Assembly: GCF_000314735.2 (NCBI RefSeq)
Contig: NZ_KB375270.1
Coordinates: 2,170,001-2,234,000, forward strand
Length of the DNA: 64,000 bases
Source of the DNA: Afipia felis ATCC 53690
GTDB lineage: Bacteria; Pseudomonadota; Alphaproteobacteria; Rhizobiales; Xanthobacteraceae
Direction: 5' to 3'
This document shows, piece by piece, positions 1 through 64,000 of this stretch. The notes under the pieces are model-generated. The model saw only the letters and a list, made by a program, of their open reading frames with translations. It was not told where the DNA came from and did no database searches. Every line of letters starts with the position of its first letter. Position 1 is the stretch's first letter. The position numbers and the translations under genes are program-made.

Positions 1-485
1 TCTCGATCGCCTTGCAGCGCGAAGGCACGATCATCGCGGGCGTGATCTACAATCCGGGCAATGAGGAGCTCTACATCGCCGAGCGTGGCAAGGGCGCGTT
101 CCTTAACGACACGCGGTTGCGCGTCGCCGCACGCAAGAAGCTCGAGGATTGCGTGATCGCCTGTGGCCTGCCGCATATCGGGCGCGGCGACCATGAATTG
201 TCGCGCCGCGAAATGGCGGAGTTGCAGCCGCGCGTTGCGGGCCTGCGCCGCTTCGGCGCAGCCTCGCTCGACATGGCATTCGTCGCCGCCGGCCGCCTCG
301 ACGGCTACTGGGAACGCAATCTCAAATCATGGGACATCGCCGCAGGCCTGATCATGGTGCGCGAAGCGGGCGGCACCGTCAGCGGCATCGAGGGCGGCGA
401 CACCGCGCTCGAGACGGGGCACGTCGTGTGCGGCAACGAGATCATCCAGCGCGAACTGGTGAAGATTCTCAAGCCGCTGGGCTGA
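1..485 (+). CDS. Inositol monophosphatase family protein, C-terminal part (5' end outside window)
   Basis: This is the C-terminal part of a Mg-dependent sugar-phosphate phosphatase of the IMPase/SuhB superfamily. The reading frame is open from base 3, ahead of the first possible start at 12, so the gene begins before the window. The family signature SWDIAAG followed by EAGG lies near residues 107-121 of the visible part; in the family the Asp of WD is a metal ligand. The upstream metal site (DP(I/L)DGT) is not in view. The likely role is dephosphorylation of inositol-1-phosphate or a related sugar phosphate in the cytoplasm, but the substrate cannot be read from this half. A 136-bp gap separates it from the next gene on the same strand. 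Confidence 0.85.
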   Translation, partial: SIALQREGTIIAGVIYNPGNEELYIAERGKGAFLNDTRLRVAARKKLEDCVIACGLPHIGRGDHELSRREMAELQPRVAGLRRFGAASLDMAFVAAGRLDGYWERNLKSWDIAAGLIMVREAGGTVSGIEGGDTALETGHVVCGNEIIQRELVKILKPLG

Positions 486-621
486 CAGCGTCGCATCAAT
501 GCGGCGGCGAAAATCGCACCGATTTTAGTTCCCCACATAGCGCCTTTCGCTACTGGTTTCCTCGACGCACCGTGCCATAGTAGGCTGACGCACGGCGTTC
601 AACGAGGAGCAACAGTCCCGC

Positions 622-1629
622 ATGGCGAAGCACCCTCCTGTGACTGCTGACGACATCGTCGTCACCAAACTGTCATCGCCGCGGATCTTCCTGGTCCGCA
701 TGCTGGTGTTTCTGGTGCTATGCGCCCTCGTCTGCGTCATCCTCTACAAGCAGATCTGGACCGCCTTCCTCGCCAATCCCGGCCTCAACGCTTTGATCGG
801 CGCTGTACTGCTGATCGGAACGCTGCTGTCGTTCCGGCAGGTGCTCCGGCTTTATCCTGAAGTCGCGTGGGTCAATCACTTCCGCGTCTCCGATCCCGGC
901 CTTGCGCTCGACCGGCGGCCGGTGTTGCTCGCGCCGATGGCGGCGATCCTGTCCAATCGTTCGGGCCGGATGAGCATCACCCAGCAGACCATGCGGCACA
1001 TGCTGGATTCGATCGCCACGCGTCTCGACGAGTCGCGCGACATCTCGCGCTACATGACCGGCCTGCTGGTTTTCCTCGGCCTGCTCGGCACCTTCTGGGG
1101 CCTGATCGAGACCGTGGGCTCCGTCGGCAAGGTGATCGACGGGCTGAAAGTCGGCGGCGAAGCAGGCGCGATGTTCGAAACGCTGAAGGAAGGCCTCGCC
1201 GCGCCGCTCGGCGGCATGGGCATTTCATTCTCGTCCTCGCTGTTCGGTCTCGCCGGATCGCTGATCCTCGGCTTCCTCGATCTGCAATCGAGCCAGGCGC
1301 AGAACCGCTTCTATACCGACCTCGAAGACTGGCTCGCGAGCACCGTGCGCGAATATGCCGGCGATGCCGCGCTCACCGGCACACATACGGACATGACGCC
1401 CGCGATCGAGCGGCTGCGCGAGGCGGTCGAAAGCATGGGCTCCAATCGCGCAGGCACCACGGCAATGGCGAACCTCGCCGAGGCCATTCAAGGCCTCGTC
1501 AATCATATGCGCGAGGAACAGGGCCTGATCCGCGAATGGGCGGATTCGCAAGGCGAGCAAAACGCCGAGATCAAGAAACTCTTGGAACGCATCGCGCGCC
1601 CGAACGGCGCGCTGCAACGGGAATCCTGA
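622..1629 (+). CDS. MotA/TolQ/ExbB-like proton-channel family inner-membrane protein
   Basis: Predicted 335-residue inner-membrane protein. Hydrophobic segments sit at about residues 22-42, 57-74, 151-172 and 200-222. The last two are rich in Gly and small residues (LGLLGTFWGLIETVG and GMGISFSSSLFGLAG), as in the channel helices of MotA/TolQ/ExbB. A charged cytoplasmic stretch lies between helices 2 and 3. It is followed 4 bp later by an OmpA-domain protein with one N-terminal helix, so the pair looks like a MotA/MotB-type proton-driven complex. No flagellar genes are nearby, so I infer a cell-envelope role rather than a flagellar motor. A GAGGAG element lies about 12 bases before the ATG, a long spacing. 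The function of this subfamily is not known to me. Confidence 0.8.
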   Translation: MAKHPPVTADDIVVTKLSSPRIFLVRMLVFLVLCALVCVILYKQIWTAFLANPGLNALIGAVLLIGTLLSFRQVLRLYPEVAWVNHFRVSDPGLALDRRPVLLAPMAAILSNRSGRMSITQQTMRHMLDSIATRLDESRDISRYMTGLLVFLGLLGTFWGLIETVGSVGKVIDGLKVGGEAGAMFETLKEGLAAPLGGMGISFSSSLFGLAGSLILGFLDLQSSQAQNRFYTDLEDWLASTVREYAGDAALTGTHTDMTPAIERLREAVESMGSNRAGTTAMANLAEAIQGLVNHMREEQGLIREWADSQGEQNAEIKKLLERIARPNGALQRES

Positions 1630-1633
1630 CATC

Positions 1634-2653
1634 ATGGCGTTGGCGCGCTCACGCCGCAACGGCGAGTCCAGCCTCAACTATTGGCCGGGATTCGTTGACG
1701 CGTTGTCCACGCTGGTGCTCTCCATCGTGTTCCTACTGTCGGTGTTCCTGGTGGTCCAGTTCTATCTGTCGCAGGAAGTCTCCGGCAAGGACAAGGCGCT
1801 GGAGCGACTCAACGCACAGATCGCGCAACTCACCAATCTTCTCTCGCTTGAAAAAGTCTCGAGCGGCGGCCTCAACGACCAGATCGCGCAACTGCGCGCG
1901 AGCCTCGCGACCGCTGAAGCCGAGCGCGACCGGGCCAAGGGGATGGCCGAAAGCCTCGGCGGCGGTGCGAACGGCGGCGGCGATCTCAACAAGCAGCTTG
2001 CCACCGAGAAGCAGATTTCCGAACGCGCGCTAGCGCAGGTCGAGGTCCTGAACCAGCAGATCAGCGCGCTGCGCCGCCAGCTCGCGGCGCTGGAAGATGC
2101 GCTCAACGCGTCCGAACAGAAGGGCAAGGAATCGCAGGAGAAGATCGCCGATCTCGGCCAGCGCCTGAACGTCGCGCTGGCGCAGCGGGTGCAGGAATTG
2201 TCACGCTATCGCTCTGAATTCTTCGGGCGGCTGCGCACCATCCTCGGCGACCGGCCCGACATCCGGATCGTCGGCGACCGTTTCGTATTCCAGTCGGAGG
2301 TGTTCTTCGATTCCGGAAGCGCGGCGCTGTTGCCCGAGGGGCGCAACGAACTCGACCAGCTCGCAAATGCGCTGGGTGATCTCGAAAAGAAAATCCCGGC
2401 GGAAATTCCGTGGGTGCTACGCGTCGACGGCCACACCGACGTGCGCCCGATCAACAGCCCGCAGTTCAAGTCGAATTGGGATCTGTCGGCTGCCCGCGCG
2501 ATCTCGGTGGTGCAATATCTGATCTCGCGCGGGGTGTCGCCGCAGCGGCTGGTCGCGGCGGGCTTCGGCGAATTCCAGCCGCTCGACACCGGCACGACCG
2601 AGGATGCCTACAAGCGCAACCGCCGCATCGAACTCAAGCTCACCGAGCGATGA
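1634..2653 (+). CDS. OmpA/MotB-domain protein with coiled coil, partner of the MotA-like protein
   Basis: Predicted 339-residue protein with one transmembrane helix near residues 21-43, a long Gln/Ala/Leu-rich coiled coil at about 50-190, and a C-terminal OmpA-like peptidoglycan-binding domain at about 215-335. The domain shows a FDSGSAALLPEG start, DGHTDVRPI, and the closing NRRIELKL typical of the fold. It starts 4 bp after the MotA-like gene. The arrangement suits a MotB-like stator that crosses the periplasm and anchors to peptidoglycan, but the coiled coil is much longer than in flagellar MotB. I infer a dedicated envelope machine. Its stop overlaps the next start (ATGA at 2650-2653), so translation is probably coupled. 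Confidence 0.82.
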   Translation: MALARSRRNGESSLNYWPGFVDALSTLVLSIVFLLSVFLVVQFYLSQEVSGKDKALERLNAQIAQLTNLLSLEKVSSGGLNDQIAQLRASLATAEAERDRAKGMAESLGGGANGGGDLNKQLATEKQISERALAQVEVLNQQISALRRQLAALEDALNASEQKGKESQEKIADLGQRLNVALAQRVQELSRYRSEFFGRLRTILGDRPDIRIVGDRFVFQSEVFFDSGSAALLPEGRNELDQLANALGDLEKKIPAEIPWVLRVDGHTDVRPINSPQFKSNWDLSAARAISVVQYLISRGVSPQRLVAAGFGEFQPLDTGTTEDAYKRNRRIELKLTER

Positions 2654-3102
2654 GGCTGCGCCCCTACCGCGCAGCCGACGAGGACGCGCTGATCGCGCTG
2701 TGGCAGCGCACCTGGCAATATGCCTACCCTTCGATCGATTTCGGCGAGCGGCTGTCCGCGTGGCGGCATCGCTGGCGCACCGAGCTGGTGCCGGGCGCGC
2801 GCATCACGGTTGCGGAAAATGACGCGGACGCGGTCGGCTTCGTCACGCTCGACGGCTCGGGCTATCTCGACCAGCTTGTCGTCGCGCCGGAAGCGTGGGG
2901 TTCTGGCGCTGCGGATGCCCTGGTCGATGAAGCGAAGCGGCAATCGCAAGGAACGATCACGCTATTGGTGAACGCCGACAATGCCCGCGCCATCCGCTTC
3001 TATGAGCGTCACGGCTTCCGCCACACCCACGACGACGTGAACCCGACATCCGGGCGCAAGGTGCATGGGATGAAGTGGGAGCGGCCAAAGACCGCCAGCT
3101 AA
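2650..3102 (+). CDS. GNAT family N-acetyltransferase
   Basis: Predicted 150-residue acyltransferase of the GNAT fold, which moves an acetyl group from acetyl-CoA to an amine. The start at 2650 overlaps the previous stop by 4 bases (ATGA). Visible family features are the N-terminal MRLRPYRAADEDALIAL, the beta-4 strand YLDQLVVAPEAWGSGAADAL that forms the acetyl-CoA site, and the closing NADNARAIRFYERHGF, which is the standard motif B. The usual Q/RxxGxG/A loop is read here as EAWGSGA. The substrate is unknown. It overlaps the convergent ABC exporter gene by 4 bases at the 3' ends. Confidence 0.85.
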   Translation: MRLRPYRAADEDALIALWQRTWQYAYPSIDFGERLSAWRHRWRTELVPGARITVAENDADAVGFVTLDGSGYLDQLVVAPEAWGSGAADALVDEAKRQSQGTITLLVNADNARAIRFYERHGFRHTHDDVNPTSGRKVHGMKWERPKTAS

Positions 3103-4949
3103 CCGCCCTCGAACTGCAGCCGCGCCAGTCGCGCATAGAGACCGTTCGCTGCAACGAGCGAGGCATGTGTGCCCTGCTCGACGATGCGGCCGTGCTCCAT
3201 CACCAGAATGCGGTCGCATGACAACACGGTGGCGAGGCGATGCGCGATCACCAGCGTGGTGCGGTGCTGCATCAGTTCCTCCAGCGCGGTCTGCACCAGC
3301 GTCTCGCTTTCGGCGTCGAGCGCCGACGTCGCCTCATCGAGCAACAGCAGCGGCGCATCGCGCAGAATTGCGCGCGCGATCGCGATGCGCTGGCGCTGGC
3401 CACCCGACAGAGTGACGCCGCGTTCGCCGAGCTGCGTTTCGAATCCATGTGGCAGGCGGCTGAGAAATTCCGTGGCGTGCGCCTGCTCGGCGGCGCGCTC
3501 GACATCGGCATCGGAGGCGTCGGGGCGACCGAAGCGGATATTCTCGCGCGCGGTTGTGGCAAAGATCGCCGAATCCTGCGGCACCAGCGCGATGCGCGAG
3601 CGCAAGTCTTCCGGCGTCACCTCGTCGATCGGCACACCATCGAAGGTGATCGAGCCGTTTCGCGGATCGTAGAAGCGCAACAGCAGATGAAACAGCGTGC
3701 TCTTGCCCGCACCCGACGGGCCGACCACAGCGATCTTCTCGCCTGCCTTCACTGCAAACGACACGCCGTCCACCACGAAGGCCTCCGGCCGCGTCGGATA
3801 GGCGAAGCGCACACGGTCGAACACGATGTCGCCGCGCGCGGGCTCCGGCAGATGTTTCGGATGAACGGGCGCGGTGATGTCGGACTTCACGTTGAGGATT
3901 TCGAACAGACGTTCGGCCGCGCCGGAGGCTTGCGCGATTTCACCCCAGACCTGGCTCAACTCGCCGAGCGCGCCTGCGGCAAATGCCGCATACAGGACGA
4001 ACTGACCGAGCCGGCCGGCGGTGATCTGTCCGGTGATGATGTCGTGGGAGCCGACCCACAGGATCAGCACGACGGAAGAGAAGATCAGGAAGATCACGAC
4101 GGCGGTGAGCCACGCGCGCGCGCGGGTCGAGGCACGGGCCGCCTCATAGGCGCGCTCGACTTCGTTGCCGAAACGCGCCTGCGCTAGCAGTTCGTTGGTG
4201 AAGGCCTGAAGGGTGCGGATCGCGCCGATTAGTTCGGACGCATAGGAAGAAGCGTCGGCCAGTGTATCCTGCGCGCCGCGCGAGAGCTTGCGCACGCGGC
4301 GGCCGAAGCCGACGAGCGGCAGCACGATCAGCGGGATCGCGGCGAGCACGAAGCCCGACAGCTTCGGGCTCGATACCACCATCATCGCCGCCGCGCCGAG
4401 GAATAGCACGAGGTTGCGCAACGCGATCGACACCGACGCTCCGACCGCCGACTTGATCTGCGTGGTGTCGGCGGTGAGCCGCGAGACCAGCTCGCCGCTA
4501 TGGGCGGTGTCGAAGAAGGACGGCGACAGCCGTGTGAGATGCTTGAACACGTCGCCGCGCAGATCCGCAACAATGCGTTCGCCGAGCGTGATGACAAAGT
4601 AATAGCGCATCGCGCTGGAGGCAGCGAGCACGGCAACGACGCCGATCATGACGCCGAAGTAGCTGTTGATCATCGCCACGCTTTCGGCGCTGAATCCGAA
4701 ATCGATCATGCGCCGAACCGCGAGTGGCACGGCGAGCGTCGCGAGCGAGGCGATGATCAGGGCAACCAGCGCGCCAAAGGCGCGGCCGCGGTAGCGGCCG
4801 ATATAGGGCGCGAGCGCCAGCAAAGGGCGCAGGCCAGGGCGCTTGGCGCGCGTCTTGATTTCAGGCGGGGACGTCGTTTCTGCTGCCTTGACCTCGGCCG
4901 AGGCCGACACGGCCTGCCCCTCCGCCGGAATGCGTTCCACCACGTTCAT
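3099..4949 (-). CDS. ABC exporter, fused permease-ATPase (MsbA/ABCB type)
   Basis: Half-transporter of about 616 residues that should work as a homodimer in the inner membrane, exporting a lipid or hydrophobic compound at the cost of ATP. A six-helix ABC transmembrane domain spans about residues 40-330 and the nucleotide-binding domain about 365-610. Walker A is GPSGAGKST, the Q-loop is in LVPQDSAIF, the signature is LSGGQRQR, Walker B is LLLLDEATSALD and the switch His is in IAHRL. All are intact, so it should be active. A TTG at 4985 would add 12 residues; I chose the ATG at 4949. The N-terminus is Lys/Thr/Glu-rich and cytosolic. The substrate cannot be told from sequence. Confidence 0.88.
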   Translation of the reverse strand: MNVVERIPAEGQAVSASAEVKAAETTSPPEIKTRAKRPGLRPLLALAPYIGRYRGRAFGALVALIIASLATLAVPLAVRRMIDFGFSAESVAMINSYFGVMIGVVAVLAASSAMRYYFVITLGERIVADLRGDVFKHLTRLSPSFFDTAHSGELVSRLTADTTQIKSAVGASVSIALRNLVLFLGAAAMMVVSSPKLSGFVLAAIPLIVLPLVGFGRRVRKLSRGAQDTLADASSYASELIGAIRTLQAFTNELLAQARFGNEVERAYEAARASTRARAWLTAVVIFLIFSSVVLILWVGSHDIITGQITAGRLGQFVLYAAFAAGALGELSQVWGEIAQASGAAERLFEILNVKSDITAPVHPKHLPEPARGDIVFDRVRFAYPTRPEAFVVDGVSFAVKAGEKIAVVGPSGAGKSTLFHLLLRFYDPRNGSITFDGVPIDEVTPEDLRSRIALVPQDSAIFATTARENIRFGRPDASDADVERAAEQAHATEFLSRLPHGFETQLGERGVTLSGGQRQRIAIARAILRDAPLLLLDEATSALDAESETLVQTALEELMQHRTTLVIAHRLATVLSCDRILVMEHGRIVEQGTHASLVAANGLYARLARLQFEGG

Positions 4950-5129
4950 CGCGCCAACACCGCTGTCTTTGTTCAGGCTTCCCAATAGGCTGCAGATATC
5001 CCGCTGGCAAATGCGGCGCTCTGCGATGGGTCAAGCTGCTTGTCTGAAACCGTCCCGTGGGGTATAGACCCGCCAAATTCGCCCCACAAATTACCGATCA
5101 GCAAGGCGCAAGCCGCCGAAGGATTTGCC

Positions 5130-5357
5130 ATGAAAGCCGAAATTCATCCGGATTATCATACGATTAAGGTCGTGATGACCGACGGAACCGAGTACCTCAC
5201 GCGCTCGACCTACGGCAAGGAAGGCGACACGCTGAACCTCGACATCGATTCCAAGTCGCATCCGGCCTGGACCGGCGGCACCCAGCAGATACTCGATCGC
5301 GGCGGCCGCGTCTCCCGGTTCCAGAAGAAATTCTCGGGCTTCCTCAAGAAGGACTAA
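5130..5357 (+). CDS. rpmE: 50S ribosomal protein L31
   Basis: A 75-residue ribosomal protein L31. The start at 5130 matches the family N-terminus [10 protein letters not shown]; an in-frame start at 5040 would add 30 residues unlike any L31. Conserved stretches are [18 protein letters not shown] and FQKKF. The zinc-binding Cys pairs of Zn-type L31 are absent, so this is the zinc-independent form usual in alphaproteobacteria. The gene is divergent from the ABC exporter, next to an RcdA-like gene, and is followed after 33 bp by a strong terminator. Confidence 0.95.
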
Positions 5358-5390
5358 AGTCCTCTCTTTTGCGCCCGTTCGAAAAGCAAA

Positions 5391-5421
5391 ACGCCCCGCG
5401 CTCACGCCGGGGCGTTTTTTT
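5391..5421 (+). terminator. Rho-independent terminator of rpmE
   Basis: An 8-bp GC-rich stem (arms 5391-5398 and 5408-5415) is followed at once by seven T residues (5415-5421). It lies 33 bp after the rpmE stop, facing the convergent RcdA-like gene. Confidence 0.9.
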
Positions 5422-5442
5422 CGTTGAGCGTTTCAAGGACGC

Positions 5443-5949
5443 TCAGTTCTCGAACGCAGCCCGCAGCCTGTCGAGTTGCGGCATCAGCGGATTGCCTGGC
5501 GCGCCCGCATCCTGCTTCTCAGCGTGCATGGTCGCGTCGAGCCGGCGTACCTTCGCCTGCAGTTCCGTTGAGCGCGTAATCAAAGCCTGCAATTGTTCCG
5601 GCAGCTTTTCGATCAGGTCGCTCGATCCCGGCTCGGCTGCGGTCAGCTTGACCTTGGTCTTTTCGCGATTGGCCTGATTGAGCGTCATCTCGCCTTCGCG
5701 CACCGCGCGATGCAGCAACAGCCACGACGCCAACTGCATCAGCCGCGTGGTGAGACGCATGCTCTCGGTCGCGTAGGTCAGGCCGACGGCGCGCTCGAGC
5801 GTCTTCGCTTCCGCGCGGCCTTCGCCATCGAGATACGCCGCCGTCTCTTCGACGAGATTCATTCCATCACGGAACAAATCCTGGAACGCCGGTGAATTGG
5901 TGAAATGCTCGCTCAGCAGGATGAGCCCATCCCGCGCCTGATCCGACAT
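5443..5949 (-). CDS. DUF1465 family protein, RcdA-like
   Basis: A 168-residue, largely helical cytoplasmic protein of the DUF1465 family. From memory, this is the family of Caulobacter RcdA, an adaptor that helps ClpXP degrade CtrA and other cell-cycle proteins. Visible features are the N-terminal SDQARDGLILLSEHF, a central TTRLMQLASWLLLHRAVREGE helix, and a C-terminal segment that turns into a charged, loosely ordered tail after about residue 110. Such tails matter for substrate delivery in RcdA. Its place beside rpmE fits what I recall for this family in alphaproteobacteria. The family assignment is firmer than the functional one. Confidence 0.72.
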   Translation of the reverse strand: MSDQARDGLILLSEHFTNSPAFQDLFRDGMNLVEETAAYLDGEGRAEAKTLERAVGLTYATESMRLTTRLMQLASWLLLHRAVREGEMTLNQANREKTKVKLTAAEPGSSDLIEKLPEQLQALITRSTELQAKVRRLDATMHAEKQDAGAPGNPLMPQLDRLRAAFEN

Positions 5950-6086
5950 GGTTAACGCCTTGAACCTGTTACGCCTGTTACGCGCCGTTTCTTATGATGA
6001 ACAAATCATTGCCCCCCGGCGGCGCAGGAGTCCAGCCGGTTAACCGACCAAATCGGGATATGGTTTCCATGACATCTGCATGAAGC

Positions 6087-6118
6087 AAAAAAAGAGCCGC
6101 CGGAAACCGGCGGCTTTT
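6087..6118 (-). terminator. Bidirectional-looking terminator, strongest on the minus strand
   Basis: A perfect 9-bp stem (6095-6103 with 6107-6115) has a 3-base loop. Seven A residues lie on its left (6087-6093), which become a T tract for minus-strand transcripts, and four T residues lie on its right. It most likely ends the DUF1192 transcript. The rest of 5950-6263 holds no convincing gene; a 65-codon minus-strand ORF there (5978-6175) lacks family features. Confidence 0.75.
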
Positions 6119-6263
6119 GAAAGTTGATAACAGGGAGGCGTCAAACAGAGTGGACAGGAGCCACTCGGCGTCCAAACAAGGACACTCTGGTCATAAACGC
6201 GAAAGCTTAATGTGTCGTAAATGAACGAATCCGTTTACCCTTCCTTTGCAAAGGTGACGGCGC

Positions 6264-6455
6264 TCACGACTTGAAGAAACCCGCCGCTGCATCGCGCGAA
6301 GCGCGCTTCTTTACAGCCTCCGCTTTCAGCCGCTCGATCTCCGCCTCCAGCATCCCGACACGCTCGTTCAGATCGTCAAGCGATAGAAGCGACAGATCCT
6401 GTCCGAGTTGATGCGTGATCTTCGGCCGCGGCCTGTCATCGTCGTCGATCGGCAT
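6264..6455 (-). CDS. DUF1192 family small protein
   Basis: A 63-residue acidic-then-coiled protein of the DUF1192 family. The start at 6455 is set by an AGGGAGAA ribosome-binding site a few bases upstream; longer in-frame extensions run into the divergent quinone oxidoreductase leader. The N-terminus is MPIDDDDRPRPK and the middle (LDDLNERVGMLEAEIERLKAEA) reads as a short amphipathic coiled coil. The family is common in alphaproteobacteria and has no assigned function that I know. It is divergent from the oxidoreductase at 6597, with promoters for both in the 140 bp between. Confidence 0.8.
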   Translation of the reverse strand: MPIDDDDRPRPKITHQLGQDLSLLSLDDLNERVGMLEAEIERLKAEAVKKRASRDAAAGFFKS

Positions 6456-6596
6456 GTCGTTCTCCCTCAAGTGGCATCTGTTGCTCCGCAGCCTGCCACA
6501 GTGCCGCGCTCCGGGTCGAGCCGTCGGGGCTGACTCCCCCGCCGTTCGATGGCATACCCTGCTGATCCCAACTTCGACTTTTCCAAGGACGCCCGC

Positions 6597-7595
6597 ATGG
6601 ACAAGCTTCCCACCCACATGACCGCGATCGCCATTTCCTCGCCGGGAGGCCCGGAGGTGCTGGTGCCCGAGCAACGCGACGTGCCGAAACCGCGCGCGGG
6701 CGAAATCCTGGTTAAGGTGGAAGCCGCCGGCGTCAATCGCCCCGACGTACTGCAGCGGATGGGCAAATATCCCGTGCCTCCGGGCGCGAGCGACCTGCCC
6801 GGCCTCGAGATCGCAGGCACCGTCGTCGCGCTCGGCGAAGGCGCACAGAAGCACAAGATCGGCGACCGGGTGATGTCGCTCACTGCGGGGGGCGGTTACG
6901 CCGAATACTGCGTTGCCCCGGATGCGCACGCCATCACCATTCCCGAAGGGCTCTCGATGAAGCAGGCGGCAACGCTACCCGAGACGGTGATGACCGTGTG
7001 GCACAACGTGTTCGAACGCGGCGCGCTCAAGCCCGGCGAGACGCTGCTTGTGCATGGCGGCTCATCCGGCATCGGCACCACCGCGATCCAGATGGCGAAG
7101 GCCTATGGCGCGAAGGTGATCGTCACCGTCGGCGGCCAGGACAAGGCCGATGCCTGCCTCAAGCTCGGTGCCGATGTCGCGGTGAACTACAAGACCCAGG
7201 ATTTCGTCGCCGAGGCCAAGACCGCGACCGACGGCAAGGGCGTCAACGTCATCCTCGACATGGTCGGCGGCGATTATGTCGACCGCAACTACGATGCCGC
7301 CGCAACCGAAGGCCGCATCGTGCAGATCGCCTTCCTCGGCGGCCCGAAGGCCACCGCCAATTTCGGCAAGCTCATGATGAAGCGGCTCTGGCACACCGGA
7401 TCAACACTCCGGCCGCGCTCCAACGAGGACAAAGCGGCGATGGTGGGCGCCATCGAAGCGACGGTCCTGCCCTGGATCCTGAAGGGGCAGCTAAAGCCCC
7501 TGATCGACAGCGAGTTTTCCCTCCGGGATGCCGCCAAGGCCCACGCCCGGATGGAAAGCGGCCAACATATTGGCAAAATTGTGCTCACGGTTTGA
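6597..7595 (+). CDS. NAD(P)H quinone oxidoreductase, PIG3/zeta-crystallin type
   Basis: A 332-residue zinc-free member of the medium-chain dehydrogenase family, expected to reduce quinones with NADPH in the cytosol. The GroES-like N-terminal domain (about 10-140) contains AAGVNRPDVLQRMGKYP. The Rossmann domain carries LVHGGSSGIGTTAIQMAKAYGA, the nucleotide-binding AxxGxxG-type loop. Zn-site cysteines are missing. The ATG at 6597 has AAGGA 7 bases upstream; an in-frame ATG at 6549 is less likely. The C-terminal HARMESGQHIGKIVL is typical of the PIG3 group. The gene stands alone, divergent from the DUF1192 gene. Confidence 0.88.
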   Translation: MDKLPTHMTAIAISSPGGPEVLVPEQRDVPKPRAGEILVKVEAAGVNRPDVLQRMGKYPVPPGASDLPGLEIAGTVVALGEGAQKHKIGDRVMSLTAGGGYAEYCVAPDAHAITIPEGLSMKQAATLPETVMTVWHNVFERGALKPGETLLVHGGSSGIGTTAIQMAKAYGAKVIVTVGGQDKADACLKLGADVAVNYKTQDFVAEAKTATDGKGVNVILDMVGGDYVDRNYDAAATEGRIVQIAFLGGPKATANFGKLMMKRLWHTGSTLRPRSNEDKAAMVGAIEATVLPWILKGQLKPLIDSEFSLRDAAKAHARMESGQHIGKIVLTV

Positions 7596-7702
7596 CGGGA
7601 CAAAAGGCTGTAAACCCTTTGATTCATCTCGCATTCGTGTCATTGATCGCGCTCCCGCCGGGCCCCTGAGGGGCCTGGCGCCCGACCGCGGAGACAGACA
7701 CC

Positions 7703-10700
7703 TTGCGTTCGATCAGATGCTACGCGCTGCTCGCGCTCAGCTTCCTGATGTTGGCACTCTCGCAGCCGGCGCATGCGGTCGACGCCATCAGCGTCCGGAC
7801 CGATGCGCCCGCCATCGACCTTACCGGCGTTCTCGAGTTCCAGCACAGCGACACCGACCGCATCCAGGTTTCGACCGCGCCCGGTCCTGACGGCATCGTG
7901 CGCCGCATCGAGGTGCGCGCGCGTGAAGGCGGCAAGAACTGGGTGGTGTTCGCGCTGACCAACACCACCGACGAGCAGATCGACCGCCTGATCGTGGTGC
8001 CGCATTATCGCATCGTGTCCTCCGGCCTGCTGTGGCCGGACCTCGGCCTGTCGCGCATCGCGACCATCACGCCATCCGCCGGCGACCGGCCCGACCGGCA
8101 GGACAGTTCAACCGCCGACATTTTCCGCATCACGCTCGATCCCGGCGCTGTCGTGACTTATGTCGCGGAACTGCGCACCGACGCCATTCCGCAGCTCTAT
8201 CTGTGGGAACCGGAAGCCTACAAAGACAAGGTCAACTCCTTCACGCTGTATCAGGGCATCGTGATCGGCATCGCGGGCCTGCTCGCGCTGGTGCTGACGA
8301 TCCTGTTCGTGGTGAAGGGCAGCATCATGTTCCCCGCCGCCGCGGCGCTCGCCTGGGCGGTGCTGGTCTATATCGGCGTCGACTTCGGATTCTGGGGCAA
8401 GGTGTTCGACATGTCGATCGACGCCGAGCGAGTCTGGCGAGCATCCGGCGAGGCGATGCTGGCGGCGACGCTTCTGGTGTTTTTATTCGCCTATCTCAAT
8501 CTGTCGCGATGGCACGTGCGCTATTCGCACATCACCATCGGCTGGCTCGCCTTCCTCGGCGCGCTCGTGGCACTTGCGTTGTTCGATCCCGCCGTTGCCT
8601 CCGGCATCGCGCGCATCTCGCTGTTCATGATCGCCGGCGCGGGCTTCGTGCTGATCGTGTATCTCGCGACGCAGGGCTTCGACCGCGCCGTGCTGCTGAT
8701 TCCGACCTGGTTCCTGTTCCTGGTCTGGGTGATCGCAGCGGGCATGACCGTCACCGGCGCGGTGACCAATGACATCGTCGGCCCCGCGCTGCTCGGCGGC
8801 CTCGTGCTGATCGTGATGCTGATCGGCTTCACGGTGATGCAGCACGCCTTTGCCGGCGGCGCGACCACCGGCATCGTCTCCGATGTCGAACGCCGTGCGC
8901 TGGCGTTGACCGGCTCAGGTGATCTGATCTGGGACTGGGACGTCTCCGCCGACAAGGTGTTCACCAGCCCCGAGACGGAAGGCCTGCTCGGTCTCAAGCG
9001 CGGCACGCTCGAAGGCCCCGCCGCGCGCTGGCTCGAAGTGCTGCACCCGCTCGATCAGGACCGCTTCCGCGCAGCGCTCGACAGCGTGCTCGACCAGCGC
9101 CGCGGCCGCCTGGTACAGGACTTCCGCCTGCGCACGCCCGACGGACATTTCATGTGGTTCGCGCTGAAGGCGCGCCCGGTGGTCGGCTCCGACGGCGAAG
9201 TAGCGCGCGTTGTCGGCACACTGTCCGACGTTACCGAGAGCAAGAACGCCGAAGAGCGCATGCTGCACGACTCGGTGCACGACAACCTCACCGGCCTTCC
9301 GAACCGGCAATTGTTCATGGACCGTCTCAACGCGATGGCGGGCTTTATCAAGACCGCGCCGAACCTGCGTCCGACCGTGATGGTGATCGATCTCGACCGC
9401 TTCAAGCAGGTCAACGATTCCGTCGGCATCGCGGTCGGCGATTCCATTCTGCTGACACTGGCGCGGCGGCTCACCCGCATCCTCAAGCCGCAGGACACGC
9501 TGGCGCGTCTCGCAGGCGATCAGTTCGGCCTGCTGCTGACCTCCGAGCACGAGCCCGCGAAGATCACCGCGCTCGCCGAGACCATCCGCAAGACGATCCG
9601 CGCACCGATCGCCTTCAACGAGCGCGAGATTTTCCTCACCGCCTCGATCGGCCTTGCGCTCAGCGACCCGCAGGCACCGCTGACCGACGAAATCGTCAAG
9701 GATGCCGAGCTTGCGATGTATCACTCCAAGCGGATCGGCGGCGACCGCATCGACGTCTACAAACCGCCGATGCGCGCGCGCAAGACCGACCGCCTGACGC
9801 TGGAGTCCGACCTGCGTCGCGCCATCGAGCGGCAGGAAATCACGATCCTCTATCAGCCGATCATGCGGCTGGAGGATCGCGCGGTGGCGGGCTTCGAGGC
9901 GCTCGCGCGCTGGGACCACCCCAAGCTCGGGCGCATGTCGCCGTCCGAATTCATCTCCATCGCCGAGGAGATCGGCCTGATCGTCGATCTCGGCCTGTTC
10001 GTGATGGACACCACCGCCAAGCAGTTGAGCACCTGGCAGCGCGCGACGCGCACCCGTGTGCCGCTGTTCGCGAGTGTGAACGTTTCCTCGCGCCAGTTGC
10101 TGCGCCACGATCTGATTCACGACGTACGCGGCGTGCTGTCACGCTCGGCCGTCGCGCGCGGATCGCTCAAGCTGGAACTGACCGAGTCGCTCGTGATGGA
10201 GAATCCCGAGCACGCCGCCCAGATGCTGCAACGGATCAAGGAGCTCGGCATCGGCCTGTCGCTCGACGATTTCGGCACCGGCCATTCCTCGCTGTCCTAT
10301 CTGCAGCGCTTCCCGTTCGACACCATCAAGATCGATCAATCCTTCGTACGCACGACGCGCAACGGCGCACGACCGACGCTGCTGAAATCCATCATCGCGA
10401 TGGCGCACGATCTCGGTATGGAAGTGGTTGCGGAAGGCGCTGAGACGGATTCGGACGCGGTGGAGCTTTATCAGCTCGGCTGCGAATACGCGCAGGGCTT
10501 CGCCTTCGGCGAGCCGATCGACGCGGCAAGCGCGACGCGCCTCCTGACCGGCGACAAGACTGAGACGCCGCGGCCGCGCCGCCTGTTGCAGCGCGCCTCG
10601 TCGACGCCGGCTTCGAGCGCTGCTTCGACTGCGGCCCCTGCGAAACCTGCAGCGGCAACAGTGACCACTGCCACTCCGGCCGCCGCGCCTCAGGAAAGCC

Positions 10701-10705
10701 GCTGA
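7703..10705 (+). CDS. 7TM-sensor protein with PAS, degenerate GGDEF and EAL domains
   Basis: A 1000-residue cyclic-di-GMP signalling protein in the inner membrane. A signal peptide (about 1-25, ending QPAHA) precedes a beta-rich periplasmic domain (about 26-170) and seven hydrophobic helices (about 185-390), the layout of 7TMR-DISM sensors. A PAS/PAC module follows (about 400-515), then GGDEF (about 525-690) and EAL (about 700-945). The GGDEF signature reads AGDQF near residue 605, so cyclase activity is probably lost. The EAL motif (FEALARW, about 731) and DDFGTGHSS are intact, so phosphodiesterase activity is likely. The C-terminal 50 residues are low-complexity Ala/Pro/Thr. Translation starts at TTG (7703) with GGAGA upstream. 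Confidence 0.86.
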   Translation: MRSIRCYALLALSFLMLALSQPAHAVDAISVRTDAPAIDLTGVLEFQHSDTDRIQVSTAPGPDGIVRRIEVRAREGGKNWVVFALTNTTDEQIDRLIVVPHYRIVSSGLLWPDLGLSRIATITPSAGDRPDRQDSSTADIFRITLDPGAVVTYVAELRTDAIPQLYLWEPEAYKDKVNSFTLYQGIVIGIAGLLALVLTILFVVKGSIMFPAAAALAWAVLVYIGVDFGFWGKVFDMSIDAERVWRASGEAMLAATLLVFLFAYLNLSRWHVRYSHITIGWLAFLGALVALALFDPAVASGIARISLFMIAGAGFVLIVYLATQGFDRAVLLIPTWFLFLVWVIAAGMTVTGAVTNDIVGPALLGGLVLIVMLIGFTVMQHAFAGGATTGIVSDVERRALALTGSGDLIWDWDVSADKVFTSPETEGLLGLKRGTLEGPAARWLEVLHPLDQDRFRAALDSVLDQRRGRLVQDFRLRTPDGHFMWFALKARPVVGSDGEVARVVGTLSDVTESKNAEERMLHDSVHDNLTGLPNRQLFMDRLNAMAGFIKTAPNLRPTVMVIDLDRFKQVNDSVGIAVGDSILLTLARRLTRILKPQDTLARLAGDQFGLLLTSEHEPAKITALAETIRKTIRAPIAFNEREIFLTASIGLALSDPQAPLTDEIVKDAELAMYHSKRIGGDRIDVYKPPMRARKTDRLTLESDLRRAIERQEITILYQPIMRLEDRAVAGFEALARWDHPKLGRMSPSEFISIAEEIGLIVDLGLFVMDTTAKQLSTWQRATRTRVPLFASVNVSSRQLLRHDLIHDVRGVLSRSAVARGSLKLELTESLVMENPEHAAQMLQRIKELGIGLSLDDFGTGHSSLSYLQRFPFDTIKIDQSFVRTTRNGARPTLLKSIIAMAHDLGMEVVAEGAETDSDAVELYQLGCEYAQGFAFGEPIDAASATRLLTGDKTETPRPRRLLQRASSTPASSAASTAAPAKPAAATVTTATPAAAPQESR

Positions 10706-10725
10706 CGGCTTTCCGGTAACGCGCC

Positions 10726-11379
10726 TCAGGCGTGGCCTGCGCTGTTGGAGAGCATCCCGAGATCGATGCCGATCTTCTTCAGTGCACGCTGATACTTGTC
10801 GTCCATGTCACGACCGAAGATCAGGTCGGGATCGGCGGGGCAATGCAGCCAGCCGTTGTGCTGGATTTCATCTTCCAGCTGCCCCGGCGCCCAGCCGGCA
10901 TAGCCGAGCGCAAGAATCGCCTGTCTCGGCCCCGTACCCTGCGCAATCGCCTTGAGGATATCGAGCGTCGCGGTCAGGCAAATGCCGCCATCGATCGGCA
11001 GCGTCGCGTCCTTGATCGAATAATCGGACGAATGCAGAACAAAACCGCGGCTGGTTTCGACGGGTCCGCCGCGCAGGATCTTCACCGTTTCGCCATCATC
11101 GGGCAGTTCGATCGGCTCGGCCTCGTCGACGATATCGAGCTGCCGCAGCAACTGCGGAAAATCGATGCTGCCGGCGGGACGGTTCACGATAATTCCCATT
11201 GCGCCATCAGCGGAATGCGCACAAACATAGATAACGGAACGTGCAAACCGCTCATCTTCCATCACCGGCATCGCAATAAGGAGCTGTCCGTCGAGATAAG
11301 TCGTTTCCGTCGAAACAGCCTTTCCCGACAGCTCGTCAGAGCCGACTGGCTGTGTCCCGGATGTCCGTTTCTCGTCCAT
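10726..11379 (-). CDS. yqgE: YqgE/AlgH (UPF0301) family protein
   Basis: A 217-residue cytoplasmic protein of the YqgE/AlgH family. Typical features are [21 protein letters not shown] at the start of the fold, [25 protein letters not shown], and the C-terminal [17 protein letters not shown] followed by NGWL. I chose the ATG at 11379, which has AAAGAGACGG upstream; the longest frame would add 18 residues. The molecular role of the family is not established as far as I know. It is divergent from the DsbD-N-like gene, with a 96-bp shared promoter region. Confidence 0.9.
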
Positions 11380-11475
11380 CAAACCGTCTCTTTGTTCTCG
11401 CCTGATCCTGATATTGGGTGCCCTGCCTGTCAATCAACCAACCCTCTTCTCGCACCGTGTTTGTAAAGACGTCGC

Positions 11476-12327
11476 ATGAATGACATTGTTCCCGTAACGC
11501 TTCGTGCCTTTGCGCTCGCGGCTGCAACGCTCCTTGCCCTGCCATGCGTGTCACGCGCGCAGGATGCGTCGCCCTGGACCCGCGACAGCCATGCGCAGCT
11601 CCGGCTGCTCGCAGGCTCGCGCAACGGCCCGGTGCTGCTTGGCGGCATCAGCTTCAAGCTCGATCCGGGCTGGAAAACCTACTGGCGCACGCCCGGCGAT
11701 TCCGGCGTGCCGCCGCGGTTCGATTTCTCCAAATCCGAGAATGTCGAGGCCGTCACGGTGCTGTGGCCGGCACCGAAGGCCTTTCCCGACGGCGCGGGCG
11801 GCACTGCGCTCGGCTACCACAACGACATCGTGATCCCGCTGCGCATCGCGGTGCGCGATCCGAACAAGCCGGTGACGCTGAATGCCAACATTCAGTACGC
11901 TGTCTGCGAGAAGCTGTGCGTTCCGGCGCAGGCCGATCTCACGCAAGCCTTCACCAGCGTGGCCAGCACCGAGGACAGCACGCTGAGCGCGGCGCTCGAC
12001 CGCGTGCCGAAGCCAGCCAATGTCGGCGATCCGAATCCGCTGACCATTCGCGATGTCAAACGCGTCGGTCCCAAGACCGTGCAGGTCGATGTCACATCCG
12101 ACCAGAAATCGGATAAGAAAGACGAGCCTGCGTTGTTCGTCGAGGGTCCGTCGCCCGACTGGGCGCTGCCGGTGCCGAAGCTTGCTCCGCATCATCCGCC
12201 TGGCGTGAAACGTTTCGTGTTCGATCTCGTCGGCGTGCCATCCGGCGTCAATCCGGAGGGCGCGGCGCTCAAATTCACCCTGACGGGCGGCGAGCGCGCT
12301 TACGAATTCAACGTCAATCTTTACTGA
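11476..12327 (+). CDS. Secreted DsbD N-terminal-domain-like protein
   Basis: A 283-residue exported protein. A signal peptide (about 1-29, cleavage near SRAQ-DA) leads to a beta-rich domain resembling the periplasmic N-terminal domain of DsbD, including GGISFKLDPGWKTYWRTPGDSG and the conserved pair in YAVCEKLCVP (two Cys five residues apart). The transmembrane and thioredoxin parts of full DsbD are absent, so it should act as a soluble periplasmic thiol-disulfide partner. The reductant and targets are not evident. A DsbA-like protein is encoded 5 kb away (16548-17249). Confidence 0.8.
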   Translation: MNDIVPVTLRAFALAAATLLALPCVSRAQDASPWTRDSHAQLRLLAGSRNGPVLLGGISFKLDPGWKTYWRTPGDSGVPPRFDFSKSENVEAVTVLWPAPKAFPDGAGGTALGYHNDIVIPLRIAVRDPNKPVTLNANIQYAVCEKLCVPAQADLTQAFTSVASTEDSTLSAALDRVPKPANVGDPNPLTIRDVKRVGPKTVQVDVTSDQKSDKKDEPALFVEGPSPDWALPVPKLAPHHPPGVKRFVFDLVGVPSGVNPEGAALKFTLTGGERAYEFNVNLY

Positions 12328-12399
12328 GCGGCGAAGCGCAACACTGGCCTGCGTAACGCCTTCCATCTAACCTGCACCATTATTTTTAGGGAGAAACTC

Positions 12400-12885
12400 A
12401 TGACCATTAAAGTCGGCGACAACCTGCCGCAGGCGACCTTCACCGTGATGACGGAAGAAGGCCCGAAGCCGAAGACCACGGACGAGATTTTCAAGGGCAA
12501 GAAGGTGGCGCTGTTCGCCGTTCCGGGCGCCTACACCGGCACCTGCCACAAGATGCACATGCCAAGCGTGTTTCAGAACGCCGCCGCGATCAAGGCCAAG
12601 GGCGTCGACACCATCGCCGTCGTCTCCGTCAACGACGCCTTCGTGATGAAGGCCTGGAAGCGCGACACCGACTTCAATGACGAGGCGATCTACCTCGCCG
12701 ACGGCAGCGCCGATTTCGCCAAGGCGATCGGCCTCGACATCGACCTGTCCGCGCGCGGCCTCGGCATCCGCTCGAACCGCTATTCGATGCTGGTCGAGAA
12801 CGGCGTGGTGAAGAAACTCAACCTCGAGCCGAACCCCGGCAAAGTCGAAGTGTCCGGTGGCGACACGCTGCTCGGACAGCTTTAA
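12400..12885 (+). CDS. Peroxiredoxin, Prx5/AhpE-like
   Basis: A 161-residue cytoplasmic peroxiredoxin that reduces hydroperoxides. The peroxidatic Cys is in VPGAYTGTCHKMHMP (about residue 49), matching the Prx5 PGAFTxxC(S/H) motif. The conserved Arg lies further on in GIRSNRYSMLVENG. A clear AGGGAG ribosome-binding site precedes the ATG. The mono-cistronic gene is closed by a shared terminator. Reduction in this family is commonly by glutaredoxin or thioredoxin; which applies here is unknown. Confidence 0.9.
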   Translation: MTIKVGDNLPQATFTVMTEEGPKPKTTDEIFKGKKVALFAVPGAYTGTCHKMHMPSVFQNAAAIKAKGVDTIAVVSVNDAFVMKAWKRDTDFNDEAIYLADGSADFAKAIGLDIDLSARGLGIRSNRYSMLVENGVVKKLNLEPNPGKVEVSGGDTLLGQL

Positions 12886-12905
12886 GAATTCCAACGATCA
12901 TTGAC

Positions 12906-12936
12906 AAAAATGCCCGGCCTTGCGCCGGGCATTTTT
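12906..12936. terminator. Bidirectional terminator between peroxiredoxin and rnhA
   Basis: A perfect 13-bp inverted repeat (12906-12918 and 12924-12936) has a 5-base loop, five A residues on the left flank and five T residues on the right. It serves the converging peroxiredoxin and rnhA transcripts. The right arm overlaps the last two bases of the rnhA gene. Confidence 0.9.
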
Positions 12937-13390
12937 ATTTCAGGCGATGTTCGGCCAACCCGTCGCGCGCCAATTGATCGGCCCGCTCGTTCTCGACGTG
13001 CCCGGCGTGGCCCTTGATCCAGTGCCAGCGCACCGCGTGCGGCTTCAAGGCCGCATCCAGCCGCTGCCAGAGCTCGGCATTCTTCACCGGCTTCTTGTCG
13101 GCCGTGCGCCAGCCGTTCCTCTTCCAGTTATGAATCCAGCTCGTGATGCCCTGACGCACATACTGACTGTCGGTGGTGAGATCGACGCTCGCCGGCTTCT
13201 TCAGCGCCTCCAGCGCCGAGATCGCCGCCATTAATTCCATGCGGTTGTTGGTGCTCGGGTTCTCGCCACCCTTCAATTCTTTCTCGACCTCGCCGAAACG
13301 CAGAATCGCGCCCCAGCCGCCTGGCCCCGGATTTCCCGAGCAGGCACCGTCAGTGAAGATCGTCACATGGGGACGGGGCGGTTCGCTCAC
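12935..13390 (-). CDS. rnhA: Ribonuclease HI
   Basis: A 151-residue RNase HI, which cuts the RNA strand of RNA-DNA hybrids. The DEDD catalytic set is visible: Asp in [12 protein letters not shown], Glu in [10 protein letters not shown], Asp in LTTDSQYV, and Asp near the end in [10 protein letters not shown], plus the loop His in [10 protein letters not shown]. Translation starts at GTG (13390), and the upstream thrB stop overlaps it by four bases (GTGA), so the two are coupled. A longer in-frame ORF reaching 13678 is only overlap with thrB. Confidence 0.95.
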
Positions 13391-14367
13391 GTCACACTTT
13401 CCGACGTCGCAAGCCCGTAATCGGCGATAGTCCGCACACCCTGATGGAAGCGCAGCTTGCGGACATATTCGAGCGGATCCTTCGGCTTCACCAGTGCGCC
13501 CGGCGGCACGTTGAGCCAGTCCACCAGCCGCGTCAGCAGGAAGCGCAGCGCGGCGCCGCGCGCGAGCAGCGGAAACGCCGCCTGCTCTTTCGCGCCGAGA
13601 GGCCGCACCTTGCCGTAAGCGTTGAGAAACGCTCGCGCCTTGGTGACGTTGAAAGAATGATCGACCTCGAAGCACCACGCGTTCAGGCAGATCGCGACGT
13701 CATAGGCGAGCAGATCGTTGCAGGCGAAATAGAAGTCGATCAGGCCTGACAGCCTGTCGCCGAGAAACAGCGCATTGTCGGGAAACAGGTCGGCATGGAT
13801 GATGCCGCGCGGCAGATCGGCCGGCCAGTTTTTTTCCAGATGAGCGAGTTCGACGCCGAGAAAATCGCGCAGACCCGGCTGCACCGTATCCGCGCGCGCC
13901 TCCGCCACCTCGAACAATGGCCGCCAGCCCGAAACGGACAGCGCATTGGCGCGCGACATCGCAAAATCGGCACCTGCGAGATGCAGCTTTGCGAGCGCCT
14001 CGCCGATCGCGGCGCAATGCACGACACCCGGCTTGCGCGGCCACACGCCTTCCAGAAAATCGATGATCGCCGCCGGGCGTCCCGCGAGCACACCGAGCGT
14101 CTCGCCGCTTTTGCTCGCCACAGGCTGCGGACAGATGATGCCGCGCGCAGCGAGATGTCCCATTAAGTTCAGGAAGAACGGCAGGTCGCCCTTGGCGACG
14201 CGCTTTTCATACAGCGTCAGGAAGAAATAACCGCGCGTGGTGTGCAGCAGGAAATTGGAATTCTCGACGCCCTCGGCGATGCCCTTGTAGGAGAGCAACT
14301 CGCCGAGATCGTAACCGGACAGGAAGCCCGCAAGCTCGTCGGCGGCAACGTCGGTATAAACCGCCAT
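13387..14367 (-). CDS. thrB: Homoserine kinase, APH-fold type
   Basis: A 326-residue homoserine kinase of the type II (aminoglycoside-phosphotransferase-like) family, making O-phosphohomoserine for threonine synthesis. The catalytic Brenner motif reads [14 protein letters not shown] and the metal-binding DFY follows in [11 protein letters not shown]. The N-terminal [16 protein letters not shown] and ENSNFLLHT are typical. It lies 141 bp downstream of ispH and overlaps rnhA by 4 bases; ispH-thrB-rnhA is a familiar order in Rhizobiales. The gap to ispH contains a GC-rich hairpin (14481-14498). Confidence 0.93.
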
Positions 14368-14508
14368 CTTGAGTGTTCCGATTCCGAAATTGCTGTCGTC
14401 ACGACCCTTGATGCGACTGACGGAATCAAGGGCGTTGCGCGATCATATCACCGGCGGGAGGCCGGGTTGAAGATGGAGCCGCGGCGAATTCGCGCCGCTT
14501 GCACAATC

Positions 14509-15501
14509 TCAGCCGACGGCCTTCTCTGCAGCCGCCGCCACTTCATTGCGCAGCGGTCGCGGCAACGGGAAGAATTCGTCTTCCTCGGCCGCCGAGACGG
14601 TCTCGACATGCAGCTTATAGTGCGTGGCGAAAGCGTCCATGATCTCCTCGACGATCACTTCCGGCGCTGACGCACCCGCAGTGATGCCGAGGCTCGAAAT
14701 GCCCTCGAACTTCGACCAGTCGAGCTCGGATGCGCGCTGCACCAGCACGGAGACCTTGCAGCCCTCGCGCTCGGCGACCTCGCGCAGGCGCTGGGAGTTC
14801 GAGGAGTTCGGCGAGCCGACCACGATCATCGCATCGACCTTCGGCGCGACCTTCTTCACCGCGAGCTGGCGGTTGGTGGTGGCGTAGCAGATGTCTTCCT
14901 TGTGCGGACCGTCGATGTCGGGGAAACGCTCCTTCAACACCGCGACGATCTCCTTGGTGTCGTCGATCGACAGCGTAGTCTGGGTGACGAAAGCGAGCTT
15001 GGAGGCGTCCTTCGGCTGGAACGACCGCGCCGCGTCCATGGTCTCGATCAGCACCACCGCGTCCTTCGGCAACTGACCGAGCGTGCCGACCACTTCCGGA
15101 TGGCCGGCATGGCCGATCAGCAGGATTTCGCGGCCGCGCTTGAAATGGATCGCCGCCTCACGGTGAACCTTGGTCACCAGCGGGCAGGTCGCGTCCAGGG
15201 TGAAGAAATGGCGTTTGTTGGCTTCGGCCGGGATCGCCTTTGGAACCCCGTGAGCCGAAAACACCACCGGCGCGTCGGTCTGCGGAATTTCGTCCAGTTC
15301 GGCGACGAAAATCGCGCCCTTGTCACGCAGGCTCTCCACCACGTAGCGGTTGTGCACGATCTCGTGACGCACATAGACCGGCGCGCCGTAGAGTTTCAGG
15401 GCGCGTTCGACGGTATCGATGGCCCGCACCACCCCGGCGCAGAAGCCGCGGGGGGAACAGAGCACGATCGAAAGCGGCGGTTTCTCGGTTTGCAGGGTCA
15501 T
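14509..15501 (-). CDS. ispH: 4-hydroxy-3-methylbut-2-enyl diphosphate reductase
   Basis: A 330-residue [4Fe-4S] enzyme of the last step of the MEP isoprenoid pathway, giving IPP and DMAPP. The three cluster cysteines can be placed: one in [10 protein letters not shown] near residues 15-21, one in [11 protein letters not shown] near 105, and one in [11 protein letters not shown] near 206. The conserved Glu/His residues lie in [15 protein letters not shown] and IGHAGHPE. Length is normal for the family. It is the first gene of a leftward ispH-thrB-rnhA group. Confidence 0.95.
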
Positions 15502-15787
15502 TTTTCAGCCGAAACAGGGGTTTAGAGCGGGTCAAGAACCGGTGTCCCTGAATATAAGGGTCCGGTCGCGCCAGGCCAAGCCAATCAGGCTTATGTAAAA
15601 GAGATAGCGGGGGAATAGGAGCCGCATCCCCTCCCCTGTCAAGCCCGCCCTTCCCGCCATTGGGCGGATTTCTGGCAGGTTGCGCGGCAAGGCGGTGACG
15701 GATTATATAGGTGCGAATTCCCGTCATCCCGATGACCAGACGGCTTCGCCCTTCAAAAAGGCGGGCGAAGCACAAAGGAGATTTGCC

Positions 15788-16489
15788 ATGAGCAATGCAC
15801 CGCTGATGCCGAAAGCGACGGCCGTATGGCTGGTCGACAACACGGCACTGTCGTTCGATCAGGTCGCCGATTTCACCAAGATGCATCCGCTCGAGGTCCG
15901 CGCCATCGCCGACGGCGACGCCGCGCAGGGCATCAAGGGCATGGATCCGATCTCCACCGGCCAGTTGACCCGCGAGGAGATCGAAAAGGGCGAGAAAGAC
16001 CCGGACTACCGCCTGAGGCTGCAGGAATCCAAGGTGGTGCTGCCGACCGCCGCGAAGAAGAAGGGCCCGCGCTACACGCCGGTCTCGCGCCGCCATGAGC
16101 GCCCGAGCGCCATTCTCTGGCTGGTGCGCAGCCATCCCGAACTGAAGGACGCGCAGATCATGCGCCTCGTTGGCACCACCAAGACCACGATCGCGAGCGT
16201 GCGCGACCGCACCCACTGGAACGCTTCGACGTTGACGCCGATGGACCCGGTGACGCTCGGCCTGTGCACCCAGATCGAACTCGATTTCGAAGTGCAGCGC
16301 GCGGCGAAGGAAAAGCCAGCCACGCAGGAATATGGCGGCGTCACGCTGCTCCCGGCATCCGAGACCACGCGCCGCGAGGCCGAGCACGACGCTCCGCTCT
16401 CCGCCAAGGAGCAGGAAGACATCAATGTTGATGCGGTATTCGCCAAGTTGAAGACGCTCGGCCACGATAAGAAGTCCGACGAGGAGTAA
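15788..16489 (+). CDS. DUF1013 family protein, TrcR-like cell-cycle regulator
   Basis: A 233-residue cytoplasmic protein of the DUF1013 family, which I recall being named cell-cycle transcriptional regulator TrcR. The ATG at 15788 has an ideal AAAGGAG upstream; the longer frame from 15680 runs through the promoter region. Features are MPKATAVWLVDNTALSFDQ, a helix-turn-helix-like AIADGDAAQGIKG, then SAILWLVRSHPELKDAQIM and LVGTTKTTIASVRDRTHWN, which reads like a second DNA-binding helix pair. The C-terminal 60 residues are charged. The 286 bp before it (15502-15787) hold only its promoter and that of divergent ispH. Confidence 0.75.
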   Translation: MSNAPLMPKATAVWLVDNTALSFDQVADFTKMHPLEVRAIADGDAAQGIKGMDPISTGQLTREEIEKGEKDPDYRLRLQESKVVLPTAAKKKGPRYTPVSRRHERPSAILWLVRSHPELKDAQIMRLVGTTKTTIASVRDRTHWNASTLTPMDPVTLGLCTQIELDFEVQRAAKEKPATQEYGGVTLLPASETTRREAEHDAPLSAKEQEDINVDAVFAKLKTLGHDKKSDEE

Positions 16490-16533
16490 GCACACTCCGC
16501 CGCTTCATGCGGTCACGACATCGGTGAGATGAA

Positions 16534-16568
16534 AAAGAAGCGCCGCGCTATTTCGCCGGCGCTTCTTT
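16534..16568. terminator. Shared terminator with the dsbA stop codon in its loop
   Basis: A perfect 12-bp stem (16534-16545 and 16557-16568) encloses an 11-base loop that contains the dsbA stop (16548-16550). T-rich tracts follow on both strands. It should end trcR on the plus strand and dsbA on the minus strand, so the last codons of dsbA are part of the hairpin. Confidence 0.78.
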
Positions 16569-17249
16569 CGTTTTTGGCTTGCTCTTGGTCTTCGGCGCGG
16601 TCTTGCCGTTCTCGGCTTTCGCCTTGGCACGCGCATCGGCAATCGCGAGCTTGAACAGCTCCGGCTTCATCACGCCCGGAATGCGGAACGTGCCGACGAT
16701 AAAGGACGGCGTGGAATTGAAGCCGAGCCCTTCAGCCTGCTCGTTGTTGCGCGCGAGTAGCGCCTCGATTTCGGTCTTGTGCGCTTCAAGATCGGCCTTC
16801 GCCCGCGCCACATCGACACCGGCGGCCGCGAGCGTCTCGTCGATGGTGCCCGTGGTGAGTCGTCCGACCCGCGACATCAGCGCCTTGTGTGCCGCTTCGA
16901 ACTTGCCCTGATATTTCGTGGCCAACACGAGACGCGAGGCTTCCGGTGATGGCGGACCGAGGATCGGCCAGTCCTTCAGCACGAGCCGTACGTGTCCATC
17001 TTCCTTGATGATCTTTTCAAGCTCAGGCGACAGTGTCTTGCAGTACGGACATTGGTAGTCATACCACTCGACGATGGTGACATCGCCGTTGGGATTGCCG
17101 AGCGCGGGAATTTCCGGATCGCGCAGGATGCGCTCGCGGCTCGTGACATTGTCAGGCTCGGCACGAAGGTCCGACGCTACGCCGCCTGCAAGCACCAGAA
17201 CCGCCAGGGCGAGAGCGGAGGCGCGAAGTCTCAATATTGTTGTCATCAT
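16548..17249 (-). CDS. DsbA-family thiol:disulfide oxidoreductase
   Basis: A 233-residue periplasmic protein. A signal peptide (about 1-30) precedes a thioredoxin fold with inserted helices. The active site is in DYQCPYCKTL (CPYC, near residues 69-72). The cis-Pro is in FNSTPSFIVG. The DsbA/Com1-like shape suggests an oxidase or isomerase of secreted proteins. The C-terminal 30 residues are a Lys/Pro/Thr tail (TKSKPKTKEAPAK), common in this group. The 40 bp upstream contain a perfect 26-bp palindrome. It is last in a leftward run: prpE, DUF6494, lipoprotein, dsbA. Confidence 0.86.
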   Translation of the reverse strand: MMTTILRLRASALALAVLVLAGGVASDLRAEPDNVTSRERILRDPEIPALGNPNGDVTIVEWYDYQCPYCKTLSPELEKIIKEDGHVRLVLKDWPILGPPSPEASRLVLATKYQGKFEAAHKALMSRVGRLTTGTIDETLAAAGVDVARAKADLEAHKTEIEALLARNNEQAEGLGFNSTPSFIVGTFRIPGVMKPELFKLAIADARAKAKAENGKTAPKTKSKPKTKEAPAK

Positions 17250-17283
17250 GATCCGTTCTACGGCTGAAATCGTGCCGCGTTAC

Positions 17284-17309
17284 ATATGCTCAACGGCCGT
17301 TGAGCATAT
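17284..17309. repeat. Perfect 26-bp palindrome upstream of dsbA
   Basis: Bases 17284-17296 (ATATGCTCAACGG) are followed immediately by their exact reverse complement (17297-17309). It covers the last codons and stop of the small lipoprotein gene and ends 34 bp before the dsbA start. There is no loop base and no T tract, so a protein-binding operator is as likely as a terminator. Confidence 0.85.
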
Positions 17310-17550
17310 CCTCGGCGAGGTTCTTGTGCGCGCGTTCGACTCCAACCTCCGAGCGCGAGGCACGCGAGGCGGCAACGTCGCGATCGCGACGGCAGGCGAC
17401 GTAAGGCTGCGACCCGGGCTCGCCCTGCTGGCGGCAGATCGCATCGTCATCCGTCGCTGCCGCTTGCGGCAGCGACGTGCGTTCGAACTGCGCACAGGCC
17501 GACACCAGAAGGCTCGCGGCAAGCGCAGCGATTGCAATTGCAGGTCTCAC
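17290..17550 (-). CDS. Small putative lipoprotein
   Basis: An 86-residue protein from a GTG start. A short hydrophobic signal (AIAIAALAASLLVSACAQ) ends in a lipobox-like LVSAC, so Cys19 would be lipidated after export. The mature part is hydrophilic with two further Cys residues (ICRQQ and YVACRRD) that could form a disulfide, which is notable beside dsbA. It starts 12 bp after the DUF6494 gene and so is probably co-transcribed. I do not recognise a family; short Cys-containing lipoproteins of this kind are common in the order. Confidence 0.6.
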   Translation of the reverse strand: MRPAIAIAALAASLLVSACAQFERTSLPQAAATDDDAICRQQGEPGSQPYVACRRDRDVAASRASRSEVGVERAHKNLAEDMLNGR

Positions 17551-17562
17551 GATCGCAGCACT

Positions 17563-17769
17563 CTATTCGAGGTCGATGCGTGCTTCCACGACATGCGTGA
17601 AATCGATACCCCCGAGATGCAGGGTAACTTTGGCGGGAAGTTTCTCATTGCCTTTCAGCCTTCCATCGGCGATAGCGCCGCGGATGGCGGCTTCGATCTC
17701 ACGTTGGCTGGTGATTCCGACTTTCTTGAGAAAGCCCCGCAGGCTGATGTTGAATGTGTCCTCATTCAT
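17563..17769 (-). CDS. DUF6494 family small protein
   Basis: A 68-residue protein matching what I recall of the DUF6494 family, with MNEDTFNISLRGFLKKVGI, SQREIEAAIRGAIADGRL and a C-terminal TLHLGGIDFTHVVEARIDL. It is short and soluble, with no Cys and no metal motif. The family has no known role that I can name. It sits 79 bp downstream of prpE and 12 bp upstream of the lipoprotein gene on the same strand. Confidence 0.75.
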   Translation of the reverse strand: MNEDTFNISLRGFLKKVGITSQREIEAAIRGAIADGRLKGNEKLPAKVTLHLGGIDFTHVVEARIDLE

Positions 17770-17848
17770 CGCAAAGACTCCTCCCTGCCGACAACGACGC
17801 CACCCTCCGGCAGCATCCTTCCCTCGCTAGGCCGGATAGCCCCGCTTC

Positions 17849-19768
17849 TCAAGCCTTTTCTGGCGTCGAGTCCTTCAGCGCGGCGCTGATATCGTCCAGA
17901 GCCTTGGGGTCCTCGATCGTCGCAGGCATGGTCCAGGGGTCGCCGTCCGCGATTTTTTTCATCGTGCCGCGCAGAATCTTGCCAGAACGTGTCTTTGGCA
18001 GGCGCGGCACGATGACCGCACGCTTGAAGGCCGCAACCGGACCGATCCTGTCGCGAACCATGCCAACCACCTCGTTCTCGACCGCCATGGCTGCGCGTGT
18101 GACACCCGATTTCAGTACCAGGAAGCCGCAGGGCACTTCGCCCTTGAGCTGATCCTTGACGCCGAGCACGGCGCATTCGGCGACATCCGGATGCGAGGCG
18201 AGGATTTCCTCCATGCCGCCGGTCGAGAGCCTGTGCCCAGCGACATTGATGATGTCGTCGGTGCGGCCCATCACGAACACATAACCATCCTCGTCCTTGT
18301 AGCCGGCATCCGAGGTTTTGTAGTAGCCGGGGAATTCGCTGAAGTAGGCTTCCCTGCAGCGCTCGTCCTGTTGCCACAGCGTCGGCAGGCAGGACGGCGG
18401 CAGCGGCAATTTCACGACGATCGATCCCGTGGTGTTGGCAGGCACCGGCTTCGACGATTCATCGACGATATCAACCTGATAACCCGGCATCGGCACGGTC
18501 GCCGAACCCGGCTTCACAGGCAGTGCGCCGATGCCGACGGGATTGCCCGCAATCGCCCATCCGGTTTCAGTCTGCCACCAATGGTCAATCACCGGACGCT
18601 GCAGCCGCGCCTGTGCCCATTCCACCGTCGGCGGATCGGCGCGTTCGCCGGCAAGAAACAGCGTGCGGAAGTGCGACAGGTCGTACTTCTTCATCAGCAC
18701 GCCGTCGGGGTCTTCCTTCTTGATCGCACGAAACGCCGTCGGCGCGGTGAACAGCGCGACAGCCTTGTGCTGCGCGATCACGCGCCAGAACGCACCGGCG
18801 TCCGGCGTGCCGACCGGCTTGCCCTCATAGAGGATCGTCGTGTTGCCGTGGAACAGCGGCCCGTACACGATGTAGCTGTGGCCGACCACCCAGCCGATGT
18901 CGGACGCGCTCCACCACACCTCACCCGACTTGATGCCGTAATGGTTCGACATCGACCATTTCAGCGCGACCATGTGGCCGCCATTGTCGCGCACCACGCC
19001 CTTCGGCACGCCGGTGGTACCAGACGTATAGAGAATGTAGAGCGGATCGGTCGCGAGCACCGGCACGCACGCCGACCGCTTGCCGGCATCGAGCGCCTTC
19101 TTGCGAAGGCTTGCCCAGTCGTGGTCGCGCCCGGCAATCAGATCGCATTGCTGCTGCGACCGTTCGAGAATGATGCAGGCATCAGGCTTGAAGGATGCAA
19201 GCCTGATCGCTTCGTCGAGCAGCGGCTTGTACTGCACGGTGCGGCCGGGCTCGATGCCGCAGCTTGCGGAGAAGATCAGCTTCGGCTTGGCGTCGTCGAT
19301 GCGGGTCGCAAGCTCCTTCGCAGCGAAACCGCCGAACACCACCGAGTGGATCGCGCCGATGCGCGCGCAGGCGAGCATGGCGATCACTGCTTCCGGCACC
19401 ATCGGCATGTAGATGACGACACGGTCGCCCTTGGCGACGCCGAAATCTTGCATCACCGCGCCGAGCGTTTCGACCTCCTGCTGCAACTGCGCGAAGGTGA
19501 AGGTCGTGATCGTGTTCGTTAGCGGAGAGTCGTGGATGAGAGCGAGCTGGTCGGCCCGCCCGCCTTTGACGTGGCGGTCGACCGCGTTGAAACAGGTGTT
19601 GACGACACCGCCTGCGAACCAGCGGCCGTACAGGCCCATCGCCGGATCGAAGACTTTTTTCGCAGGCTCGAACCAGTCGATTTCCTTCGCGGCTTCGCCC
19701 CAGAACCCCTGCGGATCACGCAGGGAACGTTCATGGATTTCCGCATACCGGGCTTTTGCATCACTCAT
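17849..19768 (-). CDS. prpE: Propionate--CoA ligase
   Basis: A 639-residue acyl-CoA synthetase of the Acs/PrpE type, turning propionate, ATP and CoA into propionyl-CoA via an acyl-adenylate. The P-loop-like motif YILYTSGTTGVPKGVVR, the ANL motif HWWQTETGW and the C-terminal LPKTRSGKILR with the catalytic, acetylation-prone Lys are all present. The N-terminal YAEIHERSLRDPQGFWGEAA and the overall length fit PrpE. A CGGAG ribosome-binding site precedes the ATG. No methylcitrate-cycle genes are adjacent. Acetate could be a side substrate. Confidence 0.9.
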   Translation of the reverse strand: MSDAKARYAEIHERSLRDPQGFWGEAAKEIDWFEPAKKVFDPAMGLYGRWFAGGVVNTCFNAVDRHVKGGRADQLALIHDSPLTNTITTFTFAQLQQEVETLGAVMQDFGVAKGDRVVIYMPMVPEAVIAMLACARIGAIHSVVFGGFAAKELATRIDDAKPKLIFSASCGIEPGRTVQYKPLLDEAIRLASFKPDACIILERSQQQCDLIAGRDHDWASLRKKALDAGKRSACVPVLATDPLYILYTSGTTGVPKGVVRDNGGHMVALKWSMSNHYGIKSGEVWWSASDIGWVVGHSYIVYGPLFHGNTTILYEGKPVGTPDAGAFWRVIAQHKAVALFTAPTAFRAIKKEDPDGVLMKKYDLSHFRTLFLAGERADPPTVEWAQARLQRPVIDHWWQTETGWAIAGNPVGIGALPVKPGSATVPMPGYQVDIVDESSKPVPANTTGSIVVKLPLPPSCLPTLWQQDERCREAYFSEFPGYYKTSDAGYKDEDGYVFVMGRTDDIINVAGHRLSTGGMEEILASHPDVAECAVLGVKDQLKGEVPCGFLVLKSGVTRAAMAVENEVVGMVRDRIGPVAAFKRAVIVPRLPKTRSGKILRGTMKKIADGDPWTMPATIEDPKALDDISAALKDSTPEKA

Positions 19769-19801
19769 CGGACAGTCTCCGGACCCTAAATTCCGTCTTT
19801 T

Positions 19802-21079
19802 TCAATGACGGTTACAGTCCTTTATACCGGCCGCACAGGCGAGCGTCGTATGCGACTTTAGGCCCTTTTCGCCAAGTCGCGCCATCTGCACGGCAAGCGC
19901 CTGACGGTGCTCGCGCGCAATCGCAAGGTCGGGATCAAGCTCAAGGGCGGTTGAGAAATCGGCATAGGCCCGCCCCAACTCGCCCTTGTCGCGCAGCGCG
20001 AGGCCGCGATTGTTGTAGGCAAGCGCCATGCGGTCATCGAGCGCGATAGCGCGGTCGTAATCGGCGAGCGCCCGGTCGAGATCGGCTTTGTCGCCCTTGA
20101 GATAATAGGCCATGCCGCGGTCGAGAAACGACGGCGCGACCGGATCGAGACGGATCGCATAATTGTAATCCGCAATCGCGCGATCATAGGCGTTATTGCG
20201 GGCATAGATTTCGCCGCGCGCCCGGTAGAGCATCGGCGAATCCGGCGCCAGGCCGATGGCATCGGTGAGATCGTCGAGGGCGAGATCCGTGCGCCGCACG
20301 CGTTTGAAAGCATCAGCGCGGTCGAGCAGCCGCGCGACGCTGTGATCCAGCTTCACCGCTTCGGTGGAGTCGCGCACCGCCATACGGAAATTCCGCAGCC
20401 GGACGAACGCAGCCGCACGGCTCGCATAAAGCCGCGCCACTTTCGGGGCTACGCGGATCGCGGCGTCGTAGTCGTCGAGCGCCTTCTCGTAGTTCTTCAG
20501 GCCGACCCAGGCATTGCCGCGTAGCTCGTAAACCTCGGCGTCGTCCGGCCTCGCGAGAATGATCTCACTGCTGATCGCACGCGCGCCTTCAAAATCGCCC
20601 CTGGTGTAATCCGCGCGGGCCTCCGCCAGCCGCACCGCAGCATGCTCGGCGACGATGGCGGCATTGTCCATCGTGCCGCTGTCCGCCTTCGGCGCGGGCG
20701 CACCGTCGCAGATCTTCATGGTCGTCGGCTCAGCGCCGAGATGTCGGCCGAGAACGTCAGACAGCGTGCGACAGCCGCCATCCGTGCAGATGCGCCATTC
20801 TCCAGCGAGGCCAGAATTGCCCAGCACCACCTGGGGGAGCGGCGCCATTTTCGGCGACCATTGAAACCAGCCGTCGACGAGACGGGCTTCCGGCGGCGGC
20901 TCCATGCCGGCACCCGAGCCTTTCACCCGCGCCTCGACCAGTTGTAGCCCTTGCGGGGTGACGTGCCATTCTTCCTGCCATTCGATCTTCTCGATCGAAT
21001 GGGTCCACGCCAAGGTGAACGCCGCTACCGACAGCACCTTGACGACACCGGCAGCGGCAAAACAAAGACCCAAGACCAC
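19802..21079 (-). CDS. DUF1850-like domain fused to TPR repeats, TRAP-TAXI associated
   Basis: A 425-residue protein starting at GTG. One N-terminal hydrophobic helix (about 1-25) anchors it. A domain resembling DUF1850 (about 28-125) follows, with EWQEEWHVTPQGLQLVEARVKGSGAGM and a Cys pair in GEWRICTDGGCRTL. About seven TPR repeats then run from 140 to 405 (for example ARPDDAEVYELRGNAWVGLKNYEKAL). DUF1850 proteins accompany TAXI-type TRAP transporters, and this gene follows the permease by 34 bp. The TPR part is an unusual addition and suggests a protein-binding or scaffold role at the transporter. The 16-bp repeat before it duplicates its start region. Confidence 0.72.
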   Translation of the reverse strand: MVLGLCFAAAGVVKVLSVAAFTLAWTHSIEKIEWQEEWHVTPQGLQLVEARVKGSGAGMEPPPEARLVDGWFQWSPKMAPLPQVVLGNSGLAGEWRICTDGGCRTLSDVLGRHLGAEPTTMKICDGAPAPKADSGTMDNAAIVAEHAAVRLAEARADYTRGDFEGARAISSEIILARPDDAEVYELRGNAWVGLKNYEKALDDYDAAIRVAPKVARLYASRAAAFVRLRNFRMAVRDSTEAVKLDHSVARLLDRADAFKRVRRTDLALDDLTDAIGLAPDSPMLYRARGEIYARNNAYDRAIADYNYAIRLDPVAPSFLDRGMAYYLKGDKADLDRALADYDRAIALDDRMALAYNNRGLALRDKGELGRAYADFSTALELDPDLAIAREHRQALAVQMARLGEKGLKSHTTLACAAGIKDCNRH

Positions 21080-21107
21080 CCTCGCTTAAAGTCATCCTCG
21101 CTTAAAG
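21080..21107. repeat. Tandem 16-bp duplication of a translation-start region
   Basis: The 12-mer CCTCGCTTAAAG occurs at about 21080-21091 and again at about 21096-21107. On the minus strand each copy reads CTTTAAGCGAGG followed by a start codon: ATG in the upstream copy, GTG in the copy that opens the DUF1850-TPR gene. It fills the gap between the permease stop and that gene. Confidence 0.7.
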
Positions 21108-21113
21108 ACAGCC

Positions 21114-23246
21114 TCACGGGACGGTTGATTCCGGCGCCACCTTCAACGGCTCGGCCGGTCGCTTCCGCCACTGCCAGAGCCAGAGGGCAGCGGCCAAAAC
21201 ATATCCGAGTTCATCGCTGTAGGTGAATTCGCCGAGCAGCATGAGCGCGGCCGCAAAGGCAACGATCCGCTCCAGAATAGTCAGCCGGTTGAAAAGGAAG
21301 CCGATTGCCACCATACCGAACAAGGCGATCGCGACCAGCGCCTTGACGAAGGCGTAGGCGACCGCGCCGTAGAAGCCGAGTACCGGCACCATCGGATCGT
21401 TCGGCTGCATCATCAGCGCCGGCGAATAGACCGCGATGAAGGGAATGACATAGCCGGCGAGCGCGATGCGCATCGCCTCCCATCCGATCTTGTCGGGATT
21501 TTCCTTGGCTATCGGCGCAGCCGCAAGCGCCGCGAGCGCAACAGGCGGCGAGAGGTCCGCCATGATGCCGTAGTAGAACGCGAACATGTGGCTGACGATC
21601 AGCGGTACGCCGAGATGCGACAGCGCTGGCGCGGCAAGCGCGGCGACGATGATGTAGGTCGGGATCGTCGGAATGCCGGTGCCGAGCAGGATCGACAGCA
21701 GCATCGTCATGATTAGCGCGAGGAACAGGCTCTGCTTGCCGAGTCCGATAACCCAGCTTCCGAAGATGGTGCCGACGCCGGTCTGGGTCATCATGCCGAT
21801 GATGGTGCCGACGATGGCGCATGCTATGCCGACCGTCAGCGCGGACTTCGAGCTTTCCGCGAGCGAGTCACGGCAGGCGACCAGCGTGGCGCGACCGCCG
21901 CGGGTCAATGCGGAGAGCAGTACCAGCGTCAGCACGACCGCCGCGATATAGCGAATATCGACACTGGTGCCGTTACGGAACAGCGATCCGACAACCAGCG
22001 CGAGGCCGATCCAGAAGATGTAGCGGGTGGCCTGGGTCGGGAAACCGGCGACGATGCTCGCACCGAGGATCAGCGTCACGGTCAAAGCGAGACCCATGCT
22101 GCCCGCATAAAGCGGCGTGAAGCCTTCGAACAGCATGAAGACAAGCGCCGCCAGCGGCAACACCAGATACCAGTTCTTGACCAGCGCCTTCCCGGCGTTC
22201 GGGATTTCTTCCTTCTTCATCCCGGTGAGGCCGTATTTGCCGGCTTCGAGATGCACCATCCAGAATGCTGATGCGAAATACAGGATCGCAGGGATCACCG
22301 CGGCCTGCACGATGACCGAATATTGGACGCCGAGAGTCTCGGCCATGATGAAGGCAACAGCACCCATCACCGGCGGCATGATCTGGCCGCCCATCGATGC
22401 GGTCGCTTCGACGCCCGCGGCGAAGGCGCGGCGATAGCCAAACCGGATCATCAGCGGAATCGTGAACTGACCCACGGTCACGACGTTGGCGACGCCCGAG
22501 CCAGAAATCGTGCCCATCATGCCCGAGGCGACAACAGCAACCTTCGCAGGCCCACCACGCGTACCTCCGAACAGACCGAGCGACACGTCGGTGAAAAGCT
22601 GGATCATGCCTGCCCGTTCGAGGAACGAGCCAAACAGAATGAACAGGAAGATGTAAGTCGCCGACACATAGATCGGCACGCCGTAGAAGCCTTCGGTGCC
22701 GTAAGACAGATGGGTGATGATCTGATCGAAATAATAACCACGGTGATTGAGTGGCGACGGCAGATACTGGCCGAACGCCCAATAGATAATGCACGCGCCG
22801 CACATCAGCGGCAGCGCCCATCCCATCAGCCGGCGGGTCGCGTCGAAAATCAGTACCGCAAGCACGGTGCCGACGACGAGATCAAGATGGCTCGGATCGC
22901 CGTCACGCTGGATGAGGTCAGCGTAATAAAGCCACTGATACAGACCGCAATAGAACCCGATGCCGCCGGTCGCCCAACCGATCAGGCGTTGCCAGTTGGT
23001 CTTGGCCGTGAAGTTAGCGACAAGGCCGTAGGATAAAAGGATCAGGAAGCCGACATGGATGCCGCGCACCGCCTGGCTCGGAAGAAAGTTCCACGCCGCC
23101 ACCATGATCTGGAAGGCCGCGAACGCGATGCCGATGACATAAGCCATATGGCCCCACCAGCCGGGACCGAATCCCGGAGGAAAGCCATGTTCAAAATTGT
23201 CGAGCTCGACGTTGACGTGTTCCTGCTTCCCCGAATCCTGCAGCAT
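21114..23246 (-). CDS. TRAP transporter fused permease (DctQM-type, TAXI family)
   Basis: A 710-residue polytopic inner-membrane protein joining the 4-helix small subunit and 12-helix large subunit of a TRAP transporter, which uses an ion gradient for solute uptake. Signature stretches of the large subunit are visible: GMMGTISGSGVANVVTVGQFTIPLM, MGGQIMPPVMGAVAFIMAE and LLGTGIPTIPTYI. The fused form goes with TAXI-type binding proteins, and one is encoded upstream (23400-24353). The DUF1850-TPR gene follows. The substrate is unknown; TAXI systems have been linked to dicarboxylates or glutamate in other bacteria. Confidence 0.9.
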   Translation of the reverse strand: MLQDSGKQEHVNVELDNFEHGFPPGFGPGWWGHMAYVIGIAFAAFQIMVAAWNFLPSQAVRGIHVGFLILLSYGLVANFTAKTNWQRLIGWATGGIGFYCGLYQWLYYADLIQRDGDPSHLDLVVGTVLAVLIFDATRRLMGWALPLMCGACIIYWAFGQYLPSPLNHRGYYFDQIITHLSYGTEGFYGVPIYVSATYIFLFILFGSFLERAGMIQLFTDVSLGLFGGTRGGPAKVAVVASGMMGTISGSGVANVVTVGQFTIPLMIRFGYRRAFAAGVEATASMGGQIMPPVMGAVAFIMAETLGVQYSVIVQAAVIPAILYFASAFWMVHLEAGKYGLTGMKKEEIPNAGKALVKNWYLVLPLAALVFMLFEGFTPLYAGSMGLALTVTLILGASIVAGFPTQATRYIFWIGLALVVGSLFRNGTSVDIRYIAAVVLTLVLLSALTRGGRATLVACRDSLAESSKSALTVGIACAIVGTIIGMMTQTGVGTIFGSWVIGLGKQSLFLALIMTMLLSILLGTGIPTIPTYIIVAALAAPALSHLGVPLIVSHMFAFYYGIMADLSPPVALAALAAAPIAKENPDKIGWEAMRIALAGYVIPFIAVYSPALMMQPNDPMVPVLGFYGAVAYAFVKALVAIALFGMVAIGFLFNRLTILERIVAFAAALMLLGEFTYSDELGYVLAAALWLWQWRKRPAEPLKVAPESTVP

Positions 23247-23346
23247 CGGTCTTTCCCCACCTATCGACGCAGCGCCGCTTGAGCTTTCGCGCTGTTGCTT
23301 CCGACCTGGACGCTTGTTCCGCGTTCTTCGTAGGGCCGAGATATGG

Positions 23347-23370
23347 ATGGCCGGGACTAAGCCCGGCCAT
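23347..23370 (-). terminator. Intercistronic hairpin between TAXI gene and permease
   Basis: A 9-bp perfect stem (23347-23355 and 23362-23370) has a 6-base loop and no T tract. It lies 30 bp after the binding-protein stop, within the operon. This position suits a 3'-end stabiliser or partial terminator giving more binding protein than permease. Confidence 0.5.
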
Positions 23371-23399
23371 GTTTCAGTTCAATACCGTTTTTCGGAATT

Positions 23400-24353
23400 C
23401 TATTTGAGAATGCCTTTTTCCTTGTAGTAGCGGATCGCACCCGGGTGCAGCGGCGCCGGGCTGCCGGTTGCTGCCTTCTCGAGCTTGATGTCCTTGCCCG
23501 CCACGTGGGCGTTGGCGAGTTCCGGCAGGTTCTCGAAGATCTGCTTGGTCATCTGGTAGGCGACGTCGTCGGAGACATCTGAATTGGTCACCAGATAATT
23601 GACGACCGCAGCGGTCTCCACGTCGGACTTCTGGCCGGTGTAGGTATTGGCCGGAATGACGACCGACACAAACGGAGGGCCGATCTTCTCGACCGTCGCC
23701 TTCGGAACGGCCACCACGTTGATCTCGGTCGAGCTGGACAGGTCCTTCAGCGAAGCCACGCCGAGGCCTGCCGACTGCAGGGTCGCGTCGAGCTGACGGT
23801 TCTTCATCAGGTCGACCGATTCCGCGAACGGCAGATACTGGACCTGCTTGAGATCCTTGTAGCTCATGCCCGCGGCTTTCAGAATCGCGCGCGAGTTCAA
23901 CTCAGTGCCGGACTTCGGCGCGCCGACGGAAAGGGTCTTGCCCTTCAGATCGGCGAGCGTCTTGATGCCGCTTTCGGCGGTCGCGACGATCTGGATGTAG
24001 TTCGGATAAATCGCCGCGATGGTGCGCAGCTTGGTCAGCTTCTTCTTGAAGCCCGCTTCTTCATCGCCATCGACCGCAGCCTTGAGCGAATCGCCAAGGG
24101 TGAACCCGAGTTCGCCGCGGCCCTGCTCGAGGAGGTTGAGGTTTTCGACCGATGCCTTGGTGGCCTGCACCTGCGCGCGGACACCCGGAATCTTGTCGCC
24201 ATAGATTTTTCCGATCGCGACGCCGAGCGGATAATAAACGCCGGACGTACCGCCGGTCAGAATGTTGATGAACTGCTCGGCATGCGCTGCCGGGGCCGAC
24301 AGAGTTACCGCCGTGACGAGCGCAGCAACCGTGGATACGAACTTGAACCTCAT
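23400..24353 (-). CDS. TAXI family TRAP transporter solute-binding subunit
   Basis: A 317-residue periplasmic binding protein. A signal peptide (about 1-25, SAPAAHA-EQF) is followed by the TAXI signature ILTGGTSGVYYPLGVAIGK. Further features are ELGFTLGDSLKAAV and LSVGAPKSGTELNSRAILKAAG, both lining the ligand cleft in this family. AGGGAGGA precedes the ATG. It is the first gene of a leftward binding protein, fused permease, DUF1850-TPR operon. Ligand unknown. Confidence 0.92.
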   Translation of the reverse strand: MRFKFVSTVAALVTAVTLSAPAAHAEQFINILTGGTSGVYYPLGVAIGKIYGDKIPGVRAQVQATKASVENLNLLEQGRGELGFTLGDSLKAAVDGDEEAGFKKKLTKLRTIAAIYPNYIQIVATAESGIKTLADLKGKTLSVGAPKSGTELNSRAILKAAGMSYKDLKQVQYLPFAESVDLMKNRQLDATLQSAGLGVASLKDLSSSTEINVVAVPKATVEKIGPPFVSVVIPANTYTGQKSDVETAAVVNYLVTNSDVSDDVAYQMTKQIFENLPELANAHVAGKDIKLEKAATGSPAPLHPGAIRYYKEKGILK

Positions 24354-24439
24354 AATTCCTCCCTGGGTCTTTTTGTCGTTGGCGGGAGGTTGAACGGACG
24401 AACGCCTTCGGTCAACTTCTTCTATCGGCGAGGATTCGC

Positions 24440-25654
24440 ATGACGTTAGACATTCGTATCAGATCGGATCGCCGCTTTTATGTGCATCGCAAGATCATGC
24501 ACGCGGTGCCGGTGTTCGGATTCCTCACAATTGCAGGGCTTTCAGCGGCAATTGCCGCGCCCGCGCAGCAGACAACTTCCGTCCCTGCGACCCCTTCTCA
24601 AATTAACGAATATCACCAGAAACTTGCCGTCTATCAGCGGGCGCGGGAGCGTTTCGAAACCGAGGCCGAGGCTTACTGGTCAGCGGTCGCGGAGAAGCGG
24701 CGCATCCGCAATGCCCGTCGCCGCGCCAGTGAAGCCGTCCGCGCGGAAGATTACGTCCTGACACAGCCCCCGATTTATACCGGACCGCCGAGGCCCGTCG
24801 ACCCGACCGCCCCGTATAAGCCGCCGCCCAAGCAGCCTCCGCTGCCCGTGGTCGCGGACTTCGTCCGCCACGCGGCCGAGCAATTCCAGTTCACGCCGTC
24901 CCGGCCCCGCAGCGAGAACGAGTTCAAGAAGGCCTACGCGACCGTCGCCGCTTCGCTCGGCGTGAACCGCGAGCAGGCCGTGCGGGTTTACAGCTTCGAG
25001 GCTGGCGGCAACGGCAAATACGACGTGCAGGCCGGGCTCGAATCCGGCCGGGCGAACGCCCGCGCGATTTCGACCGCGCTTGGCTACAATCAATTATTGA
25101 CGACCAACACGGTCGAGGTTCTGGCCGAACAGGGCGATGGCATCCTTGCTGGCCTCACCGCCGCGATGCATCGTGCACCGGAGCCCCACCGCAAGATATT
25201 GGCGGGCAAGATCGCGGTACTGCGCAGGATGATCGCCTTCGCCAAATCCGTGCCCGATGACTGGAGCGCACATGCGCGGCTCGCCAAAACCCCGAAGGGC
25301 CTCGCCATCCACGCGCTCAATCTCGATGTCGACATCGGGCCGTGGCTGCAGACCCACAAGCTTTTGACGTCGGTGCACTTCGCGCGGCGCAAGGGTCACA
25401 CACGGCCATTGAGCGCCGCCGAACTGGAGATGATGAACCTGACCGGCGACGGCAACGGCTTCGATATGGTGTCGATGCCGGATTCATTGCGCACGCGGGT
25501 GCCGACCTCGAACTTCTTCCAGCGTGGCGGCTATGAGCGCAATCCGGTCGCGATCCGCAACAACACAGTGGCGAAGCTGCTTGCTGCCACCAACGCGCGG
25601 ATGGACAGTGAGAGCAGCCGGCCCGGCGCAAAAGAACTCGCCGCCGCGTTTTGA
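24440..25654 (+). CDS. Secreted hypothetical protein
   Basis: A 404-residue protein that I do not recognise. A charged start and a hydrophobic stretch (about 20-40, ending IAAPAQQ) suggest export. It is followed by a Tyr/Arg-rich helical segment (about 50-95), a Pro-rich linker (TGPPRPVDPTAPYKPPPK) and a C-terminal domain (about 145-400) with VYSFEAGGNGKYDVQAGLE and a late NLTGDGNGFDMVSM. The motif YSFEAGGNGKYD, with Glu in a helix and Gly-rich surroundings, is loosely like lysozyme-type muramidases; that is speculation. GAGGA precedes the ATG at 24440. It is divergent from the TRAP operon. Confidence 0.6.
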   Translation: MTLDIRIRSDRRFYVHRKIMHAVPVFGFLTIAGLSAAIAAPAQQTTSVPATPSQINEYHQKLAVYQRARERFETEAEAYWSAVAEKRRIRNARRRASEAVRAEDYVLTQPPIYTGPPRPVDPTAPYKPPPKQPPLPVVADFVRHAAEQFQFTPSRPRSENEFKKAYATVAASLGVNREQAVRVYSFEAGGNGKYDVQAGLESGRANARAISTALGYNQLLTTNTVEVLAEQGDGILAGLTAAMHRAPEPHRKILAGKIAVLRRMIAFAKSVPDDWSAHARLAKTPKGLAIHALNLDVDIGPWLQTHKLLTSVHFARRKGHTRPLSAAELEMMNLTGDGNGFDMVSMPDSLRTRVPTSNFFQRGGYERNPVAIRNNTVAKLLAATNARMDSESSRPGAKELAAAF

Positions 25655-25680
25655 GGCGCGGCGGCGATGGATGGCATCGA

Positions 25681-26244
25681 TTAGCAGTTGCTCATGCACG
25701 CCTTGTTGTGCACGTCCGGGCGCGGGTCCTGAACGAAGCCGTCACGGTTCGGCATCTTGACCGCCGCAAGCGACTTCGCATCGAGCGTCGCGTTGTCCGG
25801 CACCAGACCGTTCAGATTGAGAACATAAGCCGAGACCGCGTAGACTTCATCGTTAGTCAGCGACTGCGGCGCATTCAGCGGCATGGCGCGCCGGATGTAG
25901 TCAAACAGCGTCGGCGCATAAGGCCAGAAGCTGCCGACGGTCTTCACCGGCTTCGGCGTGGCGAGCGTGCCCTGCCCGCCGACGAGCTTGTCGCCGAGGC
26001 CGCCCTCGCCCTTCGCGCCGTGGCACGACGCGCACTGGGCATCAAACAGTTCATGCCCCTGCGCGACGCTGCCCTTCCCCGGCGGCAGTTCCTTGCCGTC
26101 GCGACCGATGTCGATATTCCACGCCGCGATTTCGGCCGGCGTCGCCGGTTTGCCGAAGCCGTATTTCGGCTGCGCATCCGCCGCCGTTGCAGCGGCGAGA
26201 ACGACGATGGCGGCACCTGCCAGCTTAAGCCTTGACGTGTGCAT
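25681..26244 (-). CDS. SoxD-like c-type cytochrome subunit of sulfite dehydrogenase (copy 1)
   Basis: A 187-residue secreted monohaem cytochrome c, with a signal peptide (about 1-24) and haem motif CASCH at 71-75. KYGFGKPATPAEIAAWNIDI, PLNAPQSLTNDEVYAVSAYVL and the closing MPNRDGFVQDPRPD match the N-terminal half of SoxD and related sulfite dehydrogenase cytochromes. Classical Paracoccus SoxD is about twice this length with two haems, so this is the short form. The ATG at 26244 overlaps the SoxC-like stop by 20 bases. It should pass electrons from the Mo subunit to the respiratory chain. Confidence 0.85.
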   Translation of the reverse strand: MHTSRLKLAGAAIVVLAAATAADAQPKYGFGKPATPAEIAAWNIDIGRDGKELPPGKGSVAQGHELFDAQCASCHGAKGEGGLGDKLVGGQGTLATPKPVKTVGSFWPYAPTLFDYIRRAMPLNAPQSLTNDEVYAVSAYVLNLNGLVPDNATLDAKSLAAVKMPNRDGFVQDPRPDVHNKACMSNC

Positions 26245-27517
26245 TGCTGACCTCCCCGCTCTCCGCGACCTTCCACGGCTGCATTGCATTGTTGTGATAG
26301 AACGACTTCAGACCGCGCACCGCCTTCAATTCCTCGAAGGACGGCTGCACGTAGCCGGTCTCGTCGGTTGCACGGCTCATGATGACGGTCGGCTTGCCGT
26401 CCCACGTCCACGGGAAGCGGAAGCGCGTCAAAGCACGAGTGAGAACCGGCTCCTGCAGCGCGGCGGCCTGCCAGGTCTTGCCGCCATCGGTGGAAATATC
26501 GACCTTGGCGATCTTGCCGTGTCCAGTCCAGGCGATACCGGTGATCTCGTTGAAACCCGGCTCGATCTTCTGCGTGCCTGAGGGCCGCGTGATGATCGAC
26601 TTCGCCTCCATATAGAAAGTGAACTGCCGCGCGGTGCCGTCCGGCATCGAGTCGGTATATTTCGCGGTCTCCTCGCGCGTATAGGCTGGCTCGTTGGTGA
26701 CATGCAGGCGTCGCACCCACTTGACGCTCATGTTGCCTTCGAAACCCGGCAGGAAAACGCGCAGCGGATAGCCCTGCGCGGGACGCAGCCGCTCGCCGTT
26801 CTGGCTGTAGACCAGCATCGCGTCCTCAAGGCATTTCTCGATCGGGATGCTGCGGGTGAGCGCAGCCGCGTCGGCACCTTCGGCAACGATCCACTTTGCT
26901 TCCGGCTTCAGGCCGACATCTTCCAGCACTGTCTTGAGCGGAACGCCGGTCCATTCGGCGCAACTCGTCAGCCCCACCAGATCCGACGCCGTCTTGCCGT
27001 AGATCGCCTCGAACCCCGGATTGCCCGAGCATTCGAGGAAGTGGATGCGGGACACGGACGGGTATCGCCGGATCTGATCCATGGTGAAAACTGTCGGCCG
27101 CTCCACAAGACCGTGGATCATCAGCCGGTGCTGCGCCGGATCGATCTCGGGAATGCCGCCGTGATGACGCTCATAGAACACGCCGTTCGGCGTGATGATG
27201 CCGTCGAGCTCCTGCAAGGGCGTGCGGGTCGAAGCCGAGGTATATTGCTTGAGATTCTTCGGAACGTTGCGGACGACCTTCTTTTCGAACGGCGACGGCG
27301 TTCCGTAAATCTGTCCGCCGGTGTCCGCACCGGGCATCTTCATCCATTCCGGAATGTTCGGCGGACCATTCGGGTCGGCTGTGGTGTCGAGCGCGGCAGC
27401 TTTTCCTCCGCTTGCCGCGGCAATCGCTGCGCCGCCCAGCACCGCCGAGCCCGCGCCGATGAATTGCCGCCGCGTCGTCGATTGCGCGCGGCCGGAATCC
27501 TTCTGTCGTGATGTCAC
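26225..27517 (-). CDS. SoxC-like molybdenum sulfite dehydrogenase (copy 1)
   Basis: A 430-residue periplasmic molybdopterin enzyme of the sulfite oxidase family. A Tat signal (TTRRQFIGAG, twin Arg at 16-17) exports it folded. The moco-binding Cys is in FLECSGNPG (Cys163), with family stretches ERHHGGIPEIDPAQHRLMIHG and WTGVPLKTVL. The C-terminal Mo-co dimerisation domain starts near 310 (STDGGKTWQAAAL). GTG at 27517 with AGGGAGG upstream is the best start; a longer frame to 27562 lacks one. It is translationally coupled to the cytochrome gene. The expected reaction is oxidation of sulfite, or of a carrier-bound sulfur atom as in SoxCD. Confidence 0.86.
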   Translation of the reverse strand: MTSRQKDSGRAQSTTRRQFIGAGSAVLGGAAIAAASGGKAAALDTTADPNGPPNIPEWMKMPGADTGGQIYGTPSPFEKKVVRNVPKNLKQYTSASTRTPLQELDGIITPNGVFYERHHGGIPEIDPAQHRLMIHGLVERPTVFTMDQIRRYPSVSRIHFLECSGNPGFEAIYGKTASDLVGLTSCAEWTGVPLKTVLEDVGLKPEAKWIVAEGADAAALTRSIPIEKCLEDAMLVYSQNGERLRPAQGYPLRVFLPGFEGNMSVKWVRRLHVTNEPAYTREETAKYTDSMPDGTARQFTFYMEAKSIITRPSGTQKIEPGFNEITGIAWTGHGKIAKVDISTDGGKTWQAAALQEPVLTRALTRFRFPWTWDGKPTVIMSRATDETGYVQPSFEELKAVRGLKSFYHNNAMQPWKVAESGEVSNAHVKA

Positions 27518-27609
27518 GTCGTCCTCCCTGCAAACATATTTCGCACGAGACAGGCCGGTCATTTGCCTTCGGGATTACGTCCCGCGGCAACCAACCAGCT
27601 TAAACTCTT

Positions 27610-27640
27610 ATGAAGACAGCATCTTCATGCGTCTTCATGC
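27610..27640. promoter_or_regulatory. Candidate operator upstream of sox copy 1
   Basis: ATGAAGA (27610-27616) and TCTTCAT (27622-27628) form an inverted repeat around CAGCA, and TCTTCATGC is repeated directly at 27622-27630 and 27632-27640. It lies about 95 bp before the SoxC-like start. The 360-bp gap 27518-27877 holds this site, the copy 1 promoter and the copy 2 terminator, and no gene. Confidence 0.45.
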
Positions 27641-27813
27641 ATCGATCCTCATACAGGAACCGTGACGCGTCAATTTTCCCAGCATGCGATACAAGGATTG
27701 CACGGTGATCGGCGCACGCTGCAGAGGCTTTGTTCTCCTGGCCGCTTCGCGCGAGCGATATTGTTCTCGTGCGGACGACGGATGATCGGGACAACGTGCC
27801 GCACCACCCCATC

Positions 27814-27845
27814 AAAAAAAGAGCGCCTCTTGCGAAGCGCTCTTT
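27814..27845 (-). terminator. Terminator of sox copy 2
   Basis: A 9-bp stem (27818-27826 and 27837-27845) is preceded on the plus strand by a seven-A run starting at 27814, which gives a T tract on the minus strand. It lies 33 bp after the stop of the second SoxD-like gene, so the two sox pairs are probably separate transcripts. Confidence 0.8.
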
Positions 27846-27877
27846 CCTGTCAGACGCCCGTTTGCGACGGGTACGTC

Positions 27878-28444
27878 TTATTTATACAGCTCCAGCTCGG
27901 GACGGCTATCGGGAATGAACCCGTCCCGGTTGGGCATCGCCACCTTCGGCAAGGTCTGCGCGTTCATGACCTCGGTCGGCTTGATGACTTTGCCTTCCGA
28001 GAGAATGTAGGCGACCACGCTGTAGACCTGATCGTCGGTCAGCGAGCCAGGCGCGCTAAACGGCATCGCCCGCTTGATGTAATCGAACAGCGTTGTGGCG
28101 TATGGCCAGTAGCTCTCGACCGTTTTTACCGGCGTCTTGGTCGCCAGCGATCCACGGCCACCGAGAAGCTTGTCGCCGCCGATGCCCGCCGCAGGATTGC
28201 CCTGCAGCTTGTCGCCGTGACAGGCCGCGCAGTTGTCAGCAAAAACGGTTGCGCCTTCTTTCGCGGTGCCGCTGCCGGGAGGAAGTCCTCGTCCCGATGG
28301 CGGAATCGAGAAATACTTGGCGATCTCCTGATCGGTTGCCGGCTTGCCGAAACCGTAGTGATCGATGATCGATTGCGCCTGGACACTGCCTGAAAACAGC
28401 ATCACGCCGGCGATCAGCAACAGGGATTTCTTATGCATGGACAT
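27878..28444 (-). CDS. SoxD-like c-type cytochrome subunit of sulfite dehydrogenase (copy 2)
   Basis: A secreted monohaem cytochrome c of about 188 residues. The signal peptide ends near VQAQ and haem motif CAACH is at 72-76. It parallels the downstream copy (KPATDQEIAKYFSI, PFSAPGSLTDDQVYSVVAYIL, MPNRDGFIPDSRPEL) but is clearly diverged. Three in-frame ATGs (28453, 28444, 28438) compete. I took 28444, which has GGGGGA about 8 bases upstream; all three overlap the SoxC-like stop, so translation is coupled. Confidence 0.83.
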   Translation of the reverse strand: MSMHKKSLLLIAGVMLFSGSVQAQSIIDHYGFGKPATDQEIAKYFSIPPSGRGLPPGSGTAKEGATVFADNCAACHGDKLQGNPAAGIGGDKLLGGRGSLATKTPVKTVESYWPYATTLFDYIKRAMPFSAPGSLTDDQVYSVVAYILSEGKVIKPTEVMNAQTLPKVAMPNRDGFIPDSRPELELYK

Positions 28445-29834
28445 TGGTGACATCCCCCGTTTCGCTCACAGCCCAGCTCTGAATGGCGTTGAGATGATAG
28501 ATCGACCCGAACGGGCCGTTCGACCCGCGAATGTCGATCAGTTGCTTCAACGTCGGCTGCACGTATCCGGTTTCGTCGACACACCGGCTTTGCAGAACGG
28601 CCGCCTTGCCATCCCATATCCATGGGAAGCTGAAGCGCACCGTGCACATCTGCTCCGGCGTCGAATCGATCCGGGCCGGATACCAGGTCTTGCCGCCATC
28701 CATCGACACGTCGACGGACTGAATCCGGCCGCGGCCGGTCCAGGCGAGACCCTGGATGTTGTAGAAGCCCGGCCCAGGCAGCTTCATGTCGCCTGACGGG
28801 AAGGTGATGACCGACTTCGCATCCATATCGAGACTGAAGATGCGGGCTTTGCCGTTGCCGAGGAGATCGGTGTATTTCGAGGTCTCCTCGCGCGTCATGA
28901 ACGGCTTGTCGCTGACCTCGAGCCGGCGCAGCCACTTGATGTGCGTGTTGCCCTCATAACCCGGCAGCAGAAGCCGCAGCGGATAGCCCTGTTCGGGACG
29001 GATGGCTTCGCCATTCTGTCCGTAGACGATGAGCGCATCCTTGAGCATCTTCTCCAGCGGGATCGAGCGCGTCATCACCGCGGCATCGCTGCCCTCGGCA
29101 AGCACCCACGCAGCGCCGTCCTTCAGTCCGACCTCGCGAGCGAAGGTCGCAAACTGAACGCCGGTCCATTCCGACGTGCTGAGCAGACCGTGCGTGCCCT
29201 GCACCGTCTTCATGGTGGGCTTATTCCATTCCGTCAGCCCGTTGCCTGAACACTCAATAAAGTGTTTGCGCGTGACGCTCGGCATCCGCTTGATGTCGGC
29301 CATCGAAAACGTCATCGGCTTGTTCACCATGCCGTGGATCAGCATGTTGTGTTTGGCCGGATCTATCGTCGGAATACCGCCGTGATGGCGTTCGAAATGA
29401 AGACCTGACGGCGTGATGTTGCCGAGACCCTTGTCGAGCGGCGTCAGGCTCCACGACGTGTTTTCATTCGGCGTGGGATAACGCACCCGCACCTCGGTCT
29501 CGAACTGCGACCGCGAGCCGTAGCCGCCGTCCGCGCCCACCGGACGCCCCTGTTCCTTGGTCGGATCGTCGGGCACATCGAAATGCACCGCGCCGGCAGG
29601 CGCCTTGGCCGCCTCAGCGTGGGCAAATCGCATGGCTCCGAGAGCACCCGCGGCAGAACCCGCCGCGAACAAGAAGCCGCGCCGGCTCGGTAGCCCTCGT
29701 TGTGGAAACATGCCGTCCTTGCAGTCGCATTCGTCTTCGATGCGCTGCGCGATGTGGCGCTGCTCAGCCAGCACCATCTGTTCGGCCATATGACGAGCTT
29801 TGTCGTCATAGACGGGCCGTCCGTCGTTTTTCAT
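28431..29834 (-). CDS. SoxC-like molybdenum sulfite dehydrogenase (copy 2) with long N-terminal extension
   Basis: A 467-residue Tat-exported molybdopterin sulfite dehydrogenase. The moco Cys is in HFIECSGNG (Cys195), and ERHHGGIPTIDPAKHNMLIHGM and DGGKTWYPARI match copy 1. The twin-Arg signal (PSRRGFLFAAG) sits at residues 51-52, after an unusual 50-residue acidic and Gln-rich leader with a Cys pair (DECDCKDG, Cys36 and Cys38). The start at 29834 is supported by GGGAGAGG, so the leader looks real. The first 80 residues therefore differ sharply from copy 1. It is divergent from a TetR gene and coupled to its cytochrome gene. Confidence 0.85.
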   Translation of the reverse strand: MKNDGRPVYDDKARHMAEQMVLAEQRHIAQRIEDECDCKDGMFPQRGLPSRRGFLFAAGSAAGALGAMRFAHAEAAKAPAGAVHFDVPDDPTKEQGRPVGADGGYGSRSQFETEVRVRYPTPNENTSWSLTPLDKGLGNITPSGLHFERHHGGIPTIDPAKHNMLIHGMVNKPMTFSMADIKRMPSVTRKHFIECSGNGLTEWNKPTMKTVQGTHGLLSTSEWTGVQFATFAREVGLKDGAAWVLAEGSDAAVMTRSIPLEKMLKDALIVYGQNGEAIRPEQGYPLRLLLPGYEGNTHIKWLRRLEVSDKPFMTREETSKYTDLLGNGKARIFSLDMDAKSVITFPSGDMKLPGPGFYNIQGLAWTGRGRIQSVDVSMDGGKTWYPARIDSTPEQMCTVRFSFPWIWDGKAAVLQSRCVDETGYVQPTLKQLIDIRGSNGPFGSIYHLNAIQSWAVSETGDVTNVHA

Positions 29835-29987
29835 GGTCCTCTCCCTAAGAGATGTCATGCGTCATGGGGCGATCACCGCTACGCCTAGCGGGACCGCGAC
29901 TTCGAAAATGCGGGTGAAACCCTCCTTGTTCCCGCGCGGGGCCGCCTGCCCTTATGGCTGGCCGCTGCGCATCAATTCTGCTAACCT

Positions 29988-30001
29988 ACCTACTAGAAGG
30001 T
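29988..30001. promoter_or_regulatory. Candidate TetR-type operator, site 1
   Basis: ACCT-A-CTAG-A-AGGT is a 14-bp near-perfect palindrome (only the two single-base spacers break it). It lies between the divergent sox copy 2 and tetR genes, 154 bp before the sox start and 135 bp before tetR. The 302-bp gap 29835-30136 contains no gene. Confidence 0.5.
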
Positions 30002-30087
30002 TTAACGTAAAGCGTCATGGCGCCGCGCTTGTGCGCGCTGCACAGAAGCGTTGGCGGCCTACGATTGTCGGTAGGGATTTCCACGCG

Positions 30088-30102
30088 ACTTAACCTATAA
30101 GT
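30088..30102. promoter_or_regulatory. Candidate TetR-type operator, site 2
   Basis: ACTTA and TAAGT form an inverted repeat around five bases, 34 bp before the tetR ATG. This placement suits autoregulation by the repressor. It is not identical to site 1, so only one of the two may be the true TetR site. Confidence 0.4.
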
Positions 30103-30136
30103 TGCAGAACGGACGGCAAGACAAAGGACCTGCCCG

Positions 30137-30721
30137 ATGGCTCCCGCGACCACGACCGAGACCAAAGCCGTCCTCCTGCGAGAGGCCGAAGTCCTTATCC
30201 GCCGCCGCGGCTATTCCGGATTCAGCTACGCGGACCTGTCAGACACGGTCGGCATCCGGAAGGCGAGCATCCACTATCACTACCCCACCAAAGAGATGCT
30301 GGTCGTCGCGGTGCTGCAGACCTATCGCGCGCGATATGCCAAAGGGCTGTCGTCGATCACGAACAAACACGCCTCCGCGCTCGACCGCATCGAAGCCTAC
30401 GGGCGGCTTTACCTGACTGGCGTCGAGCAAAGTCTGGGCTGCCTGTGCGCGGCGCTCGCGGCCGAACTCGAAACCCTGCCCGAAAGCCTGCGGAGCGGCA
30501 CGGCGGAGTTTTTTCAGGAACACATTAGCTGGCTGGAGAACATCTACACCGAGGGGCTCGCCACCGGCGAGGTCCGCAAGACGCTCAAAGCCAAGGAAGC
30601 CGCGCGCATGATCGTGGCGGCGCTGGAAGGCGCGCTGCTGATGGAACGGATGGTTGCGGGGCCGCAGGGATTCAAGCTGACGCTTTCGGCCTTGCGGAAA
30701 AGCCTGTCCCCCTGTGTCTAA
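30137..30721 (+). CDS. TetR/AcrR family transcriptional regulator
   Basis: A 194-residue repressor. The N-terminal helix-turn-helix (about 10-57) includes EVLIRRRGYSGFSYADLSDTVGI and KASIHYHYPTKEMLV, the standard TetR recognition helix and YHYPTKE turn. The C-terminal part (about 80-194) is an all-helical ligand and dimer domain with two Cys in LGCLCAALAAE. It is divergent from sox copy 2 and 125 bp upstream of an EamA exporter on the same strand, so both are candidate targets. Confidence 0.88.
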   Translation: MAPATTTETKAVLLREAEVLIRRRGYSGFSYADLSDTVGIRKASIHYHYPTKEMLVVAVLQTYRARYAKGLSSITNKHASALDRIEAYGRLYLTGVEQSLGCLCAALAAELETLPESLRSGTAEFFQEHISWLENIYTEGLATGEVRKTLKAKEAARMIVAALEGALLMERMVAGPQGFKLTLSALRKSLSPCV

Positions 30722-30846
30722 AGGCAACAGCCGGACACCGTTCGCGCAGGCGCACCCTCAATCCACGCAATAATTGACGACGGCATCGCAAAGAGTGCTA
30801 CACGCGGCGTACGTCTCTAGACCCGCCATCCGCTTCGCCGTTTTCA

Positions 30847-31797
30847 ATGAAAATCATTCCAGCGATTTCGTTCAAGCTTTTCAGCACGGTGATGTTCGCG
30901 CTGATGGGCGCCCAGGCGCGCTATCTGGAGGGTGCCTATCCCGCCGGCGAAGTCGCGTTCTTCCGCTCCCTCTTTGCCTTGATCCCGATCTTTCTCTTCT
31001 TCGGGTCGCGCGGTGAACTGCATCAGGCATTCAGGACCAAAAATCCGGCCGCGCATTTGATCCGCGGCAGTTTCGCGGTGATCGGGACATTCTGCACCTT
31101 CGCCGCCTTGGCGCGCATGCCGATCGGCGATTACACCGCCATCGTCTACATCGCTCCTCTGCTGACCGTCGTGTTCTCCTGGCTCGTCCTCAAGGAGGAG
31201 GTCCACGCCTATCGCTGGCTGGCGGTCGCCATCGGGTTCGGCGGCGTGCTGCTGATGCTGGTGCCTTATTTCAAAGAGCATGTCGCCTGGACCTCGACGA
31301 TCGGCCTCGGCATCATGTTCGCGTTCATGAACGCCTGCACGACCGCGGGCGCCACCATCCAGATCCGTCGCATCACGGCGACAGAGACGACGCCAGCCGT
31401 CGTGACTTTCATGGCGCTGATCGTGCTGACGTCCTCGCTGTTCACAATTCCGTTCGGCTGGACCCTACCGGCAACACCGCTGCACTGGCTGCTTCTGATC
31501 GGGATCGGAATCACCGGCGGCCTCGGCCAGATGGGCTTTACCGAGAGCTACCGTTACGCGCCCGCCTCGTTTCTCGCGCCGCTGGATTATTCCGCGATGA
31601 TCTGGGCGTTCCTGCTCGGCTACTGGGTCTTCGACGAGGTGCCGACGGTTTATGTTCTCGGCGGAGCGGCCATCATCGCCGGCGCCGGCATTTTCGTGAT
31701 CGTGCGCGAACGGCTGCTCGGCCTGAAGCGCTTGCGGGAAATGCCCACAGCCGCCATCGGTTCGATGTCGGAAGACGAGAAGGACGCGCAATACTAA
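30847..31797 (+). CDS. EamA/DMT superfamily transporter
   Basis: A 316-residue inner-membrane protein with about ten hydrophobic helices and the two repeated EamA halves (roughly 5-140 and 150-290). Typical sequences are FALMGAQARYLEG near the start, RMPIGDYTAIVYIAPLLTVVFSWLVLKEE closing half one, and APASFLAPLDYSAMIWAFLLGYWVFDE closing half two. It probably exports a metabolite. It sits downstream of tetR and converges on the LysR gene 3 bp away. Substrate unknown. Confidence 0.88.
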   Translation: MKIIPAISFKLFSTVMFALMGAQARYLEGAYPAGEVAFFRSLFALIPIFLFFGSRGELHQAFRTKNPAAHLIRGSFAVIGTFCTFAALARMPIGDYTAIVYIAPLLTVVFSWLVLKEEVHAYRWLAVAIGFGGVLLMLVPYFKEHVAWTSTIGLGIMFAFMNACTTAGATIQIRRITATETTPAVVTFMALIVLTSSLFTIPFGWTLPATPLHWLLLIGIGITGGLGQMGFTESYRYAPASFLAPLDYSAMIWAFLLGYWVFDEVPTVYVLGGAAIIAGAGIFVIVRERLLGLKRLREMPTAAIGSMSEDEKDAQY

Positions 31798-31800
31798 CGA

Positions 31801-32703
31801 TCAGCGACGGCGCGGCCGGTGCGCCAGTCGCTTCGCGATTGCCACGATCTGCGGGATCAATGGCGACGCCGCATCACGCCGCCAGACCGCGTGCACCTCG
31901 ACCGGCGCTTTTGAACGCAGCGCGACCGGACGCATCACGACATTATCGAGATGAAGTCCGGTCGCGGATTCCGGGACCAGCGCAAGCCCAAGTCCGGCCC
32001 GCACCAGCGACAGCAGGGAATGCACCTGCCCGAGATACTGAACGTATCGCGGCTGGACATTGGCCTGAGCCAGTTGAGCGACGACCAGTTCATGGAAGTA
32101 GCGGGACTCGTGGGGCGAGTACATGACGAAGGGCTGCTCGTGCAGATCCTTCAGCGTGGGCACCCTCTTGCGCGCCAGCGGATGTCCGGCCGGGGCCGCG
32201 AGGCACATGCCCTCGGCAAAGACCTTCATGGATTCGATGCCGTGCCGGACCAGAAGCGGACGGATGAACCCGATATCGATCTGGCCCGAACCGAGCGCCT
32301 CCATCTGATCGCCGGATACCATCTCCTTCAATGAGAGATCGACGTCCGGCAATTCGGCAAGACAGGCCGTCACCAGACGAGGCACAAAATCGTAAGCGGA
32401 TGCCGCGGTGAAACCGATCCGGATCGAGCCGGTTTTGCCGAGCGCCACTTTCTTGGCAAGCGACGACGCTCCTTCCGCCAGCCGCAGTATCTGGCGCGCC
32501 TCGACGAGAAACCGCTCTCCCGCAGGCGTTAGCCGCACGGTGCGGCTCGTACGATCGAACAATCTTGTATCGAGATGATGTTCCAGGAGCTGAATCTGCC
32601 GACTGAGTGGCGGCTGCGTCATCGCAAGCCTCCGCGCGGCCCGGCCGAAGTGCAATTCTTCGGCCAACGTCACGAAGCAGACGAGCTGATTGAGTTCGAA
32701 CAC
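31801..32703 (-). CDS. LysR family regulator of the glucarate-type cluster
   Basis: A 300-residue LysR-type regulator. The winged HTH (about 1-60) has FVTLAEELHFGRAARRLAMTQPPLSRQIQLLEHHL, and the periplasmic-binding-like effector domain starts near 90 (SIRIGFTAASAYDFVPRLV). The GTG at 32703 with GAGGA upstream fits the LTTR N-terminus; the longer frame to 32757 runs through the operator. It is divergent from the binding-protein, dehydratase and aldolase genes, with a perfect LTTR box between, so it should activate them in response to a sugar acid or a breakdown product. Confidence 0.88.
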   Translation of the reverse strand: MFELNQLVCFVTLAEELHFGRAARRLAMTQPPLSRQIQLLEHHLDTRLFDRTSRTVRLTPAGERFLVEARQILRLAEGASSLAKKVALGKTGSIRIGFTAASAYDFVPRLVTACLAELPDVDLSLKEMVSGDQMEALGSGQIDIGFIRPLLVRHGIESMKVFAEGMCLAAPAGHPLARKRVPTLKDLHEQPFVMYSPHESRYFHELVVAQLAQANVQPRYVQYLGQVHSLLSLVRAGLGLALVPESATGLHLDNVVMRPVALRSKAPVEVHAVWRRDAASPLIPQIVAIAKRLAHRPRRR

Positions 32704-32730
32704 CGGATGATCCTCGCAGCGGTCCTTTTC

Positions 32731-32753
32731 ATCGATACAAGAATTGTATCGAT
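32731..32753. promoter_or_regulatory. LysR-type operator (T-N11-A box), perfect inverted repeat
   Basis: Two 10-base arms (ATCGATACAA and its exact complement) flank GAA. The core ATACAA/TTGTAT contains the T-N11-A pattern of LysR sites. It is 28 bp upstream of the LysR gene and 131 bp before the binding-protein gene, the normal place for a divergent LTTR recognition site. Confidence 0.82.
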
Positions 32754-32884
32754 CCATCTACCCTTTGGATTAGACCCGCCTGCGCCGCCCGGATAGCCTT
32801 CTTTCTCAAAGATAACCCCTCGCGAAAGGGGACGCAAAGTCCGCGACAGCCGGACAATCGGGAAGAAACACACAGGAGAAGGCA

Positions 32885-33901
32885 ATGAGGGCGCTGCCAA
32901 GCAAGATTTATCGTACCGCCATATTGGGTCTGGCACTTCTCGGTGCCGGTCCGGCACTGGCGCAGGAAAAGACCGAGATCACCATCACCCGGCAGCCAGG
33001 TATCGTGTACCTGCCAAGCCACGTGATGGAGAAGATGAACCTGATCGAGAAGCAGGCCGCGAAGCTCGGCCTGAAGGATTTCAAGGTCAACTGGGTCAAC
33101 CTCAGCGGCGGCGGCGCGCAGACCGACGCCCTGCTCGCAGGCAACATCGACGCCGTGAACACCGGTGTCGGCAACCTGCTGCTCCTGAACGACCGCACCA
33201 AGGGCGGCGTGAAGGGGATCGTCGCAAGCTCCGCCCTGCCGCTGGCCCTGATCTCGCGCGATGCAAATATCAAGACGCTGGCCGACATCAAGCCAAGCGA
33301 CAGAATCGCCGTGCCGACCGTGAAGGTTTCGACTCAGGCCATTCTGCTGCAAATGGCAGCCGCCAAGATGTATGGCGACAAGGAATACGCCAAGTTCGAC
33401 GCCAACACCGTTCAGCTCGGACACCCCGACGCATTCGGTGCCATGACCAATCCGACGAGCGAAATCCGCAACCACTTCGCCGCGCCGCCTTTCCAGTTCC
33501 GCGAATTGAAGAGCGTCCCCGGTGCGCACATCGTCGTCCAGTCGCAGGACATCATCGGCAGCCCGCTGACGCAGTCACAGTTCTTCTGCACGACCAAGTT
33601 CGCCGACGCCAATCCAAAAGCCATTCAGGCCATCATGGCGGCGACGCTGGAAGCCCAGGCCTTCATCCGCGAGCACACGGCGGACGCGGTCAAAATGTAT
33701 AAAGAGGTCACACACGATACGACCAGCGACGCCGATCTGCTGTCCTATCTGAAAGAACCCATGATGATGGAGTTCAATCCGCAGCCGCAGGGCATCATGA
33801 AGTTCGCGCAGCACCTCTACAAGATCGGTACGCTGAAGACCGAGCCGAAGTCGTGGAAGGATTATTACCTCCCGGTCGCGCACAGCCTCCCCGGCAACTA
33901 A
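32885..33901 (+). CDS. ABC transporter substrate-binding protein, NitT/TauT-like, without permease
   Basis: A 338-residue secreted binding protein with a signal peptide of about 1-26 ([10 protein letters not shown]). The fold resembles NitT/TauT (SsuA-like) binding proteins: [46 protein letters not shown] and [26 protein letters not shown] permease and ATPase would normally follow; instead a glucarate-dehydratase gene starts 32 bp later. It must either borrow a transporter encoded elsewhere or act as a sensor. Acidic carbohydrate is the likely ligand by context. Confidence 0.82.
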
Positions 33902-33933
33902 AGCCCTACTCTCCACGATTGCATGACGATGGA

Positions 33934-35274
33934 ATGAACGTGACACAAACTTCGACACCGATCGTGACCAACATGCGTGTTATCCCGGTCGCCGGCCGGG
34001 ATAGCATGCTACTCAATCTCTCCGGCGCGCATGGTCCGTTCTTCACGCGGAACATCGTGCTTCTCACCGATAATTCGGGACGCTCCGGCGTCGGCGAAGT
34101 GCCGGGCGGCGAAAAGATACGCAGTACGCTGGAAGATTCCCGCGAACTGGTAGTCGGAAAGCCGATCGGCTCCTATCAAGCGATCCTGAATGCCGTCAGG
34201 AAAGCTTTCGGAGACAGGGATTCCGGCGGACGCGGTCAACAGACCTTCGATCTCCGCACCACGATTCACGCCGTCACCGCGTTCGAGGCCGCACTGCTCG
34301 ATCTTCTCGGCCAGCATTTACAGGTGCCTGTCGCCGCCCTGCTCGGCGAAGGCCAGCAGCGCGACGCCGTCGAGATGCTCGGCTATCTGTTTTATGTCGG
34401 CGACCGCAACAAGACCAACCTGCCCTATCATCATGAGCCGTCGGCAAAAGACGACTGGACTTCGCTCCGCCATGAGGTGGCGCTGACGCCTGATGCCATC
34501 GTTCGTCTCGCCGAAGCGACAGAACAACGCTACGGCTTCAAGGATTTCAAGCTGAAGGGCGGTGTCCTCTCCGGCGATGATGAAATCGCAGCCATCGCTG
34601 CCCTGAAAAAGCGCTTTCCTGATGCGCGCATCAATCTCGACCCCAACGGCGCATGGTCACTCGACGAGGCGATCCGCCTCTGTAAGGGACGAGGCAACAT
34701 CATGACCTATGCCGAGGACCCCTGCGGCGCCGAACAAGGATATTCCGGTCGCGAGATCATGGCGGAGTTTCGCCGCGCCACTGGCCTGCCGACCGCGACC
34801 AATATGGTCGCGACCGACTGGCGCCAACTCGGCCATGCGATCCAGTTGCACGCCGTCGATATTCCGCTCGCCGATCCACATTTCTGGACGATGCAGGGCT
34901 CGGTTCGCGTCGCCCAGATTTGTCATGAATGGGGCCTGACATGGGGCTCCCATTCGAACAATCACTTCGACATTTCGCTCGCCATGTTCACGCAGGTCGG
35001 CGCGGCTGCTCCGGGGCGCATCACCGCACTCGATACGCACTGGATCTGGCAGGATGGCCAGCGCCTGACGAAAGAGCCGCTGCAAATTCGGAACGGCATG
35101 ATCAAGGTGCCGGAACGGTACGGCCTCGGCGTCGAACCTGACATGGCCGAGATCGAAAAGGCGCACGAACTGTACAAGAAACACGGGCTGGGTGCGCGCG
35201 ACGACGCCGCTGCCATGCAGTTCCTCGTGCCGAACTGGACATTCAATCCGAAGCAGCCCTGCTTGGTGCGCTAG
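33934..35274 (+). CDS. gudD: Glucarate dehydratase-like enolase-superfamily enzyme
   Basis: A 446-residue acid-sugar dehydratase, expected to convert D-glucarate (and perhaps L-idarate) to 5-keto-4-deoxyglucarate. Enolase-superfamily catalysts are visible: the KxK base in KDFKLKGG, metal ligands in INLDPNGAW and YAEDPCG, the ligand Asn in TNMVATDW, and the His/Asp dyad region in [15 protein letters not shown]. The final [12 protein letters not shown] matches GudD C-termini. It is followed by an HpcH/HpaI aldolase that would use its product. The start at 33934 was chosen because longer frames overlap the binding-protein gene. Confidence 0.87.
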
Positions 35275-35295
35275 CTGTCATCAAGGATAAAAGTC

Positions 35296-36084
35296 ATGCG
35301 TGAAAACAGAATTCGCTCGATCTGGAAAAGTGGCGGCGCCGTCGTCAACGGCTGGCTCGCCATTCCAAGTTCGTTCTCCGCCGAGGTCATGGCTCATCAG
35401 GGGTGGGACACGCTCACCGTCGACCTGCAGCACGGTGTCACCGATTATGCATCCGCGGTCGCGATGTTCACGGCGATCTCGACGACATCCACGATCCCTA
35501 TCGCGCGCGTGCCGTGGCTCGATCCCGGCATCATCATGAAAACGCTCGACGCAGGCGCTTACGGCATCATCTGCCCGATGGTGAACTGCCGCGAGGATGC
35601 CGAGAAATTCGTCCGCGCCTGCCGCTATCCGCCCGAAGGCGGACGCAGCTTCGGCCCCATTCGCGCGACACTTTACGGCGGCGCCGAATATCCGGTGAAG
35701 GCCAACGAGACCATCGTTACTCTGGCCATGATCGAAACTCGCCAGGCTCTGGACAAGCTCGACGAAATTCTTTCGGTGAAGGGGCTCGATGCCGTCTATA
35801 TCGGCCCGGCCGATCTATCGCTGTCGCTTGGATGCACGCCGACCTTTGACGATGTCGACAAGCCCGTTGCGGAAGCGATCGACATGGTTCTCGCCAAAGC
35901 CAACGAACATGGCGTCATTCCCTGTATCCACAACGGAACGCCCGAGGCCGCGCTCAAGCGGATCGAGCGCGGCTTCCGCCTCGTCACCATCAGTTCGGAC
36001 GCGCGGTTGATGACCGCCGGCGCCCAGCAGGTGATGTCGAAGATGCGAAGCGCCATGAAGCCTGCTGCTGCGTCCGCCTACTGA
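35296..36084 (+). CDS. HpcH/HpaI aldolase family protein, probable 5-keto-4-deoxyglucarate aldolase
   Basis: A 262-residue class II aldolase. The metal and substrate residues lie in LTVDLQHGVTDYASAV (with the catalytic His of DxQHG), the Arg of ARVPW, LAMIETRQALDKLDEIL and VYIGPADLSLSLG. Partnering with glucarate dehydratase points to cleavage of 5-keto-4-deoxyglucarate to pyruvate and tartronate semialdehyde (GarL-type chemistry). Related family members act on 2-keto-3-deoxyrhamnonate or hydroxy-ketoheptanedioate, so the substrate is inferred from context. No tartronate-semialdehyde reductase gene is nearby. Confidence 0.84.
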   Translation: MRENRIRSIWKSGGAVVNGWLAIPSSFSAEVMAHQGWDTLTVDLQHGVTDYASAVAMFTAISTTSTIPIARVPWLDPGIIMKTLDAGAYGIICPMVNCREDAEKFVRACRYPPEGGRSFGPIRATLYGGAEYPVKANETIVTLAMIETRQALDKLDEILSVKGLDAVYIGPADLSLSLGCTPTFDDVDKPVAEAIDMVLAKANEHGVIPCIHNGTPEAALKRIERGFRLVTISSDARLMTAGAQQVMSKMRSAMKPAAASAY

Positions 36085-36099
36085 CGGGGCAAGCGCTTT

Positions 36100-39024
36100 T
36101 CAGCTGGCCAGTTCATAGATGCCATTCGCGTCCTTCTTGAAACCGTTCCGGCAAGCACGAAGGATGGAAGGGATTTCAGATGCCGCGACCGGCTTACTAA
36201 AGAAATAGCCCTGCACCTCGTTGCAGCCTTCGGCCGCAACGTAATTGAGCTGCGCGATGGTCTGCACACCCTCCGCCGTCGTCCGCATGCCGAGGCTTTT
36301 CCCGAGGCTTACGATCGCCCGGATAATGACCTTGGAGCCTTCGGCATCGGTCAGATCGCGAACGAACGACTGATCGATCTTCAGCTTGTTGAAGGGGAAG
36401 CTGCGCAAATAGCTCAACGACGAATATCCCGTTCCGAAATCGTCCAGCGCGATGCGCAGGCCGAGCGCGCGCAGCTTATGCAGTATCTCAATCGTTTCGG
36501 CATTGTTGGTCAGAAAGACGGATTCGGTGATTTCCAGCTCCAGCCGCTGCGGCGGAAGTTGCGAAGCGCTCAACGCGCGCGAGAAAGAGTCCAGCAATCG
36601 CGGGCTGCGGAACTGAACCGAGGAAACATTCACCGCAACTTTCAGATCATCCGGCCATATTGATGCCTGCCGACATGCCTCCTGAACCACCCATTCGCCG
36701 AGCGGAATGATGAGGCCGATTTCCTCGGCGATCGAAATGAACTGCTCCGGCGGCACCAGGCCGCGCGTCGGATGGCGCCAGCGCAGAAGCGCCTCGAAGC
36801 CGCATATCTTGTCGAGTTCGATATCGTAAAGCGGCTGATAGAACAGCTCGAACTGCTGACGGTCGAGAGCCTCCCGCAGATCAAGCTCCAAGGCCCGCCG
36901 CTTCTGCAGGCTTTCATCCATCTCGGTCTCAAAGAACCGCCAGATGCCGCGACCTTCCGACTTGGCACGATAAAGAGCAACGTCGGCGTTCTTCAGAAGC
37001 TTTTCGCCACTCGTGCCGTCGCCCGGCGAAAGCGAAATGCCGATGCTGCATCCGATCACGACACGCTGACCATCGAACTCATATGGCTCGGCAATGCATT
37101 CGACGATGCGCCGCGCCAGCCGCTCGGCATCTTCGGGCCTCTGCGTATCAGCCTGGATGATCGCGAATTCGTCACCGCCGAGACGGGCGACCGTATCGAC
37201 CTCACGGACACAGGCGCACAACCTGTCCGCAACGGCGCACAGCAATTCATCGCCGACCGGATGTCCAAGCGTATCGTTGACCTGTTTGAAATTATCGAGA
37301 TCGAGACAAAGAATGCTGAATCCGGTGCCGCGCCCGACCTGAGCGATCGCATGCTCGATGCGCTCTGCCAGCAGGACGCGATTGGGAAGCTGGGTCAGCG
37401 CATCGTGGCGAGCCATGAAGGTGATCTTGGATTCGGCCTGATGCTGCTCGGTAACGTCCTCGCATGTTGTCAGCCATCCGCCATCGGAGGTCGGCCTGTG
37501 CCTGACGCAAATCACGCGATCATCGCTGAGCTGCTGATAATAATTGTCGATCTTTTCGCGCGACAGGAAGCGTTTCCGTTCGGCCAGAAGATCGCTGATG
37601 TTCTGGCCTTCGTGATTTCCAGCCATGACACTCAGCATCAGAACCGATTCGAAGCTCATGCCGGCCTGAACGGAACCCACCGGAATATTGAATATCTCGC
37701 AGAACCTGCGGTTAACGACCTGAAGGCGAGCCTCCTTGTCGTACAGGCACAAACCCTGCGACATGTTCTCGAGCGCAGCGTCGAGCCGCCTGTTGGTCTC
37801 GTGCAGTTGCTCTTCCTGCTTCTTCAGCGCCGTGATGTCGCTGAACACAACAATCATGCCGCGTTCCTGGGTGACGCTGCGGCTGACCCGCAACCATCGC
37901 CCGTTCGGAAGGCGAGCCTCACTGGCCGAGTCCTGCAAGGCGGCCGGAGCAAAATCGACCAATGGGTTTTCGATCCACTGATCCTCAAACGGGCTGCACC
38001 GGAGCAGATCAGGCGCCTCCGCGAGAAACTCGGTTGCCCGCGAGTTCGCCAATGCGATCTGCCCGTCGGCCTGAAGCAGCACGACGCCGGCCTGGGATGT
38101 TTCAAGCGCATCGGTCAGGCGTGCCTGCGCGGATCGGCGCTGGGCGATCTCCCGCTCCATCATATCCTTGATGTTGTTGCGCATCACGCCCATGGCGCTG
38201 ATCAGCGTGCCGAGTTCGTCAACACCGCCAGCGGGGATACCGACGTCGAGCTTGCCCTCGGCGATGCAACGCGCAGCTTTCGAGGCCACCGCAACCTGCC
38301 CGATGATCCGGCGACTCAATCGCCATGACAGAAAACCGGACAGAAGCAACGCCACTGCCAATGCGACCAGATTAAAATTGATGTCGCGATTAATCGCGGA
38401 AAGCGCATGCTGCCGGAACAGGAAACCGTCACCGGCCGTGTAATTGACCAGCAGTTCGATTTGCTGATCGACCGTCCTCGCATAATGGTCCAGATCCGCG
38501 GCATGGCCGTTTTGAGCCTGCATTGCGGGCGTGCCGCCTGCCTTGTCTTCCTCGCCGACAACCCTGTGATGCAGAGCGGTCCATGCGTCGGCGGCTTCCT
38601 GCACTTTTCGGGCTGCCGTCACGGCAAGAGCGGACTGGGAGCGCTCGGCCGCGATGTTGAGATCTTCATGAAGCGTCTTGACGAGGTTGTCGATTTCCTT
38701 GTCGAGAGCAGCGCGTGACTCAGGGTCCTTGCTCACCAGCCGGCGAGCGGACGCCGCGCGCATATTGGAAAAATCCGCCGCCGTGGCGCGCGCGTAGTTG
38801 ATCGACATCAGCGATTCGTCGAAGGTCTTGGCGACCAGATCGGCTGCGTGCCTAATGCCTGAGGTCGCGTAGACGCCCAGCGCGGCGATGATGGCGCTCA
38901 TCAGCAGGCAGCAGATAAGGATTTGTGTCCGAATCGTGCCCTTGACCGTCACCGCGGCCAGAAGACGACGGGGTACCGCAAGAAGCGTCTCGCGACCGGC
39001 CCTGTGGCCCGATGAAACCCACAT
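36100..39024 (-). CDS. Membrane sensor with HAMP, two PAS, GGDEF and EAL domains
   Basis: A 974-residue cyclic-di-GMP enzyme. Two helices (about 32-52 and 220-238) flank a periplasmic helical domain. A HAMP linker follows (about 235-290, RCIAEGKLDVGIPAGGVDE), then PAS domains (about 305-400 and 415-530), GGDEF (about 540-700) and EAL (about 715-960). Both catalytic signatures are intact: LGGDEFAII near 615 and FEALLRW near 743, with DDFGTGYSS. It may therefore both make and degrade cyclic-di-GMP, unlike the protein at 7703 whose GGDEF is degenerate. It converges on the aldolase gene. Confidence 0.9.
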   Translation of the reverse strand: MWVSSGHRAGRETLLAVPRRLLAAVTVKGTIRTQILICCLLMSAIIAALGVYATSGIRHAADLVAKTFDESLMSINYARATAADFSNMRAASARRLVSKDPESRAALDKEIDNLVKTLHEDLNIAAERSQSALAVTAARKVQEAADAWTALHHRVVGEEDKAGGTPAMQAQNGHAADLDHYARTVDQQIELLVNYTAGDGFLFRQHALSAINRDINFNLVALAVALLLSGFLSWRLSRRIIGQVAVASKAARCIAEGKLDVGIPAGGVDELGTLISAMGVMRNNIKDMMEREIAQRRSAQARLTDALETSQAGVVLLQADGQIALANSRATEFLAEAPDLLRCSPFEDQWIENPLVDFAPAALQDSASEARLPNGRWLRVSRSVTQERGMIVVFSDITALKKQEEQLHETNRRLDAALENMSQGLCLYDKEARLQVVNRRFCEIFNIPVGSVQAGMSFESVLMLSVMAGNHEGQNISDLLAERKRFLSREKIDNYYQQLSDDRVICVRHRPTSDGGWLTTCEDVTEQHQAESKITFMARHDALTQLPNRVLLAERIEHAIAQVGRGTGFSILCLDLDNFKQVNDTLGHPVGDELLCAVADRLCACVREVDTVARLGGDEFAIIQADTQRPEDAERLARRIVECIAEPYEFDGQRVVIGCSIGISLSPGDGTSGEKLLKNADVALYRAKSEGRGIWRFFETEMDESLQKRRALELDLREALDRQQFELFYQPLYDIELDKICGFEALLRWRHPTRGLVPPEQFISIAEEIGLIIPLGEWVVQEACRQASIWPDDLKVAVNVSSVQFRSPRLLDSFSRALSASQLPPQRLELEITESVFLTNNAETIEILHKLRALGLRIALDDFGTGYSSLSYLRSFPFNKLKIDQSFVRDLTDAEGSKVIIRAIVSLGKSLGMRTTAEGVQTIAQLNYVAAEGCNEVQGYFFSKPVAASEIPSILRACRNGFKKDANGIYELAS

Positions 39025-39248
39025 ATTGAAACTTCGCTTTCTTCATTGGCTGAAGAAGACATTCTTGTCTCACGCCTCTCCCTCGATGCGGCCCATTCTG
39101 AGGTGACATCGACTATCCAAATAGCCATATAACGTTTACAGGCAGTATCGGACGGTATTGAGTAAAAAGCCTCGCGAGTCATGGTAACCAGTTGGTGCAT
39201 CTCATCGTCGAGAGTACGGTGATGAGCAGAACGGCAGAGGAGAAAAGG

Positions 39249-39608
39249 ATGCTTGGGCACGGGCGAAAGTTCGCCATCACGCAGCATCTCGGGTTCCAAA
39301 TTCTTGTCGCAAGTCTTGTCGGACTGCTCACCGGAGCGGCACTCGCGGTGGGCCCGTATCAGATTTCGCAAAAAAACCGGAAGTTCCAGCCGGGGCAGAT
39401 CACCATCAATCGCGGTGAGGCCTTACGCTTCATTAACGATGACGGAGACCTGCTCCATCACGCCTATCTTAAATCGCCGGAATTCCAGTTCGATTCCGGA
39501 GACCAGAAGCCGGGCAGCAAATACGAGGTGGTGTTTCCGATCGCAGGTAATTTTACCGTGCTTTGCGCCATCCATCCCAAGATGAAGCTGGTCGTCACCG
39601 TCAAATAA
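39249..39608 (+). CDS. Cupredoxin-domain (plastocyanin-like) secreted protein
   Basis: A 119-residue small copper protein. A hydrophobic export signal (about 12-34) precedes a single cupredoxin domain. Candidate type-1 copper ligands are His in DLLHHAYLKS and the Cys, His and Met of VLCAIHPKMKL. FQPGQITINRGEALRF is the usual first strand. The ATG at 39249 has GAGGAG upstream; ATGs at 39222 and 39192 are in frame. It probably carries electrons in the periplasm, and a di-haem peroxidase homologue 1.6 kb away is a candidate partner. Confidence 0.8.
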   Translation: MLGHGRKFAITQHLGFQILVASLVGLLTGAALAVGPYQISQKNRKFQPGQITINRGEALRFINDDGDLLHHAYLKSPEFQFDSGDQKPGSKYEVVFPIAGNFTVLCAIHPKMKLVVTVK

Positions 39609-39653
39609 GCGGGTTGACGAATAAGTTGGCTGACGAATTCGGCGCGTTCGATC

Positions 39654-40718
39654 TCACAAGATCGTGGTGTCGAACAAATAGGCATGTCCGACGTAGTAGA
39701 CGAAAAGTGTTGTCGCGAGTGCGACGCAAAACCCCGCCGGGGCAAGCATCGGCACACGGCGGTCGTTCTCCGCAACACGCCGATTGTCGGCAATGATGGC
39801 AAACAGCACTGCGATGATGCCCGAGTGTCCGATCAGGTCGATCTTGCCAAATTCGAAGCAGGCCGCGATGAACATTCCGGCGAGAATCGATGCCGCGCAG
39901 CGCCGGACGAGCGGAGTCCACAGCAGCGCAAAAGCGAGCGTGAATTCAACGACACCAGCCGCGCGCATATAGAAATCCGGCTCGAACCCAAACGTAATGC
40001 CTGGATGCGTCACGAATATCGGAAAGCTCCACTGCGGATAGGCCCATTTTTCGACCGAAGCCCACATCAGCGTGATTGCCGTCGCATAGCGCATGACATC
40101 GATTGCCTCGATGCCGAAGAACTTCTTCTGCAGTCCGGTCAGAGCAAGGTAAGCGGCGATTCCCAAGAAGATCGGATAGTCGGCCAGGTGGAAAATGCCG
40201 TAATCATGGACGGCGATGCCGAAAAGAATAGCAATGCCGAGCGCCGAGATCGGCAAAGTGCGCCGCGACAGAAGACTCGCCGCGATCACCAGTTGAATCG
40301 GACCGATCAAAGTTGATGTCGATTTCAGTTCCGGTGTCAGAATGATGCCGCCGAGCGCCCACAACGACACGAAGAAGAAAAAGACGATCGCGCGGACCAT
40401 CACCTCCGTATTAGCGTGCAGTCCACTGGTAACCCGATCCATCGATCGGAGAATGGCGTCGCCGACAGACGTTCTCTCGATCAGGCAGCCCGCGAACAGC
40501 CAGACGAGCGCCACAAAAATCAGCACTTCGAAATCCTGGCACAGCACGTTTTCCAGCCCCTCGGGCTGTCCCGCAACGTTGAAGGCGCAGAACCATTTGA
40601 CGTGCGCGCTCGCACTTCCGGTGCTCAGGGCGGCGAGCAGAACAACAAGCACAAAACGAAAGATCATCGAGGATGAGCGACGGAGCACAAAGCTAACCCG
40701 CTCGCGAGAGATCATCAT
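39654..40718 (-). CDS. Polytopic membrane protein of unknown function
   Basis: About 354 residues with a signal-like first helix (RFVLVVLLAALSTGSASA) followed by HVKWFCAFNVAGQP and some eight further hydrophobic helices. Conserved-looking polar spots within or beside helices are HDYGIFHLADYP, TLMWASVEKWAYPQW and KIDLIGHSG, loosely reminiscent of DoxX-like proteins. I cannot name a family. The start is uncertain (TTG 40724, ATG 40718 or ATG 40667; none has a strong ribosome-binding site). It converges on the cupredoxin gene. Confidence 0.6.
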   Translation of the reverse strand: MMISRERVSFVLRRSSSMIFRFVLVVLLAALSTGSASAHVKWFCAFNVAGQPEGLENVLCQDFEVLIFVALVWLFAGCLIERTSVGDAILRSMDRVTSGLHANTEVMVRAIVFFFFVSLWALGGIILTPELKSTSTLIGPIQLVIAASLLSRRTLPISALGIAILFGIAVHDYGIFHLADYPIFLGIAAYLALTGLQKKFFGIEAIDVMRYATAITLMWASVEKWAYPQWSFPIFVTHPGITFGFEPDFYMRAAGVVEFTLAFALLWTPLVRRCAASILAGMFIAACFEFGKIDLIGHSGIIAVLFAIIADNRRVAENDRRVPMLAPAGFCVALATTLFVYYVGHAYLFDTTIL

Positions 40719-40966
40719 CACCAACCCGGTCGTTTCTTAGCGATTATGGAAAGAGTTTGTTTACTATACTGGATTTTTGGAATCGAGCGAGCGCACGCGA
40801 GAAGAGCCTTGCTTTGTGGTTAACGATTATTAAGAAGGCGAATGTACAAGGCCGGTCAATAGCTTGCTGTGAATCATCCGGACACTTCAAATTTTACGAT
40901 TTCAAATCATCGAACATCAGTTCATCGGGTCCATTTTCAGACCAAGCAGATTTTCAGGAGAGCAGG

Positions 40967-41128
40967 ATGATTGCCCTGGTGAGTGTAGCGAGTGTTCTAG
41001 GCGGCTCTGCGTTGGCCATCGCGGCCGACAGGCACATCCCATATCGCGACACACTTGAAACCTGCGCGGGCACATTGCTTTTCGCGGGCTTTGGCCTGTT
41101 GGGGTCGGTCCTGCAGCATTTCAGCTGA
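40967..41128 (+). CDS. Small membrane protein (53 residues)
   Basis: A 53-residue hydrophobic protein, chosen over the longer frame from 40757 because GGAG lies 6 bases before this ATG. Two predicted helices (IALVSVASVLGGSALAIA and ETCAGTLLFAGFGLLGSVLQ) are joined by a charged turn (ADRHIPYRD). It has no family that I recognise. The AT-rich 240 bp before it (40725-40966) show nothing else convincing. Confidence 0.5.
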   Translation: MIALVSVASVLGGSALAIAADRHIPYRDTLETCAGTLLFAGFGLLGSVLQHFS

Positions 41129-41178
41129 TTAAGCGGCCCGAACGCCCGCCTCTCCAATTGTCAGATTCGCGCCCGGAT

Positions 41179-42201
41179 TTACTTGGCCAGATTTGGCGAC
41201 GACGCTTCTATCGACGGTGCCGAGAGGGTTTTGAGGAAGGCAATCAGTTCCGCCTTTTCCGCCGCATTCAGCGAAAGCGGCTTGATCGAAGGCGAACGGC
41301 TGGGGCGATCGATGCCGCCTTTATTATAAAGCTCGATAACACCTTCCAGCGTCGCAACCGAACCGTCATGCATATACGGTCCACGTTCCGCCACATCGCG
41401 CAATGTCGGCGTCTTGAACGCGTATTGCAGCTTTTCGGAATTCGGAAAGAGACGCCCGCGCCCGATATCGTCGCCAGTGGCGGAGCCGATGTCCTGAAAC
41501 GACCCATCGGTGAACGAGGGCCCGCTGTGGCAGCTCGAGCAATGCGCCTTACCATTGAACAGCGCAAAACCCCGCTTGGCTTCGGGCGAAATCGCGTTCT
41601 CGTCTCCCATGATCCAGCGATCGAACGGCGCTTCGCCGGCAACGATCGTACGCTCATACGTTGCGAGCGCCAGTTCGATTCGTCGCCGCGTGATATGCTT
41701 GTCGCCGAAAGCCTTGGCGAATGCCGCGTTATAGCGCGGCAGGGCACGCAGCCGCCGCACCAGTTCGCGCTCGGTGATATTCATGTTCTGCGGACTGGTC
41801 AGCGGCCCGAAGGTTACCGATTCGAGATCGGGAAATTTTCCGTCCCATCCCAGCACATCCACAAACGCGATATCGATCAAGCTTGGCGAACGAATATCCA
41901 TACCCGCGGGATCTTCACCGATCGCGTGCGGCAGCCCGTCGCTCCACGACTTGGCCGGCACATGGCACGAAGAGCACGAATGCTTGCGCGATCCGGACAG
42001 CAGCGGATCGAAGAACAGCATTTTCCCTAGATCGGCTTTGGCCTTCGAATAGGGATTGTCTTCGGGGAAGGGAATTATAGTCGGCCGGCGATACTTCGCC
42101 CGAACGGCGTCGAGATCATGCGCCCCTTCGGCTGCCATATAACCGAATGGCACCCCGAAGAGCAGCAGTGCTGCAAAGGCAAATCCCGTCCATCGCTTCA
42201 T
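41179..42201 (-). CDS. Di-haem cytochrome c peroxidase / MauG-like protein
   Basis: A 340-residue secreted protein with two haem c motifs, CSSCH at 76-80 and a second CSSCH near 226-230. This is the architecture of bacterial cytochrome c peroxidases and MauG. KADLGKMLFFDPLLSGS and RSPSLIDIAF are family stretches, as is AFKTPTLRDVAERGPYMHDGS near the C-terminus. It may reduce peroxide with electrons from a small carrier; the neighbouring cupredoxin is a candidate. The MauG alternative cannot be excluded, but no amine dehydrogenase gene is present. Confidence 0.87.
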   Translation of the reverse strand: MKRWTGFAFAALLLFGVPFGYMAAEGAHDLDAVRAKYRRPTIIPFPEDNPYSKAKADLGKMLFFDPLLSGSRKHSCSSCHVPAKSWSDGLPHAIGEDPAGMDIRSPSLIDIAFVDVLGWDGKFPDLESVTFGPLTSPQNMNITERELVRRLRALPRYNAAFAKAFGDKHITRRRIELALATYERTIVAGEAPFDRWIMGDENAISPEAKRGFALFNGKAHCSSCHSGPSFTDGSFQDIGSATGDDIGRGRLFPNSEKLQYAFKTPTLRDVAERGPYMHDGSVATLEGVIELYNKGGIDRPSRSPSIKPLSLNAAEKAELIAFLKTLSAPSIEASSPNLAK

Positions 42202-42318
42202 CGCATTTCACCAGACCAAACATTGGCTTGGATATGCTTTAACAAGGCTTAAGGTTTGGTAGCGCCATCCTAGGAAAGATGGGGAACAGCAAGCGGCGAC
42301 CCGTCGGCGGCCAGTCGG

Positions 42319-42483
42319 TCAGTGGCCGCCGGTCTTGCCGTCGGTCTCGCTGTCGATGAGGATCCGCTCACCTGCTCCCTCCAGATCTTCGTACTGGCCA
42401 CTTTGCAGCGCCCAGAGGAAGGCGGCGAGACTGGCAATACCAAAAAGCAGCGATACCGGGATCAGATAGACAAGGACGGTCAT
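42319..42483 (-). CDS. ccoS: cbb3 oxidase maturation protein CcoS
   Basis: A 54-residue small membrane protein with one helix (VLVYLIPVSLLFGIASLAAFLWAL), then SGQYEDLEGAGERIL, the CcoS/FixS signature. In the usual order ccoI lies between ccoH and ccoS; here only 49 bp separate ccoH and ccoS, and ccoI is absent. One frame entering the ccoS start ends in TGA overlapping its ATG, the type of junction that a lost ccoI 3' end would leave. Confidence 0.9.
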   Translation of the reverse strand: MTVLVYLIPVSLLFGIASLAAFLWALQSGQYEDLEGAGERILIDSETDGKTGGH

Positions 42484-42532
42484 GCGCCCTCTCCTGCTGC
42501 TGCGCGCAGATCGGTGTTCCGCGCACGACCTC

Positions 42533-43027
42533 TCACTGGATGGTTCCGTTCCGAAGCGTGATCCGTCGCACATCGCGATACGGATGAGCAAGGCCCGCCT
42601 GAGCATCGATCTCGACGATCCACATGCCGTCACGCACGTCGACAGGCGCCGACAACGAGCCGTCCGCCTGAGGAATCAAATCAACCTTCTCGTCTTCCGA
42701 CGCGTAGGCTGGGCGACGGAAATTCACTGTCGCATGCTTCGACGCGACGACCTTGCCGGCGCTGTCGACCAACCGATAGCTCACCTTGCCGTCCGCGATC
42801 GAGAGCTTCGCACTCCAGCCGAGTGCCGCCTGCGCGCGCCCTTCCGCCGCCTTCTGGTTGAATTGCTGGCTCGCGACATAGGTGTTCTCGACCACGAAGC
42901 CGGTCCAGCTCGAGCGGGCGAGGAACGCCATCGTCAGATTCACGGCGATGACGACCGAGAAGAACGACACCATAATGGCCAGGAAGCGCCAGCCGGTCAT
43001 TTCCCGATTGCGTTGCGCGATACTCAT
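42533..43027 (-). CDS. ccoH: cbb3 oxidase assembly protein CcoH/FixH
   Basis: A 164-residue membrane-anchored protein of the FixH family. One N-terminal helix (about 13-35, MTGWRFLAIMVSFFSVVIAVNLTMAFLA) precedes a periplasmic beta domain with SWTGFVVENTYVASQQFN and GMWIVEIDAQ. It overlaps the ccoG stop by 4 bases. It helps assemble the cbb3 oxidase, thought to involve copper delivery together with the P-type ATPase CcoI, which is missing here. Confidence 0.9.
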   Translation of the reverse strand: MSIAQRNREMTGWRFLAIMVSFFSVVIAVNLTMAFLARSSWTGFVVENTYVASQQFNQKAAEGRAQAALGWSAKLSIADGKVSYRLVDSAGKVVASKHATVNFRRPAYASEDEKVDLIPQADGSLSAPVDVRDGMWIVEIDAQAGLAHPYRDVRRITLRNGTIQ

Positions 43028-44586
43028 TTGCTCATCTCCGGTGCATCGAATGTGGCGTGGTAGCGGTCGGTATCGGAGCCCGCCTTATCCTCAACGACAA
43101 AACTGAAATGCTGCGTCTGGCCGGCGATATTCTCCCGCGGCTGGCGCACGAATACCTTGAGCGTCTTGAGCTTGTCCGGTTCAACCTCGACAACGAAGGA
43201 GCGTTCTGGCGCGTGTTCCATGCCGACGACGCTCATCTCCCCACCAGGAAGCCCCTCCAGGGTCACGGTGATATTCCGCGGCTCGGGAATCATGTTGAGG
43301 AGCTTGACCGTGTAGCCGTTGCGGATCGAGCCGTCCGAAAGAACGACGAATTGCGGATTGCGATCCGCCAGCACGTTGACCTGAAGCCGTTCGCGCGTGA
43401 GCAGCGCGTAGATCAGACCCAACCCCACCAGCGACCACGCCGCAAAATAGATCAGCGTGCGCGGGCGCAGCAGCTTTTTGATGTGGAAGGTGGCAACCTT
43501 GTCCGACAGCTTCCCGCTGGCGTCATGCACTCTCGTCGGGTTGATCGCAGATGTTCCTCCGGCCGTCGCCAGCGCCATGTTGGACTGATACTCCGCAAGC
43601 GTCGCATAAGAGATCAGGCCGCGTTCCCGACCGATCTTGTCCATCACGCTGTCGCAGGCATCGATGCACAGCGCGCAGGTGATGCATTCGAGCTGCTGGC
43701 CATCGCGGATGTCGATGCCCATCGGACACACAGCGACGCAGGCATTGCAGTCGACGCAATCGCCGACCAACTGCCCCTCGGCGGCGGTCTTCTTGGCGTG
43801 ACGCGAACGCGGCTCGCCGCGCCAGTCATTATAAGTGACGGTCAGCGAATTCTCGTCGAGCATCGCCGCCTGAATGCGCGGCCAAGGGCACATGTAGGTG
43901 CAGACCTGCTCGCGCATCAGTCCGCCGAAGACGTAGGTGGTGCCGGTCAGGATCGCGACCGTAATATAGGCCACCGGAGCAGCCTGGCCCGTCGCCAGAT
44001 TGCGCAGCAACGTCGGCGCATCAGCGAAATAGAAAATCCACGCGCCGCCCGTCAGCACGGCGATAATCAGCCAGATCAGGTGCTTCGTCACGCGCTTGAA
44101 CAGTTTGCCCACCGACCACGGCGCGGCATCGAGCTTGATGCGGGCGTTGCGATCGCCCTCGACGGCGCGCTCGACCACGAGGAACAGATCGACCCACACC
44201 GTCTGGGGACAGGTGTAGCCGCACCAGGCGCGGCCAACTGTCGAGGTCACCAGAAACAGCCCGAAGCCTGCCATGATGAGGAGACCCGCGACGAAATAGA
44301 ATTCCTGCGGCCAGATTTCGATCGGGAAAAAATAGAACCGCCGGTTGGCAAGATCGATCAGCACGCCCTGGTCGGGCGCATAGGGGCCGCGATTCCAGCG
44401 CAGCCACGGCGTCAGATAGTAGATGCCAAGCGTGATCAGCATCACGATCCATTTGAATCGGCGGAAGCTGCCCTCGGCTCTTTTCGGGAAGATCTTCTTG
44501 CGCGCGGCGTAGAGCGGCTGGCGCACCCGCGCCGAATTCACCGCCGTTGCGTCAAATGTTTCGATCTCCGTCTCGGACATTGCCAC
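43024..44586 (-). CDS. ccoG: cbb3 oxidase accessory iron-sulfur protein CcoG/FixG
   Basis: A 520-residue polytopic membrane ferredoxin-like protein. Three to five helices frame a pair of 4Fe-4S motifs: CVDCNACVAVCPMGIDI and CITCALCIDACDSVMDK. AWCGYTCPQTVW is another conserved Cys stretch. The C-terminal domain is periplasmic, immunoglobulin-like. CcoG is implicated in copper reduction for cbb3 assembly. It is 109 bp downstream of ccoP on the same strand, with no FNR-type box in the gap. Confidence 0.92.
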   Translation of the reverse strand: MAMSETEIETFDATAVNSARVRQPLYAARKKIFPKRAEGSFRRFKWIVMLITLGIYYLTPWLRWNRGPYAPDQGVLIDLANRRFYFFPIEIWPQEFYFVAGLLIMAGFGLFLVTSTVGRAWCGYTCPQTVWVDLFLVVERAVEGDRNARIKLDAAPWSVGKLFKRVTKHLIWLIIAVLTGGAWIFYFADAPTLLRNLATGQAAPVAYITVAILTGTTYVFGGLMREQVCTYMCPWPRIQAAMLDENSLTVTYNDWRGEPRSRHAKKTAAEGQLVGDCVDCNACVAVCPMGIDIRDGQQLECITCALCIDACDSVMDKIGRERGLISYATLAEYQSNMALATAGGTSAINPTRVHDASGKLSDKVATFHIKKLLRPRTLIYFAAWSLVGLGLIYALLTRERLQVNVLADRNPQFVVLSDGSIRNGYTVKLLNMIPEPRNITVTLEGLPGGEMSVVGMEHAPERSFVVEVEPDKLKTLKVFVRQPRENIAGQTQHFSFVVEDKAGSDTDRYHATFDAPEMSK

Positions 44587-44695
44587 GTTCCTTTACGGCG
44601 TTCCGTGAAAACGCCGCTCACTCTTTCAATGCGATCGTCCGGCCTGATGCGATTCGATCAAAGCGGGCATTCGCGTTACAATGTGCACGGCCGTC

Positions 44696-45565
44696 CTATT
44701 CGCCACCTCCGAGCGAATGAACGTAGACCGTCAGCTCCTTGACCGTCGTGTCGCCGAGACGCACGCCCCAGGCGGGCATGACACCGTGACGCGGAGCGCG
44801 CACCTGCGCGGCGATGGCCGCGGGCGTCGAGCCGTAGAACCAGATCGCATCCGTCAGGTTCGGTGCGCCAACCTCATGATTGCCCTTGGCGTTGTCGCCA
44901 TGACAGGCGGCGCAGTTCTGCGCGAAAACTTCCTTGCCCGCGGCAATATCGGCGGCGCTGGCGTTCTCAGCCTTGCCCGACAGCGAAGCCACGAAATTCG
45001 CGACGTCGTTGATCTCCTTCGGCTTGAGTATGTCGCCGAACGCCGGCATTTCCGAAAGCCGGGTGTTCGGATCCTCTGCATAGCGAATGCCGTGCGTGAT
45101 GGTCTGCTGAATCTGCTGCGGCGTGCCGCCCCACAGCCAGTCATCATCGTTGAGATTCGGATAGCCGGGCGAGCCTTGCGCGCCGGAGCCATGGCACTGC
45201 ACGCAGTTGACCTTGAATGCGGCAGCACCCGCCGCCGCCGCGAAGGTACGCAGCTTCTCGTCGGCAAGGATTTCGGTGACCGACTTGGAAGCGATCGCCG
45301 CAATGTAGTCGGCCTTGGATGCCTTCGCCGCGTCGAGCTCCGTCTTGATCTCGCTGCGGCTGGAATAACCGAGCAGACCCGTCGTCGCCGTGCGCAGGAG
45401 AGGCCACGCCGGATACGCGATCATATAGGCCACCGCCCACACGATAGTCGCGTAGTAGACGATCAGCCACCAGCGTGGCATGGGATTGTCGAGTTCCTTG
45501 ATGCCGTCCCACTCATGACCGGTAGTGGAGACGCCGGAAAACTCGTCGATCTGCTTGTCACTCAT
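44696..45565 (-). CDS. ccoP: cbb3 cytochrome oxidase subunit III, di-haem CcoP
   Basis: A 289-residue membrane-anchored cytochrome with a helix at about 31-58 and haem c motifs CVQCH at 121-125 and CAACH at 218-222. The start at 45565 (MSDKQIDEFSGVSTTGHEWDG) is the family N-terminus; an ORF to 45598 overlaps ccoQ. It passes electrons from periplasmic carriers to CcoO and CcoN. It is the last gene of the ccoNOQP core. Confidence 0.93.
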   Translation of the reverse strand: MSDKQIDEFSGVSTTGHEWDGIKELDNPMPRWWLIVYYATIVWAVAYMIAYPAWPLLRTATTGLLGYSSRSEIKTELDAAKASKADYIAAIASKSVTEILADEKLRTFAAAAGAAAFKVNCVQCHGSGAQGSPGYPNLNDDDWLWGGTPQQIQQTITHGIRYAEDPNTRLSEMPAFGDILKPKEINDVANFVASLSGKAENASAADIAAGKEVFAQNCAACHGDNAKGNHEVGAPNLTDAIWFYGSTPAAIAAQVRAPRHGVMPAWGVRLGDTTVKELTVYVHSLGGGE

Positions 45566-45566
45566 A

Positions 45567-45719
45567 TCAATCTTCCTCGAAAGGAATACGGGAGGCATCG
45601 TCGGCGAGACTGCGGCTGCCGGGACGAAACGCGAAAATGATGGCGCCGATGAAGAACAGGGTCATGCACAACAGACCCCAACTGTCGGCCATGTGCCGCA
45701 TGGCGGTGTAGGTTTCCAT
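45567..45719 (-). CDS. ccoQ: cbb3 oxidase small subunit CcoQ
   Basis: A 50-residue single-helix protein: METYTAMRHMADSWGLLCMT, then LFFIGAIIFAFRPGS and an acidic tail. Size, helix and position between ccoO and ccoP identify it. It stabilises the complex. It has one base between its stop and the ccoP start. Confidence 0.88.
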   Translation of the reverse strand: METYTAMRHMADSWGLLCMTLFFIGAIIFAFRPGSRSLADDASRIPFEED

Positions 45720-45729
45720 CCTCTCCTCC

Positions 45730-46461
45730 TCAGCGATAGCCAGCAGCATCGTCATAGGTCGAGAAATCGACCAGCGTGCCGAGCATCTGGAGATAGGCGA
45801 CGAGCGCATCCATTTCGGTCAACATCTGCTTGTTGCCGTCGAAATTGCCGGCCTTGGCCTTCGGATAGCGGGATTCCAGACCGCTCGAATCAGCATCTGG
45901 ATCGGCCTGCGCCTTCAAATCCGCTTCGGCGTTGGCGACCATCTCGTCCGTATAGGGAACGCCGACACGACGGTTGGCGACCAGATGAGCCGATATCTCG
46001 CTGGTGTCGAGCGGCTTGTCCTTGAGGAAGGCATAGCTCGGCATCACCGACTCAGGCACGACCGAGCGCGGCTCGATCAGATGTTGGACATGCCATTCGT
46101 TCGAATAGCGCTGGCCGACACGCGCGAGGTCAGGGCCGGTACGCTTCGATCCCCACTGGAAGGAATGGTCGTACATCGATTCCGCCGCGAGGCTGTAATG
46201 GCCATAGCGTTCGACCTCGTCACGGAACGGCCGGATCATCTGCGAATGGCAGGCATAGCAGCCCTCGCGAACGTAGATGTTGCGGCCCGCGAGTTCGAGC
46301 GGCGTATAGGGACGCATGCCGTCGACCTTTTCGACCGTGTTCTGCAGATAGAACAGCGGCGCGATCTCGACGATACCCCCCACCGTGACCACTGCGAGCG
46401 ATGCGATCAACAGCAGCGTCGCGTTCTTCTCGAGCTTGGAGTGGTTCTTCAAAACAGACAT
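45730..46461 (-). CDS. ccoO: cbb3 cytochrome oxidase subunit II, monohaem CcoO
   Basis: A 243-residue membrane-anchored cytochrome c. The helix is near 14-36 and the haem motif CYACHSQ at 68-72 sits in [18 protein letters not shown], which is diagnostic. The distal Met is probably in VMPSYAFL. It starts 13 bp after ccoN and ends 10 bp before ccoQ. Confidence 0.93.
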
Positions 46462-46474
46462 TGATCTTCGCTCC

Positions 46475-48097
46475 TCACTCGGCAGGCTGTGCTGCGGCGT
46501 CGCGCGTCGGCAGCGTCATATCCATGGGCGCTTCATCCCGCACCCGGCCGCGGATGGTCTGATAGACGTTCCACGCCATCAGGAACCCGCCAGTGAGATA
46601 GAACAGGCCGCCCGTCACACGCATCACGTAATAGGGATGCATCGCGGCGACGGTCTCAGCGAACGAGTAGACCAGGAAGCCCTGCTCATCGTATTCGCGC
46701 CACATCAGGCCCTGCATGATGCCGGACACCCACATCGCCGAGGCGTAGAGCACGATACCGAGCGTCGCCAGCCAGAAGTGCCAGTTGACCATGCGGATCG
46801 AGTAGAGCCGCTCGCGGCCCCACAGCTTCGGAGCGAGGAAATAGACGGCGGCAAAGGTAATCATGCCGTTCCAGCCCAGCGCACCGGCATGGACGTGGGC
46901 GATGGTCCAGTCGGTGTAATGCGACAGCGAGTTGACCGACTTGATTGACAGCATCGGGCCTTCGAACGTGGCCATACCGTAGAATGCCATCGCAGTCACC
47001 ATCAGACGCACGATCGGATCGGTACGGATCTTGTCCCACGCACCCGACAGCGTCATCAGGCCGTTGATCATGCCGCCCCATGAGGGCATCCACAGCATGA
47101 TCGAGAACACCATGCCGAGCGTCTGCGCCCAATCGGGAACAGCCGTGTAGTGCAGGTGGTGCGGGCCGGCCCAGATATAAAGGAAGATGATCGACCAGAA
47201 GTGGACAATGGACAGGCGATAGGAATAGATCGGCCGGTTCACCTGCTTCGGTACGAAGTAGTACATCATCGCGAGGAACGGCACCGTCAGGAAGAACGCC
47301 ACCGCGTTATGGCCGTACCACCATTGCGTGACCGCATCCTGTACGCCCGAGAAAGCGGAATAGCTCTTCGAGCCGGCGATGGAGACAGGGATCGCGAGAT
47401 TGTTGATCACGTGCAACATCGCGATGGTGATGATGAAAGACAGGTAGAACCAGTTCGCGACGTAGATGTGTGGCTCCTTGCGTCGCAGCAGCGTTCCCAT
47501 GAACACGATGAGATACACGACCCAGACAATCGTGAGCCACACGTCGACGTACCACTCGGGCTCGGCGTATTCGCGCGACTGCGTGATGCCGAGCAGGTAG
47601 CCCGTCCCCGCCATGATGATGAAGAACTGATAGCCCCAGAAGACGAACCAGACGAGATCGCCGCCGAACAGACGCGTGCGGCAGGTGCGCTGTACGACAT
47701 AGAAGGACGTCGCGATCAGCGCGTTGCCGCCGAACGCGAAAATAACCGCGGAGGTGTGCAGCGGACGGACGCGACCGAAATTCAGCAGGGGCTCGAAGTT
47801 GAGATCAGGGAATGCAAGCTGAACGGCGATGAGTACGCCGACGAGGAAGCCGATCACGCCCCAGGCCACGGTGGCGATGACGCCGTAGCGAATCGGCTCG
47901 TCCATAAAAACAGAATCATCGACCGGTGGCTCCGGCACGAAGCTCGTCTTCCGCATCAGGGCGACCGTGAAGGCCGCGAGGACGAAGACTGCGATCCACA
48001 TATGCTGGCGGAACGGCTCATCGACAGCAAAGGCAGCGCCCATAAGGGCGATGTAACATAGCGCTGCGGCGAGGATGATCCCTGGGCCGTACTTCAT
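46475..48097 (-). CDS. ccoN: cbb3 cytochrome oxidase catalytic subunit I
   Basis: A haem-copper oxidase subunit of about 540 residues, with 12 or more helices, that reduces oxygen to water at high affinity. Haem and copper ligands are visible in [15 protein letters not shown] (low-spin haem), [23 protein letters not shown] (Cu-B His pair) and [14 protein letters not shown] chose the ATG at 48097 with AGGGGA upstream; a weaker ATG at 48115 adds six residues. An FNR/FixK box lies 89-102 bp before it, so low oxygen should induce the operon. Confidence 0.94.
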
Positions 48098-48185
48098 GAA
48101 ATGGTCCCCTGACATGACTCACGAAGGCCGGTGCTACGGACACCGGCCTCGAACTGACCTTTTCCGCATTTTGCGCGCGGACGCC

Positions 48186-48199
48186 TTGATTCAAGTCAA
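48186..48199 (-). promoter_or_regulatory. FNR/FixK box upstream of ccoN
   Basis: TTGA-TTCAAG-TCAA matches the TTGA-N6-TCAA pattern of FNR/FixK sites in symmetric form. It is centred about 95 bp before the chosen ccoN start, fitting a class II promoter with a leader. The 155-bp gap to the nitrilase gene (48117-48271) contains little else. Confidence 0.82.
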
Positions 48200-48271
48200 G
48201 GATCGGACATCGCACCGGCGTGGGCTTGCCTGACACGTGAGGTACCTAGGGCCGGCAGGCCGAACATGATC

Positions 48272-49318
48272 TTAATCTCCTTCGGACCGCCACTCGTCCC
48301 CGACAAGTGCAGCATCCCTTGGCACATCGAAGGAAGATGACTGCTCGTTGACGAATTCCGCTGCCGTCAGCGCGCGGCGGTTGACCTTGAGCTGGAAGAC
48401 ATCGAAGCGGTTGTAGTAGCCGACGACATCCTGGAACTGCTTCGGCACGACACACAGCGACAGATCGATATCGGCGTAGACGATGCCTTCTTCATCCTTG
48501 AGGACATTGCTGATCGGCGCACCGCCCGGACCGATGATGAGCGAGACGCTCTTGGAGGCTTCCTCCAGAAGCTGGCGGACGCGCGCGTTGTCCCGGCTAA
48601 TGATATCGATCGCCTCCGGCGGCAGGAAACCCGAAGCCACGATGTTGAATAGCTTGCCTTCGAACGCATGCGCGCCTGCTCGCAAGCGGATCGCAGCCTC
48701 AAGATCGTAAGCCACTTCGCCCGGCGGGTGGGTTGGCCAACGCGGTGAGAACGAGGAAATATGGACGTTCTCTCCCTGCGCGAGCAGCGCGAAGCGCGCG
48801 AGGCCGTTGGTATTCTCGCCGCAAACCAGCGCGCCGATGCGGCCAAGCCGGGTGTTGACCACGCGTAGGCCAGAACCGTCGCCGTTGCTCCAGGTCAGCT
48901 TTTCCCAATAAGTCGGAACGAGCTTGCGATGGACGTTCAGAAGCGAACCGTCGTCGCCGATCAGCACATTGGTATCGTAAATGCAGCCGTCGCTGATCGG
49001 CGAGGCCTCATTGATACCCATGGAGACGAACACGCCGTGACGGCGCGCCACACCGCGGATGCGCGCCAATTCCGGCCCGTCAATTTCGACCGACGAGGCT
49101 GCGAGCTTGCAAAAGAATTCATGGACATCGACCGGCGCCCATACGCCGGACCACACCGGGAACGAAGCGATGAAGGCCTCCGGGAATGCGATCAACTCCG
49201 CACCATTGCGCGCGGCCTCCTCGATCAGCGCGCAAGCCTTGTCGACGGTCGCATGCGCATCGAAATAAACCGGAGCCGCATGACAGGCAGCCGCCTTGAA
49301 GCGTGGATACTGTTTCAT
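48272..49318 (-). CDS. Nitrilase (copy 1), next to a mandelate-racemase-like gene
   Basis: A 348-residue carbon-nitrogen hydrolase of the nitrilase branch, hydrolysing a nitrile directly to acid and ammonia. The catalytic triad is Glu47 (IAFPEAFI), Lys132 (VHRKLVPTYWEK) and Cys166 (LVCGENTNGLARF); CGENTN is typical of true aliphatic or aryl-aceto nitrilases. Its C-terminal DVVGYYNRFDVFQLKVNRR matches the second nitrilase at 58104, so the two are paralogues or co-inherited relatives. AGGGA lies before the ATG. It is 39 bp after the racemase gene. Exact substrate unknown; an alpha-hydroxynitrile is suggested by that neighbour. Confidence 0.87.
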   Translation of the reverse strand: MKQYPRFKAAACHAAPVYFDAHATVDKACALIEEAARNGAELIAFPEAFIASFPVWSGVWAPVDVHEFFCKLAASSVEIDGPELARIRGVARRHGVFVSMGINEASPISDGCIYDTNVLIGDDGSLLNVHRKLVPTYWEKLTWSNGDGSGLRVVNTRLGRIGALVCGENTNGLARFALLAQGENVHISSFSPRWPTHPPGEVAYDLEAAIRLRAGAHAFEGKLFNIVASGFLPPEAIDIISRDNARVRQLLEEASKSVSLIIGPGGAPISNVLKDEEGIVYADIDLSLCVVPKQFQDVVGYYNRFDVFQLKVNRRALTAAEFVNEQSSSFDVPRDAALVGDEWRSEGD

Positions 49319-49357
49319 CCCTGGTTCCCTCTCGTTATCTATTGTTTGAAGTCGCTG

Positions 49358-50476
49358 TCAGACGAGCAGCTTCGCGATCGCCGCCTCATTCCATTCGATG
49401 CCGAGGCCGGGCGCATCGTCGGCGCGCACCTTGCCGCCCCGCACCGGCAGTGACTTTGCGAGAACCGGACCGGCGAGATCGAAATACTCGATGAACTGCG
49501 CGGTCGGCGTCACCGCCATCAGATGCGCGCTCGCCTCCTGGAAGAAGTGATTGCTGACGGGCATGCGCACGGCGTGGCAGATCGCTGCAGCGCGGAGCCA
49601 GCCGCTGACACCGCCGACCTTGATCAGGTCCGGCATCATCAGATCGGATGCACCAAGACGAATGCTCTCGGCGATATCCTGCGGACCCCACAGATTTTCG
49701 CCGAGTTGAAGCGGAGTGCGGATGCCGGCAGCGATCTTGGCGTGTCCTGCCGTGTCGTCGTAGGCCGTCGGCTCCTCGATCCAGGTCAGCCCCTCATCGT
49801 CGAGCGCATAGCAGCGCCGGATCGCTTCGGGGACATTGAGGCTTTGATTGTAGTCGATCAGCAGAGCGGCATCGCCAATCGCGCGCTTGACGGCACGGAT
49901 CACAGCAAGATCGTCAGCGAAGTCCTCATATCCGACCTTGATCTTTACCGCGCCGAAGCCCTGCGCGATCGCTTCCGTCGTGGAACGCACGGCGTCTTCG
50001 AGCCCATCCATGCCGAAGCTTGCATAGGCCGGCAGATCGATCGGCACGCCACCGAGAAGACGCACCAGTGGCTGCTTCAGATGAAGCGCATACGCGTCCC
50101 ACAGCGCGATATCGAGTGCCGCCAGCGCCATGTCGATCAGACCGCGGCTGCCGATCAGCACGAAGCGCGCACGCAATGCCTGCATCAGCACCTGCGGCTG
50201 GAGCGGCTTTCCTTCCAGCAGCTCAGAGATATCCGCCGTAAGACGCGTCAACGACGCAAGCACCACCGGCGTATAGGCGAATGCATAGCTGCGCCCGGCG
50301 ACCCCACCGCTGGTCGCAATATCGACAAGCACCAGCGGCGCACTACTCATGACACCGCTTGCGGTCCGCAACGGACGCTGCATGGGCGCGACAACGCCGC
50401 GAACCACAATCCTCGTGATGTTCGGGACATCGTGCACAGGCCTGTCCGTCGACGGCGGCATAGATGGCTGATACAC
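49358..50476 (-). CDS. Mandelate racemase-like enolase-superfamily enzyme
   Basis: A 372-residue enzyme strikingly close to Pseudomonas mandelate racemase as I remember it. The KxK base is K178/K180 (AVKIKVGY), metal ligands are in IDYNQSLNVPEAI (D208), WIEEPT (E234/E235) and LGENLWGP (E260), and the catalytic His310 is in SNHFFQEASAHLM, paired with Asp283 (MPDLIKVGGV) and Glu330. All racemase catalysts are kept. GTG at 50476 with AAAGGGGG upstream is the likely start; the frame is open to 50521. It would interconvert (R)- and (S)-mandelate or a similar 2-hydroxy acid made by the adjacent nitrilase. Confidence 0.84.
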   Translation of the reverse strand: MYQPSMPPSTDRPVHDVPNITRIVVRGVVAPMQRPLRTASGVMSSAPLVLVDIATSGGVAGRSYAFAYTPVVLASLTRLTADISELLEGKPLQPQVLMQALRARFVLIGSRGLIDMALAALDIALWDAYALHLKQPLVRLLGGVPIDLPAYASFGMDGLEDAVRSTTEAIAQGFGAVKIKVGYEDFADDLAVIRAVKRAIGDAALLIDYNQSLNVPEAIRRCYALDDEGLTWIEEPTAYDDTAGHAKIAAGIRTPLQLGENLWGPQDIAESIRLGASDLMMPDLIKVGGVSGWLRAAAICHAVRMPVSNHFFQEASAHLMAVTPTAQFIEYFDLAGPVLAKSLPVRGGKVRADDAPGLGIEWNEAAIAKLLV

Positions 50477-50649
50477 CGGGCGGCCCCCTTTTATGTTCGA
50501 TGCCGCAGCCGATACGCGCACCCGTGCATCTGCCTGGTGTCATCAAAACTCGGGTGACGGCGGTCGCTCCGTCAAGGACGGATGCGGGTCAGCCCGGGTG
50601 TAGACCGCCCGGGGGCCGGCATAAATTGAAATGGAATCGCAATATTATT

Positions 50650-50659
50650 GCCTGCAGGC
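50650..50659. promoter_or_regulatory. Candidate palindromic site between LysR and racemase genes
   Basis: GCCTGCAGGC is a perfect 10-bp palindrome within AT-rich flanks, 174 bp before the racemase-like start. It sits in the 231-bp gap 50477-50707. The palindrome is short and could be chance. Confidence 0.3.
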
Positions 50660-50707
50660 TAATTATGCCCAATCGACGTTTTAAGGCACACACCGCACGC
50701 TGCGCGA

Positions 50708-51595
50708 TCAAGCCCCTGTCCGCGACAGAGCCGATTTTCCGATCTGCGCGATCAGCGCGCGGGTTGCCGGTGACCATTCGCTGCGCCGGTAGGCAACTGC
50801 GATCTCCGACAGGATCGGCGGAGCGGTCAGGTCGCGGTAGACAACGCGGCCGATATTCACGGCATGGCGTAACGAGCCCGGCACGATGGCAACGCCCGCG
50901 CCAAGCGAGACATAGGTGATGACCGCGGTGAGCCGTCCAGGCTGCGGACCCAGATTGGGCTTGAACCCTCCTCGCCGGCCGACTTCCAGCGTTCCGGCAA
51001 TCTGCTCGGGAAGAACGAAAGTCTCCTTCTCGAGCTGCGACGGCTTGATGCGTTGCTGGCTTGCAAGACGGTGTCCGCGCGGTAGGGCAACGACAAACGG
51101 ATCGCGCAGCAGCGTCATGGACGTCACGCTGGCGGGATAGGTCATCGGCGGACGAAGGAAAGCGATATCGATCCGGCCGTCATCCAGCATCTCCGGCAAG
51201 CGATCCATGTCGACTTCGTGAAACTGAAGATCGACCCCCGGATGAGACTTCCGGTACAGCATCGCTTCCCGTTGCAGAAGGCCGACATAGGCCGTGGAGG
51301 CGACATAGCCGACCACGATGCATCCGGCTTCACCGCGCCCGGCACGGCGGGCCGTGTCTTCCGCCCGTTCCACCTGACTCAGAAGCCGGCGTGCATCCTG
51401 AAGAAAGATCTCTCCCGCGGCGGTGAGAAAAACCTTGCGCTTGGTGCGCTGGAACAGGCGCACGCCGAGTTCGCGCTCGATTTCTTGAATCTGTTTGGTC
51501 ATGGAGGGCGGGCTGATGCCGACATCGTCAGCCGCCTGCGAGAAATGCAGGCGGCTGGCAGCAGCGACAAAGTAGCGATACTGGCGCAGCTCCAT
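50708..51595 (-). CDS. LysR family regulator, next to racemase and nitrilase copy 1
   Basis: A 295-residue LysR-type regulator with the HTH at about 3-60 (YFVAAASRLHFSQAADDVGISPPSMTKQIQEIERELG) and an effector domain from about 88 (GCIVVGYVASTAYVGLLQ). It reads in the same direction as the racemase and nitrilase genes downstream, so it probably controls them or the divergent side. The ATG at 51595 with GAGG upstream is preferred to the GTG at 51601. Confidence 0.88.
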   Translation of the reverse strand: MELRQYRYFVAAASRLHFSQAADDVGISPPSMTKQIQEIERELGVRLFQRTKRKVFLTAAGEIFLQDARRLLSQVERAEDTARRAGRGEAGCIVVGYVASTAYVGLLQREAMLYRKSHPGVDLQFHEVDMDRLPEMLDDGRIDIAFLRPPMTYPASVTSMTLLRDPFVVALPRGHRLASQQRIKPSQLEKETFVLPEQIAGTLEVGRRGGFKPNLGPQPGRLTAVITYVSLGAGVAIVPGSLRHAVNIGRVVYRDLTAPPILSEIAVAYRRSEWSPATRALIAQIGKSALSRTGA

Positions 51596-51846
51596 AGTCA
51601 CCGCCTCAATTCCAAAGATGCTGGTCTACACCACCTACTCAAGTCACCCTCGCCCACTCACGAGGCGGCGCGCCAGCTCAACAACCAATTGATGTTTATC
51701 GAAAAAATGGCATGTCCGAAAGAATTCGAACCTCTGCCCAGATTTGGAGTCTCGCGAAAACATTGAAATCGTTGATATCTGCTATCGTAAGGATCGCCAA
51801 TTTTGTAATTTTCGTTGAAAATCAGAGTGACTAAAATGACGCGTTA

Positions 51847-51874
51847 CAGTCAATTTAAGTATGCTTACTGACTG
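51847..51874. promoter_or_regulatory. Candidate regulator site between two divergent LysR genes
   Basis: CAGTCA and TGACTG flank 16 bases, about 58 bp before the LysR gene at 51933. The surrounding 337 bp (51596-51932) are AT-rich and hold the promoters of both LysR genes but no gene. Confidence 0.4.
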
Positions 51875-51932
51875 GGTGCGCCGCTGAAATTCATGTTGCG
51901 CCAATATCCCGAAATCCCGACAGCATATCGAC

Positions 51933-52826
51933 ATGTTCAATTGGAATGACCTGGTCTTCTTTCTCGAACTGGCGCGGCAGAATCGGCTCGCCCCGGCGGC
52001 GCGACGGCTGCGGGTGGATCACACCACAGTCAGCCGACGAATTTCCGAACTCGAGAAAAACCTGTCGGTCAAACTTTTCGACCGCAAGCCGGACGGCTTC
52101 GTCCTAACCGAACAAGGCCACCGCCTGTTCGTTGTCGCCGAACGAATCGAGCAGGAAATCGGCAACGTGCCGCAGGCGCTGGGTGCCGAAGACATGGCAG
52201 CGACCGGCCGCGTCCGCGTCGTCACCATGGAAGGAATCGGTGCTTTCTTTCTCGCCGAACGCCTGGCCGAGTTGGCTCAGCGCCAGCCGGGTATCGTGGT
52301 CGAACTGGTGACGGAGCGTCATATCGTCAGCCTGACCAAGCGCGAGGCCGACATCGTCATCAGCTTTGTTCCGCCAACGGGTCAGCGCCTCGTCGTCAAG
52401 AAGCTGGGCACCTTCCGTCTCGCCCTCTATGCCAGCTCGGGCTACATCAGCCAGCATGGAATGCCGAAGGATCACTCCGAGCTGATCCATCACACCTTCG
52501 TCGACTACGTCGAGGACCTGATCGCGATCCAGCCGGTGCGCTGGCTGCTCGATGTAATCGACCCGCTCACCGTTTCGTTTCGCTCGTCCAGCATGCACGC
52601 TCAGCAGAATGCAATTGCGGCCGGAGCAGGCATCGGATTACTTCCGCTGTTTTCCGCGAAACGAAACCCAGGTCTGGTGCCGGTCCTCGCCAACGCGGTG
52701 CAGGTACACCGCGACATTTACCTGTCGGTGCACGAGGATCTGGAATTCCTGGCACGGGTGCGCTCGGTGATCCGCCATCTCGGCGACGTGTTCCAGCGCG
52801 ACAACGCCTACATGAACGAATTCTAG
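51933..52826 (+). CDS. LysR family regulator, next to the ABC importer operon
   Basis: A 297-residue LysR-type regulator. Its HTH (about 3-60, DLVFFLELARQNRLAPAARRLRVDHTTVSRRISELEKN) has the DHTTVSRRI form of the subgroup that often represses or activates from an isolated position. The effector domain starts near 95 (RVRVVTMEGIGAFFLAERL). The stop codon lies in a 17-bp-stem hairpin. It converges on the importer operon and is divergent from the other LysR gene. Confidence 0.86.
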   Translation: MFNWNDLVFFLELARQNRLAPAARRLRVDHTTVSRRISELEKNLSVKLFDRKPDGFVLTEQGHRLFVVAERIEQEIGNVPQALGAEDMAATGRVRVVTMEGIGAFFLAERLAELAQRQPGIVVELVTERHIVSLTKREADIVISFVPPTGQRLVVKKLGTFRLALYASSGYISQHGMPKDHSELIHHTFVDYVEDLIAIQPVRWLLDVIDPLTVSFRSSSMHAQQNAIAAGAGIGLLPLFSAKRNPGLVPVLANAVQVHRDIYLSVHEDLEFLARVRSVIRHLGDVFQRDNAYMNEF

Positions 52827-52859
52827 ACATTGCGGGCGTCTGACGCCCGCAATGTCTAG
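52823..52859. terminator. 17-bp perfect hairpin shared by convergent genes
   Basis: Bases 52823-52839 pair perfectly with 52843-52859 around a 3-base loop. The stem includes the LysR stop (52824-52826) and ends 5 bp before the stop of the convergent binding-protein gene. There is no T tract on either side, so it may block transcription by its strength alone or mark a DNA site. Confidence 0.65.
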
Positions 52860-52864
52860 CAGGC

Positions 52865-54145
52865 TCAGATCGCGGTCTTGGTGAAATCGAAGCGTGGCGG
52901 AAGCGCTTTGATCATCTCTTCCTTCGTGACCTTTTTCTTCACCTCGAACTTGCCGTTTTCGACACGGGAAATATAGCAATCCACCATGCCGGAATGATCT
53001 TCGCGGCGGAGCAGCTTTTCGCCCTGTGGATGACCGAGAGAATTGGCGAGCTTGGCGCCCTCGAGCGCCTCAATCACCAACTTATCGTCCTTTTTCGTCT
53101 TCCAGCCCGAAGTCTCGATCGCCTGCTTGATCGCGAAGACATTCTCCCACGACTGCCAGGCATGGCTCTTGGCCATCACCCGCTGCGAGTTGGACTCGCG
53201 CGCGTCGACATCGTCGATCCCCATCCGCTTATTATGCTCGCGATGAAATTCATCATCCTTGTATTTGAGCACCCGCGGGAAGTTCTCGACGATATAAACA
53301 CCCTCGCCCGCCCCCTGAAGATCGTTCGGCGCGATCGCTTCCATCGTTCCGCAGATCGAATACATCTTCATGGTCTTTTCCAGCCCCATCGACTTGGCCT
53401 GGGTATAGAAAGCGACCGACTGCGCGCCGAAGAACACCGAGAACAGGACCTGTGTCTCCTGCGGAATCTTGGCGAGATAAGGCACCATGTCCTTGGCATC
53501 GAGCGGCACGAAGATCGGATCGTTGACCTTGCCACCAAGCTTTTCGATGACCGCTTTGTGCTCCTGATAGTGGCTGTGACCCCAGGCATAGTCCGGCGAA
53601 ATGATCGTCCAGTTCTTGCCGAGATTCTCGAAGGCCCACGGTGCACCCGCGGCTGCCAGCGCATAGGTGTCGGTGCCGGTGCGGAACGAATAGCGGCTGC
53701 CCTTCGAGCCTGTCGCTTCCGTCGCCTCGCCCGCCGAGAAGTAGACGGTCTTGAGTTCGGTCGCGACCGGAATGGCCGACAGCATGACGCCGGAATGAAC
53801 CGAGCCGACGATGAAGTTCGCACCGCTTCGCTCGATCAGAGACCGCAGCTTGCGGGTGCCGGTCGCAGGATTCGATTCGGTGTCTTCAGTAACGAGTTCA
53901 ACCTTACGGCCGGCGATGCCACCCTGCTCGTTGACAAGCGCCACCGCGGCCTTCGCCGCCTTATCGTGCCAGTATCCCCACGACGCAAAGCCACCGGTGA
54001 GTTCGCAATGATTTCCGAGAATGATCGGGCCGCCATCGCGAGCATAGAGATCGCGCGTCAGGCCAAGATAGGCAGTGCCCGCTGCCACGCCTCCGGACAA
54101 GGCATGGGACAGAAAGCTTCTCCGATTCAGTCTGTATTTGCTCAT
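52865..54145 (-). CDS. ABC transporter substrate-binding protein, branched-chain/amide (HAAT) type, Tat-exported
   Basis: A 426-residue periplasmic binding protein of the type I, LivK/AmiC-like class. A twin-Arg signal (LNRRSFLSHALSGG, Arg8-Arg9) replaces the usual Sec signal. HCELTGGFASWGYWHDKAAKAAVALVNEQGGIAGRKVELV is the standard ligand-cleft start of this class. The ATG at 54145 with GGAG upstream is preferred to 54157. It is 23 bp after livF on the same strand and so is the last gene of a five-gene importer. Ligands of such systems include amides, urea and aromatic acids as well as amino acids; a nitrile-derived compound is the contextual guess. Confidence 0.86.
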   Translation of the reverse strand: MSKYRLNRRSFLSHALSGGVAAGTAYLGLTRDLYARDGGPIILGNHCELTGGFASWGYWHDKAAKAAVALVNEQGGIAGRKVELVTEDTESNPATGTRKLRSLIERSGANFIVGSVHSGVMLSAIPVATELKTVYFSAGEATEATGSKGSRYSFRTGTDTYALAAAGAPWAFENLGKNWTIISPDYAWGHSHYQEHKAVIEKLGGKVNDPIFVPLDAKDMVPYLAKIPQETQVLFSVFFGAQSVAFYTQAKSMGLEKTMKMYSICGTMEAIAPNDLQGAGEGVYIVENFPRVLKYKDDEFHREHNKRMGIDDVDARESNSQRVMAKSHAWQSWENVFAIKQAIETSGWKTKKDDKLVIEALEGAKLANSLGHPQGEKLLRREDHSGMVDCYISRVENGKFEVKKKVTKEEMIKALPPRFDFTKTAI

Positions 54146-54168
54146 GACATTCTCCATACCTTTTCACT

Positions 54169-54876
54169 TCAGATCGATACGCCAAGATAGCGATGAACAG
54201 CCGAAGGATCGGCGGAAAGCTGTTCCGGCGTTGCCTCATGGACGACAACGCCTTTTTCCATCAGATAAATGCGGCTCGCGAGCTTGAGCGCGGTGCGCAG
54301 ATTCTGCTCGACCAGAAGCACGGCGACGCCGCGACTGGCGATGGTAGAAATTTCGCGCCGGATTTCGTTAACGAGCTTGGGCATGATGCCCTCGGTCGGC
54401 TCGTCGAGAAGGATCAGCTTGGGAGAGCGCATCAAGCAGCGCCCGAGCGCAAGTATCTGCTGTTCGCCGCCGGACAATGTCCCGGCGCTCTGGTATCGCC
54501 GCTCGAGAAGGCGGGAAAACCGGCCGTAAATATAATCGAGAATGGCGGGGTCGGGCCGCTCGCGCAATCCGAGGAACAGATTCTCCTCGACCGTCAGATG
54601 CGGAAAGATGCCGCGCCCCTGCGGCACGTAACCAATGCCCTGGCTGCTGACGCGATGCGCGGGCAGCCGCGCAAGATCCTCGCCATTGAAATGCACATGG
54701 CCGCTTTTGCGTGCAAGCAGGCCCAGAACCGCGCGCAACGTCGAGGTCTTCCCCACGCCGTTACGCCCAAGCAACGCAACGGTCTCGCCCGGCTGAACAT
54801 GCAACTGAACGCCGCGCAAAACCGGGACGCGCCCGATCGAAGCCGTGAGATTGACGACATCCAGAACCGGCTTCAT
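54169..54876 (-). CDS. livF: Branched-chain-type ABC importer ATPase, LivF
   Basis: A 235-residue ABC ATPase with Walker A LLGRNGVGKTS, signature LSGGEQQILALGR and Walker B LILLDEPTEGIMP. The LivF-type INTEGRITY is complete and the length normal. Its ATG overlaps the livG stop (ATGA, 54873-54876). Confidence 0.9.
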   Translation of the reverse strand: MKPVLDVVNLTASIGRVPVLRGVQLHVQPGETVALLGRNGVGKTSTLRAVLGLLARKSGHVHFNGEDLARLPAHRVSSQGIGYVPQGRGIFPHLTVEENLFLGLRERPDPAILDYIYGRFSRLLERRYQSAGTLSGGEQQILALGRCLMRSPKLILLDEPTEGIMPKLVNEIRREISTIASRGVAVLLVEQNLRTALKLASRIYLMEKGVVVHEATPEQLSADPSAVHRYLGVSI

Positions 54877-55625
54877 TCCACTTCCTCCGGCGTGCCGAGA
54901 TAGACTTCCTGAACCTTGTCGTTCCTGGCTACTTCATCCGGCGTGCCCTGCACCAGAAGGCGCCCCTGCGCCATCACGGTGATGAGATCCGCAATCTTGA
55001 AAACAACTTCCATGTCGTGTTCGATGAGAATGACATCGATCGTGCGGGCAAGCTCGGTGATACGCTCCACCGTTCGCTCGGTTTCGCTCGGGCTCATGCC
55101 GCAGATCGGCTCGTCCAACAGCAAAAGCCGGGGCCGGTTGGCGAGCGCGAGCGCGATTTCCAGCAATGCGACGTCGCCATAAGACAACGCGCCAGCGCTC
55201 GCCGAGGCGAGGCGGTCAAGCCCAGTCTCCTGCAGGATTTCGTCGACACGCCTGCTGATGTCGCGATAGCCGCGCGCAGGACGAAACGGATTCGACACAC
55301 CTTCATTGGCGAACACGGCGATCCGGATGTTGTCCCTCACCGACATGCCGCCGAACACGCTCTTGATCTGCAGCGTGCGGGACAGACCTCGCGCGACGAT
55401 CTGGTGTGGAGGCTTGCCGATCAGATCCTCGTCCTGAAAGAAGACATGGCCGGACGTCGCAGGCAAAATCCCGGTTATGAGATTAAACAGCGTTGTCTTG
55501 CCCGCGCCGTTCGGACCGATCACCGCATTGAGAATGCCCTTCGGAAAGCGGATGTCGATATTATCGACCGCGGTGAGACCGCCAAAACGCTTGGTCAACC
55601 CCTGTATTTCGAGCGCCGTTTCCAT
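54873..55625 (-). CDS. livG: Branched-chain-type ABC importer ATPase, LivG
   Basis: A 250-residue ATPase with Walker A GPNGAGKTTLF, signature LSYGDVALLEIALAL (a usual LivG variant), Walker B LLLLDEPICGMSPSE and the switch His in LIEHDMEVVF. The start at 55625 follows the livM stop by 5 bp; the long frame beyond it overlaps livM. Confidence 0.9.
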   Translation of the reverse strand: METALEIQGLTKRFGGLTAVDNIDIRFPKGILNAVIGPNGAGKTTLFNLITGILPATSGHVFFQDEDLIGKPPHQIVARGLSRTLQIKSVFGGMSVRDNIRIAVFANEGVSNPFRPARGYRDISRRVDEILQETGLDRLASASAGALSYGDVALLEIALALANRPRLLLLDEPICGMSPSETERTVERITELARTIDVILIEHDMEVVFKIADLITVMAQGRLLVQGTPDEVARNDKVQEVYLGTPEEVE

Positions 55626-55630
55626 GCCGC

Positions 55631-56638
55631 TTAGTCCGCCTGTGCCAGGGATTCGATGTCGGATTCCATCCGATCGTCCTTGCGCTCGCGCCGGTTGATC
55701 AGATCGTTGAAGATTCCGACGATACCGCGCGGCGCAAACATCACGACAAGGATGACCAGTGCACCAACTGCGATGAGGTAATTTTCCCAGATGCCGGAGA
55801 TGACTTCGCGGAACAGGATCAGGAGCGCTGTGCCGATAAATGGTCCAAGCAACGTCCCGGCGCCGCCGACAATGCTCCACACCACAGCTTCGCCGGACAC
55901 GTGATAGAACATATAGGACGCCGACGCATAGCGGCCGAACAATGCGAACAGCGCCCCGCCGACGCCGGCAAAAAATCCGGCGATTACGAAAGCTATCCAG
56001 CGTGTCAGGTAGACGTTGATGCCGATCAGCGAAGCCCGATTTTCGTTATCGCGCACCGCCGCGAACCGCATTCCGAGCGGGCTCGCAACGAGCAGCGCGA
56101 ACAAAGCGAAGCAGGCAAAAACGACGATGTAGATGAAATAGAACTGCGTCACGCGGTCGGTCAGGGATAATCCCGCCGCCTCCCACAATGCAGGCGTACT
56201 AAAAGACAGGCCGTCGTCGCCACCGGTGATCGACTTCGCCGACATCGCGACGAAATAAAAGATCAGCGAGAACACGACCGTGATGATCGCGAAGTAGTGC
56301 CAGGTCAGGCGAACGGCCACCGCCCCGGAAATGGCCGCCATCGCGCTCGCAGCTCCAACACCGAGGAAGAAAGCGGGCCACAAGCCAAGGCCGAAATGGC
56401 TGATGCCGATCGCCACGCCGTACATGCCGAAGCCGAAATAAAGCGCCTGACCGAACGACAGCAGCCCGACATAACCAAGCAACAGGTTGACGCTTGCGGC
56501 GAGCAGCGACCAGATCATGATCTCTGCGATGACGTTGATCCAGAACAGGTTGCCGGTCTGCTGAAGGATCAATGGAGCGCAAGCCAGCGAGATGGCAACG
56601 ACGGCGATGCCCGCCCATTTTATGCGGCTGGCTATCAT
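55631..56638 (-). CDS. livM: Branched-chain-type ABC importer permease, LivM
   Basis: A 335-residue permease with about ten helices and the LivM signature AAVRDNENRASLIGINVYLTRW, and SASYMFYHVSGEAVVWSIVGGAGTLLGPFIGT near the end. Its ATG overlaps the livH stop by 4 bases. Confidence 0.9.
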   Translation of the reverse strand: MIASRIKWAGIAVVAISLACAPLILQQTGNLFWINVIAEIMIWSLLAASVNLLLGYVGLLSFGQALYFGFGMYGVAIGISHFGLGLWPAFFLGVGAASAMAAISGAVAVRLTWHYFAIITVVFSLIFYFVAMSAKSITGGDDGLSFSTPALWEAAGLSLTDRVTQFYFIYIVVFACFALFALLVASPLGMRFAAVRDNENRASLIGINVYLTRWIAFVIAGFFAGVGGALFALFGRYASASYMFYHVSGEAVVWSIVGGAGTLLGPFIGTALLILFREVISGIWENYLIAVGALVILVVMFAPRGIVGIFNDLINRRERKDDRMESDIESLAQAD

Positions 56639-57489
56639 CGGGTTGCTCCTGCAAAGAGACCGTTCGGCTTGAGCAGAAGAACACCGCTCATCACGGCAAG
56701 GGACGTGATTCGGGCAAGCGTGGGATCGGCAAAGCTCGACACCAGTCCTTCGAGCACCGCGAGAAGAAGCGCCGCCGCGACAGTCCCCTTGAGGTTACCA
56801 AGGCCGCCGATCACGACGGCCATGAAGCTCACCGGAAGAATGTCGACGCCGGTGCGAAATTCGACCGTGGTGATCGGCGCGGCAATGGCACCGCCCAGAA
56901 GCGCCATTGCAGTGCCAAGGCCAAAGGTGAACGCACAGACTCGCGTGACCGGAATGCCGAGCGCTGTCGCCGTTTCACGATCGTGGCGTACAGCGCGGAT
57001 CCATGTTCCAAGCCTCGTACGGGACAGAAACAGGAAAAAGGCGGCAATACACAGCGCAGCGAACGCTGCCGCAAACAGCCGATAAACGTCATATTCGAGA
57101 CCGAACAATGGAATGGTGCCAGGAATCGGCGGAGCCATACGGCGAGCCTGCGCACCAAACGTCGCACGCACAGTTTCCTGCAAAATCATGGACAGCCCGA
57201 ATGTCGTGACGATGGTCAACGATGCGGCGCTGATGGTCGGCCGGATGACAAGACGCTCGATAACAAGACCGAGTGCGAGGCCGATCAGCGGCACCAGAAC
57301 GAGCGCGATCCAGAAACCTGTCGTCCCCGCAATGACCAGCGCCAATACCGTGCCGACCATGAAAAAGTCGCCGTGCGCCACGTTGATGATGTCGAGAAGG
57401 CCGAAAATGATCGAAAGGCCGAGCGCTATCAGAGCAACGATCAGCCCCCACACCAAGCCGTTGATTGTCAAGGCAATGACAAGATCCAT
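56635..57489 (-). CDS. livH: Branched-chain-type ABC importer permease, LivH
   Basis: A 284-residue permease with about eight helices and the family stretches GLSIIFGLLDIINVAHGDFFMVG and RAVRHDRETATALGIPVTRV. The ATG at 57489 has GGCGGAG upstream. It is the first gene of the leftward operon livH-livM-livG-livF-binding protein, divergent from the nitrilase-matA-matB operon. Confidence 0.9.
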   Translation of the reverse strand: MDLVIALTINGLVWGLIVALIALGLSIIFGLLDIINVAHGDFFMVGTVLALVIAGTTGFWIALVLVPLIGLALGLVIERLVIRPTISAASLTIVTTFGLSMILQETVRATFGAQARRMAPPIPGTIPLFGLEYDVYRLFAAAFAALCIAAFFLFLSRTRLGTWIRAVRHDRETATALGIPVTRVCAFTFGLGTAMALLGGAIAAPITTVEFRTGVDILPVSFMAVVIGGLGNLKGTVAAALLLAVLEGLVSSFADPTLARITSLAVMSGVLLLKPNGLFAGATR

Positions 57490-58103
57490 GCGCTCCGCCC
57501 AAATTATCGTTTTCGCAGGACCAGAAAGCTTCCGCCCGGCTTTTGACAAGTTTGCAACACTTCCCTGTCGGTGGAAGCGAGAAAACATGCAAGTGGCTTT
57601 GCGCAAATGATCTGTCGTATTTGCGTGCAGTTGCACAATGGATGGCCACGGCCATAGGCTGATGCACGGACTGTTCTCGCAAACCGCCGGTGAAGCGACT
57701 ATTGCCGTTCAAATCCAACGTATGACCATCCGAACGAGATTTTTCGCGCCGCAAAATCGCGCAGCCATACGACTTGAGGAATGACAGTAAGACTGCTGGT
57801 TGGCCAAGACGATATGTCGCGGCAGGCACACCTGCTTCACCGCGTCACGTAACAGAACATCCAGCAAACCTCGCCTGAGTCAATCACGCCATAATAATGG
57901 CGGCGGCGGACAGCCGATGATATCGCGAAGGCATCGCACTTGCAGTCTTCATACCTCACACGCAACCCAACCGGGTGTAGCGTGACAAAACGTTTCGTCG
58001 ATCCCAAGATGCTTGCAACACGCCTTGCAAGATTCGGCATCATTGCTCTTGAACAGACGTGCTAGCCTCCACCTCGCAATAAACAGAACGCGAGGTTTGA
58101 GTC
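57490..58103. other. 614-bp divergent intergenic region
   Basis: This gap carries the promoters of the importer (left) and the nitrilase-matAB operon (right). No ORF here shows family features. A 6-bp-arm inverted repeat, CGCCAT-N4-ATGGCG, lies at 57887-57902 near its middle. It is unusually long for this window, so it may hold several regulator sites or a small RNA; neither can be shown from sequence alone. Confidence 0.6.
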
Positions 58104-59168
58104 ATGTCGTCGCTTGTGAAAGTTGCTGCGGTTCATGCCGCGCCAGTCTTTCTCGATCGTTCCGCTACAACGGCGAAAGCGATTTCAATCCTGCGGGAAG
58201 CGGCGAATGCAGGCGCGGAATTGGTCGCATTTCCTGAAACCTATATTCCGGCATTTCCAGTCTGGGCCGCTCTATGGGCGCCGATCGACAATCACGACCT
58301 GTTCACGCTGATGGCCGAGCAATCCGTGTCGCTGCACGGCCCTGAAATCGCTGCACTACGCCGCGAGGCCCGCACGCTCGGTGTGATTGTCTCAATGGGC
58401 ATCAGCGAAAGTTCGAGCGCCAGCGTCGGCGCCATCTGGAACAGCAATATTCTGATCGGCAGCAACGGCGACATTCTCAACCATCACCGCAAGCTCGTAC
58501 CTACTTTCTACGAAAAGCTGGTATGGGCACCAGGCGACGGTGCCGGCCTCAGGGTCTCTTCGACGTCTATCGGACGAATCGGCAACCTGATCTGCGGCGA
58601 GAATACCAATCCGCTTGCGCGCTATACATTGATGGCCCAGGCCGAGCAGATTCATATTTCGAGCTGGCCGCCGATGTGGCCGACCCGTCGGCCGAGCAGT
58701 GGCGGCAATTTCAACAACGTTGCAGCGAATCGGATCCGTGCCAGCGCGCATTCCTTCGAAGCTAAAGCCTACGGCATCGTGACGGCCGGCTACATGGATG
58801 CCTCGATGCGCGATTTCCTCGTCGCGCGCGATCCGTCCGTGGTCGAGGTCATCGACCGTACACAGCGCGCCGCGAGTTTCTTTGTCGATCCGACCGGCGA
58901 AGCCGTGGGTGACCTGCTGCAGGACCAGGAAGGCATCGCCTACGCCGAGTTCGATCTGACTCGCTGCATCGAACCGAAACAATTTCATGACGTGGTCGGC
59001 TACTATAACCGTTTCGACGTCTTCGATCTCACGGTTAACCGCAAACGCCTGAAGCCTGCCACCTTCCTGGATATCGCCGACACTCCGGCCGCCTCCGAGA
59101 CGGATGAGAGCAACACACTGGACGACGCTCTCTCGCGGAGCAGTAATGGAGGGCGTCTGGATGCGTGA
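58104..59168 (+). CDS. Nitrilase (copy 2), first gene of a malonate-forming operon
   Basis: A 354-residue true nitrilase. The triad is Glu45 (VAFPETYI), Lys130 (HHRKLVPTFYEK) and Cys164 (LICGENTNPLARY). CGENTNPLARY and SWPPMWPTR are typical of active aliphatic and arylaceto nitrilases. It overlaps the malonyl-CoA decarboxylase start by 8 bases, and malonyl-CoA synthetase follows, so its product is probably malonate. Candidate substrates are cyanoacetate or malononitrile (inference from context). The C-terminus (about 325-354) is Ser/Asp-rich. Copy 1 at 48272 shares the same C-terminal signature. Confidence 0.88.
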   Translation: MSSLVKVAAVHAAPVFLDRSATTAKAISILREAANAGAELVAFPETYIPAFPVWAALWAPIDNHDLFTLMAEQSVSLHGPEIAALRREARTLGVIVSMGISESSSASVGAIWNSNILIGSNGDILNHHRKLVPTFYEKLVWAPGDGAGLRVSSTSIGRIGNLICGENTNPLARYTLMAQAEQIHISSWPPMWPTRRPSSGGNFNNVAANRIRASAHSFEAKAYGIVTAGYMDASMRDFLVARDPSVVEVIDRTQRAASFFVDPTGEAVGDLLQDQEGIAYAEFDLTRCIEPKQFHDVVGYYNRFDVFDLTVNRKRLKPATFLDIADTPAASETDESNTLDDALSRSSNGGRLDA

Positions 59169-60528
59169 GAGTTTCTTCGCTGATCTGCTGGCCCAGATCG
59201 CGGATCGCGGCCGCGCACTATTTCCGGGAAGCCGTCGGGTTCCGCTCTTAGGACATCAGCCCGACATTCGCGATCTGTGCAATGCCTTGCTCTCAAGGCG
59301 TGGCGAAGCGTCCGGCGTTGCGCTGGCTGACCAGATTCTGAACATCTGGAGCCAGAGCGACAGCGAACGCAAGAAGCGTTTCCTGCTGGATCTCGTGGCC
59401 GATTTCGGCCCATCGCTTCCGCAGTTCGAGGCTGCGATAGCGACATGGAAAGAACAACGCTCGGAAGCGACCCTCCGCGCGGTCCATGCAGCCGCTGAAC
59501 CCCGCCGCCAGGAACTTATTCGCCGCCTCAATCTCGCACCGGGGGGCACGCGCAGGCTGGTTTCAATGCGCGAGGAGATTTTCGCTCATCGTAAAGAGCA
59601 TCCCGAGCTCGACATTCTCGACGCCGATTTCGTGCATCTATTCTCATCCTGGTTCAACCGGGGCTTCCTGGTGCTAAGGCGGATCGACTGGTCTACTTCC
59701 GCCAATATCCTGGAAAAAATTATCCGCTACGAAGCGGTGCATGCCATCGATGACTGGACCGAGTTGCGACGGCGAATCGAGCCGGAAGACCGCAGGCTGT
59801 TTGCATTCTTCCATCCGCAGATGACGGACGAGCCCCTGATATTCGTCGAGGTCGCGTTGACGCGAGACATTCCCGACAGTATCGCGCCGCTGCTTGCGCC
59901 GGATCGTCAGGCAATCAGCACTGCCGAGGCCGACACCGCGGTGTTCTATTCGATTTCAAACTGTCAGGAAGGTTTGCGCGGCGTGTCGTTCGGCAACTTC
60001 CTCATCAAGCAGGTGGTTGAGGATCTTCGGCGCGAGCTGCCCAATCTTCGCACGTTCGTGACATTGTCACCGGTCCCCGGTTTTGCCAAATGGCTCGACC
60101 GGCAACTGGGCACCGCTCCGGCCTGGTTGACGCCAGCCGACATAGAGGCACTGGACATTCTGCGGCGAGGCGGCGGCATCACCAACGATCAGGAACGTGG
60201 ACATCTTGCCGTCACGCTTGACGGAGCGGCGGCACAATACTTCCTGATGGAGAAGAACAACCACCAGAAGCCGATCGACCCGGTGGCGCGGTTTCATCTC
60301 GGCAATGGCGCGAGGCTCGAACGCCTCAATCCTTTCGGCGACATCTCCGCGAACGGCATTCGCCAATCCTACGGGCTGATGGTCAACTATCTCTACGATC
60401 TTAAGAGCATCGAGGAGAACCACGAGGCATTCGCAGAAGCCGGGGAAGTGGCGGCATCGTCCACCGTGCGCAACAAGCTGCGCCCCACAACCGCTGAACG
60501 CAAGGACAGCAAGAAGATCGTAGCGTAA
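59161..60528 (+). CDS. matA: Malonyl-CoA decarboxylase
   Basis: A 455-residue cytoplasmic enzyme converting malonyl-CoA to acetyl-CoA and CO2. A helical N-terminal domain (about 1-165) precedes a GNAT-like catalytic domain (about 166-440). Key stretches are VHLFSSWFNRGFLVLRRIDW, EALDILRRGGG, FYSISNCQEGLRGVSFGNFLIKQV, TLSPVPGF (the catalytic Ser region) and FHLGNGARLERLNPFGD with the catalytic His. ATG at 59161 has GGAGG 8 bases before it, inside the nitrilase 3' end, so the two genes are coupled. The next gene, matB, makes its substrate. Confidence 0.9.
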   Translation: MRESFFADLLAQIADRGRALFPGSRRVPLLGHQPDIRDLCNALLSRRGEASGVALADQILNIWSQSDSERKKRFLLDLVADFGPSLPQFEAAIATWKEQRSEATLRAVHAAAEPRRQELIRRLNLAPGGTRRLVSMREEIFAHRKEHPELDILDADFVHLFSSWFNRGFLVLRRIDWSTSANILEKIIRYEAVHAIDDWTELRRRIEPEDRRLFAFFHPQMTDEPLIFVEVALTRDIPDSIAPLLAPDRQAISTAEADTAVFYSISNCQEGLRGVSFGNFLIKQVVEDLRRELPNLRTFVTLSPVPGFAKWLDRQLGTAPAWLTPADIEALDILRRGGGITNDQERGHLAVTLDGAAAQYFLMEKNNHQKPIDPVARFHLGNGARLERLNPFGDISANGIRQSYGLMVNYLYDLKSIEENHEAFAEAGEVAASSTVRNKLRPTTAERKDSKKIVA

Positions 60529-60546
60529 CTCAAGGCGGGAACGATC

Positions 60547-62076
60547 ATGACAGGCGAAACGGCCAATCTGTACACGGCCTTCGTCGCGCGCTGCGCGAAC
60601 CTCGACAAGACCTTTATCGAAACGCAGGACGAACGCCGCATCCGCTATCGCGAGGCTTTCAATCTTGCCGGACAGATTGCCAATGTCCTGAAAGACAAGG
60701 GCGTCAGGCCGCTCGATCGCGTCGCAGTCCAGGTCGAGAAATCAGCCGAAGCTTTGATCCTGTATCTGGCGTGCTTGCGCATAGGGGCGATCTATCTTCC
60801 GCTGAACACCGCCTATACGCTGAGTGAGCTTGACTACTTCATCAATGATGCCGAGCCGCGCGTCGTAGTTTGTGCACCCGGCTCTCACGACGGTATTCAG
60901 TCGCTCATGACGCGCCTGTCGGGGGCGTCGGTTCTTACCTTGGGAACGCAGGGAGACGGATCCCTGATGCTGCTGGCGCAAACTGCACCCACCCACATCG
61001 ACGCCGCACCATGCCGCCCCGACGACATCGCAGCTATCCTTTATACATCCGGCACCACCGGACGCTCCAAGGGCGCGATGCTGACCCATCGCAATCTCCG
61101 CTCGAACGCCGAGACGCTGGCGGCCGCATGGTGCTTCACGGCAGACGACGTCCTGCTTCATGCACTGCCGCTGTTTCACACTCATGGCCTGTTCGTCGCC
61201 ACCAACATCGTCCTGACGACCGGTGCATCGATGATCCTGATGCCGAAATTCGACCCCTCGGTCATTCGCGAGAGGCTTCCCGAAGCCACGGTGATGATGG
61301 GCGTACCTACATTTTATACCCGGCTGCTTCAGGAAGATTGGCTGGATGCGAAGACTGTGGCGCATATGCGCCTGTTCGTATCAGGCTCGGCTCCACTGCT
61401 GGCCGACACCCATCGCGAGTGGAGCGAGCGCACCGGCCACGCCATTCTTGAACGTTACGGCATGACGGAAACCAACATGATCACCTCCAATCCTTATTCT
61501 GGCTCGCGCATTCCCGGAACAGTTGGAACAGCGCTTGCCGGCATCGAGGTGATCGTTACGGATCCGCAGACTGGCGCCGTTCTCCCGAATGGCCAAGTCG
61601 GCGTGGTCGAGGTACGCGGGCCGAACGTCTTCAAGGGCTACTGGCGGATGCCGGAGAAAACTGAGGCCGAGTTGCGCAGCAACGGCTTCTTCATTACCGG
61701 CGACCTCGGCAAGCTCGACGACAAGGGCGTGCTCTCGATTGTCGGCCGCGGCAAGGATCTTGTTATCACCGGGGGGTACAACGTCTACCCCAAGGAAGTG
61801 GAAACCCAGATCGACGGGATTGACGGTGTCGTCGAGAGCGCCGTAATCGGCGTGCAGCACCCTGATTTTGGCGAAGGTGTTACGGCAATCGTCGTCAAGG
61901 CCGCCGCCAGCAATCTCAGCGAGGGCGCTATCGTGAAGGCGCTGGATAACCGGCTCGCGAAATTTAAGCTGCCGAAACGTATAATCTTTGTGGATGAGCT
62001 CCCACGCAACACGATGGGCAAGGTCCTGAAGGACGCGCTCCGGGCCCAATACAAATCGATCTATACTTCAGGGTAG
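60547..62076 (+). CDS. matB: Malonyl-CoA synthetase (malonate--CoA ligase)
   Basis: A 509-residue ANL ligase that activates malonate with ATP and CoA. AMP-binding motif LYTSGTTGRSKGAMLTHRNL and C-terminal PRNTMGKVLK with the catalytic Lys are intact. ERYGMTETNMITSNPYSG is the motif I associate with MatB rather than with other acyl-CoA synthetases. It starts 18 bp after matA. Together with matA it gives the standard malonate to acetyl-CoA route of rhizobia. No malonate carrier (MatC) gene follows, so uptake is presumably by another system such as the divergent importer. Confidence 0.9.
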   Translation: MTGETANLYTAFVARCANLDKTFIETQDERRIRYREAFNLAGQIANVLKDKGVRPLDRVAVQVEKSAEALILYLACLRIGAIYLPLNTAYTLSELDYFINDAEPRVVVCAPGSHDGIQSLMTRLSGASVLTLGTQGDGSLMLLAQTAPTHIDAAPCRPDDIAAILYTSGTTGRSKGAMLTHRNLRSNAETLAAAWCFTADDVLLHALPLFHTHGLFVATNIVLTTGASMILMPKFDPSVIRERLPEATVMMGVPTFYTRLLQEDWLDAKTVAHMRLFVSGSAPLLADTHREWSERTGHAILERYGMTETNMITSNPYSGSRIPGTVGTALAGIEVIVTDPQTGAVLPNGQVGVVEVRGPNVFKGYWRMPEKTEAELRSNGFFITGDLGKLDDKGVLSIVGRGKDLVITGGYNVYPKEVETQIDGIDGVVESAVIGVQHPDFGEGVTAIVVKAAASNLSEGAIVKALDNRLAKFKLPKRIIFVDELPRNTMGKVLKDALRAQYKSIYTSG

Positions 62077-62090
62077 CTTCATCGGATCGA

Positions 62091-63044
62091 TCATGTATGG
62101 GCCAATTCGCGCGCGGCAAAAGGCGCAGGTAAGCTCATTCGCAATGGAAGAGCTTCCCTCCGCCTCATAATCCGCTCCGGAGTGAAGCGCCATGCCCGCT
62201 CGGCGTCTTCGAGCGGCGCGCGCTCACCGCAAGTGGAGAACACCTCGACCCCGCCCGTCATCTGCAACAAATCGCCGTTCCGCCAATCGACGAACACCAG
62301 GCCTGCACGCGGATTGACAAGAAAGTTGCCGAGTGTGTTGAAGAACATATTTCCCGCATAATCCGGAATCGTGAGTGTGCCGTCTTCCACGATCCGTACA
62401 AATCCGGACCTTCCGCCGCGATGTGATACGTCGACGCGCCGACCTCGCTCATCGTCGACATAGGACGCGACGAAGAACGTATCCGCGCGCACCACCAGTT
62501 CAGCCGGCGCACCCTCGAGGTGCGGTAACTCTTCAACCGTTCCCGGTCCGGCGGTAGCCGGATCGCGAGTGAGCTCCAGATTGCGAGGCGTGATGAAGCG
62601 CGGGCAATTACCAAAAGATTCTTGGACCAGAACCTCGAACGTCTCGCCCTCGCCACGCCGGACGACTCCATTCAGCCGGTTGCGGCGGCGTGTCTCGAGT
62701 TGAATGCCCAGAAGGGCAATGGCGTCGCCATCGTTCATGCCGTTGTCTGCCGGATCCGCGCGGTCACGACCAATCGCAGCACACAGCAGCAACGGATCCG
62801 GCGAGTGGAGAAATCCAGGTACGCCTGCGCGGAGCGTCGCCCACACGTCACCGTTTTCATCAACCGCGCCCAGCACGACGAACGGCAGTTCGGCAAAGAA
62901 AAGGCGATGCTGGTCGATCAGATGGCGGCGGATCACCCGCGGCCCCACCACACCCATACGGTCGGCCACGCCAACACACCGCTGCATATGGACTTCGCCA
63001 GCGTGCCACGGAGAGAACCTATCTTCGTTACTCGGATGTGACAT
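62091..63044 (-). CDS. Pyridoxamine 5'-phosphate oxidase-like FMN flavoprotein
   Basis: A 317-residue protein of the FMN-binding split-barrel group. Stretches that point there are ENGDVWATLRAGVPGFL, NMFFNTLGNFLVNPRAGLVFVDWRNGDLLQMTG and RNLELTRDPATAGPG. It is longer than true PdxH and lacks its usual C-terminus, so a different substrate is likely. The start at 63044 follows GGGGGTGG. It is 13 bp after the GST gene and converges on matB. Confidence 0.75.
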   Translation of the reverse strand: MSHPSNEDRFSPWHAGEVHMQRCVGVADRMGVVGPRVIRRHLIDQHRLFFAELPFVVLGAVDENGDVWATLRAGVPGFLHSPDPLLLCAAIGRDRADPADNGMNDGDAIALLGIQLETRRRNRLNGVVRRGEGETFEVLVQESFGNCPRFITPRNLELTRDPATAGPGTVEELPHLEGAPAELVVRADTFFVASYVDDERGRRVDVSHRGGRSGFVRIVEDGTLTIPDYAGNMFFNTLGNFLVNPRAGLVFVDWRNGDLLQMTGGVEVFSTCGERAPLEDAERAWRFTPERIMRRREALPLRMSLPAPFAARELAHT

Positions 63045-63057
63045 ATGCCACCCCCAA

Positions 63058-63678
63058 TCATGCCCCTGCCTCGAGACCTGCTTTGGTTTTACGGAAGGGG
63101 AAGAAACCGGGCAGCGTTTCAACCCGGCGAAGCCATGACCTGACATTGCCGTAAACAGCGAGATCGACATTCCCTTCCGGAGCACGATCGATGTAGCTGT
63201 AGAGGGCGACGTCCGCGATGCTTGGCTCAACCGTGCCCGCAATCCAATTTTTGTTGTGGAGCTCATCATCCATCACGCGCAGCAAGGCGTGCGATCGCTC
63301 GATGGCCTCTTCGGCATTCAGCTTGTAGCCGAACACCGTGATAAGACGCGCGGCGCAGGGCCCATACGCGACCTTTCCCGCCGCCACCGAAAGCCAGCGC
63401 TGAATGTTTGCGGCCGTGACCGGGTCTTCCGGAAGCCACTCTGTCGTTCCGCCTTTCTTCGCGAGATAGACGAGAATGGCATTGGAATCCGCGATGATGG
63501 TTCCGTCGTCGTCCAGTACCGGCACCTCCCCGAAACGATTGAGCCTCAGAAATTCAGCTGCCTTGTGATCATCTGCCCGAAGGTTAACCTCGACCGGCTC
63601 GTAATCCATGCCGAGCAACGACAGGAAAAGTCGCGCACGGTGTGAGTGGCCTGAGAGTGGTCCATAATAAAGTTTCAT
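63058..63678 (-). CDS. Glutathione S-transferase
   Basis: A 206-residue cytoplasmic GST. The thioredoxin-like N-terminal domain (about 1-80) has [20 protein letters not shown], with the residue after PL (Ser/His region) near the glutathione thiol, cis-Pro in [11 protein letters not shown] and the Ser in [13 protein letters not shown]. The C-terminal helical domain includes [10 protein letters not shown]. It is divergent from the LysR gene at 63782 and upstream of the FMN flavoprotein gene. Detoxification of an electrophile made in the pathway is a guess. Confidence 0.88.
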
Positions 63679-63733
63679 GATACTTTCCCGCAGAATTACT
63701 TGTGTGCGAGAGACGATACGCTCTGGTTGCCGC

Positions 63734-63787
63734 TGAAATAATGGATGAAGTTAGCAAGACTTTATTTCGAGAAATGAAATAATGGAT
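63734..63787 (+). repeat. 13-bp direct repeat around a short upstream ORF before LysR
   Basis: TGAAATAATGGAT occurs at 63734-63746 and again at 63775-63787, the second covering the LysR start. The first copy's ATG (63741) opens a 13-codon ORF ending in TAA at 63780-63782, which shares one base with the LysR ATG (TAATG). An ATTTC-N2-GAAAT inverted repeat (63764-63775) lies between. Confidence 0.6.
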
Positions 63788-64000
63788 CGCCTCGACGCCA
63801 TCCGCGCCTTCATTGCCGTTCTGGATGAAGGCAATCTGACCAAAGCAGCCATGCGCCTGAACCGCTCACCAGTCGCTGTGACGCGCGCGATTGCATTTCT
63901 GGAAGCGGATGTGGGCACTGAATTGCTCCACCGTACGACACGAAGTGTTCGCGTCAGTGAAGCCGGCGAACGATATGCGGTCGTGTGCCGCCGTATCTTG
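63782..64000 (+). CDS. LysR family regulator, N-terminal part (cut by window end)
   Basis: The first 73 codons of a LysR-type regulator; the frame is still open at the last base. AIRAFIAVLDEGNLTKAAM and RSPVAVTRAIAFLEADVG form the HTH, and LLHRTTRSVRVSEAGERY is the usual wing. It is divergent from the GST gene, which with the FMN flavoprotein is its likely target. This gene is missing from any list that requires a stop codon. Confidence 0.88.
   Translation, partial: MDRLDAIRAFIAVLDEGNLTKAAMRLNRSPVAVTRAIAFLEADVGTELLHRTTRSVRVSEAGERYAVVCRRIL

What the first reader, a model, noticed from the sequence alone, without database searches (positions are those of the whole stretch)
58104..62076. Nitrilase fused by operon to malonyl-CoA decarboxylase and synthetase: a candidate nitrile-to-acetyl-CoA pathway
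Seen: nitrilase with an intact Glu45/Lys130/Cys164 triad, then matA overlapping it by 8 bp, then matB 18 bp later, all one strand. Known: MatB makes malonyl-CoA from malonate and MatA decarboxylates it to acetyl-CoA. Inferred: the nitrilase supplies malonate, which fits hydrolysis of cyanoacetate directly, or of malononitrile in two steps. The cell would gain carbon from acetyl-CoA and nitrogen from ammonia. I know of no described operon that joins a nitrilase to matAB.
Basis: partly seen in the sequence, partly recalled or inferred. Interest (0 to 1): 0.85.

Follow-up and report, generated by a model that had tools for sequence, protein, structure and literature searches.

The report
Nitrilase operon feeding malonate breakdown
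In a bacterium related to Afipia, a gene for a nitrile-cutting enzyme shares an operon with two malonate-using genes, which suggests, but does not prove, that the cell turns a small cyano acid such as cyanoacetate into ammonia and acetyl-CoA.

Summary
In detail: nit 58104-59168 (Glu45/Lys130/Cys164), matA 59161-60528 (8-bp overlap) and matB 60547-62076 (18-bp gap) lie on one strand. It is not unique to this strain. The whole block recurs in 3 species of one genus (of 391 family genomes searched), with the overlap kept and dN/dS 0.04-0.09. A matB deletion remnant follows nit in another genus, and Zeimonas arvi, a betaproteobacterium, has nit-matA. The mat-linked nitrilases are not one clade (AU p=0.02), but one origin of the linked MatAs is not rejected (p=0.30). 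An operator-like TTGCAA-N6-TTGCAA lies 91 bp upstream of nit and recurs upstream of nit in relatives.
Against it: 78 of 80 related loci show no mat gene beside nit; transporters, aldoxime dehydratases or a molybdopterin enzyme sit there instead. Still, 19 of 20 beta/gamma carriers tested encode a malonate-decarboxylation route, versus 51 of 150 background genomes, confounded by kinship and genome size.
Best reading: the nitrilase supplies malonate, most plausibly from imported cyanoacetate, for MatB and MatA. The substrate is inferred, not shown.

The parts
58104..59168 (+). nit: nitrilase (CN_hydrolase), 354 aa, CGENTN-type active-site motif
59161..60528 (+). matA: malonyl-CoA decarboxylase, 455 aa, overlaps nit by 8 bp (an in-frame upstream ATG at 59104 or 59146 is possible but the 59161 start is the one kept in the 3 species)
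60547..62076 (+). matB: malonyl-CoA synthetase, 509 aa
   Evidence: (above curated cut-off)
58013..58030 (.). operator-like TTGCAA-N6-TTGCAA, 91 bp upstream of nit; inferred regulator site
56635..57636 (-). permease 1 of a divergent branched-chain-amino-acid/amide-type (HAAT) ABC transporter; real start probably the internal Met at 57489, as relatives align only from residue about 50
   Evidence: type named by its neighbours and by homology, not by a Pfam scan of this gene
55631..56638 (-). permease 2 of the same transporter
   Evidence: not Pfam-scanned
54873..55775 (-). ATPase 1 of the same transporter (listed ORF runs to 55880)
   Evidence: ABC_tran, BCA_ABC_TP_C
54169..54876 (-). ATPase 2 of the same transporter
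   Evidence: not Pfam-scanned
52865..54157 (-). substrate-binding protein of the same transporter (Peripla_BP_6)
51933..52826 (+). LysR-type regulator (lysR1), presumed regulator of the cluster
62091..63011 (-). PPOX-type flavoprotein; recurrent flank, role unknown
63058..63678 (-). glutathione transferase; recurrent flank, role unknown

Best explanation
A dedicated catabolic operon. A HAAT-type ABC transporter, under a LysR-type regulator, imports a small nitrile that carries a carboxylate, most plausibly cyanoacetate. The nitrilase hydrolyses its nitrile group to malonate and ammonia. MatB makes malonyl-CoA from malonate, and MatA decarboxylates that to acetyl-CoA and CO2. The cell gains carbon and nitrogen and avoids build-up of malonate, a known inhibitor of succinate dehydrogenase. 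Shown: the genes, their tight and conserved order, intact catalytic residues, a second copy of matA and of matB elsewhere in the genome, and a conserved operator-like site. Established for the families: what nitrilases, MatB and MatA do. Inferred: co-transcription, regulation, transport and, above all, that the nitrilase makes malonate.
For: Block conserved in 3 species with dN/dS 0.04-0.09 and identical 8-bp overlap. Separate nit-matA in Zeimonas; linked nitrilases not one clade, AU p 0.0196, so the joining probably occurred more than once; rough chance of such a second find 0.02, treating loci as independent. matB remnant right after nit in L004 points to an older, wider operon. The linked MatA is an extra copy in this genome and in Zeimonas. 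A route from malonate (MdcA over cut-off, or MCD) is present in 19 of 20 beta/gamma carriers; Burkholderiales alone 15 of 15 against 50 of 149 others, Fisher p 3e-7, by genus 11 of 11, p 1e-5. MctC/ActP-like monocarboxylate symporter beside nit in 28 of 80 loci and HAAT-type transporter in 31 of 80. Shared operator upstream of nit in alpha- and betaproteobacterial loci, and upstream of the transporter operon in 4 betaproteobacterial loci. MatB passes its curated cut-off.
Against: No substrate was tested. 78 of 80 related loci have no mat gene beside nit; 5 have an aldoxime dehydratase and 6 a molybdopterin oxidoreductase near it, so the family may serve several nitriles. Members of the same genus keep transporter, regulator and nit without mat (L013, L014). 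One carrier, Halotalea (L074), has neither MdcA nor MCD, and one MCD hit (L064) is a 61-position fragment at a contig end. Background comparison is confounded by kinship and genome size, since the order sample holds many small genomes. AU test does not reject one origin of the linked MatAs, p 0.30. In the window itself the operator has no good counterpart upstream of the transporter (7 to 9 of 12 positions), and the Zeimonas site is weak (9 of 12, p about 0.07). An operon link can reflect co-induction alone.
Confidence: 0.5

Rival explanations
1. The nitrilase works on another nitrile (aryl, aliphatic or aldoxime-derived), and matAB sit with it only because both are wanted in the same setting, such as the surroundings of legumes that are rich in malonate and nitriles.
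For: 78 of 80 relatives without mat beside nit; aldoxime dehydratase near it in 5 (family confirmed for one, L005). A Gly follows the catalytic Cys (CGENTN in 108 of 109 rows) where the three solved relatives aligned have Trp or Ala, which may open the pocket (inference). Bradyrhizobium nitrilase blr3397 prefers hydrocinnamonitrile (passages of PMC3537687 and PMC8280356); whether it belongs to this family was not tested.
Against: An 8-bp overlap kept in 3 species, a second nit-matA pair in a distant lineage, an extra matA and matB, and the excess of malonate routes among carriers.
Confidence: 0.27
2. The hydrolase acts on an amide, malonamate, giving malonate and ammonia, in the manner of malonamidase E2 of Bradyrhizobium (recalled); MatB and MatA then work as above.
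For: Same product and same downstream enzymes; the transporter belongs to a class with urea- and amino-acid-binding relatives.
Against: The protein falls in the true nitrilase branch: best solved relatives are nitrilases, cyanide hydratase and dihydratase; amidases come far lower. Five related loci place it near an aldoxime dehydratase, whose product is a nitrile.
Confidence: 0.1
3. The substrate is 2-cyanopropionate or a similar substituted cyanoacetate, so that MatB makes methylmalonyl-CoA and MatA gives propionyl-CoA.
For: MatB enzymes of this type also take methylmalonate (recalled).
Against: No propionyl-CoA gene was seen beside the operon among the neighbours that were scanned.
Confidence: 0.05

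Closest known systems
matABC malonate operon of rhizobia (recalled)
   Same: Adjacent matA and matB that turn malonate into acetyl-CoA through malonyl-CoA.
   Different: A nitrilase heads the operon; no MatC carrier or GntR-type MatR was found among the flanking genes scanned; uptake genes are a HAAT ABC transporter and the regulator is of LysR type.
Aldoxime-nitrile clusters (aldoxime dehydratase with nitrilase or nitrile hydratase; passages of PMC8955678)
   Same: A nitrilase encoded beside a pathway partner and regulator; some relatives of this very nitrilase do sit near an aldoxime dehydratase.
   Different: Here the partner acts after the nitrilase, on its acid product, not before it; no aldoxime dehydratase among the window genes scanned.
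Nit1C cluster (passages of PMC1199592)
   Same: A conserved gene cluster around a nitrilase.
   Different: None of its partners (radical SAM, GNAT, AIR synthase) was found among the flanking genes scanned.
Malonate decarboxylase (mdc) pathway
   Same: Also degrades malonate; present in 14 of 20 beta/gamma carriers of the nitrilase.
   Different: A different enzyme system; no mdcA lies beside nit in the 80 loci (tblastn with one MdcA).

Membership tests
Nitrilase (nitrilase branch of the CN_hydrolase superfamily) | CN_hydrolase domain over its curated cut-off | tested here: met
   PF00795, 123.3 bits against 23.2
Nitrilase (nitrilase branch of the CN_hydrolase superfamily) | Glu-Lys-Cys triad | tested here: met
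   E45, K130, C164, aligned with solved nitrilases
Nitrilase (nitrilase branch of the CN_hydrolase superfamily) | Hydrolysis of a nitrile | not testable with these tools
   needs an assay
Nit6803 family (TIGR04048) | Score over the equivalog cut-off | tested here: not met
   201.5 bits against 502.6
Malonyl-CoA decarboxylase (MatA) | MCD and MCD_N domains over cut-off | tested here: met
   349.6 against 23.2 and 99.7 against 22.4 bits
Malonyl-CoA synthetase (MatB) | NCBIfam malonyl-CoA synthase over cut-off | tested here: met
   NF005702, 816.2 against 558 bits
Rhizobial matABC operon | matC carrier and GntR-type matR beside matAB (recalled) | tested here: not met
   not among the neighbours scanned with Pfam; not every window ORF was scanned
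Aldoxime-nitrile cluster | aldoxime dehydratase beside the nitrilase | tested here: not met
   no PF13816 hit among the window proteins scanned
Nit1C cluster | radical SAM, GNAT and AIR synthase partners | tested here: not met
   not among the window proteins scanned

The most novel reading that the evidence does not exclude
A natural pathway for cyanoacetate as carbon and nitrogen source, assembled more than once by joining malonyl-CoA decarboxylase genes to one nitrilase family, with carboxylate transporters and a shared operator. The natural source could be legume nitriles, since beta-aminopropionitrile, described from sweet pea, is metabolised to cyanoacetic acid in rats (passage of PMC7921998).
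Probability: 0.3. Interest if true: 0.75.

Novelty: new variant of a known kind. Interest (0 to 1): 0.58.

Why it matters
Most bacterial nitrilases have no known natural substrate. An operon whose downstream enzymes accept essentially one acid predicts the nitrile directly, and so makes the natural role of one large nitrilase family testable by a simple assay. It would also give cyanoacetate, and nitriles that yield it, a defined route into central metabolism.

Tried and rejected
A named precedent was sought and not found: nitrilase with malonyl-CoA decarboxylase, 0 papers; nitrilase with cyanoacetate and malonate, 0; nitrilase with cyanoacetate, 3 papers, none about such an operon by title and abstract start; wider searches listed nothing that describes one. 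Listings were capped at 20, and most subscription papers are not held.

Isoxazolinones as a source of cyanoacetate: one unrelated paper; left as an unsupported idea. Cyanoacetic acid as sole carbon source: one paper, where passages show it used only as a synthesis reagent.

Independent origin of the two linked MatAs: the best tree separates them, but the AU test does not reject one clade, so it is not claimed. MatA beside a HAAT-like permease in two Burkholderiales genomes (L156, L157) looked like a link; in the one read in detail, L185, the neighbours, judged by eye from ORFs, look like branched-chain amino acid metabolism, so it was dropped. A mdcA gene beside nit was sought in the 80 loci and not found. 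A 28% matB-like hit in L011 was judged an unrelated ligase. Rows dropped before the nitrilase tree: duplicates of one locus, and in the AU test also L003, L142, L143 and family duplicates. No structure was predicted.
Full report
Observation. The window is part of a 4.2-Mb genome. Domains and solved relatives are those of a nitrilase, a malonyl-CoA decarboxylase and a malonyl-CoA synthetase. The triad Glu45, Lys130, Cys164 is intact. Cys164 lies in CGENTN, a motif found in 108 of 109 matching loci, some of them duplicates; the exception is the third nitrilase of this genome, L003, with CWEN.

Conservation of the order. All three keep the 8-bp overlap, and dN/dS is 0.044-0.049 for nit, 0.078-0.091 for matA and 0.067-0.093 for matB. 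Each of the three also has the divergent HAAT-type transporter and the LysR gene on its far side. Two other genomes of the genus, L013 and L014, have transporter, LysR and nit but no mat. In L004 (Rhizobiales bacterium 62-47) nit is followed by the last 120 residues or so of a matB at 65% identity, with the rest of matB and matA missing: a deletion remnant.

Elsewhere. Of 255 relatives in genome contigs the best 80 were kept. Within about 3.3 kb of nit these show LysR in 68, an ActP/MctC-like symporter in 28, a HAAT-type transporter in 31 (7 close to the window's, 24 of other kinds), a molybdopterin oxidoreductase in 6, an aldoxime dehydratase in 5, matA in 1 and the matB remnant in 1 (some loci are cut by contig ends). 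Family scans were made on one example each: the symporter of L066 scores 500 bits for the monocarboxylate transporter MctC, under the 670 cut-off, and passes Pfam SSF; the dehydratase of L005 passes PF13816. The one matA is in Zeimonas arvi (L076), directly after nit on the same strand with the same transporter type and LysR upstream. MatA searches of 385 class genomes and 300 Burkholderiales genomes gave 30 loci each with 1.5-kb flanks; apart from the window and Zeimonas none shows nit.

Origins. On a quick nitrilase tree the three window-type nitrilases form one clade (98), while the Zeimonas one lies in a separate, starred betaproteobacterial clade. Holding the four together is rejected, p-AU 0.0196. 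For MatA the best tree separates them too, but one clade is not rejected, p-AU 0.303. So mat genes probably joined nit more than once, or moved by themselves. This genome holds a second MatA (57%) and a second MatB (60%) at distant places, and Zeimonas a second MatA, so the linked genes are extra copies.

Malonate routes in carriers. Twenty of the 24 beta- and gammaproteobacterial loci were taken as genomes. MdcA passes its cut-off in 14 and MCD in 9; together 19 of 20, the miss being Halotalea. In 150 Burkholderiales genomes MdcA passes in 13 and MCD in 40, together 51, one being Zeimonas itself. For Burkholderiales alone that is 15 of 15 against 50 of 149, p 3e-7, or 11 of 11 by genus, p 1e-5. 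In the family of Variovorax MdcA passes in 37 of 260, two of them carriers, against 5 of 6 carriers, p 3e-4, by genus 3 of 4, p 0.01 (family of the six taken from their names). Kinship and genome size confound all of this. Of the alphaproteobacterial carriers 5 were searched and all 5 have a MatA, but not beside nit, and 137 of 385 class genomes have one anyway at that E-value limit.

Regulation. The 3-species alignment upstream of nit shows a fully kept stretch around TTGCAA-N6-TTGCAA, 58013-58030. With up to one mismatch it occurs once in the window, 0.11 expected. Seven distinct loci have it or a one-base variant 82-95 bp upstream of nit: the three species, and L063, L064, L071, L072 of Betaproteobacteria; 11 of 117 rows with duplicates, 0.045 expected in mononucleotide shuffles. 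L013 and L014 match 11 of 12 positions and L004 10 of 12; Zeimonas 9 of 12 and most aldoxime-dehydratase loci no better than chance. In L063, L064, L071 and L072 a match of 11-12 of 12 also lies upstream of the transporter operon; in the window only 7-9 of 12. A LysR operator is a fair guess, not a result.

Mechanism and judgement. MatB and MatA accept malonate and malonyl-CoA (established for the families), so a hydrolase locked to them by an overlapping start most simply supplies malonate. The nitrile that gives malonate in one step is cyanoacetate. It is an anion and would need a carrier, which fits the transporters; malononitrile is neutral and mainly synthetic (general knowledge), so it is less likely as the natural substrate. 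A natural source is conceivable: passages in PMC7921998 say that beta-aminopropionitrile was found in sweet pea and that its major metabolite in rats is cyanoacetic acid. Opposing points are the scarcity of mat beside nit in relatives, the aldoxime dehydratase neighbours, and the lack of any assay. Characterised nitrilases recalled from reviews do not settle it: passages give hydrocinnamonitrile as best substrate of Bradyrhizobium blr3397, whose membership in this family was not tested, and show that another nitrilase, BCJ2315, hydrolyses malononitrile weakly (PMC3599355).

Noticed in passing
48272-51601 (-): A second nitrilase with the same CGENTN motif (51% identical) with an enolase-superfamily gene (49358-50521) and an AlsR-like LysR gene (50708-51601); the trio recurs in G893 (L144: nitrilase 89%, enolase-type 65%, LysR 59%).
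   Followed up: partly
62091-63678 (-): A PPOX-type flavoprotein and a glutathione transferase flank the operon; kept in G221, diverged copies (42% and 50%) on the other side of the cluster in G065, and a GST directly after nit in L063.
   Followed up: partly
L040, L041, L049, L051, L056, L058, L059, L061, L066, L074, L078: In 11 beta/gamma loci an ActP/MctC-like symporter lies directly upstream of nit on the same strand, suggesting a carboxylate substrate for those nitrilases as well.
   Followed up: partly
L005, L006, L010, L050, L069: An aldoxime dehydratase homologue near nit; only the L005 protein was family-scanned (PF13816).
   Followed up: partly
L007, L031, L044: Carriers of this nitrilase include Tardiphaga robiniae Vaf-07, Bosea vaviloviae and Bosea lathyri (titles), whose names point to pea-tribe legumes that make nitriles (recalled).
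   Followed up: no
43024-48115 (-): Genes resembling fixN, fixO, fixP and fixG (cbb3 oxidase) lie beside the second nitrilase.
   Followed up: no
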